Source of the DNA: Thuidium tamariscinum
Taxonomy: Eukaryota; Streptophyta; Bryopsida; Hypnales; Thuidiaceae
Assembly: GCA_947034885.2 (NCBI GenBank)
Contig: OZ019759.1
Span: 9,302,501 to 9,366,500 of the forward strand
Length of the DNA stretch: 64,000 nt
Direction: 5' to 3'
Shown here: piece by piece, positions 1-64,000 of the stretch
Layout: each line of letters begins with the position of its first letter
Position numbering within the stretch: position 1 is the stretch's first letter
The notes under the pieces: model-generated
Databases searched by the model: none
Told to the model about the DNA's origin: nothing
The model's input: only the letters and a program-made list of their open reading frames with translations
Made by a program: the position numbers and the translations under genes

Positions 1-2050
1 GGACAAATTTAAATTTAAAGTATGTGCTTCAAAGGGAAAAAAATAGAACTTGTGTGTCCAATTTAAACATGCACATAATGGCTATTAATATTTAATCATT
101 GAGTTTGGGTTTCTTCCATACAACAAAAATGAGGATGAAAGTCTCATTAATTTCTATAAAGTATTATAGACTCTGTGAAATTAAAATAAAATTGTAATTG
201 AATTACATGACCAATCAAATTTGAACTTGTGAATGTAATTACTACACACAAGTGAATTGCAGTAGTATTAAGAGTTGAAGATGGTTCTCTTAAATACAAC
301 GTTAAGAATTAGTATTACAATCTCCCAAATTTATAGAATAGCCAACGCACATTATTTTGAGCATATAAAAAAAATAGCATAAGTGTTTGGGTTAAAAAAA
401 AAGAACTTCTATATATTATAAATACTTACTTATGGAAATGTGGTACTAGTATTGAATCCCTGGTTTGGACTTTTTGAAACAGAACAAAACATAGGAAGAA
501 TGTCTCATTATTTTGTAGACTACATTCTACACCAAAGATAATGGCTGATTTTGTGTGTGATTTATTCATAAAATAGTAGCCTCCAGTCTTTTATCTACGG
601 GCATGCATGTCTTTAATACAATATTAATTACTATCCAAGTGTCATTCATTCATTGAACTACCTCATTATTAGTTTGGAAAAATTAATATAAAAATAATAT
701 TTTTATGGCCATAAAAAATCACAAATGAAAGCTTGTATGTTTTATTTTTACTCATCTATTATGCATTTTAATAGATATGATTGTCACTTCTTACACTACG
801 AAGTGTTGATATTTTTTTGGTCTGCATTTTGAAAATAGGGTCTTACAAAATTGTTGAGCACTGCCATTTTCCTTGTCTATGTACTAAATCCATTATTGAT
901 TTAGGTAGTGTACTTTAAAATATAATAAAATAATATATAAAATAGAAGCTTATATCTTCTAAATTTTTTCGTGAATTATTGTAGTATGTTACAAAATTCT
1001 AAATATTTTGAATGGAATGTTTTAAAAAATTTCCATGTACATCCAATGAATTTAGAGTAGTTTCAACATCACAATATTCCATCCCTACATCTTAGGGCAA
1101 ATGTTTAAATATTCTAGCGTATCTCAAATTCAAAATTTTGTATTCCCATGAAAATAGAAAGCAATGTCTCCAGTGTCTGTGTTTTGAACTTTGACCTTTC
1201 TAGCTTATTGAAGTAGTTTTAATTTTTTTCAAATGATTTTATATTGCCCCTTAGAACAATTAAGGTAAACCTATTTAATGTAATTTTAGACCTTTTTAAG
1301 AACCCTAAGACCACATTTCCGATTTTAAGTCATTCATTTGAATTGTTTTTGTTATATGTGATAATCAAATATGGAAGTGCCTTTGTCTTTATGGTAAAAA
1401 TGATTTTGGGATCTCTATAAAACACTTTTCATAATTTTTGGTAGTAAAGGTGTCTTTAACAATTAAGCTCCCTAACCATTCCATGACGTATACACTCTTT
1501 GACTTTGAGAATGGAATAAAAGAGCTTTTTTGAGCAAATTATGGATTTCATCTAAATGTGCAACAAATGTGTAGTTGTTAAAATTCTAATAAAAAGAGAA
1601 TTTGTAATGAAAAATTTCACTTATCATCAATACGGATACAAGTTGTATAGGTAGTGTATGCTTTGAAAAGGTTTAGGGTTTAAGTGTCACTGAGATTTGT
1701 TGATTTCAAGGTTGAAGGCTAATTATCCTTTGCTTGAATCTTAATGTCTACTTGTACTTAATCTGAATTCAAAAATAGTGGGATACAAATGAACGTTTGT
1801 CTACAAATTTAAACACGTTTTTAGGTAATTGTTCAGGCATTAGGTAAATTGGAGTACGAGCAATAGACTATAAAAAAATGAGTCTCCACAATGACTGCAA
1901 GATGACATCAAAATGACTACTACTGTCATTGTAGAGACTCATTTTTTGGTAATGAATGTGAACAAATATTAGAGGAAATTCTCAATCTATCTAAAAAGAA
2001 CTAGATGTTTTATCCTAGTAATACAATCTCACTTTCTGGAGGGGGGTACC
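1..2050. other. AT-rich intergenic DNA, no gene seen
   Basis: No open frame of useful length and no recognisable domain in either strand. Base composition is strongly AT-rich with many short A and T runs. The only structured item is the hairpin listed at 1873-1947. Confidence 0.6.
1873..1947. repeat. short imperfect hairpin (miniature inverted repeat)
   Basis: Two 23-base arms, starting AAAAAATGAGTCTC and ending GAGACTCATTTTTT, match at 22 of 23 positions around a ~29-base loop. No clear target-site duplication was found, so it may be a small MITE relic or a fortuitous fold-back. It has the size of a small-RNA precursor, but nothing else supports that. Confidence 0.5.
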
Positions 2051-3849
2051 ATAGGGGTTCTTATCCAAAGAACCACAAAGGGTGTTGAAGGTGGATATCA
2101 TCCCCGTTATCTTTCCAAGTACGAATTAATCCGGTTATCAACCCGGGCACATGCCCGATTAACCTCCCGGATATCGCAGACGCGTGTATCTCCGGGTATT
2201 TGCGGGTATCGCAGAGGAGAGGGCCAGTAGGTTTGGCGCGGCGCTCTTTCTCCTCCCCCGCGCCATTTTCTTTGTGTTCTCTGTGTTTATTGTGTTTAGG
2301 GTTGTTTCTTGTGGGGGTTGTCGATGTTGGTGTTGTGTTTTTCAATTGTTGCGCGTTCCGAGGTTTAGGGTGAGACTCAAGATCTAGCGGTACAGGTTTC
2401 TCCTTGGTCGTTAGTGAGAGGAGGAGTGAAGTTGGGGGCTTCGGCAGGTTTCCTTCTTCTGTGCCGGTATGGGTTTTCTTGTTGCGGTTTGCGTTCTCTG
2501 TTGGAAGCTCGAGGTTGCTGAGGTTCGTGGAGCGCCGCGGACCAAGGATCATGGTTTTGTCGCCGTCATTGAGGCTTTTGGATTTATTTGGCGATTGCAT
2601 AGTTGGTAAGCTCCGGTTTCCATTCTGCGGGTTTTCTTGATTGTGAATTGTCGTTTCCCTGTCAATGTGCATGAGACCTCCGATCATGTGAAAGAATTGT
2701 AGTTGTTGCAGTTGTACGAGGTGCTAGGGTTCAAGGTGTCGCTGTAGGAAGATGCCATGTCTGAATTGAATGTCAATTTCTGAACACAATTTCATAGTCC
2801 TCCTTTCATAGTACAATCTGTTTTTGTTTAGGGTTTAAGGGTAGGAACTTCTATGAATGTGTTTCAAATTCTAGAAGGCATCAAAGGAAGGCCACAGTTT
2901 TGTATGCAAAACAGTTTGTGAATGCTGTTTTTTCATTTGAAGATTCTTTCCAGTACAACCCCCGGCAGTGAATTGAATTGCAGCATACAGTTTGTAAGAA
3001 GCAGTTGTTGATGATTTGAATCTGTGTTGCTGTAGGTTTGATCTGCATTGCAAGCCAATTGCAATTTCTACATTGTCGGCATAGAAATACCGGTGAGAGC
3101 GTTTCCAATTTCATTTACATTGAATGAATTCAATTTCAATTTCCAATTTATGGTTTGTCATGCTTTTCTACTGTGGTTCAAGTTTTGGGATCAAGAGAAC
3201 TGAGATTTGTCTACAACAGTGAATGGGGGGCGGGGTTGTCTATTTTCTCTGATGAGTATTGGAATTTTTTTTAGCTGCTGAATCACTTTAAGCACATGAA
3301 CAGTACGAGTGCTATATTGGGTTTAGGATTGAATGTGAGCATTTGTACTGTAGAAAATGCATATGTAGATCTCAATGTTTGCAATTCGCTGAACAGTTTC
3401 TGGCAACATGTTGCTTCCACACTAACGATACCAACTGAATTGTGCATTACGGTTTAGGTCGATGACAGTTTAGGTCGACCCTACTATAATTAGAGGAAAT
3501 TGAGAATCCCAGTTACGAAGTGAACATGTCAATTTAGGTCGACCTGACCTAAACCAACATGTGCAATTTTGAGGTACATGGGAGAAAATAGATGGATTAT
3601 AATGAAAACAGTAGAACTTTATTATGCTAAATTAAACAAAAAAAGATAAATAAAAAATTAGAAACTAAATTACATACATCAGATTAGGTCGATGCGACCT
3701 AAACTGTATACGGTACTCTAACGAGGGGCTGTCCCACAAAAAATTTCGACCCTCGAAGAATGTGAGTTTGAAATTTGTATGGCAACCGTCAGATTAGGTC
3801 AACTCGACCTAATGTGTCATACCATCCGATCTAACAATGTTTCTACAGG
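2050..3849 (+). promoter_or_regulatory. promoter/5' leader region of the GQHS gene
   Basis: Base composition changes abruptly near 2100 to GC-richer DNA with stretches such as CGCGGCGCTC and GTGTTTAGGGTTG, like the leaders at 21.7-22.3 kb and 58.3-59.5 kb. The frames read here on both strands are short and lack family features, so I treat the region as untranslated leader with introns. A good 3' splice site (TTTCTACAG) lies at 3849, immediately before the start codon of the next gene, so the last leader intron ends there. No unambiguous TATA box was seen. Confidence 0.4.
3453..3812. repeat. cluster of AGGTCG palindromes in the leader
   Basis: Four sites of one motif: two half-sites TTTAGGTCGA in tandem at 3453-3482, and full palindromes at 3533-3553, 3684-3702 and 3794-3812. 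Consensus is TTYAGGTCG, a 1-4 base spacer, then CGACCTRAA. The last one lies in the intron whose 3' end is at 3849. The same motif recurs in later introns of this gene and at two other loci, so it is a property of the element and not chance. Confidence 0.85.
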
Positions 3850-4602
3850 ATGGAGGAACAAGTTCCAAAGTTAGAGTCATTCTTTAAAAGAATGAACATC
3901 GATGTTGACGACGACGACGGTGATGACTTCAACAACGAGGGAGAATATTGGGAGCTCACCAATCTAGATGTAGTGGAGTACTGGTCTCTGCTTCTAATTC
4001 CAATGACTCACAAGTACTGCTTCTGCCGCAAGTACAAGGATCATCTTCCCTATCACCCCATCTCGTACGAAGAGAAGATCAAGGAGATTTCCCCTGACAT
4101 AGGGACAATGATCAAGATCCACTGCATGACTGCTCAGATCGGAAAAAAAGATGAAGAGCAGTATCACTTTACACTCGTCATCGACTCCTTGAAGATCCCC
4201 TTCTACGTGAGTCATTTCATTCACAGCTTAGAAAATTCGGTGTACAGTGGTGAAATCCCAGAGCTGGAGAAGAAGGTGGACGTTGGATACTGGAAATCCA
4301 AGAAGGAAGCCCAAGTGACGGGAAAGAATCTCTGCGACAGGTTGAGGCAATTGTTTGTGGACTTCGCGGTACTGAAAGGCAAGCTCAATCTGAAGAAAAC
4401 TCAAATAGCTACCCGATTTGTATCCCACGATCCCCCTAGTCATTTGGAGGGACAGAGTTCTCAAGGTACACCAGGTACACAACAAAGTTGGGGTACCAGA
4501 AGAAGTGCGCTGACAGGGACCCCACCAACAAGAGCCCGGAAGAGTCCCCTTGCTTCAACATCGGCTAAAAAGACTCCAGAAAACGACGAAAGCGAACCTG
4601 CA

Positions 4603-4911
4603 CACTAGAAGAAAACCATGTTGGATTGCCCAAAATTTGCGTTTAATTCCTCCAAAACTGTGTTAGATACAAGACAAAACGTCATATGGTTTTTGTTGAA
4701 AACCATATTGAAAACACAGTGAAAACCAAGAGAAACATAGATATTGTAGAATCCAACATAGATTTTGAGTTTCCCTATGTTGTAACAAAATTCTTTGCAT
4801 TTTCAACATGGTTTTCAACAAAAACCATATGACGTTTTTTGTTGAATCTAACGTAGTTTTGGAGGAATTAAACGCAAATTTTGGGCAATCCAACGTGCTT
4901 TTCTTCTAGTC
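4603..4911. mobile_element. CACTA-type miniature element (MITE) inside an exon
   Basis: The 309-base element begins CACTAGAAGAAAA and ends TTTTCTTCTAGTC; the last base should be G in a perfect CACTA end. The terminal inverted repeats run for about 110 bases each with few mismatches, leaving a short middle. A 3-base duplication GCA flanks it (4600-4602 and 4912-4914), as expected for CACTA transposition. It carries no coding capacity. Element plus one duplication is 312 bases, so the host frame resumes unchanged, but the TAG inside the CACTAG terminus stops translation at 4606-4608. Confidence 0.9.
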
Positions 4912-5607
4912 GCACTTGCAGAATTGAGCTTTGCTTCCGTTGTCACAAACGTCCCCTCCGCGCACGACCCCAAGCGCAATGTTGACTACAAGGAGTCAAC
5001 TGAAGCGTACAAAAACTACTGGGCGACATGTAGTGACGCTTATGTTTTCAACATCGACGAGAAAAAGAAGCTTCCCATTGACAACCTGATGGCTGCACCC
5101 GCTGATGTAAACATTCGAAGTCATGAGCAGAGGCTCGTAGTTGACATGTTTCACTATCTGATGCATATGCCAGATAAGACAGGGAAGCAGACGCTGTGTG
5201 TTATGCCCCAAAACTGCGTTGAGAAGCCGAAGAGAGAGGATTGGGACCAACTGAAGACGCAAAAGTTTTATATTGTGCATGGCCAGCATAGTGTTTCCGC
5301 CATTAAATTGATGGTGGAACAAAATGTAGATGAAGAGATCCTCAAGCACTTTCGAGAGTGGGATTGTTATATTGTATGGTCTAACAGCAATGAAATCCTG
5401 AGGACAATCTCGGCCTATTATAACCGTGTCAATCATTTCGTGGCTTTGAAGCCCTCTTGGTCGACCAACATTCTTGGTGCTAGAACATGCTGGATCAATA
5501 TGGGGAGACCAAGAAATCCAAAGGATGCTGCCCCCGTTGGAACTGCGTTAGTGGCAAGGCAGAATGCTGACAACAAAAAGAACGCACTAAAGTTCAAGGT
5601 ATGTAAT

Positions 5608-5705
5608 TTCAGGTCGACCCGAGCTAATTCGTTTATGATAAAATTCTATGCTCCAGCTCAATTTTGAGAATGACAATTATTCACATTTAGGTCGATGCGG
5701 CCTAA
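5608..5705. repeat. two AGGTCG palindromes in intron 1
   Basis: Sites at 5608-5626 (TTCAGGTCGACCCGAGCTAA) and 5686-5705 (TTTAGGTCGATGCGGCCTAA). The first starts 9 bases after the splice donor GTATGT, the same position as in the second copy of the gene. Confidence 0.85.
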
Positions 5706-7106
5706 TCTGCTCTAACATTACCTCCTACGTTGTTGTTGCTCCAGGAGTTTGTGAAGGCAATGAACATTTGATTCGCCATGCTGGACGTAGTAAAGTCTCA
5801 GAAAGCGTCGCGAGGAAAAGACGCGGAGGAGAAACTCAAGATTATTAATGAGTTGAAAATAATAACGGTACCTGATTGCGTCTACGACTTATGGAGTGAG
5901 GTTATTTCCAGCGCGGCACATGGAAAGCTCATCGACCCTTATACGCTGGTGAAGTTTAAAGACAAATCAGGGTGGAAGTTAGAGAGTGGGAACCTAACAC
6001 ACGAATTTTTCAAGTGGTTAGGGAACCTCTTGTATGATGATCTTGCGAAGCTCGCCCAGCATATCCTCCACATGTATCCAAAGTGGCAGAACCTTCAGTA
6101 CCCCAAGGTGACAGTAAAAATGATTGGTTCAGTTTTGGAAAGCTGCTACACAGCGAAGGATTGGGTGGAGCGACGAAAGAGAAAGTACCTTGTGAAGAGA
6201 GAGCTTCACATACTCGATCCGTCACTGGGCTTGTTGAATGCATTCAACACTTTGAACATCGACAAGTGGAGAGAGTTCAAGGAGAAGCGCTGCATCACCA
6301 GTGCTACCATGAACGTGCTTCTGGAGAAGCCTGGTGAAGATTTTTTCAAAGACGCAAAGCAAACGCGGTCAAAAAACAAGACCGCAGCGGATATTTCTCC
6401 ATACATTGCTCAATTTTTCAAGACATTTCTGGAGCGGCGGAGTAATTTTATGAAGCCATAGACTGTGGCTCATTACATGACGTACGAGATCGATGTCGAC
6501 AAGCACCACCACTGGCCCGCGGGCACGTGGAGAGCGGACACGCTGCCGAACATGGGATTCGGAGTGATCGACTTTCGTTATACTCTTGTGGTGTTGAACA
6601 AGGGCAAATGCACGCCGCTGAAGCCCAATTTCAAGGCGGTGATGGCGTCTTTCCAGGCGATGAAGAAGCCTGCTCTTGAAGACGTTCCCACATGGATGTT
6701 CATATGCGCTGATTTCGTCGAGAACACACAAGTTCTCAGTTTTATTCACCAGAATCCTGTACTGAAAGAGTACAAGATGGACTACGGTGATTACTGGTCG
6801 GCAAAGAACGAAGGGATGGGTGACTACTCATCCAACAACAGCAAGGCTATTGAGAAAGTGTATATAATCTTTCTTCAGGACAAGTCAAGAGTGGATTGGC
6901 AACTACCATACAGAATGTATCGGGCCCCAGATACCGATGTTTTTAATAAGCCAAGACTCTACAACGAAACAATGTATCGGATTCACAACACCAAACTACG
7001 CATGGAATTTTATTTGAATATCCTCAGGCGTTTCGGTCTCAAGTCTAGGAATATTTTATCGTTGTTTGCGGGATCAAAGTTCACCTGCGCTGCAATGGTG
7101 AGTACA

Positions 7107-7183
7107 TTCAGGTCGACTCGACCTGATTAGCATACCTTCTTCTATTGTTCTTGATGCTCCCTATTAAGGTCGACTCGACCTAA
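7107..7183. repeat. two AGGTCG palindromes in intron 2
   Basis: Sites at 7107-7125 (TTCAGGTCGACTCGACCTGA) and 7164-7183 (TTAAGGTCGACTCGACCTAA). The first again begins about 9 bases after the donor GTGAGT. Confidence 0.85.
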
Positions 7184-8411
7184 ATGATTTCCTTTCTTAG
7201 CTAATATACTGGAAAGCAGTAAACATATCGTTTTACTGAAATTTGTATCTGTTTCTACAGATGACGGGGCACAGGGTTCTCACGGTCGGCACTTCTGACG
7301 AGTCTGAATAGTGGACCGAGGTCGTAGAGTTGGGTAAGTCACTCGACAAGGAGGACTTTCTTCAACGTGGGTATTTTGAGGATGAAGAAATTCACCCACG
7401 TAAACCTCTGGAGAGTTCCACTCCTTCAACTTCACGTCGACGACGAGTTTCATCAGACGTGCAGATAACTCCCTCAACGAGGTTTAGGAGGACGGATGTT
7501 GAAGTAGAAGAGTTGTCGGATGAGGGTGGCAATACTGAGGATGAGATCGAGTATCCCGACCCTGAGCCTCTAAATGAAGAGCATTGCACACCAGGGAACC
7601 TCTCCCAGAGTGTGCGGGGCTCCTCTGCGTCTTCTGGGTAGCCAATGGATGTGCAACCGGGGAGCACACCCGTGACGGAGAAGTCGAAAGCGAAGAGGAA
7701 AAGAGACGATGATGATGATGACGACGAAGAGGACTTGAGGACGCAGTTAGCAAAGATGAAGGTGAAGCGGAAGAAAGATATTAATCAGAATCTCGCTCTA
7801 CATGCAGATCAAGCAGAGAAGCTTGATGAAATTAAACAACTGATTTACACTAATCAAGCCGATACTGCAACAACCCTGAACGCCATTGTTAACCATTTGC
7901 AGGGTGTCAGTCCTATCAGCTCGTATCTTCCAGGACCTGGTGGAATTCCCTTACTGACGCAAGGTGGCGGTTTTGGTTCTTTCGGGTCATTCTTGAACTT
8001 CGGACAGGGAATTCCCGGGCAAGGGACTTTGATTGCGGCTCCTCAAGTTCTCATACCAGCACCTGCGGACATTACACTAGCTGTTCCGGTAAGTACAGCT
8101 GCTGCTGCCTCCGTTTCGACTGCTGTGCCCGTGCAAGGAAATTCTCCTACTCCTGATGAGTCGGAGATCGAGAAAATGGAGGTGCCTCCCGCAAGTAGTG
8201 TACTCGTTTCTCCCGCGCCGCCTCCTCATTCAGTGACCAACAATGTTGATGCCGTCCAAATGGAAGTGGAAGAAGACGTCGTGGTTGCAACGCCCGTGGA
8301 AAGCATCATGATGAGCGAAATCCCTACTACAATTGATAATACAACGCCTGTACCGGAGAACTTGACTGCATCTGCAGGTGCTTCCAGTTGAATGTTTGTG
8401 GTTCTTGGCGT

Positions 8412-8431
8412 TTTAGGTCGACCCGACCTAA
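8412..8431. repeat. AGGTCG palindrome just past the stop codon
   Basis: TTTAGGTCGACCCGACCTAA, nearly perfect. A splice acceptor-like TATTACAG follows at 8454-8461, so it may sit in an intron of the 3' untranslated region. Confidence 0.85.
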
Positions 8432-8763
8432 TGTATATCATAGTTTGTATATAATATTACAGGATGGTAGGAGCCTCATTTTTTCAGTTAAGCTGATGTC
8501 CCAAGCGGACGGAACCATGAAAATCATCATTTTGATTTTTGGAAATCAATTTTGTAATTTTCCACTCATTTAATGAAAACTACTATACGGCTTTCTTACG
8601 TTCTATGTTGATTTCTTCTCTATGGCAGATGCTAGTCACTAATCCACCAAGCGCAATAGACTTCTCTAAGTAAAAAAACCAGAAACTTTAGAAACACACG
8701 ATGAAATTTTTTTTTAAAGTATGCTATCATTCAAGTCAGTTAAAAAAATGATCATTTCACTAA

Positions 8764-8902
8764 CCTCAACAACAGAATCCAAGGCAGGAGGGATTGGAAC
8801 CTCCAATTCCATTAGTTCGACGCTAGGATGATCTACTTCAGCACGAGCAATCTCATCGAGAAGAGCAAGATTGTCCTCGCTCGCACATGGATCGGATTCC
8901 AA
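8764..8902 (-). CDS. possible exon of an acidic protein (weak)
   Basis: A short minus-strand frame is rich in acidic and hydrophobic residues (for example LLDEIARAEVDHPSVELME) and ends at a donor-like GTTAGT. It resembles coding sequence more than the alternative frames but matches no family I know and has no clear start. It could be an exon of an antisense gene between the GQHS and FCP1-like genes, or chance. Confidence 0.2.
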
Positions 8903-9064
8903 TACAACAGGCGCAATAACATTCGGAGAGGTTGCTTTTCAATTTGAGACTCAATGCCATAAGAATCACTCATGACATTCAAGGTGCCGTCTCTCTTTGT
9001 TTGATAGCAAGGATCAGACCCTGCATGTCTTCGTGGGGAATCGTCGGAGGTTGTTTCGGTCCCA

Positions 9065-10878
9065 TTGAGTTCCAGGTTAGTAGATAGGTGGCTGCACGTC
9101 GTCCTAGACCTGAATGGGATCCTCTGTGTCACCGAGGATGGAAGGTCCAAGGGGTTTGCAAAGTCTCTTCGAGACTCTAGGCAGCCTCATTCGGCAACCT
9201 CTCCCGCTCTTGTTGGATCCAAATTAGTTTACGTCCGTCCAAACTGTGCAGAGTTTTTGCGGCAATTAACTCTATTCGCCTACGTCTCAGTGTGGAGCTC
9301 CATGAAAAAGTCCACTACTGAGGAAATTGTCTTCTTCCTCTTCAACAACCTTAAATATCCTGATTTCGTGTTTGAGCAAAACTCCTGCACCACACTGAAG
9401 TGCAAAGATAGCTCCGGATACGTTACAGCATTCAAGGAGCCAGGCACATGAAAGGAATTATTTTTGAAAGACCTTAGTCAGCTCTTTACTATAAACCGAG
9501 GGAAGTTCAAGCCCACGAATACGGTCATGGTCGACAATAATCTGGCGAAACACATTCTGAACAAGGCAAAGAATATTGTTCTCCTTGACACGTGGACCAA
9601 CAAGGGCAACGGTCCTAAGGACACGTTTCTCCTGGACATTCTATTGCCTTGGTTTTAGCGCCTCCATTTTGCTCGCGACAATGGTTTAAAATCTTTTAGG
9701 GAGAATAGTTTTGGGAAGATGGGGCGGAAAATGCTCTGTGATGAGAGGAATCGCAAGGAGTATAATAGGCTTATGGACGTCGTGAGACATTCGAGTGCCT
9801 TGAGATAGGGTCCCACTTCACATGCTTCTTTTGCTGTCACTTTAGGTCGAGGCGACCTAAATTGTATATAGGCTTCTGGACTTCCTTTGCCTCAGTATGT
9901 ACGGATTTACTTATGAATAAACATATGAAAAAACACTTTTATTTTGATTTTTTTCCATTCATCGTTACCTCGGCTCGACCTTTCTCCGTTTCCATTCTCT
10001 CTTCGTTATTTGATTTATTCTTGCCTATTAGGTTCAATGGTTGAGTTGCCTTTGTTCAATATGTACGGACTTATTTTTGAAGAAATATATGTGGATATCA
10101 TTTCACTTTGATATATGCTTACTCCACTTACGCTCGGCTTAATCTTTCTTTGTTTGCTTAGTAGTCTAAATGTTTTTTGGAAACATATGAATCTCGATGT
10201 TTGATTTGTAATCTTGTTTATTTTCAGACCCTTCCCAGAAGTGCTCTTGTCGTCCAGAAAGGCTCTCTGCCATGCTCCGCTTCAATCGATTCCTTTCTTG
10301 AATACGGGCAGAATGCAATCTTGAGTATTGGAAACTTCCTCTACTCTGCAGCCACAGCCAATTCGACAATAGACTTTTTAGTAGTGCCCGTAGATGATGG
10401 TGTGGTGGATAGTCCACCAAGTCGGGCGCCTTTGCAGTTGAAGTCGTGCTCTCCTTCGCCTCTTCGATGGAGAGATCCTTTTGCATCGCACATGACAACT
10501 AACACTTTTGAGGAATTGACTGAGAAGAAGTTGACGCAGAGGAAGCTATATGAGCAATTCCAACTCCAAGAATGTAGAGTGCTCCCAACTTCTCCATTGC
10601 CTAGCCAATCAAGAGAGAATAAGATTTGTGTGCGATCCCATGGTGTCGTGCATCCTCGTATGCGAACAACGTCTCCAAGTATTAGGAGGTCAAAATCACA
10701 CAATGGAGTTTCTCAAAGCCGAGTCACTCAAGCAATGCAAGATGAATGGAATCAGAAGTTCATACAATTGCAGAAGCAAGAAGACCTTCACCAATATAAA
10801 AAATTTGATAATGGTTACAGTCGTGGGCCGGAGATTTTGAAGGCGATGGCGACTATTAGGAGTCATTCAGACATATAG
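9065..10878 (+). pseudogene. FCP1/NIF-like HAD phosphatase, broken copy
   Basis: The first block reads WLHVVLDLNGILC at its N-terminus, the HAD/FCP1 catalytic motif DxDG with the second Asp replaced by Asn. It then has the VYVRPN segment, VSVWSSM (motif 2 region) and VMVDNN (conserved Asp loop near the end), finishing LLPWF. FCP1-family enzymes dephosphorylate serines on proteins such as the RNA polymerase II tail; loss of the second Asp makes normal catalysis doubtful. The same frame continues through TGA (9449) and TAG (9656) to TAG at 9806. An intron ending at 10229 (TTTTCAG) leads to a second block, 10230-10878, whose DGVVDSPPSR motif is also present downstream of the other FCP1-like copy at 43.7 kb. 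The block ends in a Gln/Lys-rich helix. The start is uncertain: 9065 is a TTG after a possible acceptor. Confidence 0.7.
9841..9860. repeat. AGGTCG palindrome in the FCP1-like intron
   Basis: TTTAGGTCGAGGCGACCTAA, a near-perfect dyad, located between the two coding blocks of the FCP1-like gene. It ties this gene to the neighbouring GQHS gene. Confidence 0.85.
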
Positions 10879-11315
10879 CAGTTGTGTATATTGTACAGCT
10901 GAATAGTAGTCAAGTATATAAATGCATTGTTCAGGCTTTATATAGTATACATTACGCGACTGAATCACACTCACTACAAACACATAGACATTCTTGACGA
11001 TTTCTATTAATTGGAATGTCACATTTGAAAGAATGTTGGAAATACTGGGGTCACTATAAATACAAGAGTTTTTTTATCTTGTTCATAGTTTTGTTCATTG
11101 CAATATCCTTGATGATATGCTACATTATTGTGGGATTTTTGTTTCAATGTCTTGCTTTTTGGTATATTTGTTGATAGAAAGTTTGCCCCTAAACCTTTCA
11201 ATTCAGTGGAATACTCTCATTTTAATGAATATATTGTTCTATGTAATGACAATCAATTTCTACCTAATTTGAATTGGATGGAACGTGCACATCCACAAAG
11301 GACTCACACATCAAA

Positions 11316-12650
11316 ACCAACATAATACACTCTGTACTGGGTGCAAAAGTATGGCCTGTTGCCCATGGAGAGGTTCAATGAAATGCTCAGGCCCTTGGAG
11401 AGAAAGAAATGTATTGCACAACCAACAAAGACATGGTACTCTATGCCTACAAAAGTCTTCACTTCCTTCGTCTTGAGGGTAAGACTTACAAAAGCCTCTC
11501 CTTTACATGTAGTCTCTATTTCTTGTTCTTGCCTTGGTCTCTAGAGGGGCATAGTGTGGTAGAAGCACACTCCACCCCCCTAAAAAGTATGTCAAAAAAG
11601 TACTTTTTGGCAATGTATTATTGTCAAAATACTTTTTTAGTTTAAAAAACTAAATCTTTTTAAATTTTATTCAACTCAAGAAGATGAATAATCTAATAAA
11701 AATTAGTTTTCTATAGCCAATCCTTTCATTTCTTGATGTTTGGAAAAAATGTGGAATTGGACAGCAAGAGATTGCTATGGTGGCAAATGTAGTGCTTTGG
11801 GGATACACAAAGACGACCTTACTTGAGAATCAGATCGTGGAAGAGGCAGCTCTATCCATGAGGGTGGGAGCCAAGGAAAAGAATGCCAAACTCTACGTTA
11901 AGATGATCAAGTTCTTCACCATTGTCGATCCCACTCATAGAACAAGATTCTTTAAGGAGGTTAGTTGTATTGCTTCACTGATCATGTCTTCTCTCACTGT
12001 CATTCTTCCTTGGATTTGAAATGACACTCAATTGCTTTGTGGATGTTTAGGTGAAGAGGCATTAGATCTCCAATGAGGTGCCCGAAATGACGCTCGAGAA
12101 ATTGCAGATGGTAGCCACTTGCAACACAATGCCACAACACTAAATCAAGTTCCTCAGGTGGTGGAATGCATCCATTCCGTCTCATGATGCTAGGAAGTTC
12201 CTAGCCAAACTTGTAGCTGAATCACACCTCCAGCCATTCCTCAATAAGTGCGTCTGGTATGCAAGGATAAGTTCATTTGCTTATACCATTTTATATTTAT
12301 ATTGGTATGGTTTTTTGGTAGAAGTGCATTTTGTTTCTTTATTTGCATCTCACGTTTTCATATGTGAAATGAACTTCTCTTTCTAATCACCATTCTATAC
12401 AAATCAAGGATACTATGATCAAATACTTTGATGGGGTGGTTAGACAAGACAATCTCAAGATCAACATGAATGTTCCACAATAGCTAGAGACATTGCCAGA
12501 CTACATCAAGGGATGGAGGAGGAAGATTTGGGACCAAGCCTTTGGACCTGTCTTCAAGGACTGGTGCTAATTACTTCAAGAAAGGAGATTCCTTCATGAA
12601 TTACAAAGGCTCCAACCTAATGGTCCAACAAGTTCTTTTCCGGTATGCTT
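11316..12650 (+). pseudogene. unrecognised decayed multi-exon gene
   Basis: I do not recognise this gene. Several blocks look coding and are bounded by splice-like sites: about 11316-11472 (KYGLLPMERFNEMLRPLERK), about 11716-11959 (ending FTIVDPTHRTRFFKE before GTTAGT), about 12052-12260 after TGTTTAG (LEKLQMVATCNTMPQH, SHDARKFLAKLVAESHLQ), and 12412-12640 (TLPDYIKGWRRKIWDQAFG). In-frame TAG and TAA codons interrupt the third block and a TAG the fourth. The residue mix (charged, with Trp-rich WWN and WRRKIW stretches) suggests a transposon protein rather than a host enzyme. No AGGTCG palindromes were seen here, so it may belong to a different element. Confidence 0.45.
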
Positions 12651-13693
12651 TAAACATTTGTCAATGTATTTCCAAAATCATTTGCCTTATGCTTTGACCA
12701 TGTTGCTCACAACTCTTTCACAGTTGTTATAGAAGGGTATACCATTTAAAATTCAACATCATGTTGGTTGCTTGAGTTTGTTACTTTTTTTTGTTCATTG
12801 AGTCGATCGGTGTGGGATAATTGCAGAAACACTTGTCTTATTTGTTGCATTTGGCTAATCTTTTGGGGAGTACTTTAAAATTAGAAAATTGATTTTTAAA
12901 ACATTTGAAAAATATGACTTATGTATACACCTTTAAGATGAAGGTACCCATGGAAGGAATTGCACAGAAAAATTGTCTAAATAGGAGAACTAGAAAAGTG
13001 CCAAGTCCCAAGAAAATACATATTTTGATGTTTTAATTAGGGAAAAATAGAAAAATTATATAAATTCAAAAAATCAAAACTAGCCATTTGTAACAACTTT
13101 ATGGAGATGGTCACAAGGCCTTATTCGTTAAAATGAGACAAATTGTGGTCTCATTTTAATGACTTTCTATTTTAATGCTAAAAAAGTTTTCATTAAATTG
13201 AGACTCAAAAATGCCAAAAATTAACTTTTATTATTATTTTCTTACTTCTACAAGTGTCAAAAATCCACTATCAACATTCAAATTTTGTCTTCTAATTATT
13301 TTATAAGTAAACAAAATACCTCATTCAAAACATTTTCAAGTTAGGTGTTTTTTTAAATGGACAGTTCTATTTCTTAAAACACACATGTAAAGTTTGATGA
13401 TACCACACTTTGACTTCACAAACTTATCACGTATTCACCTACTCCTTCATAGAAGAAAATATTTTGTACACACTTTTGGGATGCAATTGTAAAAAATATA
13501 TTTACTATTAATAGAAATCAATATCTACTATATAGTCACAATATTGTGATGAAAGACATATCCAATTCTTGTACTATATATGCATTTAAATATCATTCTA
13601 CTTTGTAAATATAAATTTTAACTACAATAGAAAAAACAAACTAATACTTGAAATACAACAATGCAACAACAATATACTACAACTATAAAATAT
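12651..13693. other. AT-rich spacer, no gene seen
   Basis: No coding signal. One 12-base-arm hairpin (TTAAAATGAGAC / GTCTCATTTTAA) lies near 13126-13160. Otherwise plain AT-rich sequence. Confidence 0.55.
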
Positions 13694-16590
13694 TCACTCT
13701 TCTTCCATAGGCTCATCCTCCTCTTCTTGATGATTGTTTCGTTCTTTGATTGTAATGGTCGCCACAGATGCCTTAATGATGCCAATTTGTAAATTTGGAA
13801 TTGACACTTTTGCTTTTTTAGTGTTTTCTCTGAAATGAGGCTTCCAAGCTGTTAGAATACAATCCATACTTGACCATGTTGGCTTGATCGCGGTGTCTTC
13901 ACGCCATACATTCCCTTGTTTTAAGTCCCATCCCTCATACGTATCCATATTAATGTGCCGATTTGAGGCAGGCGTCCAATATTGAATTTGGATCATATGC
14001 ATGTGCCCTGGATCTGGACTTTGAGCCGTAATGGCTTTAGCAAGCCAAAATGGTTTAGGATCACCATTAGCAAGACGCACTACAATAAAAGAACCTTCAT
14101 GTGTATCAACATTAACACGGAATGAAGGACATGGACGATCACGCTTGTGTCCAACGAATGATGCATCTTTTGTGTCTTCCTCATGCAATGTACCATCTCT
14201 TTGCATTCGATTTGTCTTGTCTGGGGTAATCCTAGAAGCCGGCCTAAATCTATCCAGTAATGCTTTACGCACTTGAAGAGGTACATCCAAAGTTAAGAAT
14301 GGTGCCTTGGAAGATTATTAGAAAGGCATATTGTTCGAATGCCTTTCTAATAATCTTCCAAGGCACCATTCTTCCGCCTGAATTCTCCTGTATAATCGTC
14401 ATTTGCCATTTTCTTCCAATAATCAACAAAACTGTTCAGACCTTTCTTTATATCTAGAAGAGCCTTCATTGGTTCAGGAACTAGAGGTGGAGGACTAACT
14501 GTTGGTATTTTAAGAAGCCCGTCTACAGTCTCGGACCACAATCTTATTCCCTTGCCACCCTCAGGCAACCACTTATCATCTGTATACAAATTCTTATACT
14601 CCATGAGAGGCCATCCATTTGAATCCTTGAAAAACTTGAATAGTTGAGATCTAGAATGACCCTCTAAGAAGTCCCCACCCGTGCCGAGGTATCCGTGTAC
14701 AAATACCTTGAAGTTAGGAACTTCCTCAATGAGATGAGGAATCACAGGATGCTCATCAGAATCCATGAATGACTTCATGAGCCTTGGAAGTGTTGGATAG
14801 TTATTTGTCTTCAATCTAGAGCTCCATCGACCAAAAAGAGCATCTATATCTTCATGAGTGTGTCCCACAATGAAGAAGTTGATATACACCTCACAAAATA
14901 TACATTTCTATACAAGCATGGAGCAAAAACCAAAAACATAACGATTCTTATTGTCCCCTGAACAATTGTCCAACTGTAATATTAATACATGGGAAAGAGG
15001 ATTAGCTGGAAGTGGTTCATCTAGAGGTAGAAGGGAATCCAAACAAGTCTCTGCTCCATTTAAAAGTGCCTTTGTCAAGGTGGATTGCTTGTCTTCTATT
15101 GAAAATAACTTACGCGATGAATTCTTTGGCACTCCTTCCAAATTACGCAACAACCTCGCTATTGATCCAATGGTATGATGAATTTGTTGGATAAATGCCT
15201 AAACTATAATGTGCATATTGCACATCACCATGCCCATGAGCAATCATACCGATCATTGCAATAGGCATTTTCATGAAGGATTCAATCACTTTAGTCTTGT
15301 GGGAAAAGTGAGGAGAAGCAGTCTTGGAATGATTCATCTTGTTGTGAATGATGCACAACACCTTATTAGGCGTTCTTATTGATTCGTCCCGATGTCCGTA
15401 GTAGAGTTGTCTATGAGCCAATTGCCCCTGATTATTGACTTTCTTTAGTTGTTTCCACTTAGATTTTGCCTCTTCACCCACAAAAGCGCTTCTCAATTGG
15501 TTGTATTTGTCACACAAACCACATCTAGCAAATGTATCTCTACAAGCCTTTGCAGCAAACTCAGGAAAAAAATCACAACAAATATTGCTCAAACCGCTAG
15601 AAGAAATTGGTGGCAAATTGAAGCTTGCATTGGATTCATTGATTGTTTTCAATTGATCACTCCAACGAAATGAAGATGGGAGAACCATGGCAGTGACCTT
15701 CTCCCCATACTCCAATGTCTTTGTCTTGTGTGGCATTTTATCAGCATCTGACTCTATTAACCTTTGAACTGTGGCAGTAGCTTGAAGAGTTTGCATGCGA
15801 GGCTTCTTACTTCCCATATTCCCATGCACATCGGCTTGATTTCCAGTTTTGGCTTTCTCTTTGTACCTATAAAATGTACATTTCGCAATCCCATGAATGA
15901 TCTACCATATAGTAGGATAGACTTCCCTCTCTTTCAAGGTGATCCACTTTTTTCCATTGGCGTCCTTGTGGATCTACCTGTGCACCTCCAACAAAGTCTT
16001 GTTGCAAGCTTTGAAGTCATCACTACCATACAGCTCGGTCCGTATTGCTTGAATAAGTGCACGCGGAAAATGTTGTACACAAATCTTTCCACAATAAGTT
16101 CTTGTGGAAACTGCTATGATCGATTCTATAGTCAAGAGAAATTCTTTTTTAGGAGGGACCTCAGGATCCACCCTCAAGCGATTTGATTCATACAATTGAA
16201 CCCCCTTTCAAACTCTTTTTGAGTTGATGGCTATATTGTACTTTTGTGTTTTGTCATGGTCATATAAAGAAGCACCGTCGTACAAAAAAACTCTCCTAAT
16301 GTGCCAAGACCATATAGACCACATATTTGCCGATGAAAAAAGCTCCTCGTTCAAAGACTCTACAATATGAATGTCAACTCAATCATCACTGAGCGAGTTT
16401 CCATTCTAGTCAAAGACTAGCTCAGGATCAACGTTCTAGCAAATGCCCCTTGCAACATCCACCCCATCTTTGTTTTGTAGAGTCACGGGCTGTGTAACCC
16501 ACTTCACACGAGGGATCCCCTCGCACAGACGAACATCCAGTGGAAGTATCGAAACTGGATTTGTGAAGTCCTCTGGCCCATGGTAATTCA
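13694..16590 (-). pseudogene. DUF7869-like putative transposase, decayed copy
   Basis: Fragments in several minus-strand frames align in order with the better copy at 47785-50622. From the N-terminus: CEGIPRVKWVTQPVTL near 16520; KICVQHFPRALI near 16080; the Cys-rich CGLCDKYNQLRSAF near 15500; IAHGHGDVQYAHYSL near 15230; LQLDNCSGDNKNRYV near 14960; and VGHTHEDIDALFGRW near 14860. The C-terminal domain (FRVNVDTHEGSFIVVRLA, YEGWD) is at 13694-14290. Breaks include frameshifts, in-frame TAG/TGA codons near 16400-16450 and a palindromic scar at 14295-14373. The conserved Asp residues are still visible in the fragments. The acidic tail (EEEDEPMEEE) is not present in the other copy, which ends differently. 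The 5' end is approximate. Confidence 0.75.
14295..14373. repeat. perfect 35-base-arm palindrome inside the pseudogene
   Basis: Arms 14295-14329 and 14339-14373 are exact inverted copies around a 9-base loop. The right arm is gene sequence (encoding KNGALEDY on the minus strand); the left arm is its inverted duplicate and replaces the expected downstream coding sequence. This is the product expected from a template-switch (fold-back) event. It is not flanked by a target duplication. Confidence 0.85.
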
Positions 16591-16625
16591 TTCTGTAAAT
16601 AATAAATCACCCAATAAGAAAGAAC

Positions 16626-17377
16626 ATCATTGGGTTGACGATAACAAATGCATCTTTAAAATATCGTTATCAGTAAAACAGACGATTTGAATAAAAGTAG
16701 AACTCATCAGAAGTAATATCTACTATTAGTTCCAGGAATAATCATTTCCACAAACCAAAGTAAAAACAAACACCTACTAGAATAACAGTTAACCTCGATT
16801 CGAGGATAACCCGGACAAGTAAAATCTTCTGTGACACGTGTTTACACTTAATTATAGAAAATTATCTGTTTTAACAAACAAACACTAAATAAGTATTCAG
16901 ACAAATAATGGACTTATCCTCAACCCGATGATAACCATGACCCATACACAATGTCTGAAGTATTCATGGTTCTTATTGAATTCATGAAATAAAAATTGCC
17001 AAAGTAAATAACGACAAACACAATTAGAAGTTTGTAAGTTATCCTCGAGTCAAGGATAGCCCATATAAAGCAATGACAATTCACAATGGACTTGTAAACT
17101 AAGATTCCTAGAAATTCTTCAAAACAAACTCATGCACTTGTCATTTCAAGTTAAGACGACATGAAGTGCTTAGTCTAGTGAGTAGACATCATTAACACGA
17201 GGATAATTTTTATTTAAAAATACGCTTAACATCAGCAGTGAACGACCTTTCCATCCAATTCTTCACTTTGAAGTCGTGAAGATAATTTTTGCATTATACA
17301 ATATTACTTCTACGTTCCTCTTAATTATCATCGACTCAATGATATACATGAATGTTATCATTTAATCGATGATAATG
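16626..17377. repeat. cluster of ATCCTCGA palindromes in the leader
   Basis: About seven related dyads with consensus TTATCNTCRA-N-CGANGATAA. Sites: 16626-16644 (degenerate), 16788-16810 (AACCTCGATTCGAGGATAAC), 16914-16935, 17038-17060 (TTATCCTCGAGTCAAGGATA), 17189-17208, 17325-17344 and 17354-17377. They lie upstream of the minus-strand DUF7869-like pseudogene. The motif differs from the AGGTCG motif of the other DUF7869-like gene but occupies the same place. Confidence 0.75.
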
Positions 17378-20300
17378 ATCATGTATATATCCTATAATTT
17401 ACGGCAAATAGTTCAGAGCAAGCGTAGATAAGAACTCCATCAACATTTGCGTAAAAGTCACAAACAATTGCATTACACATCCTACAAAAAAGTACATTAT
17501 CTTAGAAAGCAGTGAAGTGTGTAGACAGAACATGTCAAATATGATGTTCATAGAAAACAGTACTTCCTCAATAAGATGTTAATGTCCAAAAAAAATGCGC
17601 CAAATAACCAACTGAGTACAGTTCCAATGAATTCATACAATCTATAGAAGCGAATGCAGGATTGAGGAATGAGAAGACGGAGCGCAAGAGAACCGAGTGA
17701 GCATAGAATCAATTATTCATGCATGACGAAATCAGTAAGGTCATGGGAAGAGAAGACGAAGCTCCAAGATAGCGAGGGCGGGAAAGAAAGGCGCGCAAGG
17801 GACGTATTTCAAATCTGTCCACGTACACGCCCTCAACCCCAAAATTCTGGACTAGTGCTACAAAACTTTCGGCCCTACGTGTTGACAGCCTTGGCGCACC
17901 AATATGCGGTCCACAACCAAGAATGACTAAATTTCAGCGCTTCCTCTGACAGTTAAGAGGTATCTTTTGTCGGCTAACTTATTCATGACTCTCTATAATT
18001 GTCCACTTTAAATGTTTTTAGTTGACTTCTGAACTTCTTCCTTTGCATTAAGTGATTTCTAAAAATGTGACCAAGAATAATTACTAACCAAGCCTTTTCG
18101 GGAATTTAGTTCACTTAATCTTATTCTTTTACTGCTTTGGAGTTTAGGGTTCAGCTTTTACCTTCTCCCTTACCTTTAGGGTTTAGAGTTTAGGATTTAG
18201 GATTTAGTTCTAGAGTTTACTGTTTACGTTTAGGTTTCAGGGTTCAATTATGGGATTTAGGTGTACTTCTAGGATTTAGGATTTAGGGTTTCTTTGTACG
18301 GTTTAGGATTCGGTTCTCGGATTTAGGGTTGAGTTTTATGGGTTACTGTTCAATCTTTGGTGTTCTTTAGGCTTCAAGGATTGAGGTTAGGCCTCCATTA
18401 TATGATTTAGGATTCACAAATCATTGTGCATAAGATGTGCTTTAGCTGATGATTTAGGATATATTGTCTACAACCCATTCATATAGGTTATGTTGTTGAA
18501 TCAAAAAATCACATCTATATTTTTACTTCTATTGTTTTTGAAATTCTTCTTTAAAGTGAAGAATGACAAACATTTATAGATTTCATTCTTGGAAAGAATG
18601 ATGTTAGACTTCTCAATGTGTGAAAGCAATTTCACATATGTATGAGGTTCATACATATAATCCTTGAGTCATTCTTTTTTTCTTATTTGATTTATTCAAG
18701 AGGACTTGAAATTCACTTCATATGCACTTATTTCATGAAATCTAAAACACAATTCATTAGTATGGTGATTTTTTGTCCTCTTCAACATAATGTACTAAAG
18801 CTTGGAAAATTTTATAGGTTAGGGTTAATCGTTCACAAATAAAAATTCAAATACAACTAAAACTATTAGTTCTTAATAATAAAAAAATTATTTTATTTCA
18901 TGGTAGGCTTCTAAGTATATTTCAATCTTCCAACCAATAGAGTTAGTTCTTTGAATTAATAAAAAAATTATTTAAAACCTTGCAAGGCTTCTAAGTGTAC
19001 TTCAATCTTGCAACCATTACTGATAGTCCTTGAAATGTATGCCTTCAATAATTATTTTCTTCTTCTCATGAACAGAATCAAATTTATATATTCGATATTG
19101 ATACAAAACTTTTCTTGTTTATAAGTTTGTTCTTGTCAGCCTTGTAATTCTTAAAACAAAATAATTATTAGAATTTTAAAACTTGTAGTACAATATTGTG
19201 TCTAAAAAAATTGCAGTGCTACCCTTTTTCATTTAATAAATTAACGGGTCATTGTTTAGGTGTAGTAATGATTTTGAATTTTTCAATGTCCATTGAATGT
19301 GCAATGTCATTTCAAGCATTGCCCATTCTTTTTCGATAGTATTTATGTGAACTTGGCATCATTAGTTGTTTTCTTCTTATTTAAAAAACATGGCAATGAT
19401 TGTTAACACATTGTTTTTTAATCTAGTCTTCATTGCATTGGTCATACGCATCATTGTATGTAAATTAGAATAATCTATGATATTTTCTAATCTTTGACCT
19501 TCAAGTAGCCCAAATATTTTTTTGTAAAATGTAAGATAAAAACTGCAACCACTGTGGAGAAAATTATTCAATTTCTCAAAGTCTTGGAAGTCATGTTTTG
19601 AAGACAAAACAAATTTGGAAGAAGTAATTTTGTATCTGGAATAGAGTAATTCGTAATCTTTTTTATTTCTCACCATTGGAGTGTATGTACTGTAAAGAAA
19701 ACGTTCACCATTACATTCCCCTCATTAGGAGTGTCTCCGTCCCCCAAAGGGACCCTTACAAATTTCCTTGTTTATTTAATTATTTTGTATATTTTATTTA
19801 AATCTATGAATTAATATACTAATTGATTTTCTTTAATTCCATTAGTTGTAAAATAAGGTTGTTTTGAAAGATTGAACCCATTATTTTGTATGAATTAGAG
19901 ATTATATGAATAAAATAGTGTTTAGGAGAATTTTATTTATTGTGCATAATATAAATTTCAACCATGTAGTAAAGGTAGTATGAAAATCTTACTTCATGAG
20001 GAGGCAAAGTTTATTCATCCTACTAGGTAGGGCCAAAATGATGAATTGCAATCTACAAAATTAAGTTTCAAAAATGTTTTTTAAATATTTCCTTTTAGAG
20101 TTAGTATATTAGAATAAATTTTTGGGCATGTAAATTTGAAAAAAACATTGGGTGCCTTATTAGACTTTAATTGCAATGTCTTTTGTCATTATTGTTGCAT
20201 TCATTGTTGATTATGAATGTAATTTGTACACATTATAGATTACATATTTTGCAATTAACACTTCATCTAACTAAAACATTATTATTTACAAATATATAGA

Positions 20301-21690
20301 AATATGATGGTAAAGTTATAATGTTTTTTACTAATTCAATTGTCAAGACCCTTGTTACAATCTTGGATGGATAAATGCATTGACAGATGGAAGAATTGAT
20401 GATTGTGTCATGACTTTTGTCATGACTTGAAGCTGATATTGTTCATGTTGCCAAAAAAATTTATATGAATTAAAGATAAAAGGTAAAGCCATTTTTGAAA
20501 ATGAATTCTGTCATTTGGCAATTATAAAATTACAAAATAAGAATTCTTCTTGAAATCTTATAGTTGAGGGTCAATCTAATTTCAACATATTATTTTTGTA
20601 TATTTTTTATATGAATTTCAAAACACCTAATACTTTTAAGAGTTCTTTAGAATTTATAAGATTCAACCATTATTCCAAATGAAAATGGAATTAAGCATCC
20701 ATGGAATTGCAAAATATAAGAATTTGTCATGGTATCGTCAAAGCTAATGTCCCTTCTACATGTTCTTTTTTGCCTTTTGTTGATGTGAAATCCAAAATAA
20801 TTTAAGAAATCTTGTACACTACCAATGCAACCTATCATTCATAAATTTTTTAATATTAAGTGCATGCAACCCCATGCTTCAACAGAGAATGAAAAGCACT
20901 GAAGTTCTTATGCTTTTGGATATTTTTCCCAAACAAATTGTACATACGAGTTCACTTTTTTCTCCTTAACCTACTTTTTTGGTTTGAAATTTTTTTGTTA
21001 TAAATTTATTTGTAAAATAGTAGGATATTTCAAAAAGTCATGAGCATTGTCTGCCATTTCTTATTCTATTTAATAGAACCATGTTAAAATATCAAATGGT
21101 TGAAAAAAGTTAACTATTTTCCACTACAACAAATACACAAAAGTTTACTTTCATTTTTTTCTCTCTATCCATTTTAATGAGTTGCAAATTTTTACCCTAC
21201 TATAGATTAATTAAGAAAAAGATAAGCCTTCAATCTCAATTGTCACTACATTGAAGAGAACGCGATCCAAAGACAATGGTTGTGGCATTTTGTTTCCATG
21301 CTTAGGAGTTTAACAATTTTTTTTTCTCGCCAATCTCTGTGTTCGGTTAATAAGTTCTTTGGACAAGGGTGGGACAAAACATGGCAACTCATTTTTTATT
21401 ATCCCCCATTTCTGATGAATAGACTATTTTCTTTCTGTGACGGTAGGGTGTTCATAGTAATTTTAATTTTTTCATAAAATTTTGAAAAATTAAGGCATCT
21501 TTTTTAATTCCATTTTTGTACATTAAAAGAAATTAGCATTTAAACAAGTTGCAGTCTACCTTAAGGTATTAAAAATGGGTTGGATATTCTATTTTGGAAA
21601 ATGTAGAGCATTCGTCTTCAAGTCTTGATGAATGTAATCTTAATGTATAGGTGTTTCATTTGATAAATTGTAAACTATAAATGGACAGCT
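17378..21690. other. spacer: distal leader then AT-rich DNA
   Basis: About 17640-17940 is GC-richer and may be the first exon/promoter of the minus-strand DUF7869-like pseudogene; no clear TATA box was seen. From 17950 the DNA is AT-rich. A minus-strand frame of 99 codons at 19377-19676 has no recognisable feature and I leave it uncalled. No RNA gene or transposon end recognised. Confidence 0.5.
18140..18420 (+). repeat. degenerate telomere-like TTTAGGG repeats
   Basis: Around twenty scattered variants of TTTAGGG / TTTAGGAT / TTCAGGG occur in this stretch, much denser than in surrounding DNA. They look like a decayed interstitial telomeric array or a locally expanded seven-base repeat. Confidence 0.55.
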
Positions 21691-23328
21691 TCGGTGCCAA
21701 GCCTCGCGTTGCCTTGTTGCTTAGCTTACACGCACGACAGTACCAATCTTGACGTCGAGCCTAGGGTTAGGTCTGTTATCAAACCTAAATGGCAGGTTCG
21801 ATTGGTCGTTGTCCACCTGGGGGAGCAATTTGTAGGCACGTTCATTCATCCCCTCTCCCTCTTGCTCGCCCGCCTTGTGTTCCACCTTCTCGGACATGCG
21901 TGCGAGCGTTTTGGGGTAGGTGTGTTTGTGTTTAGGGTAATGCGTTGGTGAACACATGCTTGCAGTGTTTGGGATTGGGGTGTAAGCGTTGAGGGTTTAG
22001 GTGTTGGCGTCGACGTTGCACCCATTTTTTTCCGGAGGGTTTTAGCTTTCAAAAACTGTGTTTTTGTTTGGAGGTCTTTTGCGGTTTCAGTGGGAGTGCG
22101 AGAGGTTGCACAAGCGGGGCTTGCAGGTGGAGTGATAGCGATTTTGACGCAACTCCTGAATTTTCAATTCACAGTGAGTTTAGATCAGTGAAATCTGAAG
22201 TTCATTGTGAAAGCTGAAGTTCATTGTGATTAAGCTCAATTGATTAGTTGTGAAATTGCTTTTCAGTTACAAACTTATCAATTCTGTTTTTGGGTGAGAT
22301 CATGAGTAACAGGGCCTGTGTTTTCTTCAGGAGGGGCTCGGATTTTGTTTAGGGTTCCCTTTTTTCATTGACAAGTTCAATCGCTTTCCTTGTAAGTGAT
22401 GGTAAGAATCTACAAACTAAGTCATTTGTTTTTGCTATGGGTTTAAAGTTTCAGTTCTCATAAAGAATGCAAGGATTGAACGTGTCGGACCGAGGGTTTA
22501 GGAAGGTTTCAGGGTTGCTTCTAAACACATTATTAGAACCCTAAATCCCTTGTTAGCTGAACTGTGAGTCATTTGTGCAGAATTGATTGATAGTTCTTAT
22601 ACAATTGTATAGTGGTTCAGGTGAAACAGTATTGTACAGTTTGTAAGGAAAATTAAAGTTTAGGCTATAGGGCACTAAAACAAAGCACATCATTAGAGAG
22701 AAATTCGGGTCTCTAAGTGCCTAGTACTTTTGCCTTGGAAATGAATTTTTTGATATATGAAAAAGCCTTAATTCCAAATATATAGTCATTTTCAGAAGTT
22801 GCCATCAATTCTATGGGCCAATGGGAACAAGGCGGCATAGGCCGAATTGGCAACATACAAGGACAAAGTGCTGTTGAGTTGGCAATGGCCGTGTGTACTT
22901 TCTGTGTACCAACTGGGCCCATGTACCTTCCCCAACACTAGCCGTAGTGAATATGGGTAATTGAATAGAGTATTTTGGCAATTATTTTATTATAACCTAC
23001 AAGTACCAAATGGCTTGGGATGTAAGTGTAGAAAGGCTTGTAGGATTTGGGATTTAGAATCCACCATCTGAAATTATTGTACTCACACTGTACACACTAG
23101 TTGACGAGCGTGGAGGAATGTGAAAGGACTAAGAGTGGTCAACGTAGAGATGCTCGCAAGGAACACATTGTACAGTGCGTTGGAATTGTTTCCCGCCAAA
23201 TGAGGTGGTTTGGGGCTATTGCCACAGTAATCTTGGGAGTTTCATTCACGTTGCTGCATTTACTATAGGAGTTTTGGTCCATTCATGTTGCCAATGTCCA
23301 GTGCCGGAACATTAATGTACCTACAGAG
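21690..23328 (+). promoter_or_regulatory. promoter/5' leader region of the coiled-coil gene
   Basis: Composition rises in GC from about 21690 to 22330, with CGCCCGCC and GTTTAGGGT stretches like the leaders at 2.2 and 58.3 kb. Short frames on both strands here show no domain. A splice acceptor-like CCTACAG lies just before the ATG at 23329, so an intron probably ends there. Confidence 0.4.
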
Positions 23329-24585
23329 ATGGCACTTCAGGATGTTACAAACAAGGAGAAGGGTAGTTCCTACACGACATCTGTAGCTCTTCATAGTAGA
23401 TTTGCACCTATTGTAAAGAAAGGTGTTCGAGTGGACCAACAACTTTCTAAATCCGAATTTCCAGCGTTTAGAGCATCAGGTGCCACCAACATGGATTTGT
23501 AGTTGGATGGCAATCTGTACCCATCGGATCCAGTCACTAGGAAGCCACCGCAATTTCAAACATTAAAGACTTACATAGAGTTCCTTTGTCATGGTGAATT
23601 TGGACTCCTAGAATATACTAACCACCTTGTTAGCACCAGCGATGTAGTGAAAGGCTTGGAATAGGAATTAGAAAAGGCACGAGCAGACTGTCTTCGTGAA
23701 AAAATAGTATTGCAAAATTCAGTTGCAAAGCATGTGGCTGATCTTGATGCTATTAATAGTAGGTAGGCTGAGTGTGAAAAAGACCTTCTTGCTGCTAGCA
23801 GAGAAGACATCGTCAAATTCCAGAGCGAATCGGAATCTCTGAAGGCTCAATGTACAATACTTGAACAAGAGTTGGAGAGGAATGAGCTTAGTCACAAGAA
23901 TGACCTTCTGATTCTCCAACAAGAGCATCGGGAAGCTACTGATCAACATGAGCAACAACTTGAGTCCAAGATGTTGCAGGCAGCCGAAGAGTTGGTGCAA
24001 GTCCATGAAGTACACCATAAACAGCTTGCGTGTGGGAAATAGGAACTTGCGGAAGTCAGGAAGGCATTGTGGAAGTTAAAGAAGAAAATGGAGAGGATGG
24101 TGAGTACTCCACTAGGCGCGCAACTAAGAGCAAGCAAGGATTTATCTGAATTATCCAAGACTGGTGGTGCTGCAAGAGCTCGTGTAGCAAAAATTAAAAG
24201 CTTGTTGCAACCCTGAGTTGTTCAGTCTATACAAGATGGAAACAAAAGTGGAGGCGGTAAAAAGTGCTTGTGTGGCAACATGGATACACAAGAGAGGACA
24301 GGTGATGCCATTAGGCGATTATTGTCGCAAGGGGAGACAGTGGCCTCGATGTCAAATCCTAATAACAGTTTTGTTGCAACTAAAATGGCCAACTACTACC
24401 TTGACAAAATTGGTCAGGACTTGGGTACAGAAGCGATACTGGCAGCATGTGACATGACAGGAGTGTCATAGAAAGGATACGGCGAGATCTACAAGACAAT
24501 AAAAGGGAGAGTGCAGCTTGTTGACAAACGCTTGAAGCCAACATTCCTCGCAAATCGACACAAGATTTGGGCTTACTCACCCTAG
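23329..24585 (+). pseudogene. coiled-coil protein, broken by in-frame stops
   Basis: One frame runs for 419 codons from the ATG at 23329 without a single frameshift. Internal stops are TAG at 23500, 23662, 23764, 24040 and 24469, TGA at 24214, and a final TAG at 24583. Residues about 110-290 form a long heptad-rich, Glu/Gln/Leu-rich coiled coil (for example LKAQCTILEQELERNELSH). After it come a Gly/Lys-rich linker and a small block with MANYYLDKIGQDLG. I know no family match. Its place just upstream of a transposase-like gene suggests an accessory protein of the same element, as coiled-coil partners are common in plant transposons; this is inference. Confidence 0.65.
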
Positions 24586-25500
24586 TTCATCAGTTCAATC
24601 TTTACTGTGTGTCCAAACACTAGATGCATGAGACAAATTTGTACACAATGCTAAGTTAATCTAGGACAATCAACACACGATATATGCGGTCTAAGGTTTA
24701 GGGATTCTGCACTGAGCGCATGCAGTAGAGTTGCGGTTCAGGGACCTATGTTGAACATGTTGGAAACAAGGTGCTTCAGTTCAATCTATAGACAATGCTG
24801 AACAATAGAATAAGAACAATCTTCAATAGTTTGGTAGGGGCAATGCATAGACAACAAATGCAGTTTGCGGTATATATATTGACGAAATATGCAATACGTT
24901 CATCAGGTCAAGTTGTTGCGATTTGAACTCAATTCAAAATTGAGGGATCTTGTCGATGACTATTATTACATTGACAGTACGTTGGAGATGGTGGCACAAA
25001 CTCCAGTGACCAATGCCAGAGGAAGGAAGAAGAAATCCAAGATAACACGAGTCGTGTTGACATCAAAGAACAGCTTGTTTGTTGACATTGAAGTCGTGTA
25101 GAGGACTATGGTGAAGCTATAGGGTTTCACCACCGAAGGTGCTTACTTCATCATAAAATAGATTTCTAAGTCATGTTTTCAACAGTCAAAGGACCGTTAG
25201 AACTCACTCATATACCTTAACATTTGCTTGAACTAAACTCATTGAAATCATGGTGCTTGGATGTGCAGAAGTTGGGGATCATCCATTGGTTTTTGTATTG
25301 AAGATGGATGAAGCAAATATTGTGTATGGGAGGAAGTTCGAAAGGGTCAGTTGACGCTCATGAACTGTGCTTTGGACACCAACATTCTAAAAACCGATGA
25401 TAAGTATTTTTCAGTTCAATCTGAAACTGAAATATGGCCTATTGCTTGCTTCGAGGTTGCTAAGGAGTCACATGAGGTCTTCTAGTGAGTGTTTGAGTAG
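24586..25500 (+). pseudogene. decayed exons linking to the transposase-like gene
   Basis: Patches of coding-like sequence alternate with spacer. Near 24895-25140 a frame reads LRDLVDDYYYIDSTLEMVAQ followed by a basic stretch (RGRKKKSKI). Near 25270-25490 another reads HPLVFVLKMDE and, in a shifted frame, IWPIACFEVAKESHEVF. Stops and frame changes are frequent. They may be N-terminal exons of the gene that follows; exact limits cannot be set from sequence alone. Confidence 0.4.
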
Positions 25501-26860
25501 ACACAGTTTCCAGCATTGATCATGGCACAAGATGAGGGCCAACTATTATGTGTTGACGGTGTTGGCAGCTTCAAAGTATAGTGGCATTTGTCTGCGGATA
25601 TGAAGACCATCAAATGCTTGTACGGTTTAAAACATGGAGCCAATGCCATTCATTCTTGCATCTGTTGTAACCAAAAGCGGACAAAGCCACTGGTGGGAAC
25701 ATTGGCAAGTGCTACTTCAGAGGCTAGGAGAAGAAAGCATACGTGGCATGGAGGTCTATTTGTTGGTAATGTCCTCTCAAAACCAGTTTCCATTGAAGAA
25801 GAATCCCACTGGAAACCTATTTTGCCCATCCCACTTGAAAGGGTGCATATTTGTACACTGCATGCCTTAACAAGGATGATGGAGAAAATCCTTCACTTGC
25901 ACTTTATGTTCATTTGGAACATGGAAAATGAGGAACGTCGACAGGTTGCCATAGAAAACATGAAGAGGACGTTGTCAGCAGTTGGGCTTCATGGTGGCAA
26001 CGTGCGCATCATGAAGGACACGGTGCTCAATGGTGCTTCCAATAGTGTCCCGGTCAAACCTTCCCTCAGTGGTGTGACCGCTAGTAGGATGTTCCAACCA
26101 TCCACTTGGTCAGGGCAAGATCGAGTTTGGAAGGACATCCTACGCTCAGAAAACAACACACTCAATCAAGGAAGGCAATATCTTGAACGAGTAGAAATGT
26201 GGAAAGCGTTGGAAACAGTATATCCATATTTGGTCGGTTTGTCCTTGGATCAAGAGCAAATTGATACTTTCAAGGGTAAGATTGAGATTTGGGGGCGCCT
26301 TTATGTTAAGTGCTTTGGAGAAGACCACATCACTCATTATATGGTAAGTTTTGAACATGCATGTTAACTCTTTTTCAGAGTAGATGTTGGAATTAAAATG
26401 GAAGTTCTGCTTTCCGTGGTTTAGGGTTTAGGGTTGCGTACTACTAAAGTAACTAAGCTATTTCTAAATGATTCAGATGTAGGGTGCCATTTAATTAAGG
26501 ATGTGTGACTAATTTGGATCATTTCTGTCTTTGTAGCATAACCTTGTGCGGCATGGTCCATGGTATGTGCAAACATATGGGAGCCTTGCTATTTGGAACA
26601 ACCAAGGGATGGAAAAATCCCATCATGCAGCAAAGGCGGCTAATCAGCATCACACTCAACATGGTGGCACTAAAGATAGAACAAGTGCCATTGTGCAGCA
26701 GTATCAACATTGGTACAGAAACATTCATCATAGGTTTGCAAAGAAGGAGGACTTGCTGGAATCAAGGAACATCAAGATTGTGCACAATGACCCTACAATG
26801 GCTGCCAAGTTGCAGAAGAAGAGGATGGCCTATACTACATCAAACGGGATAGAATGCTAG
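25501..26860 (+). pseudogene. transposase-like protein with Zn knuckle and QGMEK motif
   Basis: Exon 25588-26343 begins in the middle of a frame that runs back to about 25510 through a TAG. A phase-0 intron 26344-26536 (GTAAGT to TTTGTAG) joins it to 26537-26860. Reading order: LYGLKHGANAIHSCICC (a Cys pair, likely metal-binding), LERVHICTLHALTRMMEKI, then across the intron HNLVRHGPWYVQTYGSLA, WNNQGMEKSHHAAKAAN, and a Trp/His-rich C-terminus. A 'K..LGL.GA...C.xC' segment followed by 'L.H.L.R..E' and '..QG.EK' is the arrangement I associate with uncharacterised RNase-H-fold transposon proteins, but I cannot name the family. The second half is open to the TAG at 26858. The protein is probably inactive because of upstream stops. 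Confidence 0.6.
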
Positions 26861-27282
26861 ATGCAACTAGAAGGTGGAGGGAGAATAGAACACAAAAAGG
26901 GAGAGCTTGGGTGACAGTTGGAGTAGAGGAGGGTGCTAAAGACAATGACATGAATAGCCTCTAGAATCGAAGTATTGAAGCAAGGTGGTTGTTGACAATT
27001 AGTACTCAAATTAGACGGACCATGTAGAAACATTTGACGTGTAGGAGTTTGGACATACAACTTACAGTAGTGACATTGAAAACATTGAATGTTAACGTTA
27101 CATATTCAAGAATTTAAATGTTCAAAACTATCCATTTTTACAATTGTCACTTGTAAAGAGCTCTACATGCTTATATCATTCAGCATAATAGTGCAAGTTC
27201 GAAGTATATTCAACTTAAACTATACTAGAAATACTACTTTGGACTAGTCCACATTTGAAATCCTGCAACATTCAGCCATTGC
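26861..27282. other. spacer between convergent genes
   Basis: AT-rich 3' flanks of two convergent decayed genes. No feature seen. Confidence 0.5.
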
Positions 27283-29760
27283 TAGGTTTCCTCTTGATGG
27301 AGATCTCCTCCCCATGTCCACTTGAAAGATTGAATTCACTCTGTCTTGATGATGAAGCTCCATCTGGAAGTATTCAAAAGTTGGTGCCACCTGGAGAATC
27401 CCACGAAATGTTGAAATGCATTGTACTTACATAGAGTTCGGAGGTGCTACTGCTAGAAGTTCCTGACGCTGTTGTGGATGTCCGTCTACAGCAGCCACAG
27501 CTGAAAACGTCTCTCCTAAGTTTGCCGTAATGCCATAATCAACCAGTGAGGCACCATCATCGAGCTCTCACATCATTGGTGGTATGGAAGGTAGACTCAG
27601 CTCCCCACCATTCACATGAAGTGATCTGGCTCCATGACTGTAAGACATACAATGCATGTACATACGGTTTAGGTATTAATGAAGTAAGAAAAAAAGAAGC
27701 ATGCTTAGTTAGAGAGGTAATAGGAATCAGCTCACCTGTCTTCAAGGGTGCTTCGGACTCCAACCTTTTTTTCATGTTGGCAACATCCTACTCCATTCGA
27801 GATGTAAGAGGAACCCTTAATTGAGCCATCCAAGCTCCACAAACTGTGATCTCACAATAAGGACATGTATGTTTATTCTCTTCCAATAACAATGCAATGC
27901 ATATAGGGTGAAATCCACAACCACAAGAAGCGATGATCATAGCCCGTGCTACAAAACCTTTCTTCTTACAGCCTACACAGAATTTGGATCCTGTAATTGA
28001 CAATGGAGGTTCAGAATGAGTTGCTGGATATACGAAAGGAGCTCTTGGTCGCATTGCAAAGGAAGAACCTTTGAGCTTTCGAAACTTCTCTACGGCGTTG
28101 GCAACACACGTTTTTGAATGCGCAACTTCCTTCAATACCTCCGGCCATGCTGAAGCTCGAATGGCCCGTATGGAGTCAAGCACTATAAGAAACTCATGTT
28201 TTAGGTGACAAGTTCTAATTTTTTATGACGGATTTTAGGTGATGTCAATGTTGACAACCCCAAAAATTTATGTCAACAAAAATGTCCAATGTAACATTAA
28301 TGTTAACATAAAAACATTGGATCATCAACATTGATGTTACATTGGACATTTTTGTTGACATAAATTTTTTGAGTTGTCAACATTGACATCACCTAAAATC
28401 CGTCATAAAAAATTAGGACTTGTCACCAAAGACAGGGGGTTCTTATAGTGAAGTGATTTTGCGTGCATCTCCCTTGTTGAAATCAATTTGTCCACAAATT
28501 CTCGTCCCTCCCTCAACTTTGCCATGGCACTCTCATGCGCACCTTGGCATTGCATTGCCACAGCCTCATCAACCAAAGCCGTATAATGCACGTTTAGGAC
28601 CCGTTCATCTCTCTCTACAACAACCAGAGTCTCGCTGGATTCTTCCATTGCTTTCGGAGCAGGTCGCGTGAGGTTTTAGCTTCTTTTGCTACTTTGAGGA
28701 ATCCACGCAATTCGCTTTCCGCCTTTGCTACTACTGAAGAACTTGCCCTGCTATGTGAATGTCTCTTGCTACTTTCGTGCCGCTTGGACCCTAGAGACGA
28801 ACCCAAAACAGTTGTAGACGTAGGGAACTGACTGATGGTTGTGCTCTCAGGAGGTTGGTAATGAAGAGCTAATGCTGCGCACAAAGTAGCAAGTTGTTGG
28901 TGCATTGCTACATGACCTAATTTGTGTCGATTTAGGCTCTTCTGCTCCATTCACACCTTGCGCCTTTTGACTGCCTCTTTCACCCAGTTTATTTCAACCT
29001 TGTGTATGAACGTGGCAAAGCAACCGAGTAAGAACCTCAAAAAAAAGGAGTCGTTGCAAGGCTGCCCTCCATACACTTGTTGATAGTGTTCCAGGAATTC
29101 GACTGCTTAGGCACTATCTGTTGACAACGCCATTGGAAACCTGTACTTGTCACTTGGCTGGTGTTTCCACTTCTCTTGGATCTTGATGTCAATAACTTGT
29201 GTCTTTTGTAGAACTTGTCTACTAGAATGCCACGGGAGCAAAGACCAACGACAGTGCGAAAGAATTGCTCATTGTACATTCCATGACGACCTTGAAGCAC
29301 ATGTGCTACTTCAACAATTCCGGAATTCCTTCCATTGGAATAGGCTCTTAGAATTCATTGCTGGTAACGCCTACTACGATCTTTCCAGCATCGTCATCAT
29401 CATCAGGGACCACATCCTCGACCGAATTGGGTGGTATGGAATCACAATCCTTTGTGACCATTCTTTCATTTTCTACGTACAACCTCCTCCTCCTCGCGGC
29501 ACAAGCTCAAGTGTTTCTTCCGAGACTCATGGGGCACGATGAAAAAGCCTTGAATCAACAAAAGTGTCCTTCTCACAGTGGGAGCTAGCAAGTAGGTGAG
29601 ATTGTTCCAAGCAGATGTGATTGCTCCAAAACCGATTGAAAGAGGGCGCCCAGAACACTCCCATATAGGCTCAGTCCTCACTTGCCCATTGTATGTCATG
29701 AAGGTGTCAATCAAAGAATGGTAGAGACCCCATACAATCGACCATCGAAGGCGTGATGGT
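27283..29760 (-). pseudogene. RING-like zinc-finger protein, split by a MITE
   Basis: Minus-strand blocks in order: about 29714-29480 (TFMTYNGQVRTEPIWECSGR), 29300-29040 (QFFRTVVGLCSRGILVDKFY), 28950-28620 (Ser/His/Arg-rich, SSKRHSHSRASSS), 28648-28452 (LREGREFVDKLISTREMHA), then the MITE, then 28180-27788. The last block holds CVGCKKKG, SCGCGFHPIC and CPYC with RING/treble-clef spacing. Smaller exons follow near 27780-27730, 27560-27430 (donor GTAAGT) and 27366-27283, ending in a basic tail (IKRKPSNG). RING proteins are often ubiquitin ligases, but the spacing is not typical enough to claim that. Frame changes and the MITE suggest a pseudogene. It lies head-to-head-opposed (convergent) with the transposase-like gene. 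Confidence 0.5.
28181..28451. mobile_element. CACTA-type miniature element (MITE)
   Basis: The 271-base element has exact CACTATAAGAA ... TTCTTATAGTG ends and a 3-base target duplication AAG (28178-28180 and 28452-28454). The arms pair over about 120 bases, including GACGGATTTTAGGTGATGTC and its inverse, with few mismatches. It has no coding capacity. It interrupts the minus-strand RING-like gene. Its ends differ from those of the 4603 element, so they are separate families. Confidence 0.92.
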
Positions 29761-30434
29761 GTTATTGAATGCCTGTCATTAGTGCGGTGACAACAAGCCT
29801 CATCATATGGAGGCTATTAATGATGACTCTAACCACTGAATGGTTCCAACATGTCACAAACCTCTCATAAATGAGTTGATTTGAGTAATCACAATTAGGT
29901 GTTGTAATAATTTGAGTCAAGTGGAAATGCCCAACACTTTATAGTATGTTGTGGTTTAGCTGGATTTATTTTGACCTAGTTTCCAATAGATGTTTCTAAC
30001 AACAAAGTAGATCATAAAATTGAACAAAATTAGTGTTTGTTGACATCAATTGAAATAGATTAGGCAAATGCAATGATGCATACAGAATTTTAGTTTTAAA
30101 AAAAAAACTCCATTTATAGTGAATTTGTTCCATTTAAATTTGTGGTTTTACATAATAATTGATTAAAAATGATTGGTGATGCAATTTTATTATTTGATTG
30201 TACAAATAGGTAGGAAACATGCAAACACATCTTCATTACGTAAAAGACACTACATTTAGTAACAACACTATTATCTATGAGGAATTCAATGTAAAGGGTT
30301 CTATTAAAACAAAGCAAAACCTATCTTAGAATTTAAGATTATGTGAAGTAGTTAGAAAATAGGATTTGAGATTAATTGACCCCTTTCGTGATGTCTTACT
30401 TCCATCACATGTATCTATAAAATTAATCTAAGTT

Positions 30435-31123
30435 GTGTTCAACTCCATTTTTAAAAGTACAAAGAGCAACTTTTGTTGAATTCCAAAAAAATGGGGAGCC
30501 TAGTCATAAAAACAAAATTAATCTACTAGGAGTGTTCTTCAATTCCTTTTCAAAGATAAAAAAATTATGAACTTGCGTTCTAAAAAAAAAATGGGGAGCA
30601 AATTTATTGAACTCTTTAAACCATTAAAGAAACCAAAAGTAATTTTTCATCTCAGAATGCCAATGAATTTTCAACAAAAAAATTTGAAATGATTTGTGGT
30701 AATCCATCTAAGAAGCTCTTGCATTCATGTCTGAAGCCCATACATGTCCTTTTATATTAGCATATAAAGGGGAATACTTGTGTTCAACTCCATTTTTAAA
30801 AGTACAAAGAGCAACTTTTGTTGAATTCAAAAAAAATTGGGAGCCTAGTCATAAAAACAAAATTAATCTACTAGGAGTGTTCTTCAATTCCTTTTCAAAG
30901 GAAAAAAAATTATGAACTTGCGTTCCAAAAAAAAATGGGGAGCAAATTTGTTGAACTCTTTAAACCATTAAAGAAACCAAAAGTAAGTTTTCATCTCTGA
31001 ATGCCAATGAATTTTCAACAAAAAAATTTGAAATGATTTGTGGTAATCCATCTAAGAAGCTCTTGCATTGATGTCTGAAGCCCACACATGTCCTTTTATA
31101 TTAGCATATAAAGGGGAATACCA
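30435..31123 (+). repeat. tandem duplication of a 344-base unit
   Basis: Unit 1 (30435-30779) and unit 2 (30780-31123) both run from GTGTTCAACTCCATTT to CATATAAAGGGGAATAC and differ at only a few positions, mostly in A-run length. The high identity implies a recent duplication. Neither unit carries a convincing frame. Confidence 0.9.
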
Positions 31124-32406
31124 ATCGTTATGGAATAATGAAACTAAGGTATTAGTAGAAGTTAAATTAGATATGCCTACCTTGTTCTACATAATGTACA
31201 TATTCATCATAGATTTGTAGATTCTTGAAATTAGAAAATTTCTACTTTAAGTCAAATGTTTGAATCGTCATTTGTACAAACTATCTCAAGAATGTTCAAA
31301 TGGGAAAATGGTATTGATTGTGACATCTTAGTAACATCACAACAAATAGAACTTTTGTTCAAAAAAAAAATGGGAAGCAAATTTGTCAAGCCCTTCACAA
31401 GATAAAAGAAACACCTGAAAGTTTAAATTGAAAAGATTGGATACAAAATTGACCCCTACATGTTCCTACATTTTATAGAGGTTTTGGAAATTCCGCACAA
31501 GAACAAATTATATATTTGTACATAAATGCACATAGATTCGATGAAGGTTCCAATGTAGACAAGCAATTTCATGAATAGGAAATGTACTTTTAGATTGTAA
31601 GAGGTTTTCCATTAAAATATAGAAGATTAAAAATGAAATAGGGATTCATAGAGGCTTTCACATTATATGAGGTTCAGAAAAAGATATTGTCTAAATTCTT
31701 TTTACTATTGAATCTCAAATTTCTTGATGGCCATTTTGTTAAACATTTCCTAATTTTTTGTAACACTGATCTCGCACAAGAGGGAAGAAAAATAACCCCT
31801 CTTCTATCGGTACCTAAGCATTTCTAATCTCTCATTAGTTTCCTGCTTTATAAAATCCTAGCCCCTCTTCATTTAGTATGAACCTTAACATTTCGAAATT
31901 TTTTGGGGGTTCCTTTTTTATAAGGAATGTAGTTCCAACCCCAATAACTAGGGACTTCAACATTACCTAAATTTTTTTGGATTCCTTGACTTCCTTCTTT
32001 AGAAGCAACATAGCCCTCACCTCCATTTTTTAAACAATTTGAACCCTAAATCCTAAATCCCTAATATTTCTTTTGATTTTATTTATACTCATTCCTAAAC
32101 TATAGGATATGGTTTTTTTTGGTTCTTTTTTCTTTAGTGAGCAATAAAGAATCCTAAGTATAGAACTTAAAATGAAGTTATGGATTTTGAAATTACATGT
32201 TGTTCTGAACTTGTGTATGCATTTCAAACCTTCTACAAACATGAATTTATGTTGTTTTATTTATCCTAATTCCTAAACTACAAGCCACAATTATTTGACT
32301 TCATGGAGATGTCTTGCTGGATATGTTGAATTGTTTCCTTTGATGGTTTTCAATGTTTCCACCTCCGTCCTTAAAATTTTTTTGGTTCTTTGCTTGATGA
32401 TTCATA

Positions 32407-32429
32407 TAGGGTTTAGGGTTTAGGGTTTA
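32407..32429 (+). repeat. interstitial telomere repeat (TTTAGGG)3
   Basis: Three perfect copies of the plant telomere heptamer in an AT-rich context. Copies of two units also occur at about 26420-26436. Confidence 0.8.
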
Positions 32430-32657
32430 AAAAAATGGACTACACCTTGAATCCCCTTAAACCCTTTGATATTGTTGTCACAACCCTAAAACCCCTCTTT
32501 AGTCTAGATAGTATAAAATAGCTTTTAATTTTTTCAATTTGTCATATTTATTTTTGATTTTCTAGTCTATATCCAAAGTTATAGTATTGAAAGGAAAACC
32601 GGAATGTCAGGAAACCGTAAAGGGATAATAGTGTTAAGAGAAGGATTGTCCTTTTAC

Positions 32658-32687
32658 CGGAACCGGAACCGGAACCGGAACCGGAAC
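32658..32687 (+). repeat. CCGGAA hexamer microsatellite
   Basis: Five tandem copies of the ACCGGA/CCGGAA hexamer. The same hexamer is scattered at very high density through 32.6-43.3 kb, in coding and non-coding parts of the gag-like elements. Confidence 0.85.
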
Positions 32688-33148
32688 ATCCACCTGGATT
32701 AGGAAAGTAAGAAACTAGGTTAGATCCTGACACCAGGGGTACTTAAAATTGTACTAAGTCTATCGCGAACAGGCTAGAACATGTTTCAAATCAGTAGGGG
32801 TCGTATCGAGAGTTAGGAAAAGTACCACCCAACGGTCTGTCTCGTGGGAAGCCAGGGACCACAAGATTTTAACGGTCGGAATGTCGGGAACTCCGTTCCC
32901 AGCGGCCGAGAATGGGGGAGGGGGTAAACCCGAGTGAAGTCTTTTTAGGTTGTCGTTTGGAGTTCCAAACCTCATTCTTGTGTTTGCTTGTGGAGCTCTG
33001 AGCTTTGGAAGTTGTGTGCACGCGCTGTTGCTGCTTGGGCTAGTTTCCTGTTTTCCGGTTACAATTATAGTGAGAGTACCTGGGTAAGTTAGTTGTGTGT
33101 GTGAGAGGTTTTTTTGTGAGTTTTCCGAGAGTTGTGTGAGCTTCACGA

Positions 33149-35047
33149 GTGGGAGCCATGTCTAGAAGCGAGGCCGAGGAGGAGGTCACCACCAAGGTTT
33201 CGTTGAGAAACGTAGTTCCGGTTATTCCGGAGGATGCTGAGGAACGAGCGGACCTGTTGGAGGACCTTAGCCAGATGGGCTGCGCCGGCTTGATCGATCG
33301 GCCATGGAGCTTCAAGGATGACGTGATGGTGCGGGAGTTGCTGCATCCCTAGTCGAACGAGTGGAAGAAGACCTTGAGGGCGCTTCCGGACAAATGGACG
33401 GCTGGAGTCTGGCGGGAAGTGTATGGCTTCGCTAAGGACGGGGAAGGAGGAGCCACACGGACTGACAAGTTCGTGATGGGTAAATTCCGGACAGCACCTC
33501 ACTCCAAGGATGGGTACACCGTGAGTGATTGCAAGAACGCAAGAGAGAGGCGAGTGTTAGAGTTCATAGTGCCGATTCTCAGTCCGGATAGGGGAAACCG
33601 GATGACTCTCACCCTGGGAAATACAATCTTTGGTGCACTGAGCGGTGACAAGAAGATAGACTGGGGCATAGTCTTAAGAGATTATGTAGTGAAGTTATGG
33701 AAGGGGGTCGGCAAGACTAAGCCCTCTAGCATTTCTCCCTTCCTCTACGACCTCTACCATTCACAAGACTGCATGAGGAAAACTGAGAGGCAAGAGTATG
33801 CAGTGAAAGAGGTGAAGTTAGCTCACGGGATGAAGTCAGATTCAGATCACAAGATGGAGGAAGCTGAGAGAAAGGCTGAGCCTTCCGGGCTGACCGGGAA
33901 ACCGGAACCGGAAAAGCAAGGCAAGACAGGGGTCAAGGTAGAAAAGGGGAAAGAGAAGGACCCTGTCTGGAATAGCGACCCTTTAGGGTCGATCATTGGG
34001 GAGCTCACGAAAGTCCGTGAGGATTATGAGCGAGAGAGGGAAACCTTAAAAAAGGTATGCAAGATGTTGGGAGATATTCCCAGGACTGAGTGTATAGAGC
34101 AGCTCCGGAACCTGATAGACGATGTTGAGGGGAAATCCGGAAAGGCTAAGTATTAGGAGTTGATGGATGAACTGCTCTCCCTTAAGGCAGAGTTGAGTGA
34201 GCAGAAGCAGGAAAGTGAGCGAAATCGGAAGTTCTCAGCTTAGTCAGTAGAGACCCTTGACCGGGTTAAGGAATTCATTAGCATTCCGGCAGAGGTCTTG
34301 AATAAGGCCAAATTCTTTGATGAGAAGGTCTTGGAGGAGATAAGAAAGCTAGGAGACAAGGTGATCAACGTCCTAGTCTCCTTCAACGTGAAGATGGAGA
34401 AGTTGTTGGTGCAGATGAGGGAAGTCATGGGAGAGGTCAGTCTGCCCCTCCAACCGGAAACTAAACCGGAAGAGGAGAAAGTGATAGTGGCGACTCCTTC
34501 TAAGCCACCCTTGCCAAAGGGAAAGCCAGCAACTCTGGTGGCGAAGGAGAAAACCGGGGAACCATCTTAGGATGTGGTTATAACCACACCTCCCAAATCG
34601 GCCATCGTACTTGAATCCGGAATAGGGAGAACACCGGTTTCCTTGACCAAGAGCCAGTCGCAACAGCAGGAAGGGAGTGACTGTGGGAACTCCACAGAGC
34701 AAGAAACCAACAGTTTCCCCCAAGCCTTCCCCATCCAGAAGTTGACGGACAGCCAGAAGAAGAAGAAGGCAATTCCGGTTAAGGTCAAGGAAGAGGAAGA
34801 AGAAGAAGAGGATGAATCCGAGGAGGAAGATGAAGAATCCACCTCTGGATCTGGAGGAGAGGAGTCAGAACCGGACTCTGATCCGGATGCTAAGTTGGCC
34901 ATGACAAGGAAGGTCAAGGCCCAACTAAAGGCCAAGACCACCCAGGCGAGGAAGCGCAAGAACACTTCCGGTTCTGCCCGGAAACAGCCACCAAGGAAGG
35001 GCGCCGCCAAGTCGGGAGAGATTCCAGGGAAGCGGCCAAGGAAATAG
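33149..35047 (+). pseudogene. gag/plant-mobile-domain-like protein, copy A
   Basis: A single frame of 633 codons is interrupted only by TAG at 33350, 34154, 34241 and 34568. The conserved part reads KWTAGVWREVYGFA, then TLGNTIFGALSG, DWG and SPFLYDLYHS. This Trp-rich, helix-rich layout resembles the putative plant transposon protein domain (PF20167-like) and plant mobile domain proteins of retroelements; the assignment is by layout, not by a search. A charged C-terminal half follows: coiled-coil heptads, a Pro/Lys linker, an acidic Glu/Ser run near 34790-34870 and a basic Lys/Arg tail. The start is the ATG in GAGCCATGTC, aligned with the starts of the other two copies. It is the most divergent of the three. 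Confidence 0.65.
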
Positions 35048-35574
35048 GTTTAGGGTTAGATACAACAGTAGGCAAGGGGCTGAAAACCTAAGTTTTTGGT
35101 AGAAAACATTTTCCAAGTTGCTTTTAGGTGAGTAGGTAATTTGGACTCCACTGAATCCGGATTTTTCGGATTTGAGATCCACTTTTACGGACAGTTCTGG
35201 CTTTCAGTGGAAGTCAACTCAGAGTTGGATAAGGCGAATGACACGTGTCATTCTTTTGTGGTTCGCCTTGATTTCCTTGGGCTGTAGTTTCCCTTGGGTT
35301 GTAAAGTATTTAGGTGTTAGTTTTTAGTTTGTTGGTGTGCATTTTCATACCTTGTTTTCTTAGCATTGTGCAATTCAAATCAGTTTTTTTGGTTAACATT
35401 GAGGTGGCGGCGTGTATTCTAGTGGGTGATCTTGTTGGTGTATGTTCTATAGAATTGCGGAAATAGGTAGGGCGAGAGTGTGTACCGGATATTGGGTTTA
35501 TCTGGATTCTTGGGAGTATAAGTGTAATTTGTGTGTGATGGTGGATTCTTGATCCCTCAATGCGATCGATGTGG
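35048..35574 (+). other. 3' flank of gag-like copy A
   Basis: Non-coding. The stretch around 35450-35570 (GGTAGGGCG, GGGAGTATAAGTGTAAT) is a diverged match to the 3' flank of copy B near 38160-38300, showing that the two elements share 3' non-coding sequence as well as the gene. Copy B begins directly after it. Confidence 0.5.
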
Positions 35575-35876
35575 CAAGGCATAATTTTGATTTTTTCCAT
35601 TTAGCAAGTCTTGGGAGCGGAAGTCAGGAACTTAGGAACCGGAATTTCTCATGGAACGGGTAAGATCCTGCAAAGATACCGGATAATGCCGTAGTGACTG
35701 GTAGCAGGACAAGTCCGGTCCATGACAATGGAAAACCGGAACGGAAAGGATTCCGGACCCCTACAGAGAGGAGCGGATTCTATCCGGATTCAGTTCTAAA
35801 GCGGAACGGGTTCTTTCCGGACTTGGTACCGATCGGATGGGAACGGGAACGAAAGACCGGATCCATCTTTGGAGAC

Positions 35877-35883
35877 TATATAA
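35877..35883 (+). promoter_or_regulatory. TATA box of gag-like copy B
   Basis: TATATAA followed by GGCCTGA, 348 bases upstream of the ATG. The same box is kept in copy C at the equivalent place, which supports its being a real promoter. Confidence 0.65.
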
Positions 35884-36230
35884 GGCCTGATATTTCCAGT
35901 TGGCCCATTTGCTCTCAGGCGCTTCGTTGTGTGTTTTTTAACTCTCAACGTTTTTCGCCTTTCTGTGAGTTAGTTTTCCGCGTGCGTTTTGTGGCACAAC
36001 TTTCTGTGGCGCAACTATTAGTGTTAGCGTCTGGTGGTTGTCAGAGCGAGCGGTTGTCAGTGTGCGCGGGTTTCAGACGGTGCGCTGGTGTGCGCGGGAG
36101 GTGTTGTTGTGTGTTCTTGCAGGTGTTTATTACGGGCTGTCTGTGTTGTGAGTGTTTGTGAGGAACGGGACATGCGGCTAGGAGGGAAGTGAGGTAGTAT
36201 GGATTTCCGGATAGTTGCCATGCCGCAGTT

Positions 36231-37883
36231 ATGCCGGAAGAGGAACGAGTCGACTACACCCCCGCCCGAAGGAGTAAACTCAGAAAAGTAGTTCCAATCA
36301 TCCCTTCCACGGAGCCGGAGAAAGGCAACTTGATGTCGGACTTGACCGCAATGGGGTCCCTAGGGTTTGCAGAGGTACCCTGGGGGTTCAGAGAGGAGCG
36401 GATGGTGAAGGAGTTGTTGGGGATGGTGTTGAATCAGTTCGACAACATGGCGCGGGGAATGGCGCACAAATGGACGGAAGCACACTGGAGGGCTGTGTAC
36501 GGGTTCAAGCACTAGGGGCATGGACCGGCCGGGAGGAAGGTAGACTTCCTCCAAAACAAGTTCCACGGCACCCCTCACCCGAAGGACGGATTCCGGGTGA
36601 TGGATTGCGTTGACGACAGGCATAAGCGCCTGTTGATGTTTCTTCTTCCGATCCTGCATCCGGAAAAGCTGACCCGGGTGACGGTCGGCCTAGCCAACAC
36701 GATCTTCGGCGCCCTGAGCGGGGAACGGAAGGTGGATTGGGGCCGGATTGTGGTGGACTTGATCGCCCGGTTGTTGAACAACATCGAGAAGAGTAGGGCG
36801 ACTCCGATCTCTCCCTACCTCTTCCACCTCTACCACCACTTGCATCTCCTCACGAATACGGAGGAGAAGACATGGCACACTCAGGAGATAGTCCTGACGT
36901 ACGGAGAATCCGAGACGGATGATGAGGAGGCCTACTCAGAATCCGACACGGAAGACAAGGACAAGGGTGAGGAACCGGAAGTTCCGCTCATGAAGTGGTA
37001 GAAGACCAGACCGCTAAACACGAGGGGATCTCCTCCGGTCCAACAAAATCCGGCCACGGAGGACAGAGCGAGACCATCCGAACCGGTAGCAGAAGAAACG
37101 GATCCCAATGATCCGTTCGAGAAGTTGACAGTCATTCTGTGCAACATCCGAGCGGATTGGGAGGTCAAACAGATCACCCTGGAGTCTATCGCGGGTATGG
37201 TCAATGGCCAACCGGATAGTTCTCTTCCGGGTGTCGTGGGGAACTACATCGCCTCACCCTCGGATCTCGCCAAGCAAGAGGCGGAAAACCGGAAACTTCA
37301 GGAGGAAGTTGACGGTTTGAAGGCGGAACTCCTTGTTCTCAGGGACAACGAGGCCTCTACCAAGGAGATGGCGGCGGAGACCGTCAAATTGGCGGAGCAC
37401 GTGAAGGCAATATTCGGGGAACCCGGATCGGCTACCATCTGGGCTCAGCTATTTGACGAGGAGATCCACAAGGAGAAGAAACTATTCGGAAGCTGGATAG
37501 TCCGGATCCTCTCCGACTTCTCCGAGAAGGTGGAGACAACTTTGGTGAAGGTTCGGGAGGCGGCCGAATGGATGAAAGACTGCAGCCGGAGACTTACGGA
37601 AATTTCGGTCAGACTCTCCGATCTGTCTCTTCCGGATATTTTCGAAGGGTTGCCTCAGAGGCCAGGGAAGGATAGGACACCGCAGTCCAAGAAGTCGGAA
37701 CGGGCGTCGACAGGTAACCGGGAGGCGGCAATCCAATTGTCGGAGTCTCTTGCGAGCCCGATTACTGGAGCTCCGGTTGCAGTGGACGGAGATCGGAATC
37801 GGAACCTCATTGAGGTTTTCGAGCAGATCGGAAGGGCGGAAAGCCCAACTATAGGTTCTAGGGTAGCGGAGGCAGATAACTAG
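36231..37883 (+). pseudogene. gag/plant-mobile-domain-like protein, copy B
   Basis: One frame of 551 codons with TAG at 36513 and 36999 and no frameshift. Domain order: N-terminal RKVVPIIPSTEPEKG, PWGFREERMVKELLG, KWTEAHWRAVYGFKH, then VTVGLANTIFGALSG, VDWGRIVVDLIARLL, TPISPYLFHLYHH. Then come an acidic linker (EESETDDEEAYSE) and a C-terminal helical region (ILCNIRADWEVKQ, a Glu/Leu coiled coil near residues 345-400). At the TAG of 36513 copy C has CAG (Gln), and at 36999 copy C has CAG as well. The role is inferred to be a retroelement structural (gag-like) protein; no pol domains were found anywhere nearby. Confidence 0.7.
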
Positions 37884-38792
37884 GTGTTAGGTTTTCCTGT
37901 ATTTTTAGATTTTACTTAGGAACGGATCAGGAAGTAATCCGGTCCGGATTAGGAACTTGGAGCGGGTTGGAATCCGTTCCGGTTCAAGAGTAGGTAGGAA
38001 CGGATCCGTCGAGCGTTAATCGCGGCGGACTTGTATGGCGCTTTTTTCTTTTTGCCCATTATTTAAGTCAGTCCCCTCGCGGTGGACTGGGAGTCTTTCT
38101 TTTGCATTTCCTTGTATATTTTATTCTCTCTTGCTTTGAGCGTGTATCTACCGAGTTCGGTAGGGCGGCGTGACGCGGAGTTAGGAAGGCGCAAGTGGTT
38201 TTGCAGGCGACATTCTCCCTTTGGTGTTTATTTTCCGTGTCTGAGTGTATGAGAACGGGTAGAGAAGAGTTGGGAGTGTAATTCTAGTGCCTCAGCGCTT
38301 CTAGGACTTAAGATTCCGGGTGAGAAAGCTGTTGTTAGGCTAGGCGAGAGGGAGGGATTCCTTAGTCGTGCTAGAGCTCCTGGGTGGGAAACCCAGTTGA
38401 GTGTCCGATCTCTTGTGAGGTCTCACTATCTTTGTGGCAAACGGAAGAGTTCTGGTTGACGTTGGAACGGACGGATACACTTGTAACCACCGGACTCCAT
38501 AGGAACGGGAAGTAATTCCAAAGTCGTTGTAGTATGAGAAGATCGTACGGGGGATCTCTGTGTGACCTACAGTCCGGATTTCTATCTATACTGCTGTGAG
38601 AGATCAAACCGGATCTGAAGTAACCTTAGAGTTAACGGATAGAAAGTGGGGCTTCAGCCACTATAAGTCACGGAAGGAGCGATGGGCCTACCACTCACAA
38701 AATCAAGCGGCGACCCCTCTGATGGTAAAACAGAGGCAAAGCTAAACCGGATTAAGGAACGAGTGCGTACGGATCATCTGGAACGGATTGGT

Positions 38793-39139
38793 TGTTGTAA
38801 CACAGGGTAAGTAAATTCCCCATTATACTCACAAAAATCACTGTAGAGTATAACTAAGTGACTCTAAAGATCGAACCCACGAGATTCTGTGAAGTATCTG
38901 GCTTAGTTAAGCGATTAAGATAGGACAGCTCCGAAACTCTATAATCCGGTTCTAGATCTAGAACCGGAAACACACAAACAACCCGAAGACAACAACCTGT
39001 TATCCCGTTCAAAACTGATATTCTAGCAATCTGGTTCGGAACGGATCCGTTCCCTCACTTTTCCGGTTTTCCGGAATTTATCCGTTCCTTCAGACTGCAA
39101 CGGATCCGCTCCCTAACGGATTCCGCTCCTGGTTCCCTC
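38793..39139. repeat. left ~350-base inverted repeat flanking element C
   Basis: Starts GGTAAGTAAATTCCCC near 38805 and ends TCTCTGGACCAAT. Its inverse lies at 42390-42745. Both repeats abut element C through the same CTGGACCAAT junction. Similarity continues 15-25 bases beyond GGTAAG on both sides, so the true outer limits are uncertain and no target duplication could be fixed. It contains GGTTCGATC in reverse, resembling a pol III B box. Confidence 0.75.
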
Positions 39140-40055
39140 TCTGGACCAATCCGTTCCGGATGATCCGTCCACACCCGTTCCTTAATCCGGTTTAGCTTTG
39201 CCTCTGTTTTACCATCAGAGGGGTCGCCGCTTGATTTTATGAGCGGTAGGCCCACCGCTCCTTCCGTGACTTATAGTGGCTGAAGACCCACTTTCTACCC
39301 GTTAACTCTAAAATTACTCCAGATCCGGTTTGATCCCTCACAACAATACAGATAGAAATCCGGACTGTAGGTCACACAGAGATCCCCCGTACGATCTTCT
39401 CATACTACAACGACTTTGACACTGCTTTCCATTCATGGGGAGTCAGGTGGCTACAAGTGTATCCGTCCGTTCCAACGTCAACCAGAACTCTTCCGTTTGC
39501 CACAAAGGCGGTGAGACCTCACAGGAGATCGGACACTCAACTGGGTTTCCCACCCAGGAGCTCTAGCATGACTAAGGAATCCCTCCCTCTCGCCTAGCCT
39601 ACCAACGGCTTTCTCACCCGGAATCTTAAGTCCTAGAAGCGCTGAGGCACTAGAATTACACTCCCAACTCTTCTCTACCCGTTCTCATATACTTAGACAC
39701 GGAAAATAAGCACCAAAGGGAGAATGTCGCCTGCAAAACCACTTGCGCCTTCCTAACTCCGCATCACGCCGCCCTGCCAAACTCGGGAGATACACGCGCA
39801 AAGCAAGAGAGAATAAAATATACAAGGAAAATGCAAAGGAAAGACTCCCAGTCCACCACGAGGGGACTGACTTAAATAATGGGCAAAAAGCAAAAAGCGC
39901 CATACAAGTCCGCCGCGATTAATGCTCGGCGGATCCGTTCCTACCTACTCCTGAACCGGAACGGATTCCAACCCGCTCCAAGTTCCTAATCCGGACCGGA
40001 TTACTTCCTGATCCGTTCCTAAGTCAAAAACTAAAAATACAGGAAATCCTAACAC

Positions 40056-41726
40056 CTACGTATCCGGCTCTGCTACCCTAGAACCTATAGTTGGGCTTTC
40101 CGCCCTGCTGATCTGCTCAAAGACCTCAGTGAGGTTCCGATTCCGTTCTCCGTCTGTTGCAACCGGAGCTCTAGTAACCGGACTCGCAGGAGACTCCGAC
40201 AACTGAATTGCCGCCTCCCGGTTGCCCGTCGACGCCCGCTCCGACTTCTTGGACTGCGGTGTCTTGTCCTTCCCTGGCCTTTGAGGCAACCCTTCGGAAA
40301 GATTCGGAAGAGACAGATCGGAGAGTCTGACCGGAATTTCCGTCAGTCTCCGGCTGCAGTCTTCCATCCGTTCGGCCGCCTCCCGAACCTTCACCAGAGT
40401 TGTCTCCACCTTCTCGGAGAAGTCGGACAGAATCCGGACTATCCGGCTTCCGGACAGTTTCTTCGCCTTGTGCACCTCCTCGTCAAACAGCTGAGCCTGG
40501 ATGGCAGCCGATCCGGGTTCCCCGAATGTCGCCTTCACTTGCTCCGCCAGTCTGATGGTCTCCGTCGCCATCTCCTTGGTAGCGGCCTCGTGTCCTTGAG
40601 AACAAGGAGCTCTGCCTTCAAACCGTCAACTTCCTCTTGAAGTTTCCGGTTTTCCGCCTCCTGCTTGGCGAGATCCGCAGGCGAGGCGATGCAATTCCCT
40701 ACCACGGTTGGGAGAGTATGATCCGGTTTGCCATTGACCATCCCCGCGATGTTCTCCAGGACGATCCGCTTGACCTCCCAATCCGCTCGGATGTTGCACA
40801 GGATTTCCGTTAATTGTACGAACGGATCACTGGGATCCGTTTCCTCTGCTGCTGGTTCGACCTGACCCGGTTCGGACGGTCCCGCTCTGCCTTTCGTTCC
40901 CGGATTGTGTCGGACCGGAGGAGATCCCCTCGTGTTCGGCGGTGTGGTCTTCTGCCGCTTCACGAGCGGAACTTCCGGTTCCTCTCCCTTATCTGAGTCC
41001 TCTTGCTCTGTCTCGGACTCGGAGCTCTCCTCATCATCCGTTGACGTCTCCCCGTACGTCAAGACTATCTTTTGGGCGTGCCACGTCTTCTCCTCCGTAT
41101 CCGAGAGGAGCTGCAGATGGTGGTAGAGGTGGAAGAGGTAGGGAGAGATCGGAGTTGCCCTACTCCCTCCGAGGTTCTTCAGCAACCGGGTGATCAACTC
41201 CTGTATGATCCGGCCCCAGTCCACTTTCCGGTCTCCGATCAGGGCACCGAAGATCGTGTTGGCCAGGCCGATCGTCACCCGGGTTGGCTTTTCCGGATGC
41301 AGGACCGGAAGCAGAAACTTCAACAGGCGTCTGTGCCTGTCTTCGTTACAGTCCATCACCCGATATCCGTCCTTCGGGTGAGGGGTGCCGTGAAACCTAT
41401 TTTGGAGGAAGTCTACCTTCCTCCCGGCCGGTCCGTGCCCCTGGTGCTTGAACCCGTACACGGCCCTCCAGTGCGCCTCCGTCCATTTGTGCGGCATTCC
41501 CCGCGCCGTGTTGTCGAACTAATTCGACACCTTTCCTCTCAGTTCCTTCACCATCCGCTCCTCCTTGAACCCCTAGGGTATCTCTGCTAACCCTAGACAC
41601 CCCATTGCGGTTAAGTCCGCCATCAAGTTGCCTTTCTCCGGCTCTGTGGAAGGGATGATCAGAACTACTTTCTTCAGCTTTATCCCTAAGGGTGGGGGTG
41701 TAGTGGACTCGGTTCTCTTCCGGCGT
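40056..41726 (-). pseudogene. gag/plant-mobile-domain-like protein, copy C
   Basis: This is the inverse copy of B. The start codon position (41726-41724) reads ACG instead of ATG. There is a small frameshift about 40 bases later, TAG at 41575-41573 where B has TGG, TAG at 41521-41519 where B has CAG, and a one-base deletion near 40594. Between the breaks the protein is well kept (KWTEAHWRAVYGFKHQGH, IGLANTIFGALIGDRK, ATPISPYLFHLYHH). Its Gln and Arg codons show what B lost. It cannot be translated as a whole. Confidence 0.75.
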
Positions 41727-42074
41727 AGCTGCGGCATGGCAACTATCCGGAAAACTACCTCACTTCTCTCCTAGCCGCACGTCCCGTTCCTCACACACAC
41801 TCACAATGACAGACAAAACTAAACCGCCCGTAATAATCACCTGCACAAAAACACACACACAGTCCTCCCGCGCACACCAGCGCCTGGGCGCACCGTCTGA
41901 AACCCGCGTACACTGACAATCGCCCGCCCTGACAAGTACCAGGCACTACCACTGACAGCCGCGCCACCAAACACGCGTAGAAAACAAACTCACAGAAAGG
42001 CGGAAAACGCTGAGAGTTTAAAAACGCACAACGAAGCGCCCAAGAGCAAATGGGCCAACTGAAAATGTCAGGCC

Positions 42075-42081
42075 TTATATA
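42075..42081 (-). promoter_or_regulatory. TATA box of gag-like copy C
   Basis: TATATAA followed by GGCCTGA on the minus strand, about 350 bases before the start position, as in copy B. Confidence 0.6.
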
Positions 42082-42389
42082 CTTTCCAGAAATGGATCCG
42101 GTCTTCCGTTCCTGATTATCCGTTCCCGTTCCCATCCGATCGGTCCAGGTCCGGAAATCATCCGTTCCGTTCTGGGACTGAATCCGGATAGAATCCGTTC
42201 TGCAGGGTCCGGAATTTTTCTGTTCCGGTATTCCGTCGTAATAAACCGGAATTATTCTGCCACCGGTCTCTACAGCATTATCCGATACTACTTCTGGATC
42301 TTACCCGTTCCCTGAGCAAATCCGGTTGCTAATTTTTCGACTTTCCGCTCCATACTGAATTTAAATGGAAAGATCAAAAATATACCTTG

Positions 42390-42745
42390 CCACATTGGTC
42401 CAGAGAGGAAATCAAGAGCGGAATCTGTTAGGATACGGATCTGTTGCAGTTTGACGGAGCGGATAAGTTCCGGGAAACCAGAATAGTCAGGGAGCGGATC
42501 CGTTGCGGGCCAGATTGTTGGAATCTCAGTTTTTATAGGCTAGCAGGTTGTTGTCCTCGGGCTGTTTTGGGGTTTCCGGTTCTAGATCTAGAACCGGATT
42601 ATAGAGTTTTTGGAGCTGACCTATCTTAATCGCTTAACAAGGCCAGATACTTCACAGAATCTCGTGGGTTCGATCTTTAGAGTCACTTAGTTATACTCTA
42701 CAGTGATTTTTGTGAGTATAATGGGGAATTTACTTACCATGTATT
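42390..42745. repeat. right ~350-base inverted repeat flanking element C
   Basis: Inverse of 38793-39139, ending GGGGAATTTACTTACC. The shared block includes the dyad GGTTCTAGATCTAGAACC. Together with its partner it makes 38.8-42.75 kb look like an element with long terminal inverted repeats. Confidence 0.75.
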
Positions 42746-43690
42746 GCGACAATCGGTTCCGATTTTCCGGTATCTGAAGACAGTCCCAGTCACTCGGAGC
42801 TATAGTCGTGGATAATTCCGAACAAACTCCAGTTCAAGCGATAGACAGGTTCTTCGATAACCGGAATTGTGTAGGGAAGGTGACGACTTCTCAATCCGCC
42901 CGTCTCGGATTCTGCCCAGAGTTTAGACTAACCCAGTAGGTCGTCGTTGTAGTTTAAGTTAGATTTTTGACTGAAGTTCCTTGCGTGACCTGCTAGGCCA
43001 GATAGCTATCCGGTTTAGTTGTGAGGGAAACTAGGTTAAATAGGATTGATGTTGTTTTGTTGTTTCTTTCTTTGAAGTGGCACTCGTGACACTCTAAAAC
43101 GCAGAGGGTAGGTTGTAAACTTCCTTCCTAAATCACAATACGCAGATCCCTCTTTGTTCAGAGGTTAAACTCGATTCCAGACACTAGTTAATGGAAAAAA
43201 TCGAAAAGTATCTTAAAATGAAAGAGTTGGACTTAACACCCATTCTCCATTCCGGTTTAGATCTTGTAAGTTTGTAAATAGGAAAGTCTGTAGAGTTTTA
43301 GAGTATGATAAGGTAAGTTTAGATAAGTGTGCTTGGGGTTTTGTGGTAATCCTTGTTCTGATTTCTGGATATTAGTCATCTGGCAACCAAATCTCTGTGG
43401 GAATGATAAACGAGTCACTTTAGGGCCATTTCCGGTCTTAGAGAAGCAACTTGACTTTCCTGTGCTACGACATTCTCTAACAAGTTGCTAATGAAAAAGA
43501 CTATCTACGGACGGCAGACATCTCGTTCCAGTGGACTTGGAGGACCGGGTTGGGTTATCTTTGACTCTAGGTAGTTGGACACCTCCATCAGAAGTAATAG
43601 GTTCAATCTGAGTCCCTTCCCTTGGTGTACTCGTGGACTTCACTTTGATGGTAGTGTTAATGGACGTCGGACAGGGAGCCGGGACATGTA
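42746..43690. other. spacer with CCGGAA-family debris
   Basis: No gene seen. CCGGAA and ACCGG words remain frequent up to about 43260, indicating more remnants of the gag-like family. The rest is the 3' flank of the minus-strand FCP1-like gene. Confidence 0.45.
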
Positions 43691-43692
43691 CA

Positions 43693-43809
43693 TTATCCTC
43701 GAGTCAATGATGCCCCCCAGCATCTTGGACAAGGAGTTCCAACTTTTGACTAGTCACTCCGTCTTTCTGTAGAGTCAATGACCAAGACCTTCCTCGACTC
43801 GAGGATGTC
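43693..43809. repeat. two ATCCTCGA palindromes near the FCP1-like 3' end
   Basis: Sites TTATCCTCGAGTCAATGATG (43693-43712) and TTCCTCGACTCGAGGATGTC (43790-43809). They are of the same family as those at 16.6-17.4 kb. An acceptor-like CTCTACAG on the minus strand lies between them, so the second may be in an intron. Confidence 0.75.
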
Positions 43810-45231
43810 CGTTTCAACAGCGACGGTGAGCAGATGGGAGTCCTGCCTGTTGTACGACTCGGGGGACTATCGACGACGCCGTCTTCAATGTTTCCCTTGG
43901 AAAAGTCTATGGCGACCCCCGCCGCATTTGTGGCTTTACACAACATGTACAGTTTGGATACAGGATTTATTTCGCAGCTCTCACCTCCAGATTCAAAATT
44001 GGACAACGACAGCTTGTCCGATCTAGAGAGGAGACTCTTCGTGAGTTTCTCCCTACTATGCATAAAAGCAAAAGCTCCAACCTGCAATAAAACAAGAGTT
44101 CTAAATCCAAAGACAATCCTTTCTATGAGTACATAGATACATGTGGAACATGCTATCCGTAAGGATCCATGAAGCACATTATTTTCAAAACGAAGATAGA
44201 ATCTTATGAAAAATACTTTATATTTATATACGAAAAAACATGACGTATATACAAAAATTAGTTACCATTTGCCTGGACTCCCTTGATGCCTAATTCTACA
44301 ATCAAGAAAATCTACTTCCTACAACGACGACGTCTCTCGATGGTGATTTTTGCCATGGGCACTTCGAAACAAGTGTTCATGCAATCCGCCGACTCCCTCA
44401 TGACCTCAAGGATTTCCCTAAGATGAAAATGGTCGCGAGAGAGGGGGTTAATGCCTATCCGATTGTCGTCTATATATCGCAGCAACCCCCCATTCAGGTT
44501 GCACCTCAAATGCAGTCGTCGGAACCACGGGAGTAGTTGTCCCATGAGGACGTCATCCCTCCGATCAACATAGCTCCAAGTCTCTAGGAAGATGGAGTTC
44601 CCAGTTTCATTGTAGACACTCTTTTTAGGAGAGTTGTTAATGAGCAGGGTGTCATGCGTCGAAAATGACGCCCCTGCATTATCGAAAGTGTCGAATAGAC
44701 TATGTTTGAGCACTTTCATGTGCAATTCTTTCACACCACGGTGGAAGAACTTCCCGGGACTGTACTCTATCTTTGTGCAGTTTTCCTATCCTAGGATGTT
44801 GAAGGGAGGTCTGCACTTCTTGAACAAATGTCCCGCGATGGCCTCTGCGTTATACTTGTATATGGACAACCAGATCACGACCCTATTCGCGATCTTGAAT
44901 ACCTGTTTGAGAAATTTGCCGACGTTCTACCTAGCGAATATGGCCTTGGAACCGATGATGGTCGGGTGCTGATGGCTGAGAACATTGTCTTCGACCCTTT
45001 AATCCGTGAAATCTTTGCCGAATTTTGTCGACGCGAAGTGACATAGCACCTCGTTTGGTCGAAGACAATGTTCAGCCACTTCCTCCTTGGCGAAGGCATG
45101 ATCGGATGCTCAATCCTCTGCACGACCTCTCCTCCTATTTGCGATACTATTTGATCAAAGAAAAACAACAAAGAATTGGAGTTACCTAAATAAATGCAGG
45201 TCTGGTAAAGCCAAAGTGTGGAGAGACGCAT
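43704..45231 (-). pseudogene. FCP1/NIF-like HAD phosphatase, second broken copy
   Basis: On the minus strand: RRKWLNIVFDQT near 45080 stands where FCP1 proteins have the catalytic DxDG, and here only the first Asp survives. After a frame change, one frame runs from about 44980 to 44312: IGSKAIFAR, RVVIWLSIYKYNAEAIA, TLLINNSPKKSVYN (the INN loop), LETW and GQLLPWF. It has TAG codons at 44929-44927 and 44788-44786. A separate exon, about 44085-43715 after an acceptor TTGCAG, carries DGVVDSPPSR, the motif shared with the exon downstream of the 9065 copy. The LLPWFRRLH end matches the other copy's LLPWF-stop-RLH, confirming that stop as a lesion. The degenerate catalytic motif suggests either decay or a non-catalytic role. 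Confidence 0.65.
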
Positions 45232-45879
45232 TACACCTTGCTACTCGATTGCACCCTTCCCTTAGGAAATGGCTTCATGGGTAGTGGGGGATGCAAGCTT
45301 ACATCTACCTTGAGCTGAGCCAAAAACATCAACAAGGGAATGCAATTAGACATGTTCACTGTTGTGGATTGTAAATTCTACAACTTTATTTACATGTTGT
45401 ATAATGTACATCTTCAAAATTTTAAGGCTACCACTATTGCACACTCTATTTCTACTCTACATTATACTACACTCTGCTCGTCGTAGATGGGTTCTCCATC
45501 AACGCCAAGACGTTAAGGAGTGGTGACTCCCTCTTGTTAGACAACAATAATTCCAATGAGAACTCAAACCCAGTCAGAAAGTTAATTGACTACCTCTACT
45601 TAAATCAATGGCATGATCTTAGGATTCCTTAATCAATCAAAAGTATAAGGATCAAACTGTTCTACCTAGGGGGCTTCAGTTGTTTGTGGGGCGGGTTGCT
45701 CCTCCACCGCCATTGTAGGAGCTTGGACTTCTTCTTTGTCGAGGTCATTCTCCCCGTAATTCAACCTCTCCTCCTCCTCCGTTGCAGGAGACGTCTCTAC
45801 AGTCTACTAAACTTCTTCAATGTTTTTTGAAGAAGGTGGAGGCACTGAGCTAAAAGGCTGTGCCATGGCGACTTGTTCT

Positions 45880-46855
45880 ATATCGTCGAGTCGATGATAA
45901 TCCCAAGCCTCCCCTTCTACAGGCCCTTACAGTTGAGGCAGGGCAACCTCAAAGAAGGCGACATCCGGAAAGGATGTTCTTGGACGCAGTTGGGATGCAA
46001 GAGTGCACTCTACAATGGTTCTCGTCGTTGTAATCTGAGTCGTGCAGATGGTCCATCGGGTCGTCCTCATCTCCAAAGTCGTAGAACATGGGTTTTCCAT
46101 CCTTATCGACCTCACCAATGGGAAGTCTCCTCTCCTCCATCACTACATCATCGTCACCGAAAGTCTTCCTTTATTCATTAGGAGGGTCATTCATAAACAA
46201 GTCCTCCTTCTCATCAAAGCCCAATGAGTCTTTCTCCTGCCTCTTCTTCGTCTTCCGCTCTGCCACTTGCTGTTCCCAATCGGAATTGTTATCAAATCTC
46301 CTCATCTTCTGCCCCCTTGTCTTCTTCCCCCTCGCTTTCTTCCCCCTCATCCTCTTCCCCCCCACCTTCTTCCCCCTTGCCTTTGTTATCTTCATTTTCT
46401 TCCTTAGAAGACGATTGAAGAGGCTGCTCTTGGATGGCCTGGAGTTCGAGCAACTCTAGGTCCGTAGCAGCGGGTTCGGAGACATTGCCTGGCGCAGCCT
46501 CCGTGAACGCTTCCGTCATGGATGTCCAGAGGTAAATCTAGAACGTGTTCGTCCCTTATTCGTCAATGCCTTTGACACCTGGATCTGCACTCACATAAGG
46601 ACCGACATTCTCTCGCACTCGAGTGGCTCGTCAAATTTCATCAGCTGGCAACATTAGAGTCATGGGAGGCAAGGGAAGGGAGTTGGAGTGCACCAAATGA
46701 GGTTCACGACTTTTGGGCTTCACGTAAGTCAAGGAATATGGTGAGTTATCCATCATGAAGTCACGCTTATCCAACTTCTTAAATAGAAGGGCAATCGCCG
46801 GATATGACTTCACTTCATTCTTATGAACGAATCCATAGTAATACGCCTTGAACAT
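45880..46855 (-). pseudogene. acidic/basic low-complexity protein, decayed
   Basis: An exon starts at 46855 after an acceptor ATTGTAG and reads MFKAYYYGFVHKNEVKSYP, LFKKLDKRDFMMDN and SYPAIA-type sequence. Downstream, in shifting frames, come a Glu/Gly/Asp run (GGGEEDEGEESEGEEDKG), a charged block (NNSDWEQQVAERKTKKRQEK), and MEERRLPIGEVDKDGKPMFY followed by an Asp/His-rich stretch. Several TAGs interrupt. I do not recognise the family. It lies upstream of, and in the same direction as, the FCP1-like copy, the place the GQHS gene holds at the first locus, but I see no clear homology to GQHS. Confidence 0.4.
45881..45899. repeat. ATCCTCGA-family palindrome
   Basis: TATCGTCGAGTCGATGATA, between the acidic/basic gene and the FCP1-like copy. 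Confidence 0.75.
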
Positions 46856-46919
46856 CTACAATAATGAGATAATCAAATTTTAGTCCAAAACATTATTTGA
46901 AAAAATTGCATGCTATCAA

Positions 46920-46942
46920 GGTTATTGTCAATACGAGGATAA
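46920..46942. repeat. ATCCTCGA-family palindrome in an upstream intron
   Basis: GTTATTGTCAATACGAGGAT followed by AA, a degenerate member. It lies about 65 bases upstream of the splice acceptor at 46856, matching the placement seen in the other genes. Confidence 0.5.
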
Positions 46943-47784
46943 AATATTTGGAACATCATATTCATTAATTTGGGAGGTTTAGAACCTCTCAAAATAATAT
47001 TATCTATTTATAGAATAAAAAATTATTACATAGTTGTATTAAATTTCAGCTAAATCAGTGTCTCTTTCATTAGTTAGTAGTTGTAATTTCCATTAAAATG
47101 ATAGTTCGAAGTAGAAGAATAAGAATAACTACGGTCATAATTTGGTGCTTCGTTTAAGAGGTTCAGACTACAATATGAATTTATACTCAATGTATGTTGC
47201 TTCACACCTATTTATATGTGAATTTCTTGATCAGTTAGTCACCCTATTGAGTTAGGGTATATTGCGAGAGGTCGTGCAAGAGACTGATAGTTGTGTGATT
47301 GGAGGTCCGGGTTCGATTCCTGTTGACTACCATCTTGTTAAGCCGTGGGCGCTATCCTGATAATGAGCTAGATTGCAATTGTAGTTTAGAATCCATACAC
47401 CAAATTTTTTGTATTGTTTTAGATCTTTAATAGTTCTATACATTATTCCTTTAAAATCAATAGTACGTAAATGTAAAATGCAATTTTCACAAAGACCAAA
47501 TAAGTAGATCAACAAGAATTATAGAAAAAATAACACAGTAAAATATAGTTGTACTTGTAATAAAAATATGTAGAAACAAACTTGTTTTGTTAAAACAAAA
47601 TCAAGAATCCAAACAATCTATCTAAAAGTAAATTAGGATATGATATCAAACCAACACAATCTACTACAATTTATTGATTTCCATATAGATGTATTTTACT
47701 AACATTACCGAGGACCACCAAAACAATATTCAATACTCAATATTATAAGAACTATAACATATATCTAGAGCTATATCAAATACA
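46943..47784. other. AT-rich spacer with tRNA-like sequence
   Basis: No coding signal. The only structured item is the tRNA-like sequence at 47256-47330. Confidence 0.5.
47256..47330 (+). repeat. tRNA-like sequence, probable SINE head
   Basis: GGTCCGGGTTCGATTCC is a near-consensus pol III B box/T-arm. Upstream, TTGC...GCAA forms a 4-base D-stem around GAGAGGTCGT, close to an A box. The acceptor stem pairs poorly (GGTATAT against GACTACC) and no good anticodon stem forms, so I do not call a functional tRNA. A tRNA-derived SINE or tRNA pseudogene fits best. Confidence 0.4.
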
Positions 47785-50622
47785 TCAAGCATATGAAGCG
47801 AGGCTCTCGTTGATGATCTCAATTTGTGCAGCCGGGATCTTAAGCAAACATTGACGAGTATCTTTTTTGATTTGAGACTTCCATGCCGTCATAAGAGCAT
47901 CTGTTTGTTCCCAAACAGGTGGATCGGTAATATCAACCTTCCATCAAAGACCTCTTTCACTATCCCATCCAGTGTAGAAGTCTTGAACATCTTGACTCCT
48001 TGAGGTTGGACGAAAGTACTGAATAAGAACACGATTTGGTTCCTCAGGATTACAATTTGGATTAGAGAGGGCCCTTGCAATCCAAACAGGGCGACTGTCA
48101 CCTTCTGCGGGACGAACTGCAACAAAATAACCTTCGAAGACATCACGTCCGACCCTGAATGATGGTTCCGGGCGACCTCGCAAAGGTCCAACATAGGCAT
48201 CATCTTCCCCAAACTCTTCACAATCCTCGCCATCTTCTCCAAGTTGATCTTCAAGATTGGCTTGAACACGAGTGGATGGCCAAAATCCGTCTTTGAGAGT
48301 AGGAGAGGCAGTAATTGGTTCTTGCAAAGCAACCATTACATCACGCCAATAGTACACCAAATGCTCGTAACGCCTACGGCACTCTCCAGTTACGTCTACA
48401 TTACATAAATTCTCCCAATACTTCACGAATCTAGCTATGCCTTTTTCAATGTCCTCTACACCTCTCATTGGCTTCGGAGAAATTGGCAATGGTACTCTAC
48501 GGGGCTACAAACTATGTCCTTCAGAATCCTCCTTCCACAACTTAATTCCTCTACCGTCATCTCCTAACCAATCTTCATCAGTGCATAGTAGTTTGTACTT
48601 CATCACAAGAACACCATTTGAATCCAAATAGAACTTCACTTGTTGTGGCTTTGTATGCCCAACAAGCACCTCACTACCATCCAAGAAACAACCTGCTATG
48701 AACCCCTTGAAGTTAGGCACCTCTTCAATTAGATGAGGGATAGCAGGAATACTCTCTACATCCATGAATGACTTCATGAGTGATGGGATAGTTGGAAAAT
48801 TCTCCTTCTTCAAAAGCATGCTCCATCTCCCAAACAATGCATCAATGTCATCATGTGTATGCCCTACGATCATGAAGTTCACATATACTTCACGAAAGAT
48901 CTTGTTTGCCACAAGAAGTGACCAAAAACAGAAAACATATCGATTCTTGTTGTCCCCTGTGGCATTATCCATCTGCACATTCAAAATGGGTGGCAATGGT
49001 ACTCCTGACACAAAGGAGTCTGGTTGTGGAGGTAGAGATGCTACACACATCTCGGACCCTTTCAAGACTATTTGGAACAAAGTAGATGACCCTGATCCTG
49101 CAAATAATTGTCGAGAAGAAGACTTTGGGGGTTCTTCCAAATCCCGCAACAACTTTGCCATTGAACCAATTGTGTAGTTTGAATCGTGAGGGAATATATC
49201 TAATCCATAGTGCGCGTAACGTACATCACCATGACCATGGGCAATCATCCCAGTGACAAAAACAGGCAACTTCATCAAACCATCAGTATCCTTAGACTTG
49301 TGGGAAAATGCTGGGCACGCAGTCTTCGCATGATCCATCTTATCGTGCATGATTGTAAGACACTCATGTGGATAATTATGCGAATGATAACGATTTGCAT
49401 AATAATACTCTCTATGAGCGCGGGCTACTGCCAAATGCTTGTCCAGTTTTTGGGACCACTTCAAAGCACTTACAGATCCAGGAAGAGCTCCCTTCCTAAG
49501 CTCTTGCAATTTGTCACAAGTTCCACAACGAGCAAAATTATCTCTTGGCTTCTTCACCTCGAACTCCGAAAATCTGGTTGCTCTTATCTTACTTAAGTTG
49601 GAAGTTGACACCGCCCTCAATCCAAAAGCAACATTTGTGTCATTTATGCTTGGGAGTTGGTCCTTCCACTGAAAAGTAGCCAGAAGAACCATTGAAACAA
49701 CCTTGTTCCCTGACTTAAGAGTCCTAGTTCGATGAGGCATGTGGTCTGCTTCCTTATCCAGGAGACACTTTAAAGTTGCAGCAGCTTGTTCAGTGTGTTT
49801 TCTTAGCTTCAATAAGCCAAGATTACCATGCTCTCGTGCTTCACGGTCATTTTTCCAATACTTTTGGTATCGATAGAAAGTAGACTCTGGAACGCCTGAA
49901 ATATGCATCCACGCTTGCATGCACACACTTATGCCTTCCACTATCACCATCTTCCTTCCTCGTGAATCATGATGAACTGATCTGTGAACATCAGTCTTCA
50001 AATGTGCTCTAAACTTGAAAGTTGACCTTTGGTACATTCGTTCCCGGAAGATTTTAATTTTCTCCCTTGGAAAAGGTTGCACACAGTTCTTGTTGCAACA
50101 GACCTTACTAGACACTGAATTAATAGAATCCTGCGAGAGCAGATCCTTGGACCGAAGTGTAGTCTCCCGAGGAGGATTCCTGATGACACTTGTGTAAGGC
50201 CGAGCTGATAATGATGAAGGAGGATTCAACAGACTTGCTTGAAGGCGATTGAAGTTATCTCGAGCCTCATGGTCATGGAGACTAGCCCCGTGACAATGGA
50301 CGAGCTCAACTGGCCAGGCAACAAGTGAATAAACTTGCTCACAAGGAATGTGTTCTACAGAATGAGTCTTTGAGATGTGAATAGCAACGTGCGTGTCACC
50401 AAGAGGACCACTAGCTCCCAACACAAGATTTGAATTCACACTGTGGCAAGTCCCTTCTCCAACAAGGATGCCACCACTGCTATAAAGAGTCACCCGCTTT
50501 GTATTCCAGAGACAACGTGGAAGCCCCTCGCACTCGGGGATTCCAACATTCATCCCTTCCAAAGTCTAGAATTCATCTTCAGAGAACTCCATGAGATTGT
50601 CCGATAAAGCACTTGAATCCAT
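47785..50622 (-). pseudogene. DUF7869-like putative DDD transposase, nearly intact
   Basis: One frame of 945 codons plus stop from the ATG at 50622 (just after acceptor AATCAG) to TGA at 47787-47785. It is interrupted only by TAG at 50568, TAG at 48507 and TGA at 47946. Motifs: CCNKNC and a Cys pair (CGTCDKLQEL) that may bind zinc; MHDKMDHAKTACP with Asp427/430; MIAHGHGDVRYAHYGLD; VQMDNATGDNKNRYVF with Asp552; and VGHTHDDIDALFGRW with Asp591/592/594. The core matches the uncharacterised DUF7869 family common in non-seed plants. Three Asp-bearing motifs in this order, the last two about 39 residues apart, look like an RNase-H-fold (DDE/D) recombinase; that is my inference. A C-terminal domain (FRVGRDVFEGYFVAVRPA, YFRPTSRS, YTGWD) follows. 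The nearest full homologue in the window is the decayed copy at 13694-16590. Coding potential is excellent outside the three stops. Confidence 0.8.
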
Positions 50623-50694
50623 AGTACCTGATTATCAATAATCAAATGTCTTAGAAAGGTTCTCAACATTTTGCAAACAATAAAGAAAAGGCAT

Positions 50695-51212
50695 TTTAGG
50701 TCGTAACGACCTGAATTGAATAAATGAATTCACCATCTATTAAAACTACAGGGAACATAGAAGCACAGTTCAAGCCGGTAAGACCTAAAATGTACACTCT
50801 GGATAAAAGAGTAAACTCCTAGGAAATAAAGAATGAGCTAATTTACCATCTACAAATAGTATTATAAGTATTTACTCCAATAAATACAAAATTCTCCATG
50901 AAAAATACACTTAATTTTATGAAACAAAATATCAGTATTTGTTTTTTTCAATACACATTAAAAGGATTTCGATAGACCTCTCACTTTGTCGTTCAAGAGA
51001 GAGAATCATCAATTCTATTTGAAGAATACAGGTAATTTGATCATATAGTCAAGGTGAATGGGTTGTAACATTACTCAATTATATGAACATAACGAGAATG
51101 CATTTCAGGTCGTACCGACCTAAATCTTATAATAAAAGAATGTATACTCTGTTTCACCCAATCAGGACTCAAATATTAAAATAATGTGCCATTTAGGACG
51201 GTATGCCTTGAA
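50695..51212. repeat. four AGGTCG-family palindromes in the leader
   Basis: Sites at 50695-50715 (TTTAGGTCGTAACGACCTGA plus A), 50769-50789 (degenerate), 51104-51124 (TTCAGGTCGTACCGACCTAA plus A) and 51192-51212 (degenerate). The first is about 75 bases upstream of the splice acceptor at the start codon of the minus-strand gene. The spacer differs slightly (TAA/TAC) from the GAC/GAT type at 3-10 kb. Confidence 0.8.
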
Positions 51213-52136
51213 TTGCACAGTCATTAAATAGACTCCAAACACATCCGGATTTTGTGGCGTGAACTTCGGGTATATGTCATCACTCAAAGTGTCCACAGAA
51301 CATAATCAGACCTTCACACCGACACCAAATTGAGCACGATCATGAATTCCTTCAACAAAGACCGACCTTCGAACCGACACCAAGTCGCGCACGATCATGA
51401 ATTCATTCAACAGAGACCGGCCTTCAAATCGACTCTGAACTAGCGACCATCACGAACTCCTTCAACAGAGACAGACCCTTTAACTGACCACGAACTAAGG
51501 ACAATCAGTAACACTTCCAGAAGAGATAAACCTTGAGACCAACTTCAAATCAGAGACGATGATCAAAAACACATTCAACAAACAAAAACAACCAAACACC
51601 CCTGAAAGTAGAGACATCCATACACTCATTCAGTACAGATAGACCTTCGAAGAACCTCTAAAGTAGCGACGAATTCATTTAACAGGTTCAGCGATGCACA
51701 TTAGCAAAAAGTGTAATATATTCGAACAACAATCAACAGCTCAACTTCTGTGTCACAGTCAGGAGTAAAATTAATGAGCGCAGCTCACTCAACAAGAAGA
51801 GAAACCTAAACTAAAGTACAAGAGGTCTGCTGCCCTTTGAAATCAAGATGCCTTCATCATGTATAAGCAAAAGTAGTAAGATCCATACCAAAACAAGCGA
51901 GCACAAGATATTCCCTGCAATGATGCTAACTTCACGAACTCGAACAACCACGATTGATACAGCACGTACTGCAAGCAGAACAGAATGCACAGAGGGTGGG
52001 GGAAAAAACGAAATGAGAGAAAAGACATGGCAGAAACGGGCGCACACTAATCGAGCACTTTCGGGCGGGGGAAAGTTGGCGCCAACAGAAATTGCGGCGT
52101 TTGAATCGTTATCCTTTCGAAAAAGATGCCTCTTCC

Positions 52137-52144
52137 ACTTTATA
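52137..52144 (-). promoter_or_regulatory. TATA box candidate
   Basis: CTATAAAG on the minus strand at the upstream edge of the GC-rich leader; no other candidate is as well placed. Confidence 0.5.
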
Positions 52145-52330
52145 GCGCCATACATTCATGTACATTCCGCAAGTTGACTTTCGAGGTCACCTGCCTCAGA
52201 AGATTCGTCCGCTACTAACAGCACTAATATCCGGAGGTGCTTTATACTATATTTTGGAATTCGGTGTCTGGCGGGGAATCAAGGATGCGCCAAGAATCTC
52301 CCATTGGCGCGGCTGACGTTGCGTCTCCCC

Positions 52331-52985
52331 GCATCCAATCCGTAATGAAGGTAGACCTAATACTAACTACAGACTATTTTTTGGACCGCTTGCAATTGAA
52401 CGGTGTTTGTTCATCATTCTCGCAGTACAAGTTTAATTTATTTGTGTCAGAAAAGATCAAGTTGCCAACTTTTCATGACATTAATAAATTTATGTGCACA
52501 AAATACAGGAGGCCATTAACAATAATCCTAAAGTCTAAAATGGTAATTTGTTATCATAACTTCTATAATAATCCAAATACTAAACATTGAAATTTATTTA
52601 GTGAAAACTAAGGCAAATCTAAAATGTGACTCTCACTCATAATCACCCCAAATTCAACACCGCAAAACGTTCATTGACAATAAGAATTATTCATACAAAA
52701 CCCAATAGACAAACGTTGCACCATTAGAATACGATTATGATTTAGGGTTCCAAAGATTTAGGAAATTGAACTACCGAACTATCTGAGTGCATCTACCAAA
52801 AGCATTTAAGAAAAAAAGCAACTTGAATGACAAACTGAGTCCGAATTCTATGAAGTTAATCCAATCAAAATCAATCGAGTGGATTAAATACTCAGCATCC
52901 AAAACGCACTAAGAAATTTCCAAATAAAAACAATGCAACCAAACATTCAAATTACAAAAGAAAATAACTAAGCAACATTAATTTT
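52331..52985. other. AT-rich spacer before the satellite
   Basis: No gene or repeat recognised; composition grades into the satellite array. Confidence 0.5.
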
Positions 52986-55900
52986 AACTCTGGTCCCACA
53001 ACACCTAGATTTCCAAGTCCATAGGCTATTTAGAAGAGGAAAAAAAACCCTATTTAAATAGATTACTTTTTGAAATCCACCAAAAAAAGCACTTTCAAAT
53101 TTTGAATGGAAATTTGTCATAGAACATGAATGTCCTATGACATTCCAACTTCTCCATATTTTTTTGGGCCATTCTTTACATAGAATTTCCATTGTATAGG
53201 CCATTTAGAAAAAAACCCAAAATTTCGCAATGTAGCCTACTTTTTGAAATCAAACAAAAAATAGACAAGTCCAATTTTGGAATGAAGAATAGTCATAGAA
53301 CATGAAATCAATGTTCTATGACATTCCAACTCCTGCATATTTTTTTTGGCCCCTCTTCACGTCGAATTCCAAATGTATAGGCCATTTAGGAAAAAACCCA
53401 AAATTTCACAGTGTAGCCTATTTTTTGAAATCCCATAAGAACTTGGCAATTTCTAATTTTGGAATGGAAATTTGTCATTGAATATAATTTTTCTATGACA
53501 TTCCAACTTCTCCAAATTTTTTTTGGCTCTATTAGACGTTGAATTTCAATTCTAATGACCATTTAGAAATTAGACCCAAAAATGGTTGGGTAGTGTATTT
53601 ATTGAAATCCTATAAAAACTACATAATTTCAAATTTTGAATTGAAATTTGTCATAGATTGTGAATGTCATATGACATTCCAACTTCTCCATATCTTTCTT
53701 GGCCCCTCTTGACGTGGAATTTCAATTCTATTGGCCAATTTGAAATTAGACCCAAAATTTTGCAGTGTAGCCTATTTTTTGAAATCAAACAAAAAATAGA
53801 CAATTTCTAATTTTTACTTGAAATTCGTCGTAGAATATGAGTGTTCTATGACATTCGAACTACTCAAATTCTTTTTAGCTCTCTTAGTCATTGAATTTCA
53901 ATTCTATTGACCATTTAGAAATTAGACCCAAAAATGGTTGGGTGGTGTATTTTTTGAAATCCTATAAAAACTACATAATTTGAAATTTGAAATGGAAATT
54001 TGTCATAAAACATGCATGTTCTATGACATTCCAACTTCTCCATATTTTTTTTGGCACCTCTTTACGTCGAATTTTAATTGTAGAGGACATTTTGAAATTA
54101 GACCCAAAAATGGCTGGAAGGCGTATTTTTTGAAATCAAACTAAAACTACACAATTTCAAATTTGGAATAGAAATTTGTCATAGAACATGCATGTCCTAT
54201 GACAAAACAACTTCTCCATTTTTTTTTTGGACCCTCTTCACGTGGAATTTCAATTCTATTGGCCAATTAGAAGGATATCCAAAATTTCGCAGTGTAGCCT
54301 ATTTTTTGAAACAAAACAAAAAGTAGACAATTTCTAATTTGGATTGGAAATTTGTCGGAGAACATAAATGTTCTAGGACATTCCAACCTTTCCATATTTT
54401 TTGGGCCCCTCTTCACGTGGTTTTTTTAATTCTCTTGGCCATTTAGGAAAAAAACACAAATTTTCACAATGTAGCCTATTTTTTGGAATCCCACAAAAAC
54501 TAGGCAATTTCAATTTTGGAATGGAAAATTTGTCATAGAACATTCATGTTCTATGACTTGCCAACTTCTCCATTTTCTTTTGTCGCTCTTCATGTTGAAT
54601 TTCAATTCCATAGGCCATTTTGAAATTAGCCCCAAAAATGGCTCGTTGGCGTATTTTTTGTAATCAAACCAAAACCAGAAAATTTCAAATTTGGAATAGA
54701 AATTTTTCATAGAACATAAATGTCCTATGACATTCCAACTCCTGCATATTTTTTTTGGCCCCTCTTCACGTCGAATTCCAAATGTATAGGCCATTTAGGA
54801 AAAAACCCAAAATTTCACAGTGTAGCCTATTTTTTGAAATCCCATAAGAACTTGGCAATTTCTAATTTTGGAATGGAAATTTGTCATTGAATATAATTTT
54901 TCTATGACATTCCAACTTCTCCAAATTTTTTTTGGCTCTATTAGACGTTGAATTTCAATTCTAATGACCATTTAGAAATTAGACCCAAAAATGGTTGGGT
55001 AGTGTATTTATTGAAATCCTATAAAAACTACATAATTTCAAATTTTGAATTGAAATTTGTCATAGATTGTGAATGTCATATGACATTCCAACTTCTCCAT
55101 ATCTTTCTTGGCCCCTCTTGACGTGGAATTTCAATTCTATTGGCCAATTTGAAATTAGACCCAAAATTTTGCAGTGTAGCCTATTTTTTGAAATCAAACA
55201 AAAAATAGACAATTTCTAATTTTTACTTGAAATTCGTCGTAGAATATGAGTGTTCTATGACATTCGAACTACTCAAATTCTTTTTAGCTCTCTTAGTCAT
55301 TGAATTTCAATTCTATTGACCATTTAGAAATTAGACCCAAAAATGGTTGGGTGGTGTATTTTTTGAAATCCTATAAAAACTACATAATTTGAAATTTGAA
55401 ATGGAAATTTGTCATAAAACATGCATGTTCTATGACATTCCAACTTCTCCATATTTTTTTTGGCACCTCTTTACGTCGAATTTTAATTGTAGAGGACATT
55501 TTGAAATTAGACCCAAAAATGGCTGGAAGGCGTATTTTTTGAAATCAAACTAAAACTACACAATTTCAAATTTGGAATAGAAATTTGTCATAGAACATGC
55601 ATGTCCTATGACAAAACAACTTCTCCATTTTTTTTTTGGACCCTCTTCACGTGGAATTTCAATTCTATTGGCCAATTAGAAGGATATCCAAAATTTCGCA
55701 GTGTAGCCTATTTTTTGAAACAAAACAAAAAGTAGACAATTTCTAATTTGGATTGGAAATTTGTCGGAGAACATAAATGTTCTAGGACATTCCAACCTTT
55801 CCATATTTTTTGGGCCCCTCTTCACGTGGTTTTTTTAATTCTCTTGGCCATTTAGGAAAAAAACACAAATTTTCACAATGTAGCCTATTTTTTGGAATCC

Positions 55901-57420
55901 CACAAAAACTAGGCAATTTCAATTTTGGAATGGAAAATTTGTCATAGAACATTCATGTTCTATGACTTGCCAACTTCTCCATTTTCTTTTGTCGCTCTTC
56001 ATGTTGAATTTCAATTCCATAGGCCATTTTGAAATTAGCCCCAAAAATGGCTCGTTGGCGTATTTTTTGTAATCAAACCAAAACCAGAAAATTTCAAATT
56101 TGGAATAGAAATTTTTCATAGAACATAAATGTCCTATGACATTCCAACTTCCCCATTTTTTTTATTGACCCCTCTTTACGTGGAATTTCAATTCTATTGT
56201 TCACTTAGAATAAAACCCAAAATTTAGCACTATAGCCTATTTTTTGAAATTCAACAAGAAGTAGAGAACTTCTAATTTGGAAATGGAATTTGTCATAGAT
56301 TGTGAATGTCGTATGACATTCCAACTTCTCCATATTTTTATTGTCCCCTCTTTACGTCGAATTTTAATTGTATAGGCCATTTTGAAATTAGCCTAAAAAA
56401 TGGTTGGGTGGCGTGTTTCTTGAAATCAAACTAAAACTAAAAAATTTTGAATTTTGAATTGAAATTTGTCATAGATTGTGAATGACATATGACATTCCAA
56501 CTTCTCTATATTTTTCTTGGCCCCCCTTTACGTGGAATTTCAATTCTATTGGCCAATTAGAAGGAAACCCAAAATTTCACAATGTAGCCTATTTTTTGAA
56601 ACAACACAAAAAACAGACAATTCCTAATTTGGAAATGAAATTTGTCATAGAACATGAATGTCATATGATATTCCAACTTCTCCATATTTTTATTGGCCCC
56701 TCTTCACGTGGAATTTCGATTCTATTGGCCAATTAGAAGGAAACCCAAAGTTTCACAGTGTAGCATATTTCTTGAAACAAAACAAAAAATTGACAATTTC
56801 TAATTTGGAATTGGAATTCGTCATAGAATATGAGTGTTGTATGACATTGCAACTTCTCCAATTTCTTTTTGGCTCCCTTAGACGTTAAATTTCAATTCTA
56901 TTGACCATTTAGATATTAGATCCAAAAATGGCTGGGTGGCGGATTTTTTGAATTCAAACAAAAAGTAGACAATTTCAAATTTTGGATTGAAATTTGTCAT
57001 AGATTGTGAATGTCATATGCCATTCCAACTTCTCCATATATTTTTTGGCCACTCTTCACGTGGAATTTCAATTCTATTGGCCGTTTGGAAGGAAACCCAG
57101 ATTTTCGCAGTGTACCCTATTTTTTGGAATCCCACTAAAAGTAGGTAATTTCAATTTTGGAATGGAAATTTGTTGTAGAACATGAATGATTTAGGACATT
57201 ACAACCTCTCCATATTTGTTTTGGCCCCTCTTCACGTCAAATTTCAATTGAATAGGCCATTTAGGAAAAAATCCAAAATTTCGCAGTGTAGCCTACTTTT
57301 TGAAATCAAACGAAAAGTAGACAATTTCAAATTTGAAATGTAAATTTGTCATAGAACATGAATGTCTTTTGACATTCCAACTTCATATTTTTTGTATTCT
57401 ACATTCACATTGATTTACAA
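52986..57420. repeat. satellite array, ~25 monomers of ~176 bases
   Basis: The word CTATGACATTCC and its variants recur at 53132, 53316, 53493, 53669, 53847, 54022, 54198, 54372, 54551, 54726 and on to about 57362. Spacing is 174-179 bases. Each monomer also has CACGTGGAATTTCAATTC, a GTGTAGCCTATTTTTTGAAA segment and a short dyad GTCATAGAACAT...ATGTTCTATGAC. Monomers differ from each other at many positions. All frames in it are satellite artefacts. Monomer length near 176 is in the range typical of centromeric or heterochromatic plant satellites. Confidence 0.95.
53321..56138. repeat. 1,409-base higher-order duplication of eight monomers
   Basis: 53321-54729 and 54730-56138 appear identical at every stretch I compared, including unusual variants (CTCCTGCATATTTTTTTTGG, GTAGAGGACATTTTG). 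Neighbouring single monomers differ much more. This is a recent block duplication within an older array. Confidence 0.93.
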
Positions 57421-58240
57421 TTCTATGGGTGATTTGGGAATTAAACAAATAAATAAATTTTTGTTATGATTTAATCAAAAATGCACCTCTGACTTTAAAT
57501 ATGAAAGAATATTGTTTATTATTTATTGTTGTGTTGTTTACAAGTTTCAATGTAAGATTTTAGGGAGATTATATGGTTATTATTAATAATAATATTATGT
57601 TTTAGTATGAAGTAGGCATAGAATCATTGTTTGTAATTTTTTGACATGTATGCTAGTTAGGACTTGTAAAGTATGAACTTTTTTATAGTGTATTTACGTA
57701 CATTTTGACTCTTTTTTTATTAGTATTCATATTTTTTAATTTGTCTAATTGCTTTGATATCTTTAGCGAGGGGACAATATGTGGTTTTCTAGACTGAGTG
57801 GTCGAACTTATTTATTTGGAGTTTAGTTTCAGTAATTTCTTGCTTTAGTTTTATATATTCTTTGCCTTTTAACAAATGTGGAGGCAAATAGGATGTTTTG
57901 TATGAGCCACTTCGTGAGGACATTTTTTTTTTAATTTCTTATATATTTTGATGCATCATGTGTACCTTCTAATTACCTTTTGATGGAATAATTTCTTGGA
58001 CCCTCTAAAAAAGAATTATTTACTTAATAGCATCAACTTCATCATGAAGAAATTACTTGAACCCCATTGGTTCTCATTGACCAAGGTGCATCTAATTTTT
58101 CTGATAAAGCATTTTTTAAAAGGTCAAGGATTTAGCATAAGATTGTAAGGCTTAAGGATTAAGTGCACAGGGTTAAGTAGAAATTAGAAGTTCTAAGATG
58201 GTGTGTACTTTTTACCGTGTAGAGACTACTGATGGTCTTA
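57421..58240. other. AT-rich spacer after the satellite
   Basis: No gene or repeat recognised. Confidence 0.5.
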
Positions 58241-61200
58241 CCATCACTGCAATTCTAGCACCATAGCCGGCGGTTTAATCTCTTTTTCCGTCGATACCCT
58301 AGCCCTACGCCATATTTTTCTTTATCGTGTATTCGTCTCCAACTTCACCCCCGTTCTGCGCTTGAACCCCCGTGCTGTGCTTGTTTTTTGTGCACCAGTT
58401 GTGAGTGCATCCGTGAGCTTGTTGGGTTGGGTTCTTGTGAGAGACAATAGAAGTTTGGATTTTTATGGTTTTGGTGTGCGTTGAGAGTTTGTTTCCGAGT
58501 CTGTGAGCGACTGAGCGCCAGCGTGTTTTTCGGATCGTGCTCTTGGCGGTCCATCTTTTTGGTTCTCACGAAGAGCGTTAGGGTTTGTTTTCTTGAAGGC
58601 GCGGAGAGTGTGAGCGTTTACATTTCTGAGTGGGAAAGGTAAAGTTCTGTATGTTGGCGTACGCGGTAAAACTGCGGAGGAGGTGCAGATTTCTTCAAAT
58701 TTGTTTTTTTCTGCAATCGTAGAGGAGGAGTGGCTGGAGCGCGGTCAACAAATTTACCCTAAGCCGGAAGCTTGTCGGCTGCAGCTCATCCGGGAGAGGT
58801 GAAATACTTGGCCCCTTCTTCATTCTTTACATTTCTCCAATTCGGATTTAGCACTTTGCGGCAGATGATGATTTGATTTGTTCGCCTTTTGTGGTCTCTT
58901 CGATTTGGCTTCTATGGTCCGCTGGGCAGTTTGTGAGTGTTCACCAAGAGAGTTATCAAGTTGTGTTTGTAGGGTCAATTACATTGTGTGAATTTAATGC
59001 AAGGAAATTGGAAGTCACTAGTTCTGTGTGGTAAACGCTGAACAATGATTTGAATTTTCATCTTCTTTTCGTTTTTGGTCTCTTTTGCTAGTTGAATCCT
59101 GTTTTGTGTTCTAAGCTGGATCAATTTATGCATTCAGATTAGAGCTCTATCTAGCATTGCAAGTGAAATGCATTGGGAAGCGAAGTTGAAGGATTTTTGC
59201 AGCGCATGCTAAGATTCAGAATGTCTGGTGTTGAAGGCGCTGTCTGGTGAGTTTTGGCAAGTCTGGTGTCGAAGGCGGTTCGGCAAGTCTGATATTGAAG
59301 GCGTTGTGTGGCTCTGTGAGCTGAAATTTTCAAGGTTAGTTTTTCGAGATGCACCCTTTCTGTCTGTGTGAATATGTGAATATTCGTGTAGTTTAGGGTT
59401 GTTAAACGGCTCCTCGGAATTTCCAAAAAATACCAAGTAGTGTGATTTATGACGTAGTCTGCAACGGTGTTGCAGAGGGTGGGACAGTCTTGGTCTGCCC
59501 ATGCTGCCGAGGTGGGCTGCTGCCTTGGATCCGCCCAGTAATCTGAGAGATGTAGGCAGAGCAGGATTTTTAGATCCCCAGTATACCGAAAGTGTTTTTA
59601 TTTGTAATTGGAATTGTTTTTTTGGATAACGTCTTGCTCATTGGGAAAGTGATTGATCACAGGAACCAAAGTCCAAATGATATAGGACAGCTGAATTTGA
59701 ATTCAAGGTCAATTAGTTTAGGCAATTAAACTCGAAGTGAGGATGTAAATGGAAATGAGATAAAAAAAATAGAATTAGAATGCAGGCAAGAACTGATTAG
59801 TAAGTGAGTCTTTCCGATGGGATGGTGTTTAAACTTTGCAGAGTGTCATTTCACATTGAACCGAGAACAGTTAATTGTGTTCATATGTGCTTAAATGTTG
59901 TGTCATTTGGTTCATTCCAATTAGGGTCTTCATTGTTGCATGAGGGCAGCTCTTTTGCAATTAGGGTTTCGTTTTTGTAGAACAGTAGCTCATTTTCACG
60001 TCAAATTATTTTAGTGAAATTAATTTTTCACATTGAATTCTGAATATGCTTGCTTTTGGAGATGTTTTGCAAATGATCTATTGTTCATTTGATTCATTAT
60101 TTTATATGCTCGGAGTACATGCAAGTGTAAGTGCAGACGTTCTTGTGAATTTTGGAGACTATCTTACCATTATGCACAGCTGAAATTAGGAGAGGATTCT
60201 CTAAGAGGTCGATATCTTCTGCAGATTGTAAGAATGCTAAATGTGCGTGCTAGAACGGCTTGCGTGTGGAGGGTATACGAATAACCTAGAAGGCAAGGGA
60301 AGACTTTTAAGTTTATACACTGGAATGGAGCTACGAGACCATTGAATACTGCGTAAGATTCTTGTGCTAAATCTTGACAGTGCTTGCAATTCTTTCTTGC
60401 ACAATTTTTGTAGACCGAGGGAATTGAACCTTCAGCTCTATTGTATGTTCAGCTATATCCAAAGTTGTTGCATAATATATGTAAACCGGGGGAATAGAAT
60501 TTTCAGCTGTATTCAAAGCTTTAAGCAAATCATGGACTTCATTTTAGCCAATCCTCTAATCCACGGTGTGTATCAACTCCCAGATTTCTAATTCTAGTAG
60601 ACTTTGGTACATTGCAAACATTCGGTTCCCACACTATACACTTAATCATGCATTCCAATCAAATTCAAATTCGCATCCATCACAAAATCGTGCTTTTGCG
60701 TGTGCAGGAGGACGACTTTAACCCATACCAGGCAACTTCAAAAAGAACTCCCTCAGAAATTAACACATAGAACCGCGTACTGAAAACAACAGCTCAGGTA
60801 TTACTTTGCAGCCATAGAATTAGTTTTCTAGACATGTTATTGAGAATTTCCATGTGCAATTCAGGTCAGCCCTACTTGAATCGCACAAACCGTTAAAATG
60901 TTTTTCAATTTCGAACATTCAAGAAACTATAACCAGTAGAAAATTAATTAAAAAATACCACTCAACAGTTTAGGAGGATCCAACCTGATTTGCACTCTTA
61001 AAGAGGTTCAATTAGCAAACCATATGAAAATACGGAGCCAGTGTAAATTGTAAATACGATAAACTAGCAATAACCTAGTACACAAAAATAAAATCATTTA
61101 TACATTCTGATCTCCAGGATAAGAAAAACGTCCAAATAACCCTGTCCATAGAGAAAGACTTCATCTGGAAAAAAGAACTCATAGAGAAATTAGGAATAGC

Positions 61201-61303
61201 AATAGAAGACAATAGTCCGTGCAAATCAGGTAGGTCCTCCCTGAATTGAGAAGGAGTACGCTCTGGTAGAAAAACTAACAAGTAGAACTTCTTCGATTGT
61301 AGA
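58241..61303 (+). promoter_or_regulatory. promoter/5' leader region of GQHS copy 2
   Basis: GC-richer from about 58250 to 59550 (GAAGGCGCGGAGAGTGTGAG, GGCTGCAGCTCATCC), then AT-rich. This parallels the 2.1-3.8 kb leader of copy 1. Splice acceptor CGATTGTAG ends one base before the ATG at 61304. No open frame here carries a domain. A second minus-strand frame at 61075-61281 overlaps the leader and is not credible. Confidence 0.4.
60860..61245. repeat. degenerate AGGTCG-family palindromes in the leader
   Basis: TTCAGGTCAGCCCTACTTGA (60860-60879) and ATCAGGTAGGTCCTCCCTGA (61224-61243), each a recognisable dyad but with lost bases. The second sits about 60 bases before the acceptor, as in copy 1. 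Confidence 0.55.
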
Positions 61304-64000
61304 ATGGAAGATCAAGTTCACAATCTAACTGCGTACTTCACAAAAAATACAACGAAAGAAGCCGAGCCCTATGATGAAGACGAGATGATGATTGAAGGCG
61401 ACTTTTGGGAGTTCACAGATCCTAAAGAGGTTGAGTCTTGGGGTCTGAAAATGACTCCATTTACAGATCACATGGTCTTCAACATGAAGTACAAGAAGTC
61501 GACATCATATATTTGTTTATCCTTCGAAGAGAAGGTTAAGGTGGACAATGATATCTACCCAACCATCAAGATACATTGTGTGACAACCAAGTCAAGATTG
61601 AAGCCGGAGGAGCAATACCATTTCACAATTCTCCTGAATTCAGACAAGATCTACTTCAACATTTCACCATTGTTGGAGAGCTTGGAGCCAACTCCCTATC
61701 GGAATGAAATAAAGCAGTTGGAAGACAAGGTGGATCGAGGAGAATATTGCAATGACGATGGGTCGCCGTTAAATGGAAATCGGCTATGCAAGAAGCTCCA
61801 GCTTCTCTTCAATTCCTTTCTGGTCTTGAAGGAAAAATATGCTATGCAAGAGTCCATGGCACTTCCGAGAACAATATCACTTGAAACCACCAGTCAAGCC
61901 ATCAATCAGCCTTCGGTAGGAGTTCAGGGGTCACAAGGTCGCGGCAAAAGAAGTAAGAAGCCACCACCAACACCTAAGTCTGCCCGAAAAGCAAGTCCAC
62001 TTGCTTCAAGCTCCGCAAAAAGGACAGTGGACAAAACTTCCGAGCAATCAAGAGTGGCTGAGGTCTCCGAAGCAGAAGAGCAGTCAGGCATTGCTGAACA
62101 AAGCTACGCCGAAATGATGTTCAGTGTACCCCAGGCGTTGCGAACAAACCGTAAACCAGACTACAAAAGTGTCATAGTTGTATACAAGAAATATTGGGAG
62201 ACATGTACGAATGCATACATCGGAGGAACAGATGTCAAGCATGAGATACCTATATCTCAATTGATTGATGCACCAACAGAGTTCAATATACGAGTGAAAG
62301 AAGATAAGATTGTTGAGGATATGTTGAATTGGCTTGTTAACATTCCAGACAAGAGTTCAAAACAGACACTTTGCGTCATGCCTGTTGGACTCAAGGAGAA
62401 GCCTGAAAATTGGGAAGATATTGAAGTTGGAAACTTCTACATCATTAACGGCCAACACAGCGTTGCCGCTAGTAGGCTGATGATGGAGTCCTCAAGGGGT
62501 ATTGATGAGGAGACAAGAGACCATTTCCAAAAGTGGAACTGCTTTGTAGTGTGGTCAGATGATGCTGAACTTTTAAGATCAATCTCAACATTCTACAACC
62601 GTGTGAATCATTTCCAAGCAATTCAGCCATTGTGGGCTGAAAATATTCTTGGGGCCAGGACAGTCTGGGTAAGTATGGGGTCTTCGAAGCACCCAAAGGA
62701 AGCTGCAGCTGTAGGTCAAACGCAAGCAACAAAGAGAACGAGGGAGTCAATGCGGGAGACGGCCAAATTCAGGGTGAGCAATTTAGGTTGACCCCACCTG
62801 AACTGATCAGATTGACATAACCGTTTTTCATGTCCATTATCGTTGCTGTCTTTGTACTAATATTTATTTCAATGCGATTTTAGCAACTAACAAACATTCT
62901 GTAAATGCAGACCTTCGAAAAAGCAGTAAACCACCGCTTTGCGATGATTGACGTAAACAAGAACCATCTTCTTCTCAAAAGGAAAGGGGCCGAGGAGAAA
63001 CTTAAGCTAGCCAACGAGCTGAAAATTATTACAGCCCCCGAGAATGTGTATAGCCTTTGGAGTGAAGTCATCAGTAATGCTACCCATGGTGAACTGTATG
63101 ACCCAAATTCCGACATGAAGTTCAACGAGAAGGAGAACTGGAAGCAAGAGAGTTGTGCACTTAGTCGGGATTACTTCAGACCGCTTGGAAATCTTAGCTA
63201 TGAAGATCTTGAGAAGCTTGCGAAGCTTGCGAAACACATTCTCAATCAGTCTGGATCAAAGCGGACTCAAGCATATCCTAAAGTTACGATCAAGTCAACA
63301 ACATCTGTCCTCAACAGCTGCTACACAACCAAAGAGTGGGTCGAGAGAAGAAAGAGGAAGAACATGGTTAAGAGAGAGCTTCATCGCATAGATCTTAGTC
63401 ATCGTCTCTTTAATGCCAACAACGAGCTCATTGTCAAAAACTGGAGGGAATTTAAGTAGAGTCATTGTATAACAAGTGCAACAATGAACGTACTCTTGGA
63501 GAGACCATGCGACTCTTTCTTTGCAGACAGAAAGCAACTTAAGTCGAAGAACAAAACAACAGAACAGATCTCGCCTCGTGCTGCGGAGTTTTTTAAGACT
63601 TTTCTAACTCGGAAGAATAACTTTGTCAAAACTACAGCGCTGGCTCACCTGAAACCATACAGTATTAAGGAAGATTGTCATATGGACTGGCCACAGGGTG
63701 CGTCAACTTCAGAATCAAAAAGTGATATCAAGGTGGGAGTGATTGATTTTCATTCAATTCCTGGTGCCCTCAATAGAGAGGTCTCATGTATCGATGATCC
63801 TTTCTTTTCGACTGTGCCACAAGCATGCAGAAGGACAAAACACCTCTTATTGAAGACGTGAAATCGTGGCTCTTCATTTGTGCTGACGAATTGGACCAGG
63901 CACAAGTAGTCGCATACTTGGAAAAGAATAAGGTTCTAAAAACCTTTAAGATTTCATGCTCTGATTACTACCCAGCAAAAAACGAACGCCTCATGGACTT
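61304..64000 (+). pseudogene. GQHS-motif protein, second copy, runs off the window
   Basis: Exon 1 is 61304-62773 (490 codons, uninterrupted). A phase-0 intron 62774-62910 (GTGAGC to AATGCAG) sits exactly where copy 1 has intron 1. Exon 2 starts at 62911. Conserved landmarks are WEFTDPKEVESWGL, LCVMPVGLKEKP, NFYIINGQHSVAASRLM and FYNRVNHFQAIQPLW. There is no MITE. Breaks are a single in-frame TAG at 63457 (GAG in copy 1) and a frame change near 63810-63825, after which the matching sequence (DVKSWLFICADELDQAQVV) continues in another frame to the window end. Because exon 1 is intact, an N-terminal 490-residue protein plus part of exon 2 could still be made. The C-terminal half lies outside the window. 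Confidence 0.78.
62782..62802. repeat. AGGTCG-family palindrome in intron 1 of copy 2
   Basis: TTTAGGTTGACCCCACCTGA plus A, 8 bases after the donor GTGAGC. It is placed like the first site in intron 1 of copy 1, although the intron sequences otherwise differ. Confidence 0.8.

What the first reader, a model, noticed from the sequence alone, without database searches (positions are those of the whole stretch)
3453..9860. A ~20-base palindrome recurs in essentially every intron and leader of one gene set
Consensus TTYAGGTCG-N(1-4)-CGACCTRAA is seen directly at 3453-3482 (half-sites), 3533, 3684, 3794, 5608, 5686, 7107, 7164, 8412 and 9841. In introns it starts about 8-9 bases after the splice donor. 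The same motif appears at 50695-51212 and, weaker, at 60860-62802, always in non-coding parts of GQHS or DUF7869-like genes. Intron sequences between the GQHS copies have diverged but the dyad remains, which points to selection on it. Inference: it is a binding site for an element-encoded protein (comparable to subterminal repeats bound by TnpA in En/Spm), used for transposition, self-regulation or splicing control.
Basis: partly seen in the sequence, partly recalled or inferred. Interest (0 to 1): 0.88.

Follow-up and report, generated by a model that had tools for sequence, protein, structure and literature searches.

The report
Moss transposon's own 21-base recognition palindrome
A family of very large moss transposons carries, in the introns, leaders and tails of its own genes, many copies of a 21-base palindrome whose letters differ from one transposon lineage to the next, as expected if each lineage makes a protein that recognises its own copies.

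Summary
The dyads are real and far above chance: 151 sites (<=4 of 18 mismatches) in 322 kb of own-genome sequence picked for such sites, 0.8 in random sequence. The spacer is fixed at 3, not 1-4: TTTAGGTCGA-N-TCGACCTAAA. They belong to a 21-24 kb DNA transposon with imperfect 17-bp terminal inverted repeats and different 4-bp target-site duplications in all 5 copies with both ends read. It carries a divergent gene pair, DUF7869 and the multi-exon 'GQHS' gene. All 55 perfect sites on a capped genome list fall in copies of it. None of 173 sites lies in an identified coding segment. In aligned intron 1, dyads are 83% identical between copies, other columns 42%. Other GQHS lineages keep the 21-bp design in the same intron with changed, symmetric half-sites (TTTAGCTCGA, TTCAACTCGA, TTCAAGTTGA); so does a contig filed under another organism. 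Best reading: recognition sites of an element-encoded dimeric DNA-binding protein, working like the Arabidopsis VANC anti-silencing system. The reader protein and the anti-silencing step are inferred, not shown.

The parts
3533..3553 (.). dyad TTTAGGTCGACCTGACCTAAA, leader of GQHS copy 1
3683..3703 (.). dyad, leader of GQHS copy 1
3793..3813 (.). dyad, leader of GQHS copy 1
3850..4605 (+). GQHS copy 1, first coding stretch
   Evidence: start codon read
4918..5598 (+). GQHS copy 1, exon 1 continued (holds the GQHS box)
5608..5628 (.). dyad 9 nt after the donor of intron 1
5686..5706 (.). second dyad of intron 1
5745..7097 (+). GQHS copy 1, exon 2 (an in-frame stop shows that this copy is not intact)
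7107..7127 (.). dyad 9 nt after the donor of intron 2
7164..7184 (.). second dyad of intron 2
7261..8391 (+). GQHS copy 1, stretches e3/e4 up to the stop (interrupted by stops in this copy)
8412..8432 (.). dyad just 3' of the e4 stop
9290..9805 (+). FCP1/NIF-like phosphatase segment (2 stops in this copy)
   Evidence: Pfam NIF 4.6e-7 for the same segment in copy B
9841..9861 (.). dyad 3' of the NIF-like segment
10264..10875 (+). last ORF of the element
11217..11238 (.). terminus of element 1 (21 of 22 bases as in copies A-C); its other end was not found in the window
46948..46951 (.). target-site duplication TTGG of element 2 (partner at 68080-68083 in window numbering, read in L035)
46952..64000 (.). 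element 2, runs on to 68079 in window numbering (21,128 bp)
47788..50631 (-). DUF7869 gene of element 2 (81% identical to copy B; a stop splits it)
50695..50715 (.). dyad, leader of the DUF7869 gene
50769..50789 (.). variant dyad, same leader
51104..51124 (.). dyad, same leader
51192..51212 (.). variant dyad, same leader
53067..57384 (.). tandem array, 24.5 units of 176 bp, between the two genes; no dyad of this kind found in it
60860..60880 (.). variant dyad TTCAGGTCAGCCCTACTTGAA, leader of GQHS copy 2
60969..60989 (.). variant dyad, leader of GQHS copy 2
61225..61245 (.). variant dyad, leader of GQHS copy 2
61304..62773 (+). GQHS copy 2, exon 1
62782..62802 (.). variant dyad 8 nt after the donor of intron 1 of copy 2

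Best explanation
The palindrome is the recognition site of a sequence-specific protein that binds DNA as a symmetric dimer and that the transposon itself encodes (GQHS is the likelier reader, DUF7869 the other candidate). The element seeds its own non-coding DNA (leaders, introns, 3' sides) with about 20 sites, where no codon constrains them. Binding marks the copy as 'self' and keeps its two genes expressed, most likely by opposing host silencing of exactly those non-coding stretches, as VANC proteins do for Arabidopsis VANDAL elements. Site and reader change together, so each lineage carries a private version of one 21-bp design. Shown here: the element, the sites, their confinement (on a capped list), their conservation and their lineage-specific symmetric change.
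For: Element with termini and 4-bp duplications in 5 copies. 151 sites versus 0.8 expected, symmetric, spacer fixed. All 55 distinct perfect sites on the capped list lie in stretches that proved to hold element copies. 173 sites at <=5 of 20 mismatches: 158 outside tblastn matches and 15 inside, all 15 being the donor-proximal sites of introns 1 and 2, where the query ORF ran past the donor. Dyad columns 726/872 identical, other intron columns 746/1787. Lineage variants change in both halves: left versus own right half 1.17 of 9 mismatches, versus right halves of other lineages 2.53; re-pairing halves among 7 lineages does as well in 0.11% of 20,000 shuffles. Several sites within one element share the variant (L036). 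VANC precedent: motif bound in introns, intergenic and terminal non-coding regions, other motifs for a related family (PMC5735166, PMC10398659: abstracts and returned passages).
Against: No binding, methylation or expression data. No significant DNA-binding domain in GQHS or DUF7869; the only DGQHR-domain match, in 1 of 49 GQHS relatives, is weak (E 0.0085, 15.9 bits, cut-off 58.85; residues 220-291 of P0049, not checked against the GQHS box). VANC motifs often sit in tandem repeats, whereas these dyads are dispersed and the element's tandem arrays hold none. In element 2 the DUF7869 half and the GQHS half carry different variants, so one reader would have to accept both. The intron alignment is anchored by the dyads themselves, which may widen the contrast. 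Symmetric change between lineages would also be shown by an RNA hairpin.
Confidence: 0.5

Rival explanations
1. The dyads are transposase-binding sites used in transposition, like the subterminal TnpA repeats of En/Spm.
For: The element is a DNA transposon; the motif is repeated and element-specific; a degenerate match (5 of 20 off) lies 93 bp from one end in copies A, B, C and at a like place in D and H.
Against: In copies A-C good sites (<=3 mismatches) stop about 1.2-1.4 kb from both ends and sit in introns and leaders deep inside the element; one terminus of element 2 is identical over 22 bases to copy B while its dyads changed.
Confidence: 0.13
2. Plain self-regulation: a dimeric element-encoded repressor or activator tunes transcription of the two genes, with no link to host silencing.
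For: Clusters of mostly 4-6 sites 5' of both ORFs (range 2-6 in the copies read); symmetric sites.
Against: Sites also in introns and 3' of the ORFs, where a promoter operator is not needed.
Confidence: 0.2
3. RNA function: the transcribed palindrome forms a hairpin next to the splice donor and controls splicing or export.
For: Donor-proximal position in 18 of 22 intron-1 copies; between lineages both arms change together, which a hairpin would show too.
Against: Within the fetched copies changes are not compensated beyond chance: among 89 distinct words, 17 two-sided deviations against 15.0 expected, 12 of them restoring a pair, and 121 of 890 cells broken. Different sites of one element share the same letters, which pairing alone does not require. 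Four GQHS introns lack the donor-proximal site, and sites lie 3' of stop codons.
Confidence: 0.08
4. ParB/parS-like: GQHS loads at clustered palindromes and spreads along the element, for partition, clustering or boundary formation.
For: Clustered palindromes; the GQHS box resembles the DGQHR/ParB signature by eye (recalled); one weak DGQHR match.
Against: No match near a curated cut-off in 49 relatives; no fold could be computed.
Confidence: 0.05
5. No function: shared descent of repeated non-coding DNA.
For: All copies are homologous.
Against: Dyad columns 83% against 42% for the rest of the same introns; same design in lineages whose GQHS proteins are 34-53% identical to copy 2.
Confidence: 0.02

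Closest known systems
VANC anti-silencing system of Arabidopsis VANDAL transposons (Hosaka 2017 PMC5735166, Sasaki 2023 PMC10398659)
   Same: Short element-specific motif spread through introns, intergenic and terminal non-coding DNA of the element; motif differs between related families.
   Different: Here a 21-bp palindrome, dispersed singly rather than in tandem repeats; different proteins (GQHS, DUF7869), 4-bp duplications, moss host; binding and demethylation untested.
En/Spm TnpA and its subterminal repeats (recalled, from no call)
   Same: Element-encoded protein and many short repeats inside the element.
   Different: Here the good sites are not subterminal.
ParB-parS and DGQHR/DndB proteins (recalled; DGQHR model in NCBIfam)
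   Same: Clustered palindromes; GQHS box looks like the DGQHR/ParB signature by eye.
   Different: Sequence support is one weak match; fold not computed.
DUF7869 proteins (Pfam PF25273) of Physcomitrium and Ceratodon
   Same: Same family; named moss records are 47-74% identical to the window protein.
   Different: Those records are single proteins; here the gene is placed in a transposon with ends, partner gene and sites.

Membership tests
DNA transposon (cut-and-paste type) | Defined termini with inverted repeats | tested here: met
   AACACTATATTCATTAA / AACATCATATTCATTAA (2 of 17 differ) at the two ends; the same to within 0-2 of 22 bases in copies A, B, C, H and element 2
DNA transposon (cut-and-paste type) | Target-site duplication that differs between insertions | tested here: met
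   TAAA, AATG, TTTG, AAGT, TTGG in 5 of the 5 copies with both ends read; copy D shows one end only
DNA transposon (cut-and-paste type) | Encodes a transposase | tested here: inconclusive
   DUF7869 protein with invariant D, H and N columns is the candidate; no PDB relative, no fold computed
Sola superfamily | Sola transposase and Sola termini | not tested
   4-bp duplication alone is shared by several superfamilies (recalled); no reference sequence held
VANC-type anti-silencing system | Element-specific motif in non-coding parts, absent from coding | tested here: met
   (capped list; gene models by ORF and tblastn)
VANC-type anti-silencing system | Motif differs between related element families | tested here: met
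VANC-type anti-silencing system | Motifs expand as tandem repeats | tested here: not met
   dyads dispersed; none found in the 176-178 bp tandem arrays
VANC-type anti-silencing system | Element protein binds the motif and removes methylation | not testable with these tools
   needs binding and methylation data
En/Spm TnpA subterminal repeats | Repeats within the terminal few hundred bp of both ends | tested here: not met
   good sites begin about 1.2-1.4 kb from the ends; only a degenerate match at 93 bp from one end
ParB/DGQHR proteins | Significant match to the family profile | tested here: not met
   1 of 49 relatives, E 0.0085, far below cut-off; no ParB family in Pfam at E <= 1 among those shown
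RNA hairpin element | Compensatory changes among sites | tested here: not met
   within the fetched copies; between lineages both arms do co-change

The most novel reading that the evidence does not exclude
Moss transposons have evolved, independently of Arabidopsis VANDALs, a self/non-self recognition code: a dimeric element-encoded reader of a new protein family (GQHS) and a 21-bp palindrome of fixed architecture (about TTYARSTYGA-N-TCRASYTRAA) whose letters are private to each lineage, so that a lineage activates only its own copies in a genome with some 85 or more related copies and fragments.
Probability: 0.4. Interest if true: 0.85.

Novelty: new variant of a known kind. Interest (0 to 1): 0.74.

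Why it matters
Of the papers I looked into (two, abstracts and passages), both describe sequence-specific self-recognition by transposons in Arabidopsis VANDALs. A second system in mosses, with different proteins and much longer, palindromic, lineage-private sites, would suggest that such codes arise repeatedly, and gives a natural series of matched protein/site variants in which specificity can be read off directly. It also places moss DUF7869 proteins of unknown function in a defined 21-24 kb transposon.

Tried and rejected
RNA hairpin: rejected as main constraint within the fetched copies. Spacer 1-4: rejected. Viral origin: no relative found in viral contigs by single GQHS protein or by either alignment; the four viral contigs with an exact dyad are about what chance gives in so large a collection by my own rough estimate and were not examined. 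Rfam at gathering threshold: 0 matches; tRNAs: none. PDB by sequence: nothing useful. Literature, listings only: no paper holds 'DUF7869'; none holds all of Physcomitrium, DNA transposon, terminal inverted repeats, transposase; anti-silencing + transposable element + binding motif + moss gave two off-topic papers; Sola1/Sola2 gave five papers and Physcomitrella + Sola + transposon + moss gave 206, of which 8 were listed; none of the listed titles concerns this element. (Sphagnum and giant virus) was a first wrong guess. In one search the pattern was written with spacer 2 and found nothing, because the spacer is 3. In one search the offset printed for copy G (4) is a coordinate slip of 6; read from the sequence it is 10. 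For W2 intron 2 no site passes 6 of 20 mismatches; the variant site lies about 18 nt after the donor. Rows left out: copies A and C; W2; L041 (same sequence as L040) in the counts and.

Not obtained: structure of GQHS (queue full at every call: 45, 54, 68, 75, 86, 92, 96, 101, 105, 109, 113, 115, 119, 122, 126, 136); genome-wide exact counts and searches of the variant palindromes (genome search did not complete).
Full report
The window is 64 kb of contig C11 of a 363-Mb genome in 19 contigs. Its nearest named protein relatives are from the mosses Physcomitrium patens and Ceratodon purpureus, so the host is most likely a moss (inference). In 322 kb of own-genome sequence (window plus 26 fetched loci, chosen because they hold exact sites or flank them) there are 151 sites with at most 4 of 18 mismatches, 27 of them perfect, against 0.8 per set in first-order random sequence (5 replicates). 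At up to 2 mismatches 130 have spacer 3, 2 have spacer -2 and none any other spacer from -1 to 8. The base table of 125 distinct sites (not all independent, since some copies are near-identical) is symmetric: CNN-TTTAGGTCGA-S-TCGACCTAAA-NNG, 1.0-2.0 bits at every arm position. Because the regions were picked by exact sites, this density is not a genome average; genome-wide with up to 3 of 16 mismatches there are 1585 matches against 1083 for the reversed pattern.

What it sits in. Three copies of one locus (A, B on C2; C on C3) align end to end and stop at the same bases: AACACTATATTCATTAAAATGAG... and ...CCAAATTAATGAATATGATGTT. Each is flanked by a different perfect 4-bp duplication (TAAA, AATG, TTTG). 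Copy H adds AAGT, and element 2 of the window adds TTGG at 46948-46951 and 68080-68083 in window numbering. Copy D shows one end; the other was not found in the 600 bases read. So this is a DNA transposon of about 21-24 kb (B: 23,468 bp; element 2: 21,128 bp; A and C carry nested inserts; H spans 39 kb, presumably for the same reason). Copy B carries a 951-residue open DUF7869 frame near one end and, pointing the other way, the multi-exon GQHS gene, an NIF/FCP1-like phosphatase segment (Pfam 4.6e-7) and a last ORF near the other end. The roughly 10 kb between the two leaders hold 176-178-bp tandem arrays and no dyads in copies A-C. GQHS and DUF7869 of the window are therefore two genes of one kind of element, not two gene sets. 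The termini and 4-bp duplications do not by themselves name a superfamily; I leave it unassigned.

Where the sites are. In copy B, in GQHS orientation, good sites (<=3 of 20 off): 2 lie 3' of DUF7869, 6 in its leader, 6 in the GQHS leader, 2 in intron 1, 2 in intron 2, 1 just 3' of the e4 stop, 1 3' of the phosphatase segment. Over all blocks (L036 included) there are 173 sites with <=5 of 20 mismatches: 158 outside tblastn matches and 15 inside; all 15 are the donor-proximal sites of introns 1 and 2, where my query ORF ran past the donor. So none is in a coding segment that I could identify. The 55 distinct perfect sites that one search listed (all of C1 and C2, and C3 as far as 42.44 Mb; the list was cut there) all lie in element copies: 54 in eight stretches that had been fetched because of these sites and each proved to hold GQHS and DUF7869, and the last in a further copy, read as L037.

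Selection. In intron 1 of seven copies (B, D, E, F, G, H, W1) pairwise identity is 726/872 (83%) in dyad columns, 746/1787 (42%) in the rest and 155/210 (74%) at the splice ends; the alignment is anchored by the dyads, so the contrast may be somewhat inflated. In ten copies the first dyad of intron 1 starts 8-9 nt after the exon; in intron 2 it starts 9-10 nt after in nine, the tenth (element 2) having a variant site further in.

Lineage-private versions. The genome gives 89 tblastn matches to GQHS exon 1 (two places are split in two; a lower bound, many partial or with stops). I read intron 1 of 12 more (11 distinct). All 12 hold a 21-bp palindrome with at most 2 of 9 pairs broken; 8 of 12 have one 8-13 nt after the donor (donors judged by eye), and the other four (L043, L044, L046, L049) have only a mid-intron one. 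At <=1 broken pair there are 10 such palindromes in 11 introns against 0.46 expected, at 0 broken 5 against 0.02; at <=2 the contrast is weaker, 14 against 4.4. The letters follow the lineage: TTTAGGTCGA in the group 43-46% identical to copy 2, TTTAGCTCGA in three copies at 48-49% (one of them a base off), TTCAACTCGA at 35%, TTCAAGTTGA at 34%, an intermediate in L043 (52%), a mixed TTTAGGTCA/TTTAGCTCG in L047 (60%), TTYAGGTNGR in the element-2 group (73-100%). Left halves match their own right halves (1.17 of 9 mismatches) better than right halves of other lineages (2.53); with one dyad per lineage, 0.11% of re-pairings do as well. Seven lineages is a small number and the grouping is mine, by identity to copy 2 and not by a tree. 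A contig filed under a cyanobacterial MAG (L036) encodes a DUF7869 protein (52% in the best segment) and has dyads on both sides of the gene, five at <=5 of 20 off, with C at position 6 in 7 of 10 halves; it is presumably stray plant DNA (inference).

DNA or RNA. Among 89 distinct site words, deviations on both sides number 17 against 15.0 expected by independence, 12 restore a pair, and 121 of 890 cells are broken. That speaks against a hairpin. The co-change between lineages is compatible with a hairpin as well, but several sites of one element share the same new letters, which calls for a common reader.

How it most likely works. A protein dimer made by the element reads the site. The distribution (leaders, introns, 3' sides, no coding part), the private lettering and the many copies per element are what Hosaka et al. 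2017 (PMC5735166) report for VANC21: a 9-base motif bound in vitro and in vivo, in introns, intergenic and terminal non-coding regions, with other motifs for VANC6; Sasaki et al. 2023 (PMC10398659) report that host RNA-directed methylation attacks the same non-coding regions. I saw the abstracts and the returned passages of both. By analogy, the dyads let the element undo silencing of itself alone. GQHS is the likelier reader since it diverges most where sites differ (element 2: GQHS exons 1-2 are 44-54% but DUF7869 81% identical to copy B), though element 2's DUF7869 half carries yet another variant. This step is inference.

Limits. No structure could be computed, the variant patterns could not be searched genome-wide, and there are no expression, methylation or binding data. 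Gene models rest on ORFs and tblastn.

Noticed in passing
window 53067-57384; L018 7720-9419; L019 1015-1666: Tandem arrays of 176-178 bp units between the two genes; the 176-bp unit contains a second, different inverted repeat (TGTCATAGAAC...GTTCTATGACA). About 69% alike between element 2 and copy B.
   Followed up: partly
window about 4606-4911: GQHS copy 1 is interrupted by about 300 bp whose two ends look like inverted repeats of each other, perhaps a small non-autonomous transposon (read by eye).
   Followed up: no
own genome, contig C11 (17.5 Mb): 42 of the 89 GQHS matches lie on C11, which is under 5% of the genome; perhaps a sex chromosome or a repeat-rich chromosome.
   Followed up: no
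window 13751-16525 (-): A more diverged DUF7869 gene (36-53% identical in three stretches) with no dyad of this type found around it; and at 43764-44875 (-) remnants of the phosphatase and last segments.
   Followed up: partly
copies A, B, C, 93 bp from one terminus: Degenerate dyad (5 of 20 off), also at a like place in D and H; could be a subterminal site or chance.
   Followed up: no
element 2 of the window: Looks chimeric: DUF7869 half and its terminus close to copy B, GQHS half from a distant lineage, each half with its own dyad variant.
   Followed up: partly
L036 (CADCWO010000071.1): A contig filed in a cyanobacterial MAG encodes the plant-type DUF7869 gene with dyads: probable contamination of that MAG.
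   Followed up: no
G000 C6:21768737, C7:26477568, C11:1833087 and others: The 34-36% GQHS lineages have many exon-1 copies without stops and with near-equal scores, suggesting recent spread; the two introns read at 35% (L040, L041) are identical.
   Followed up: no
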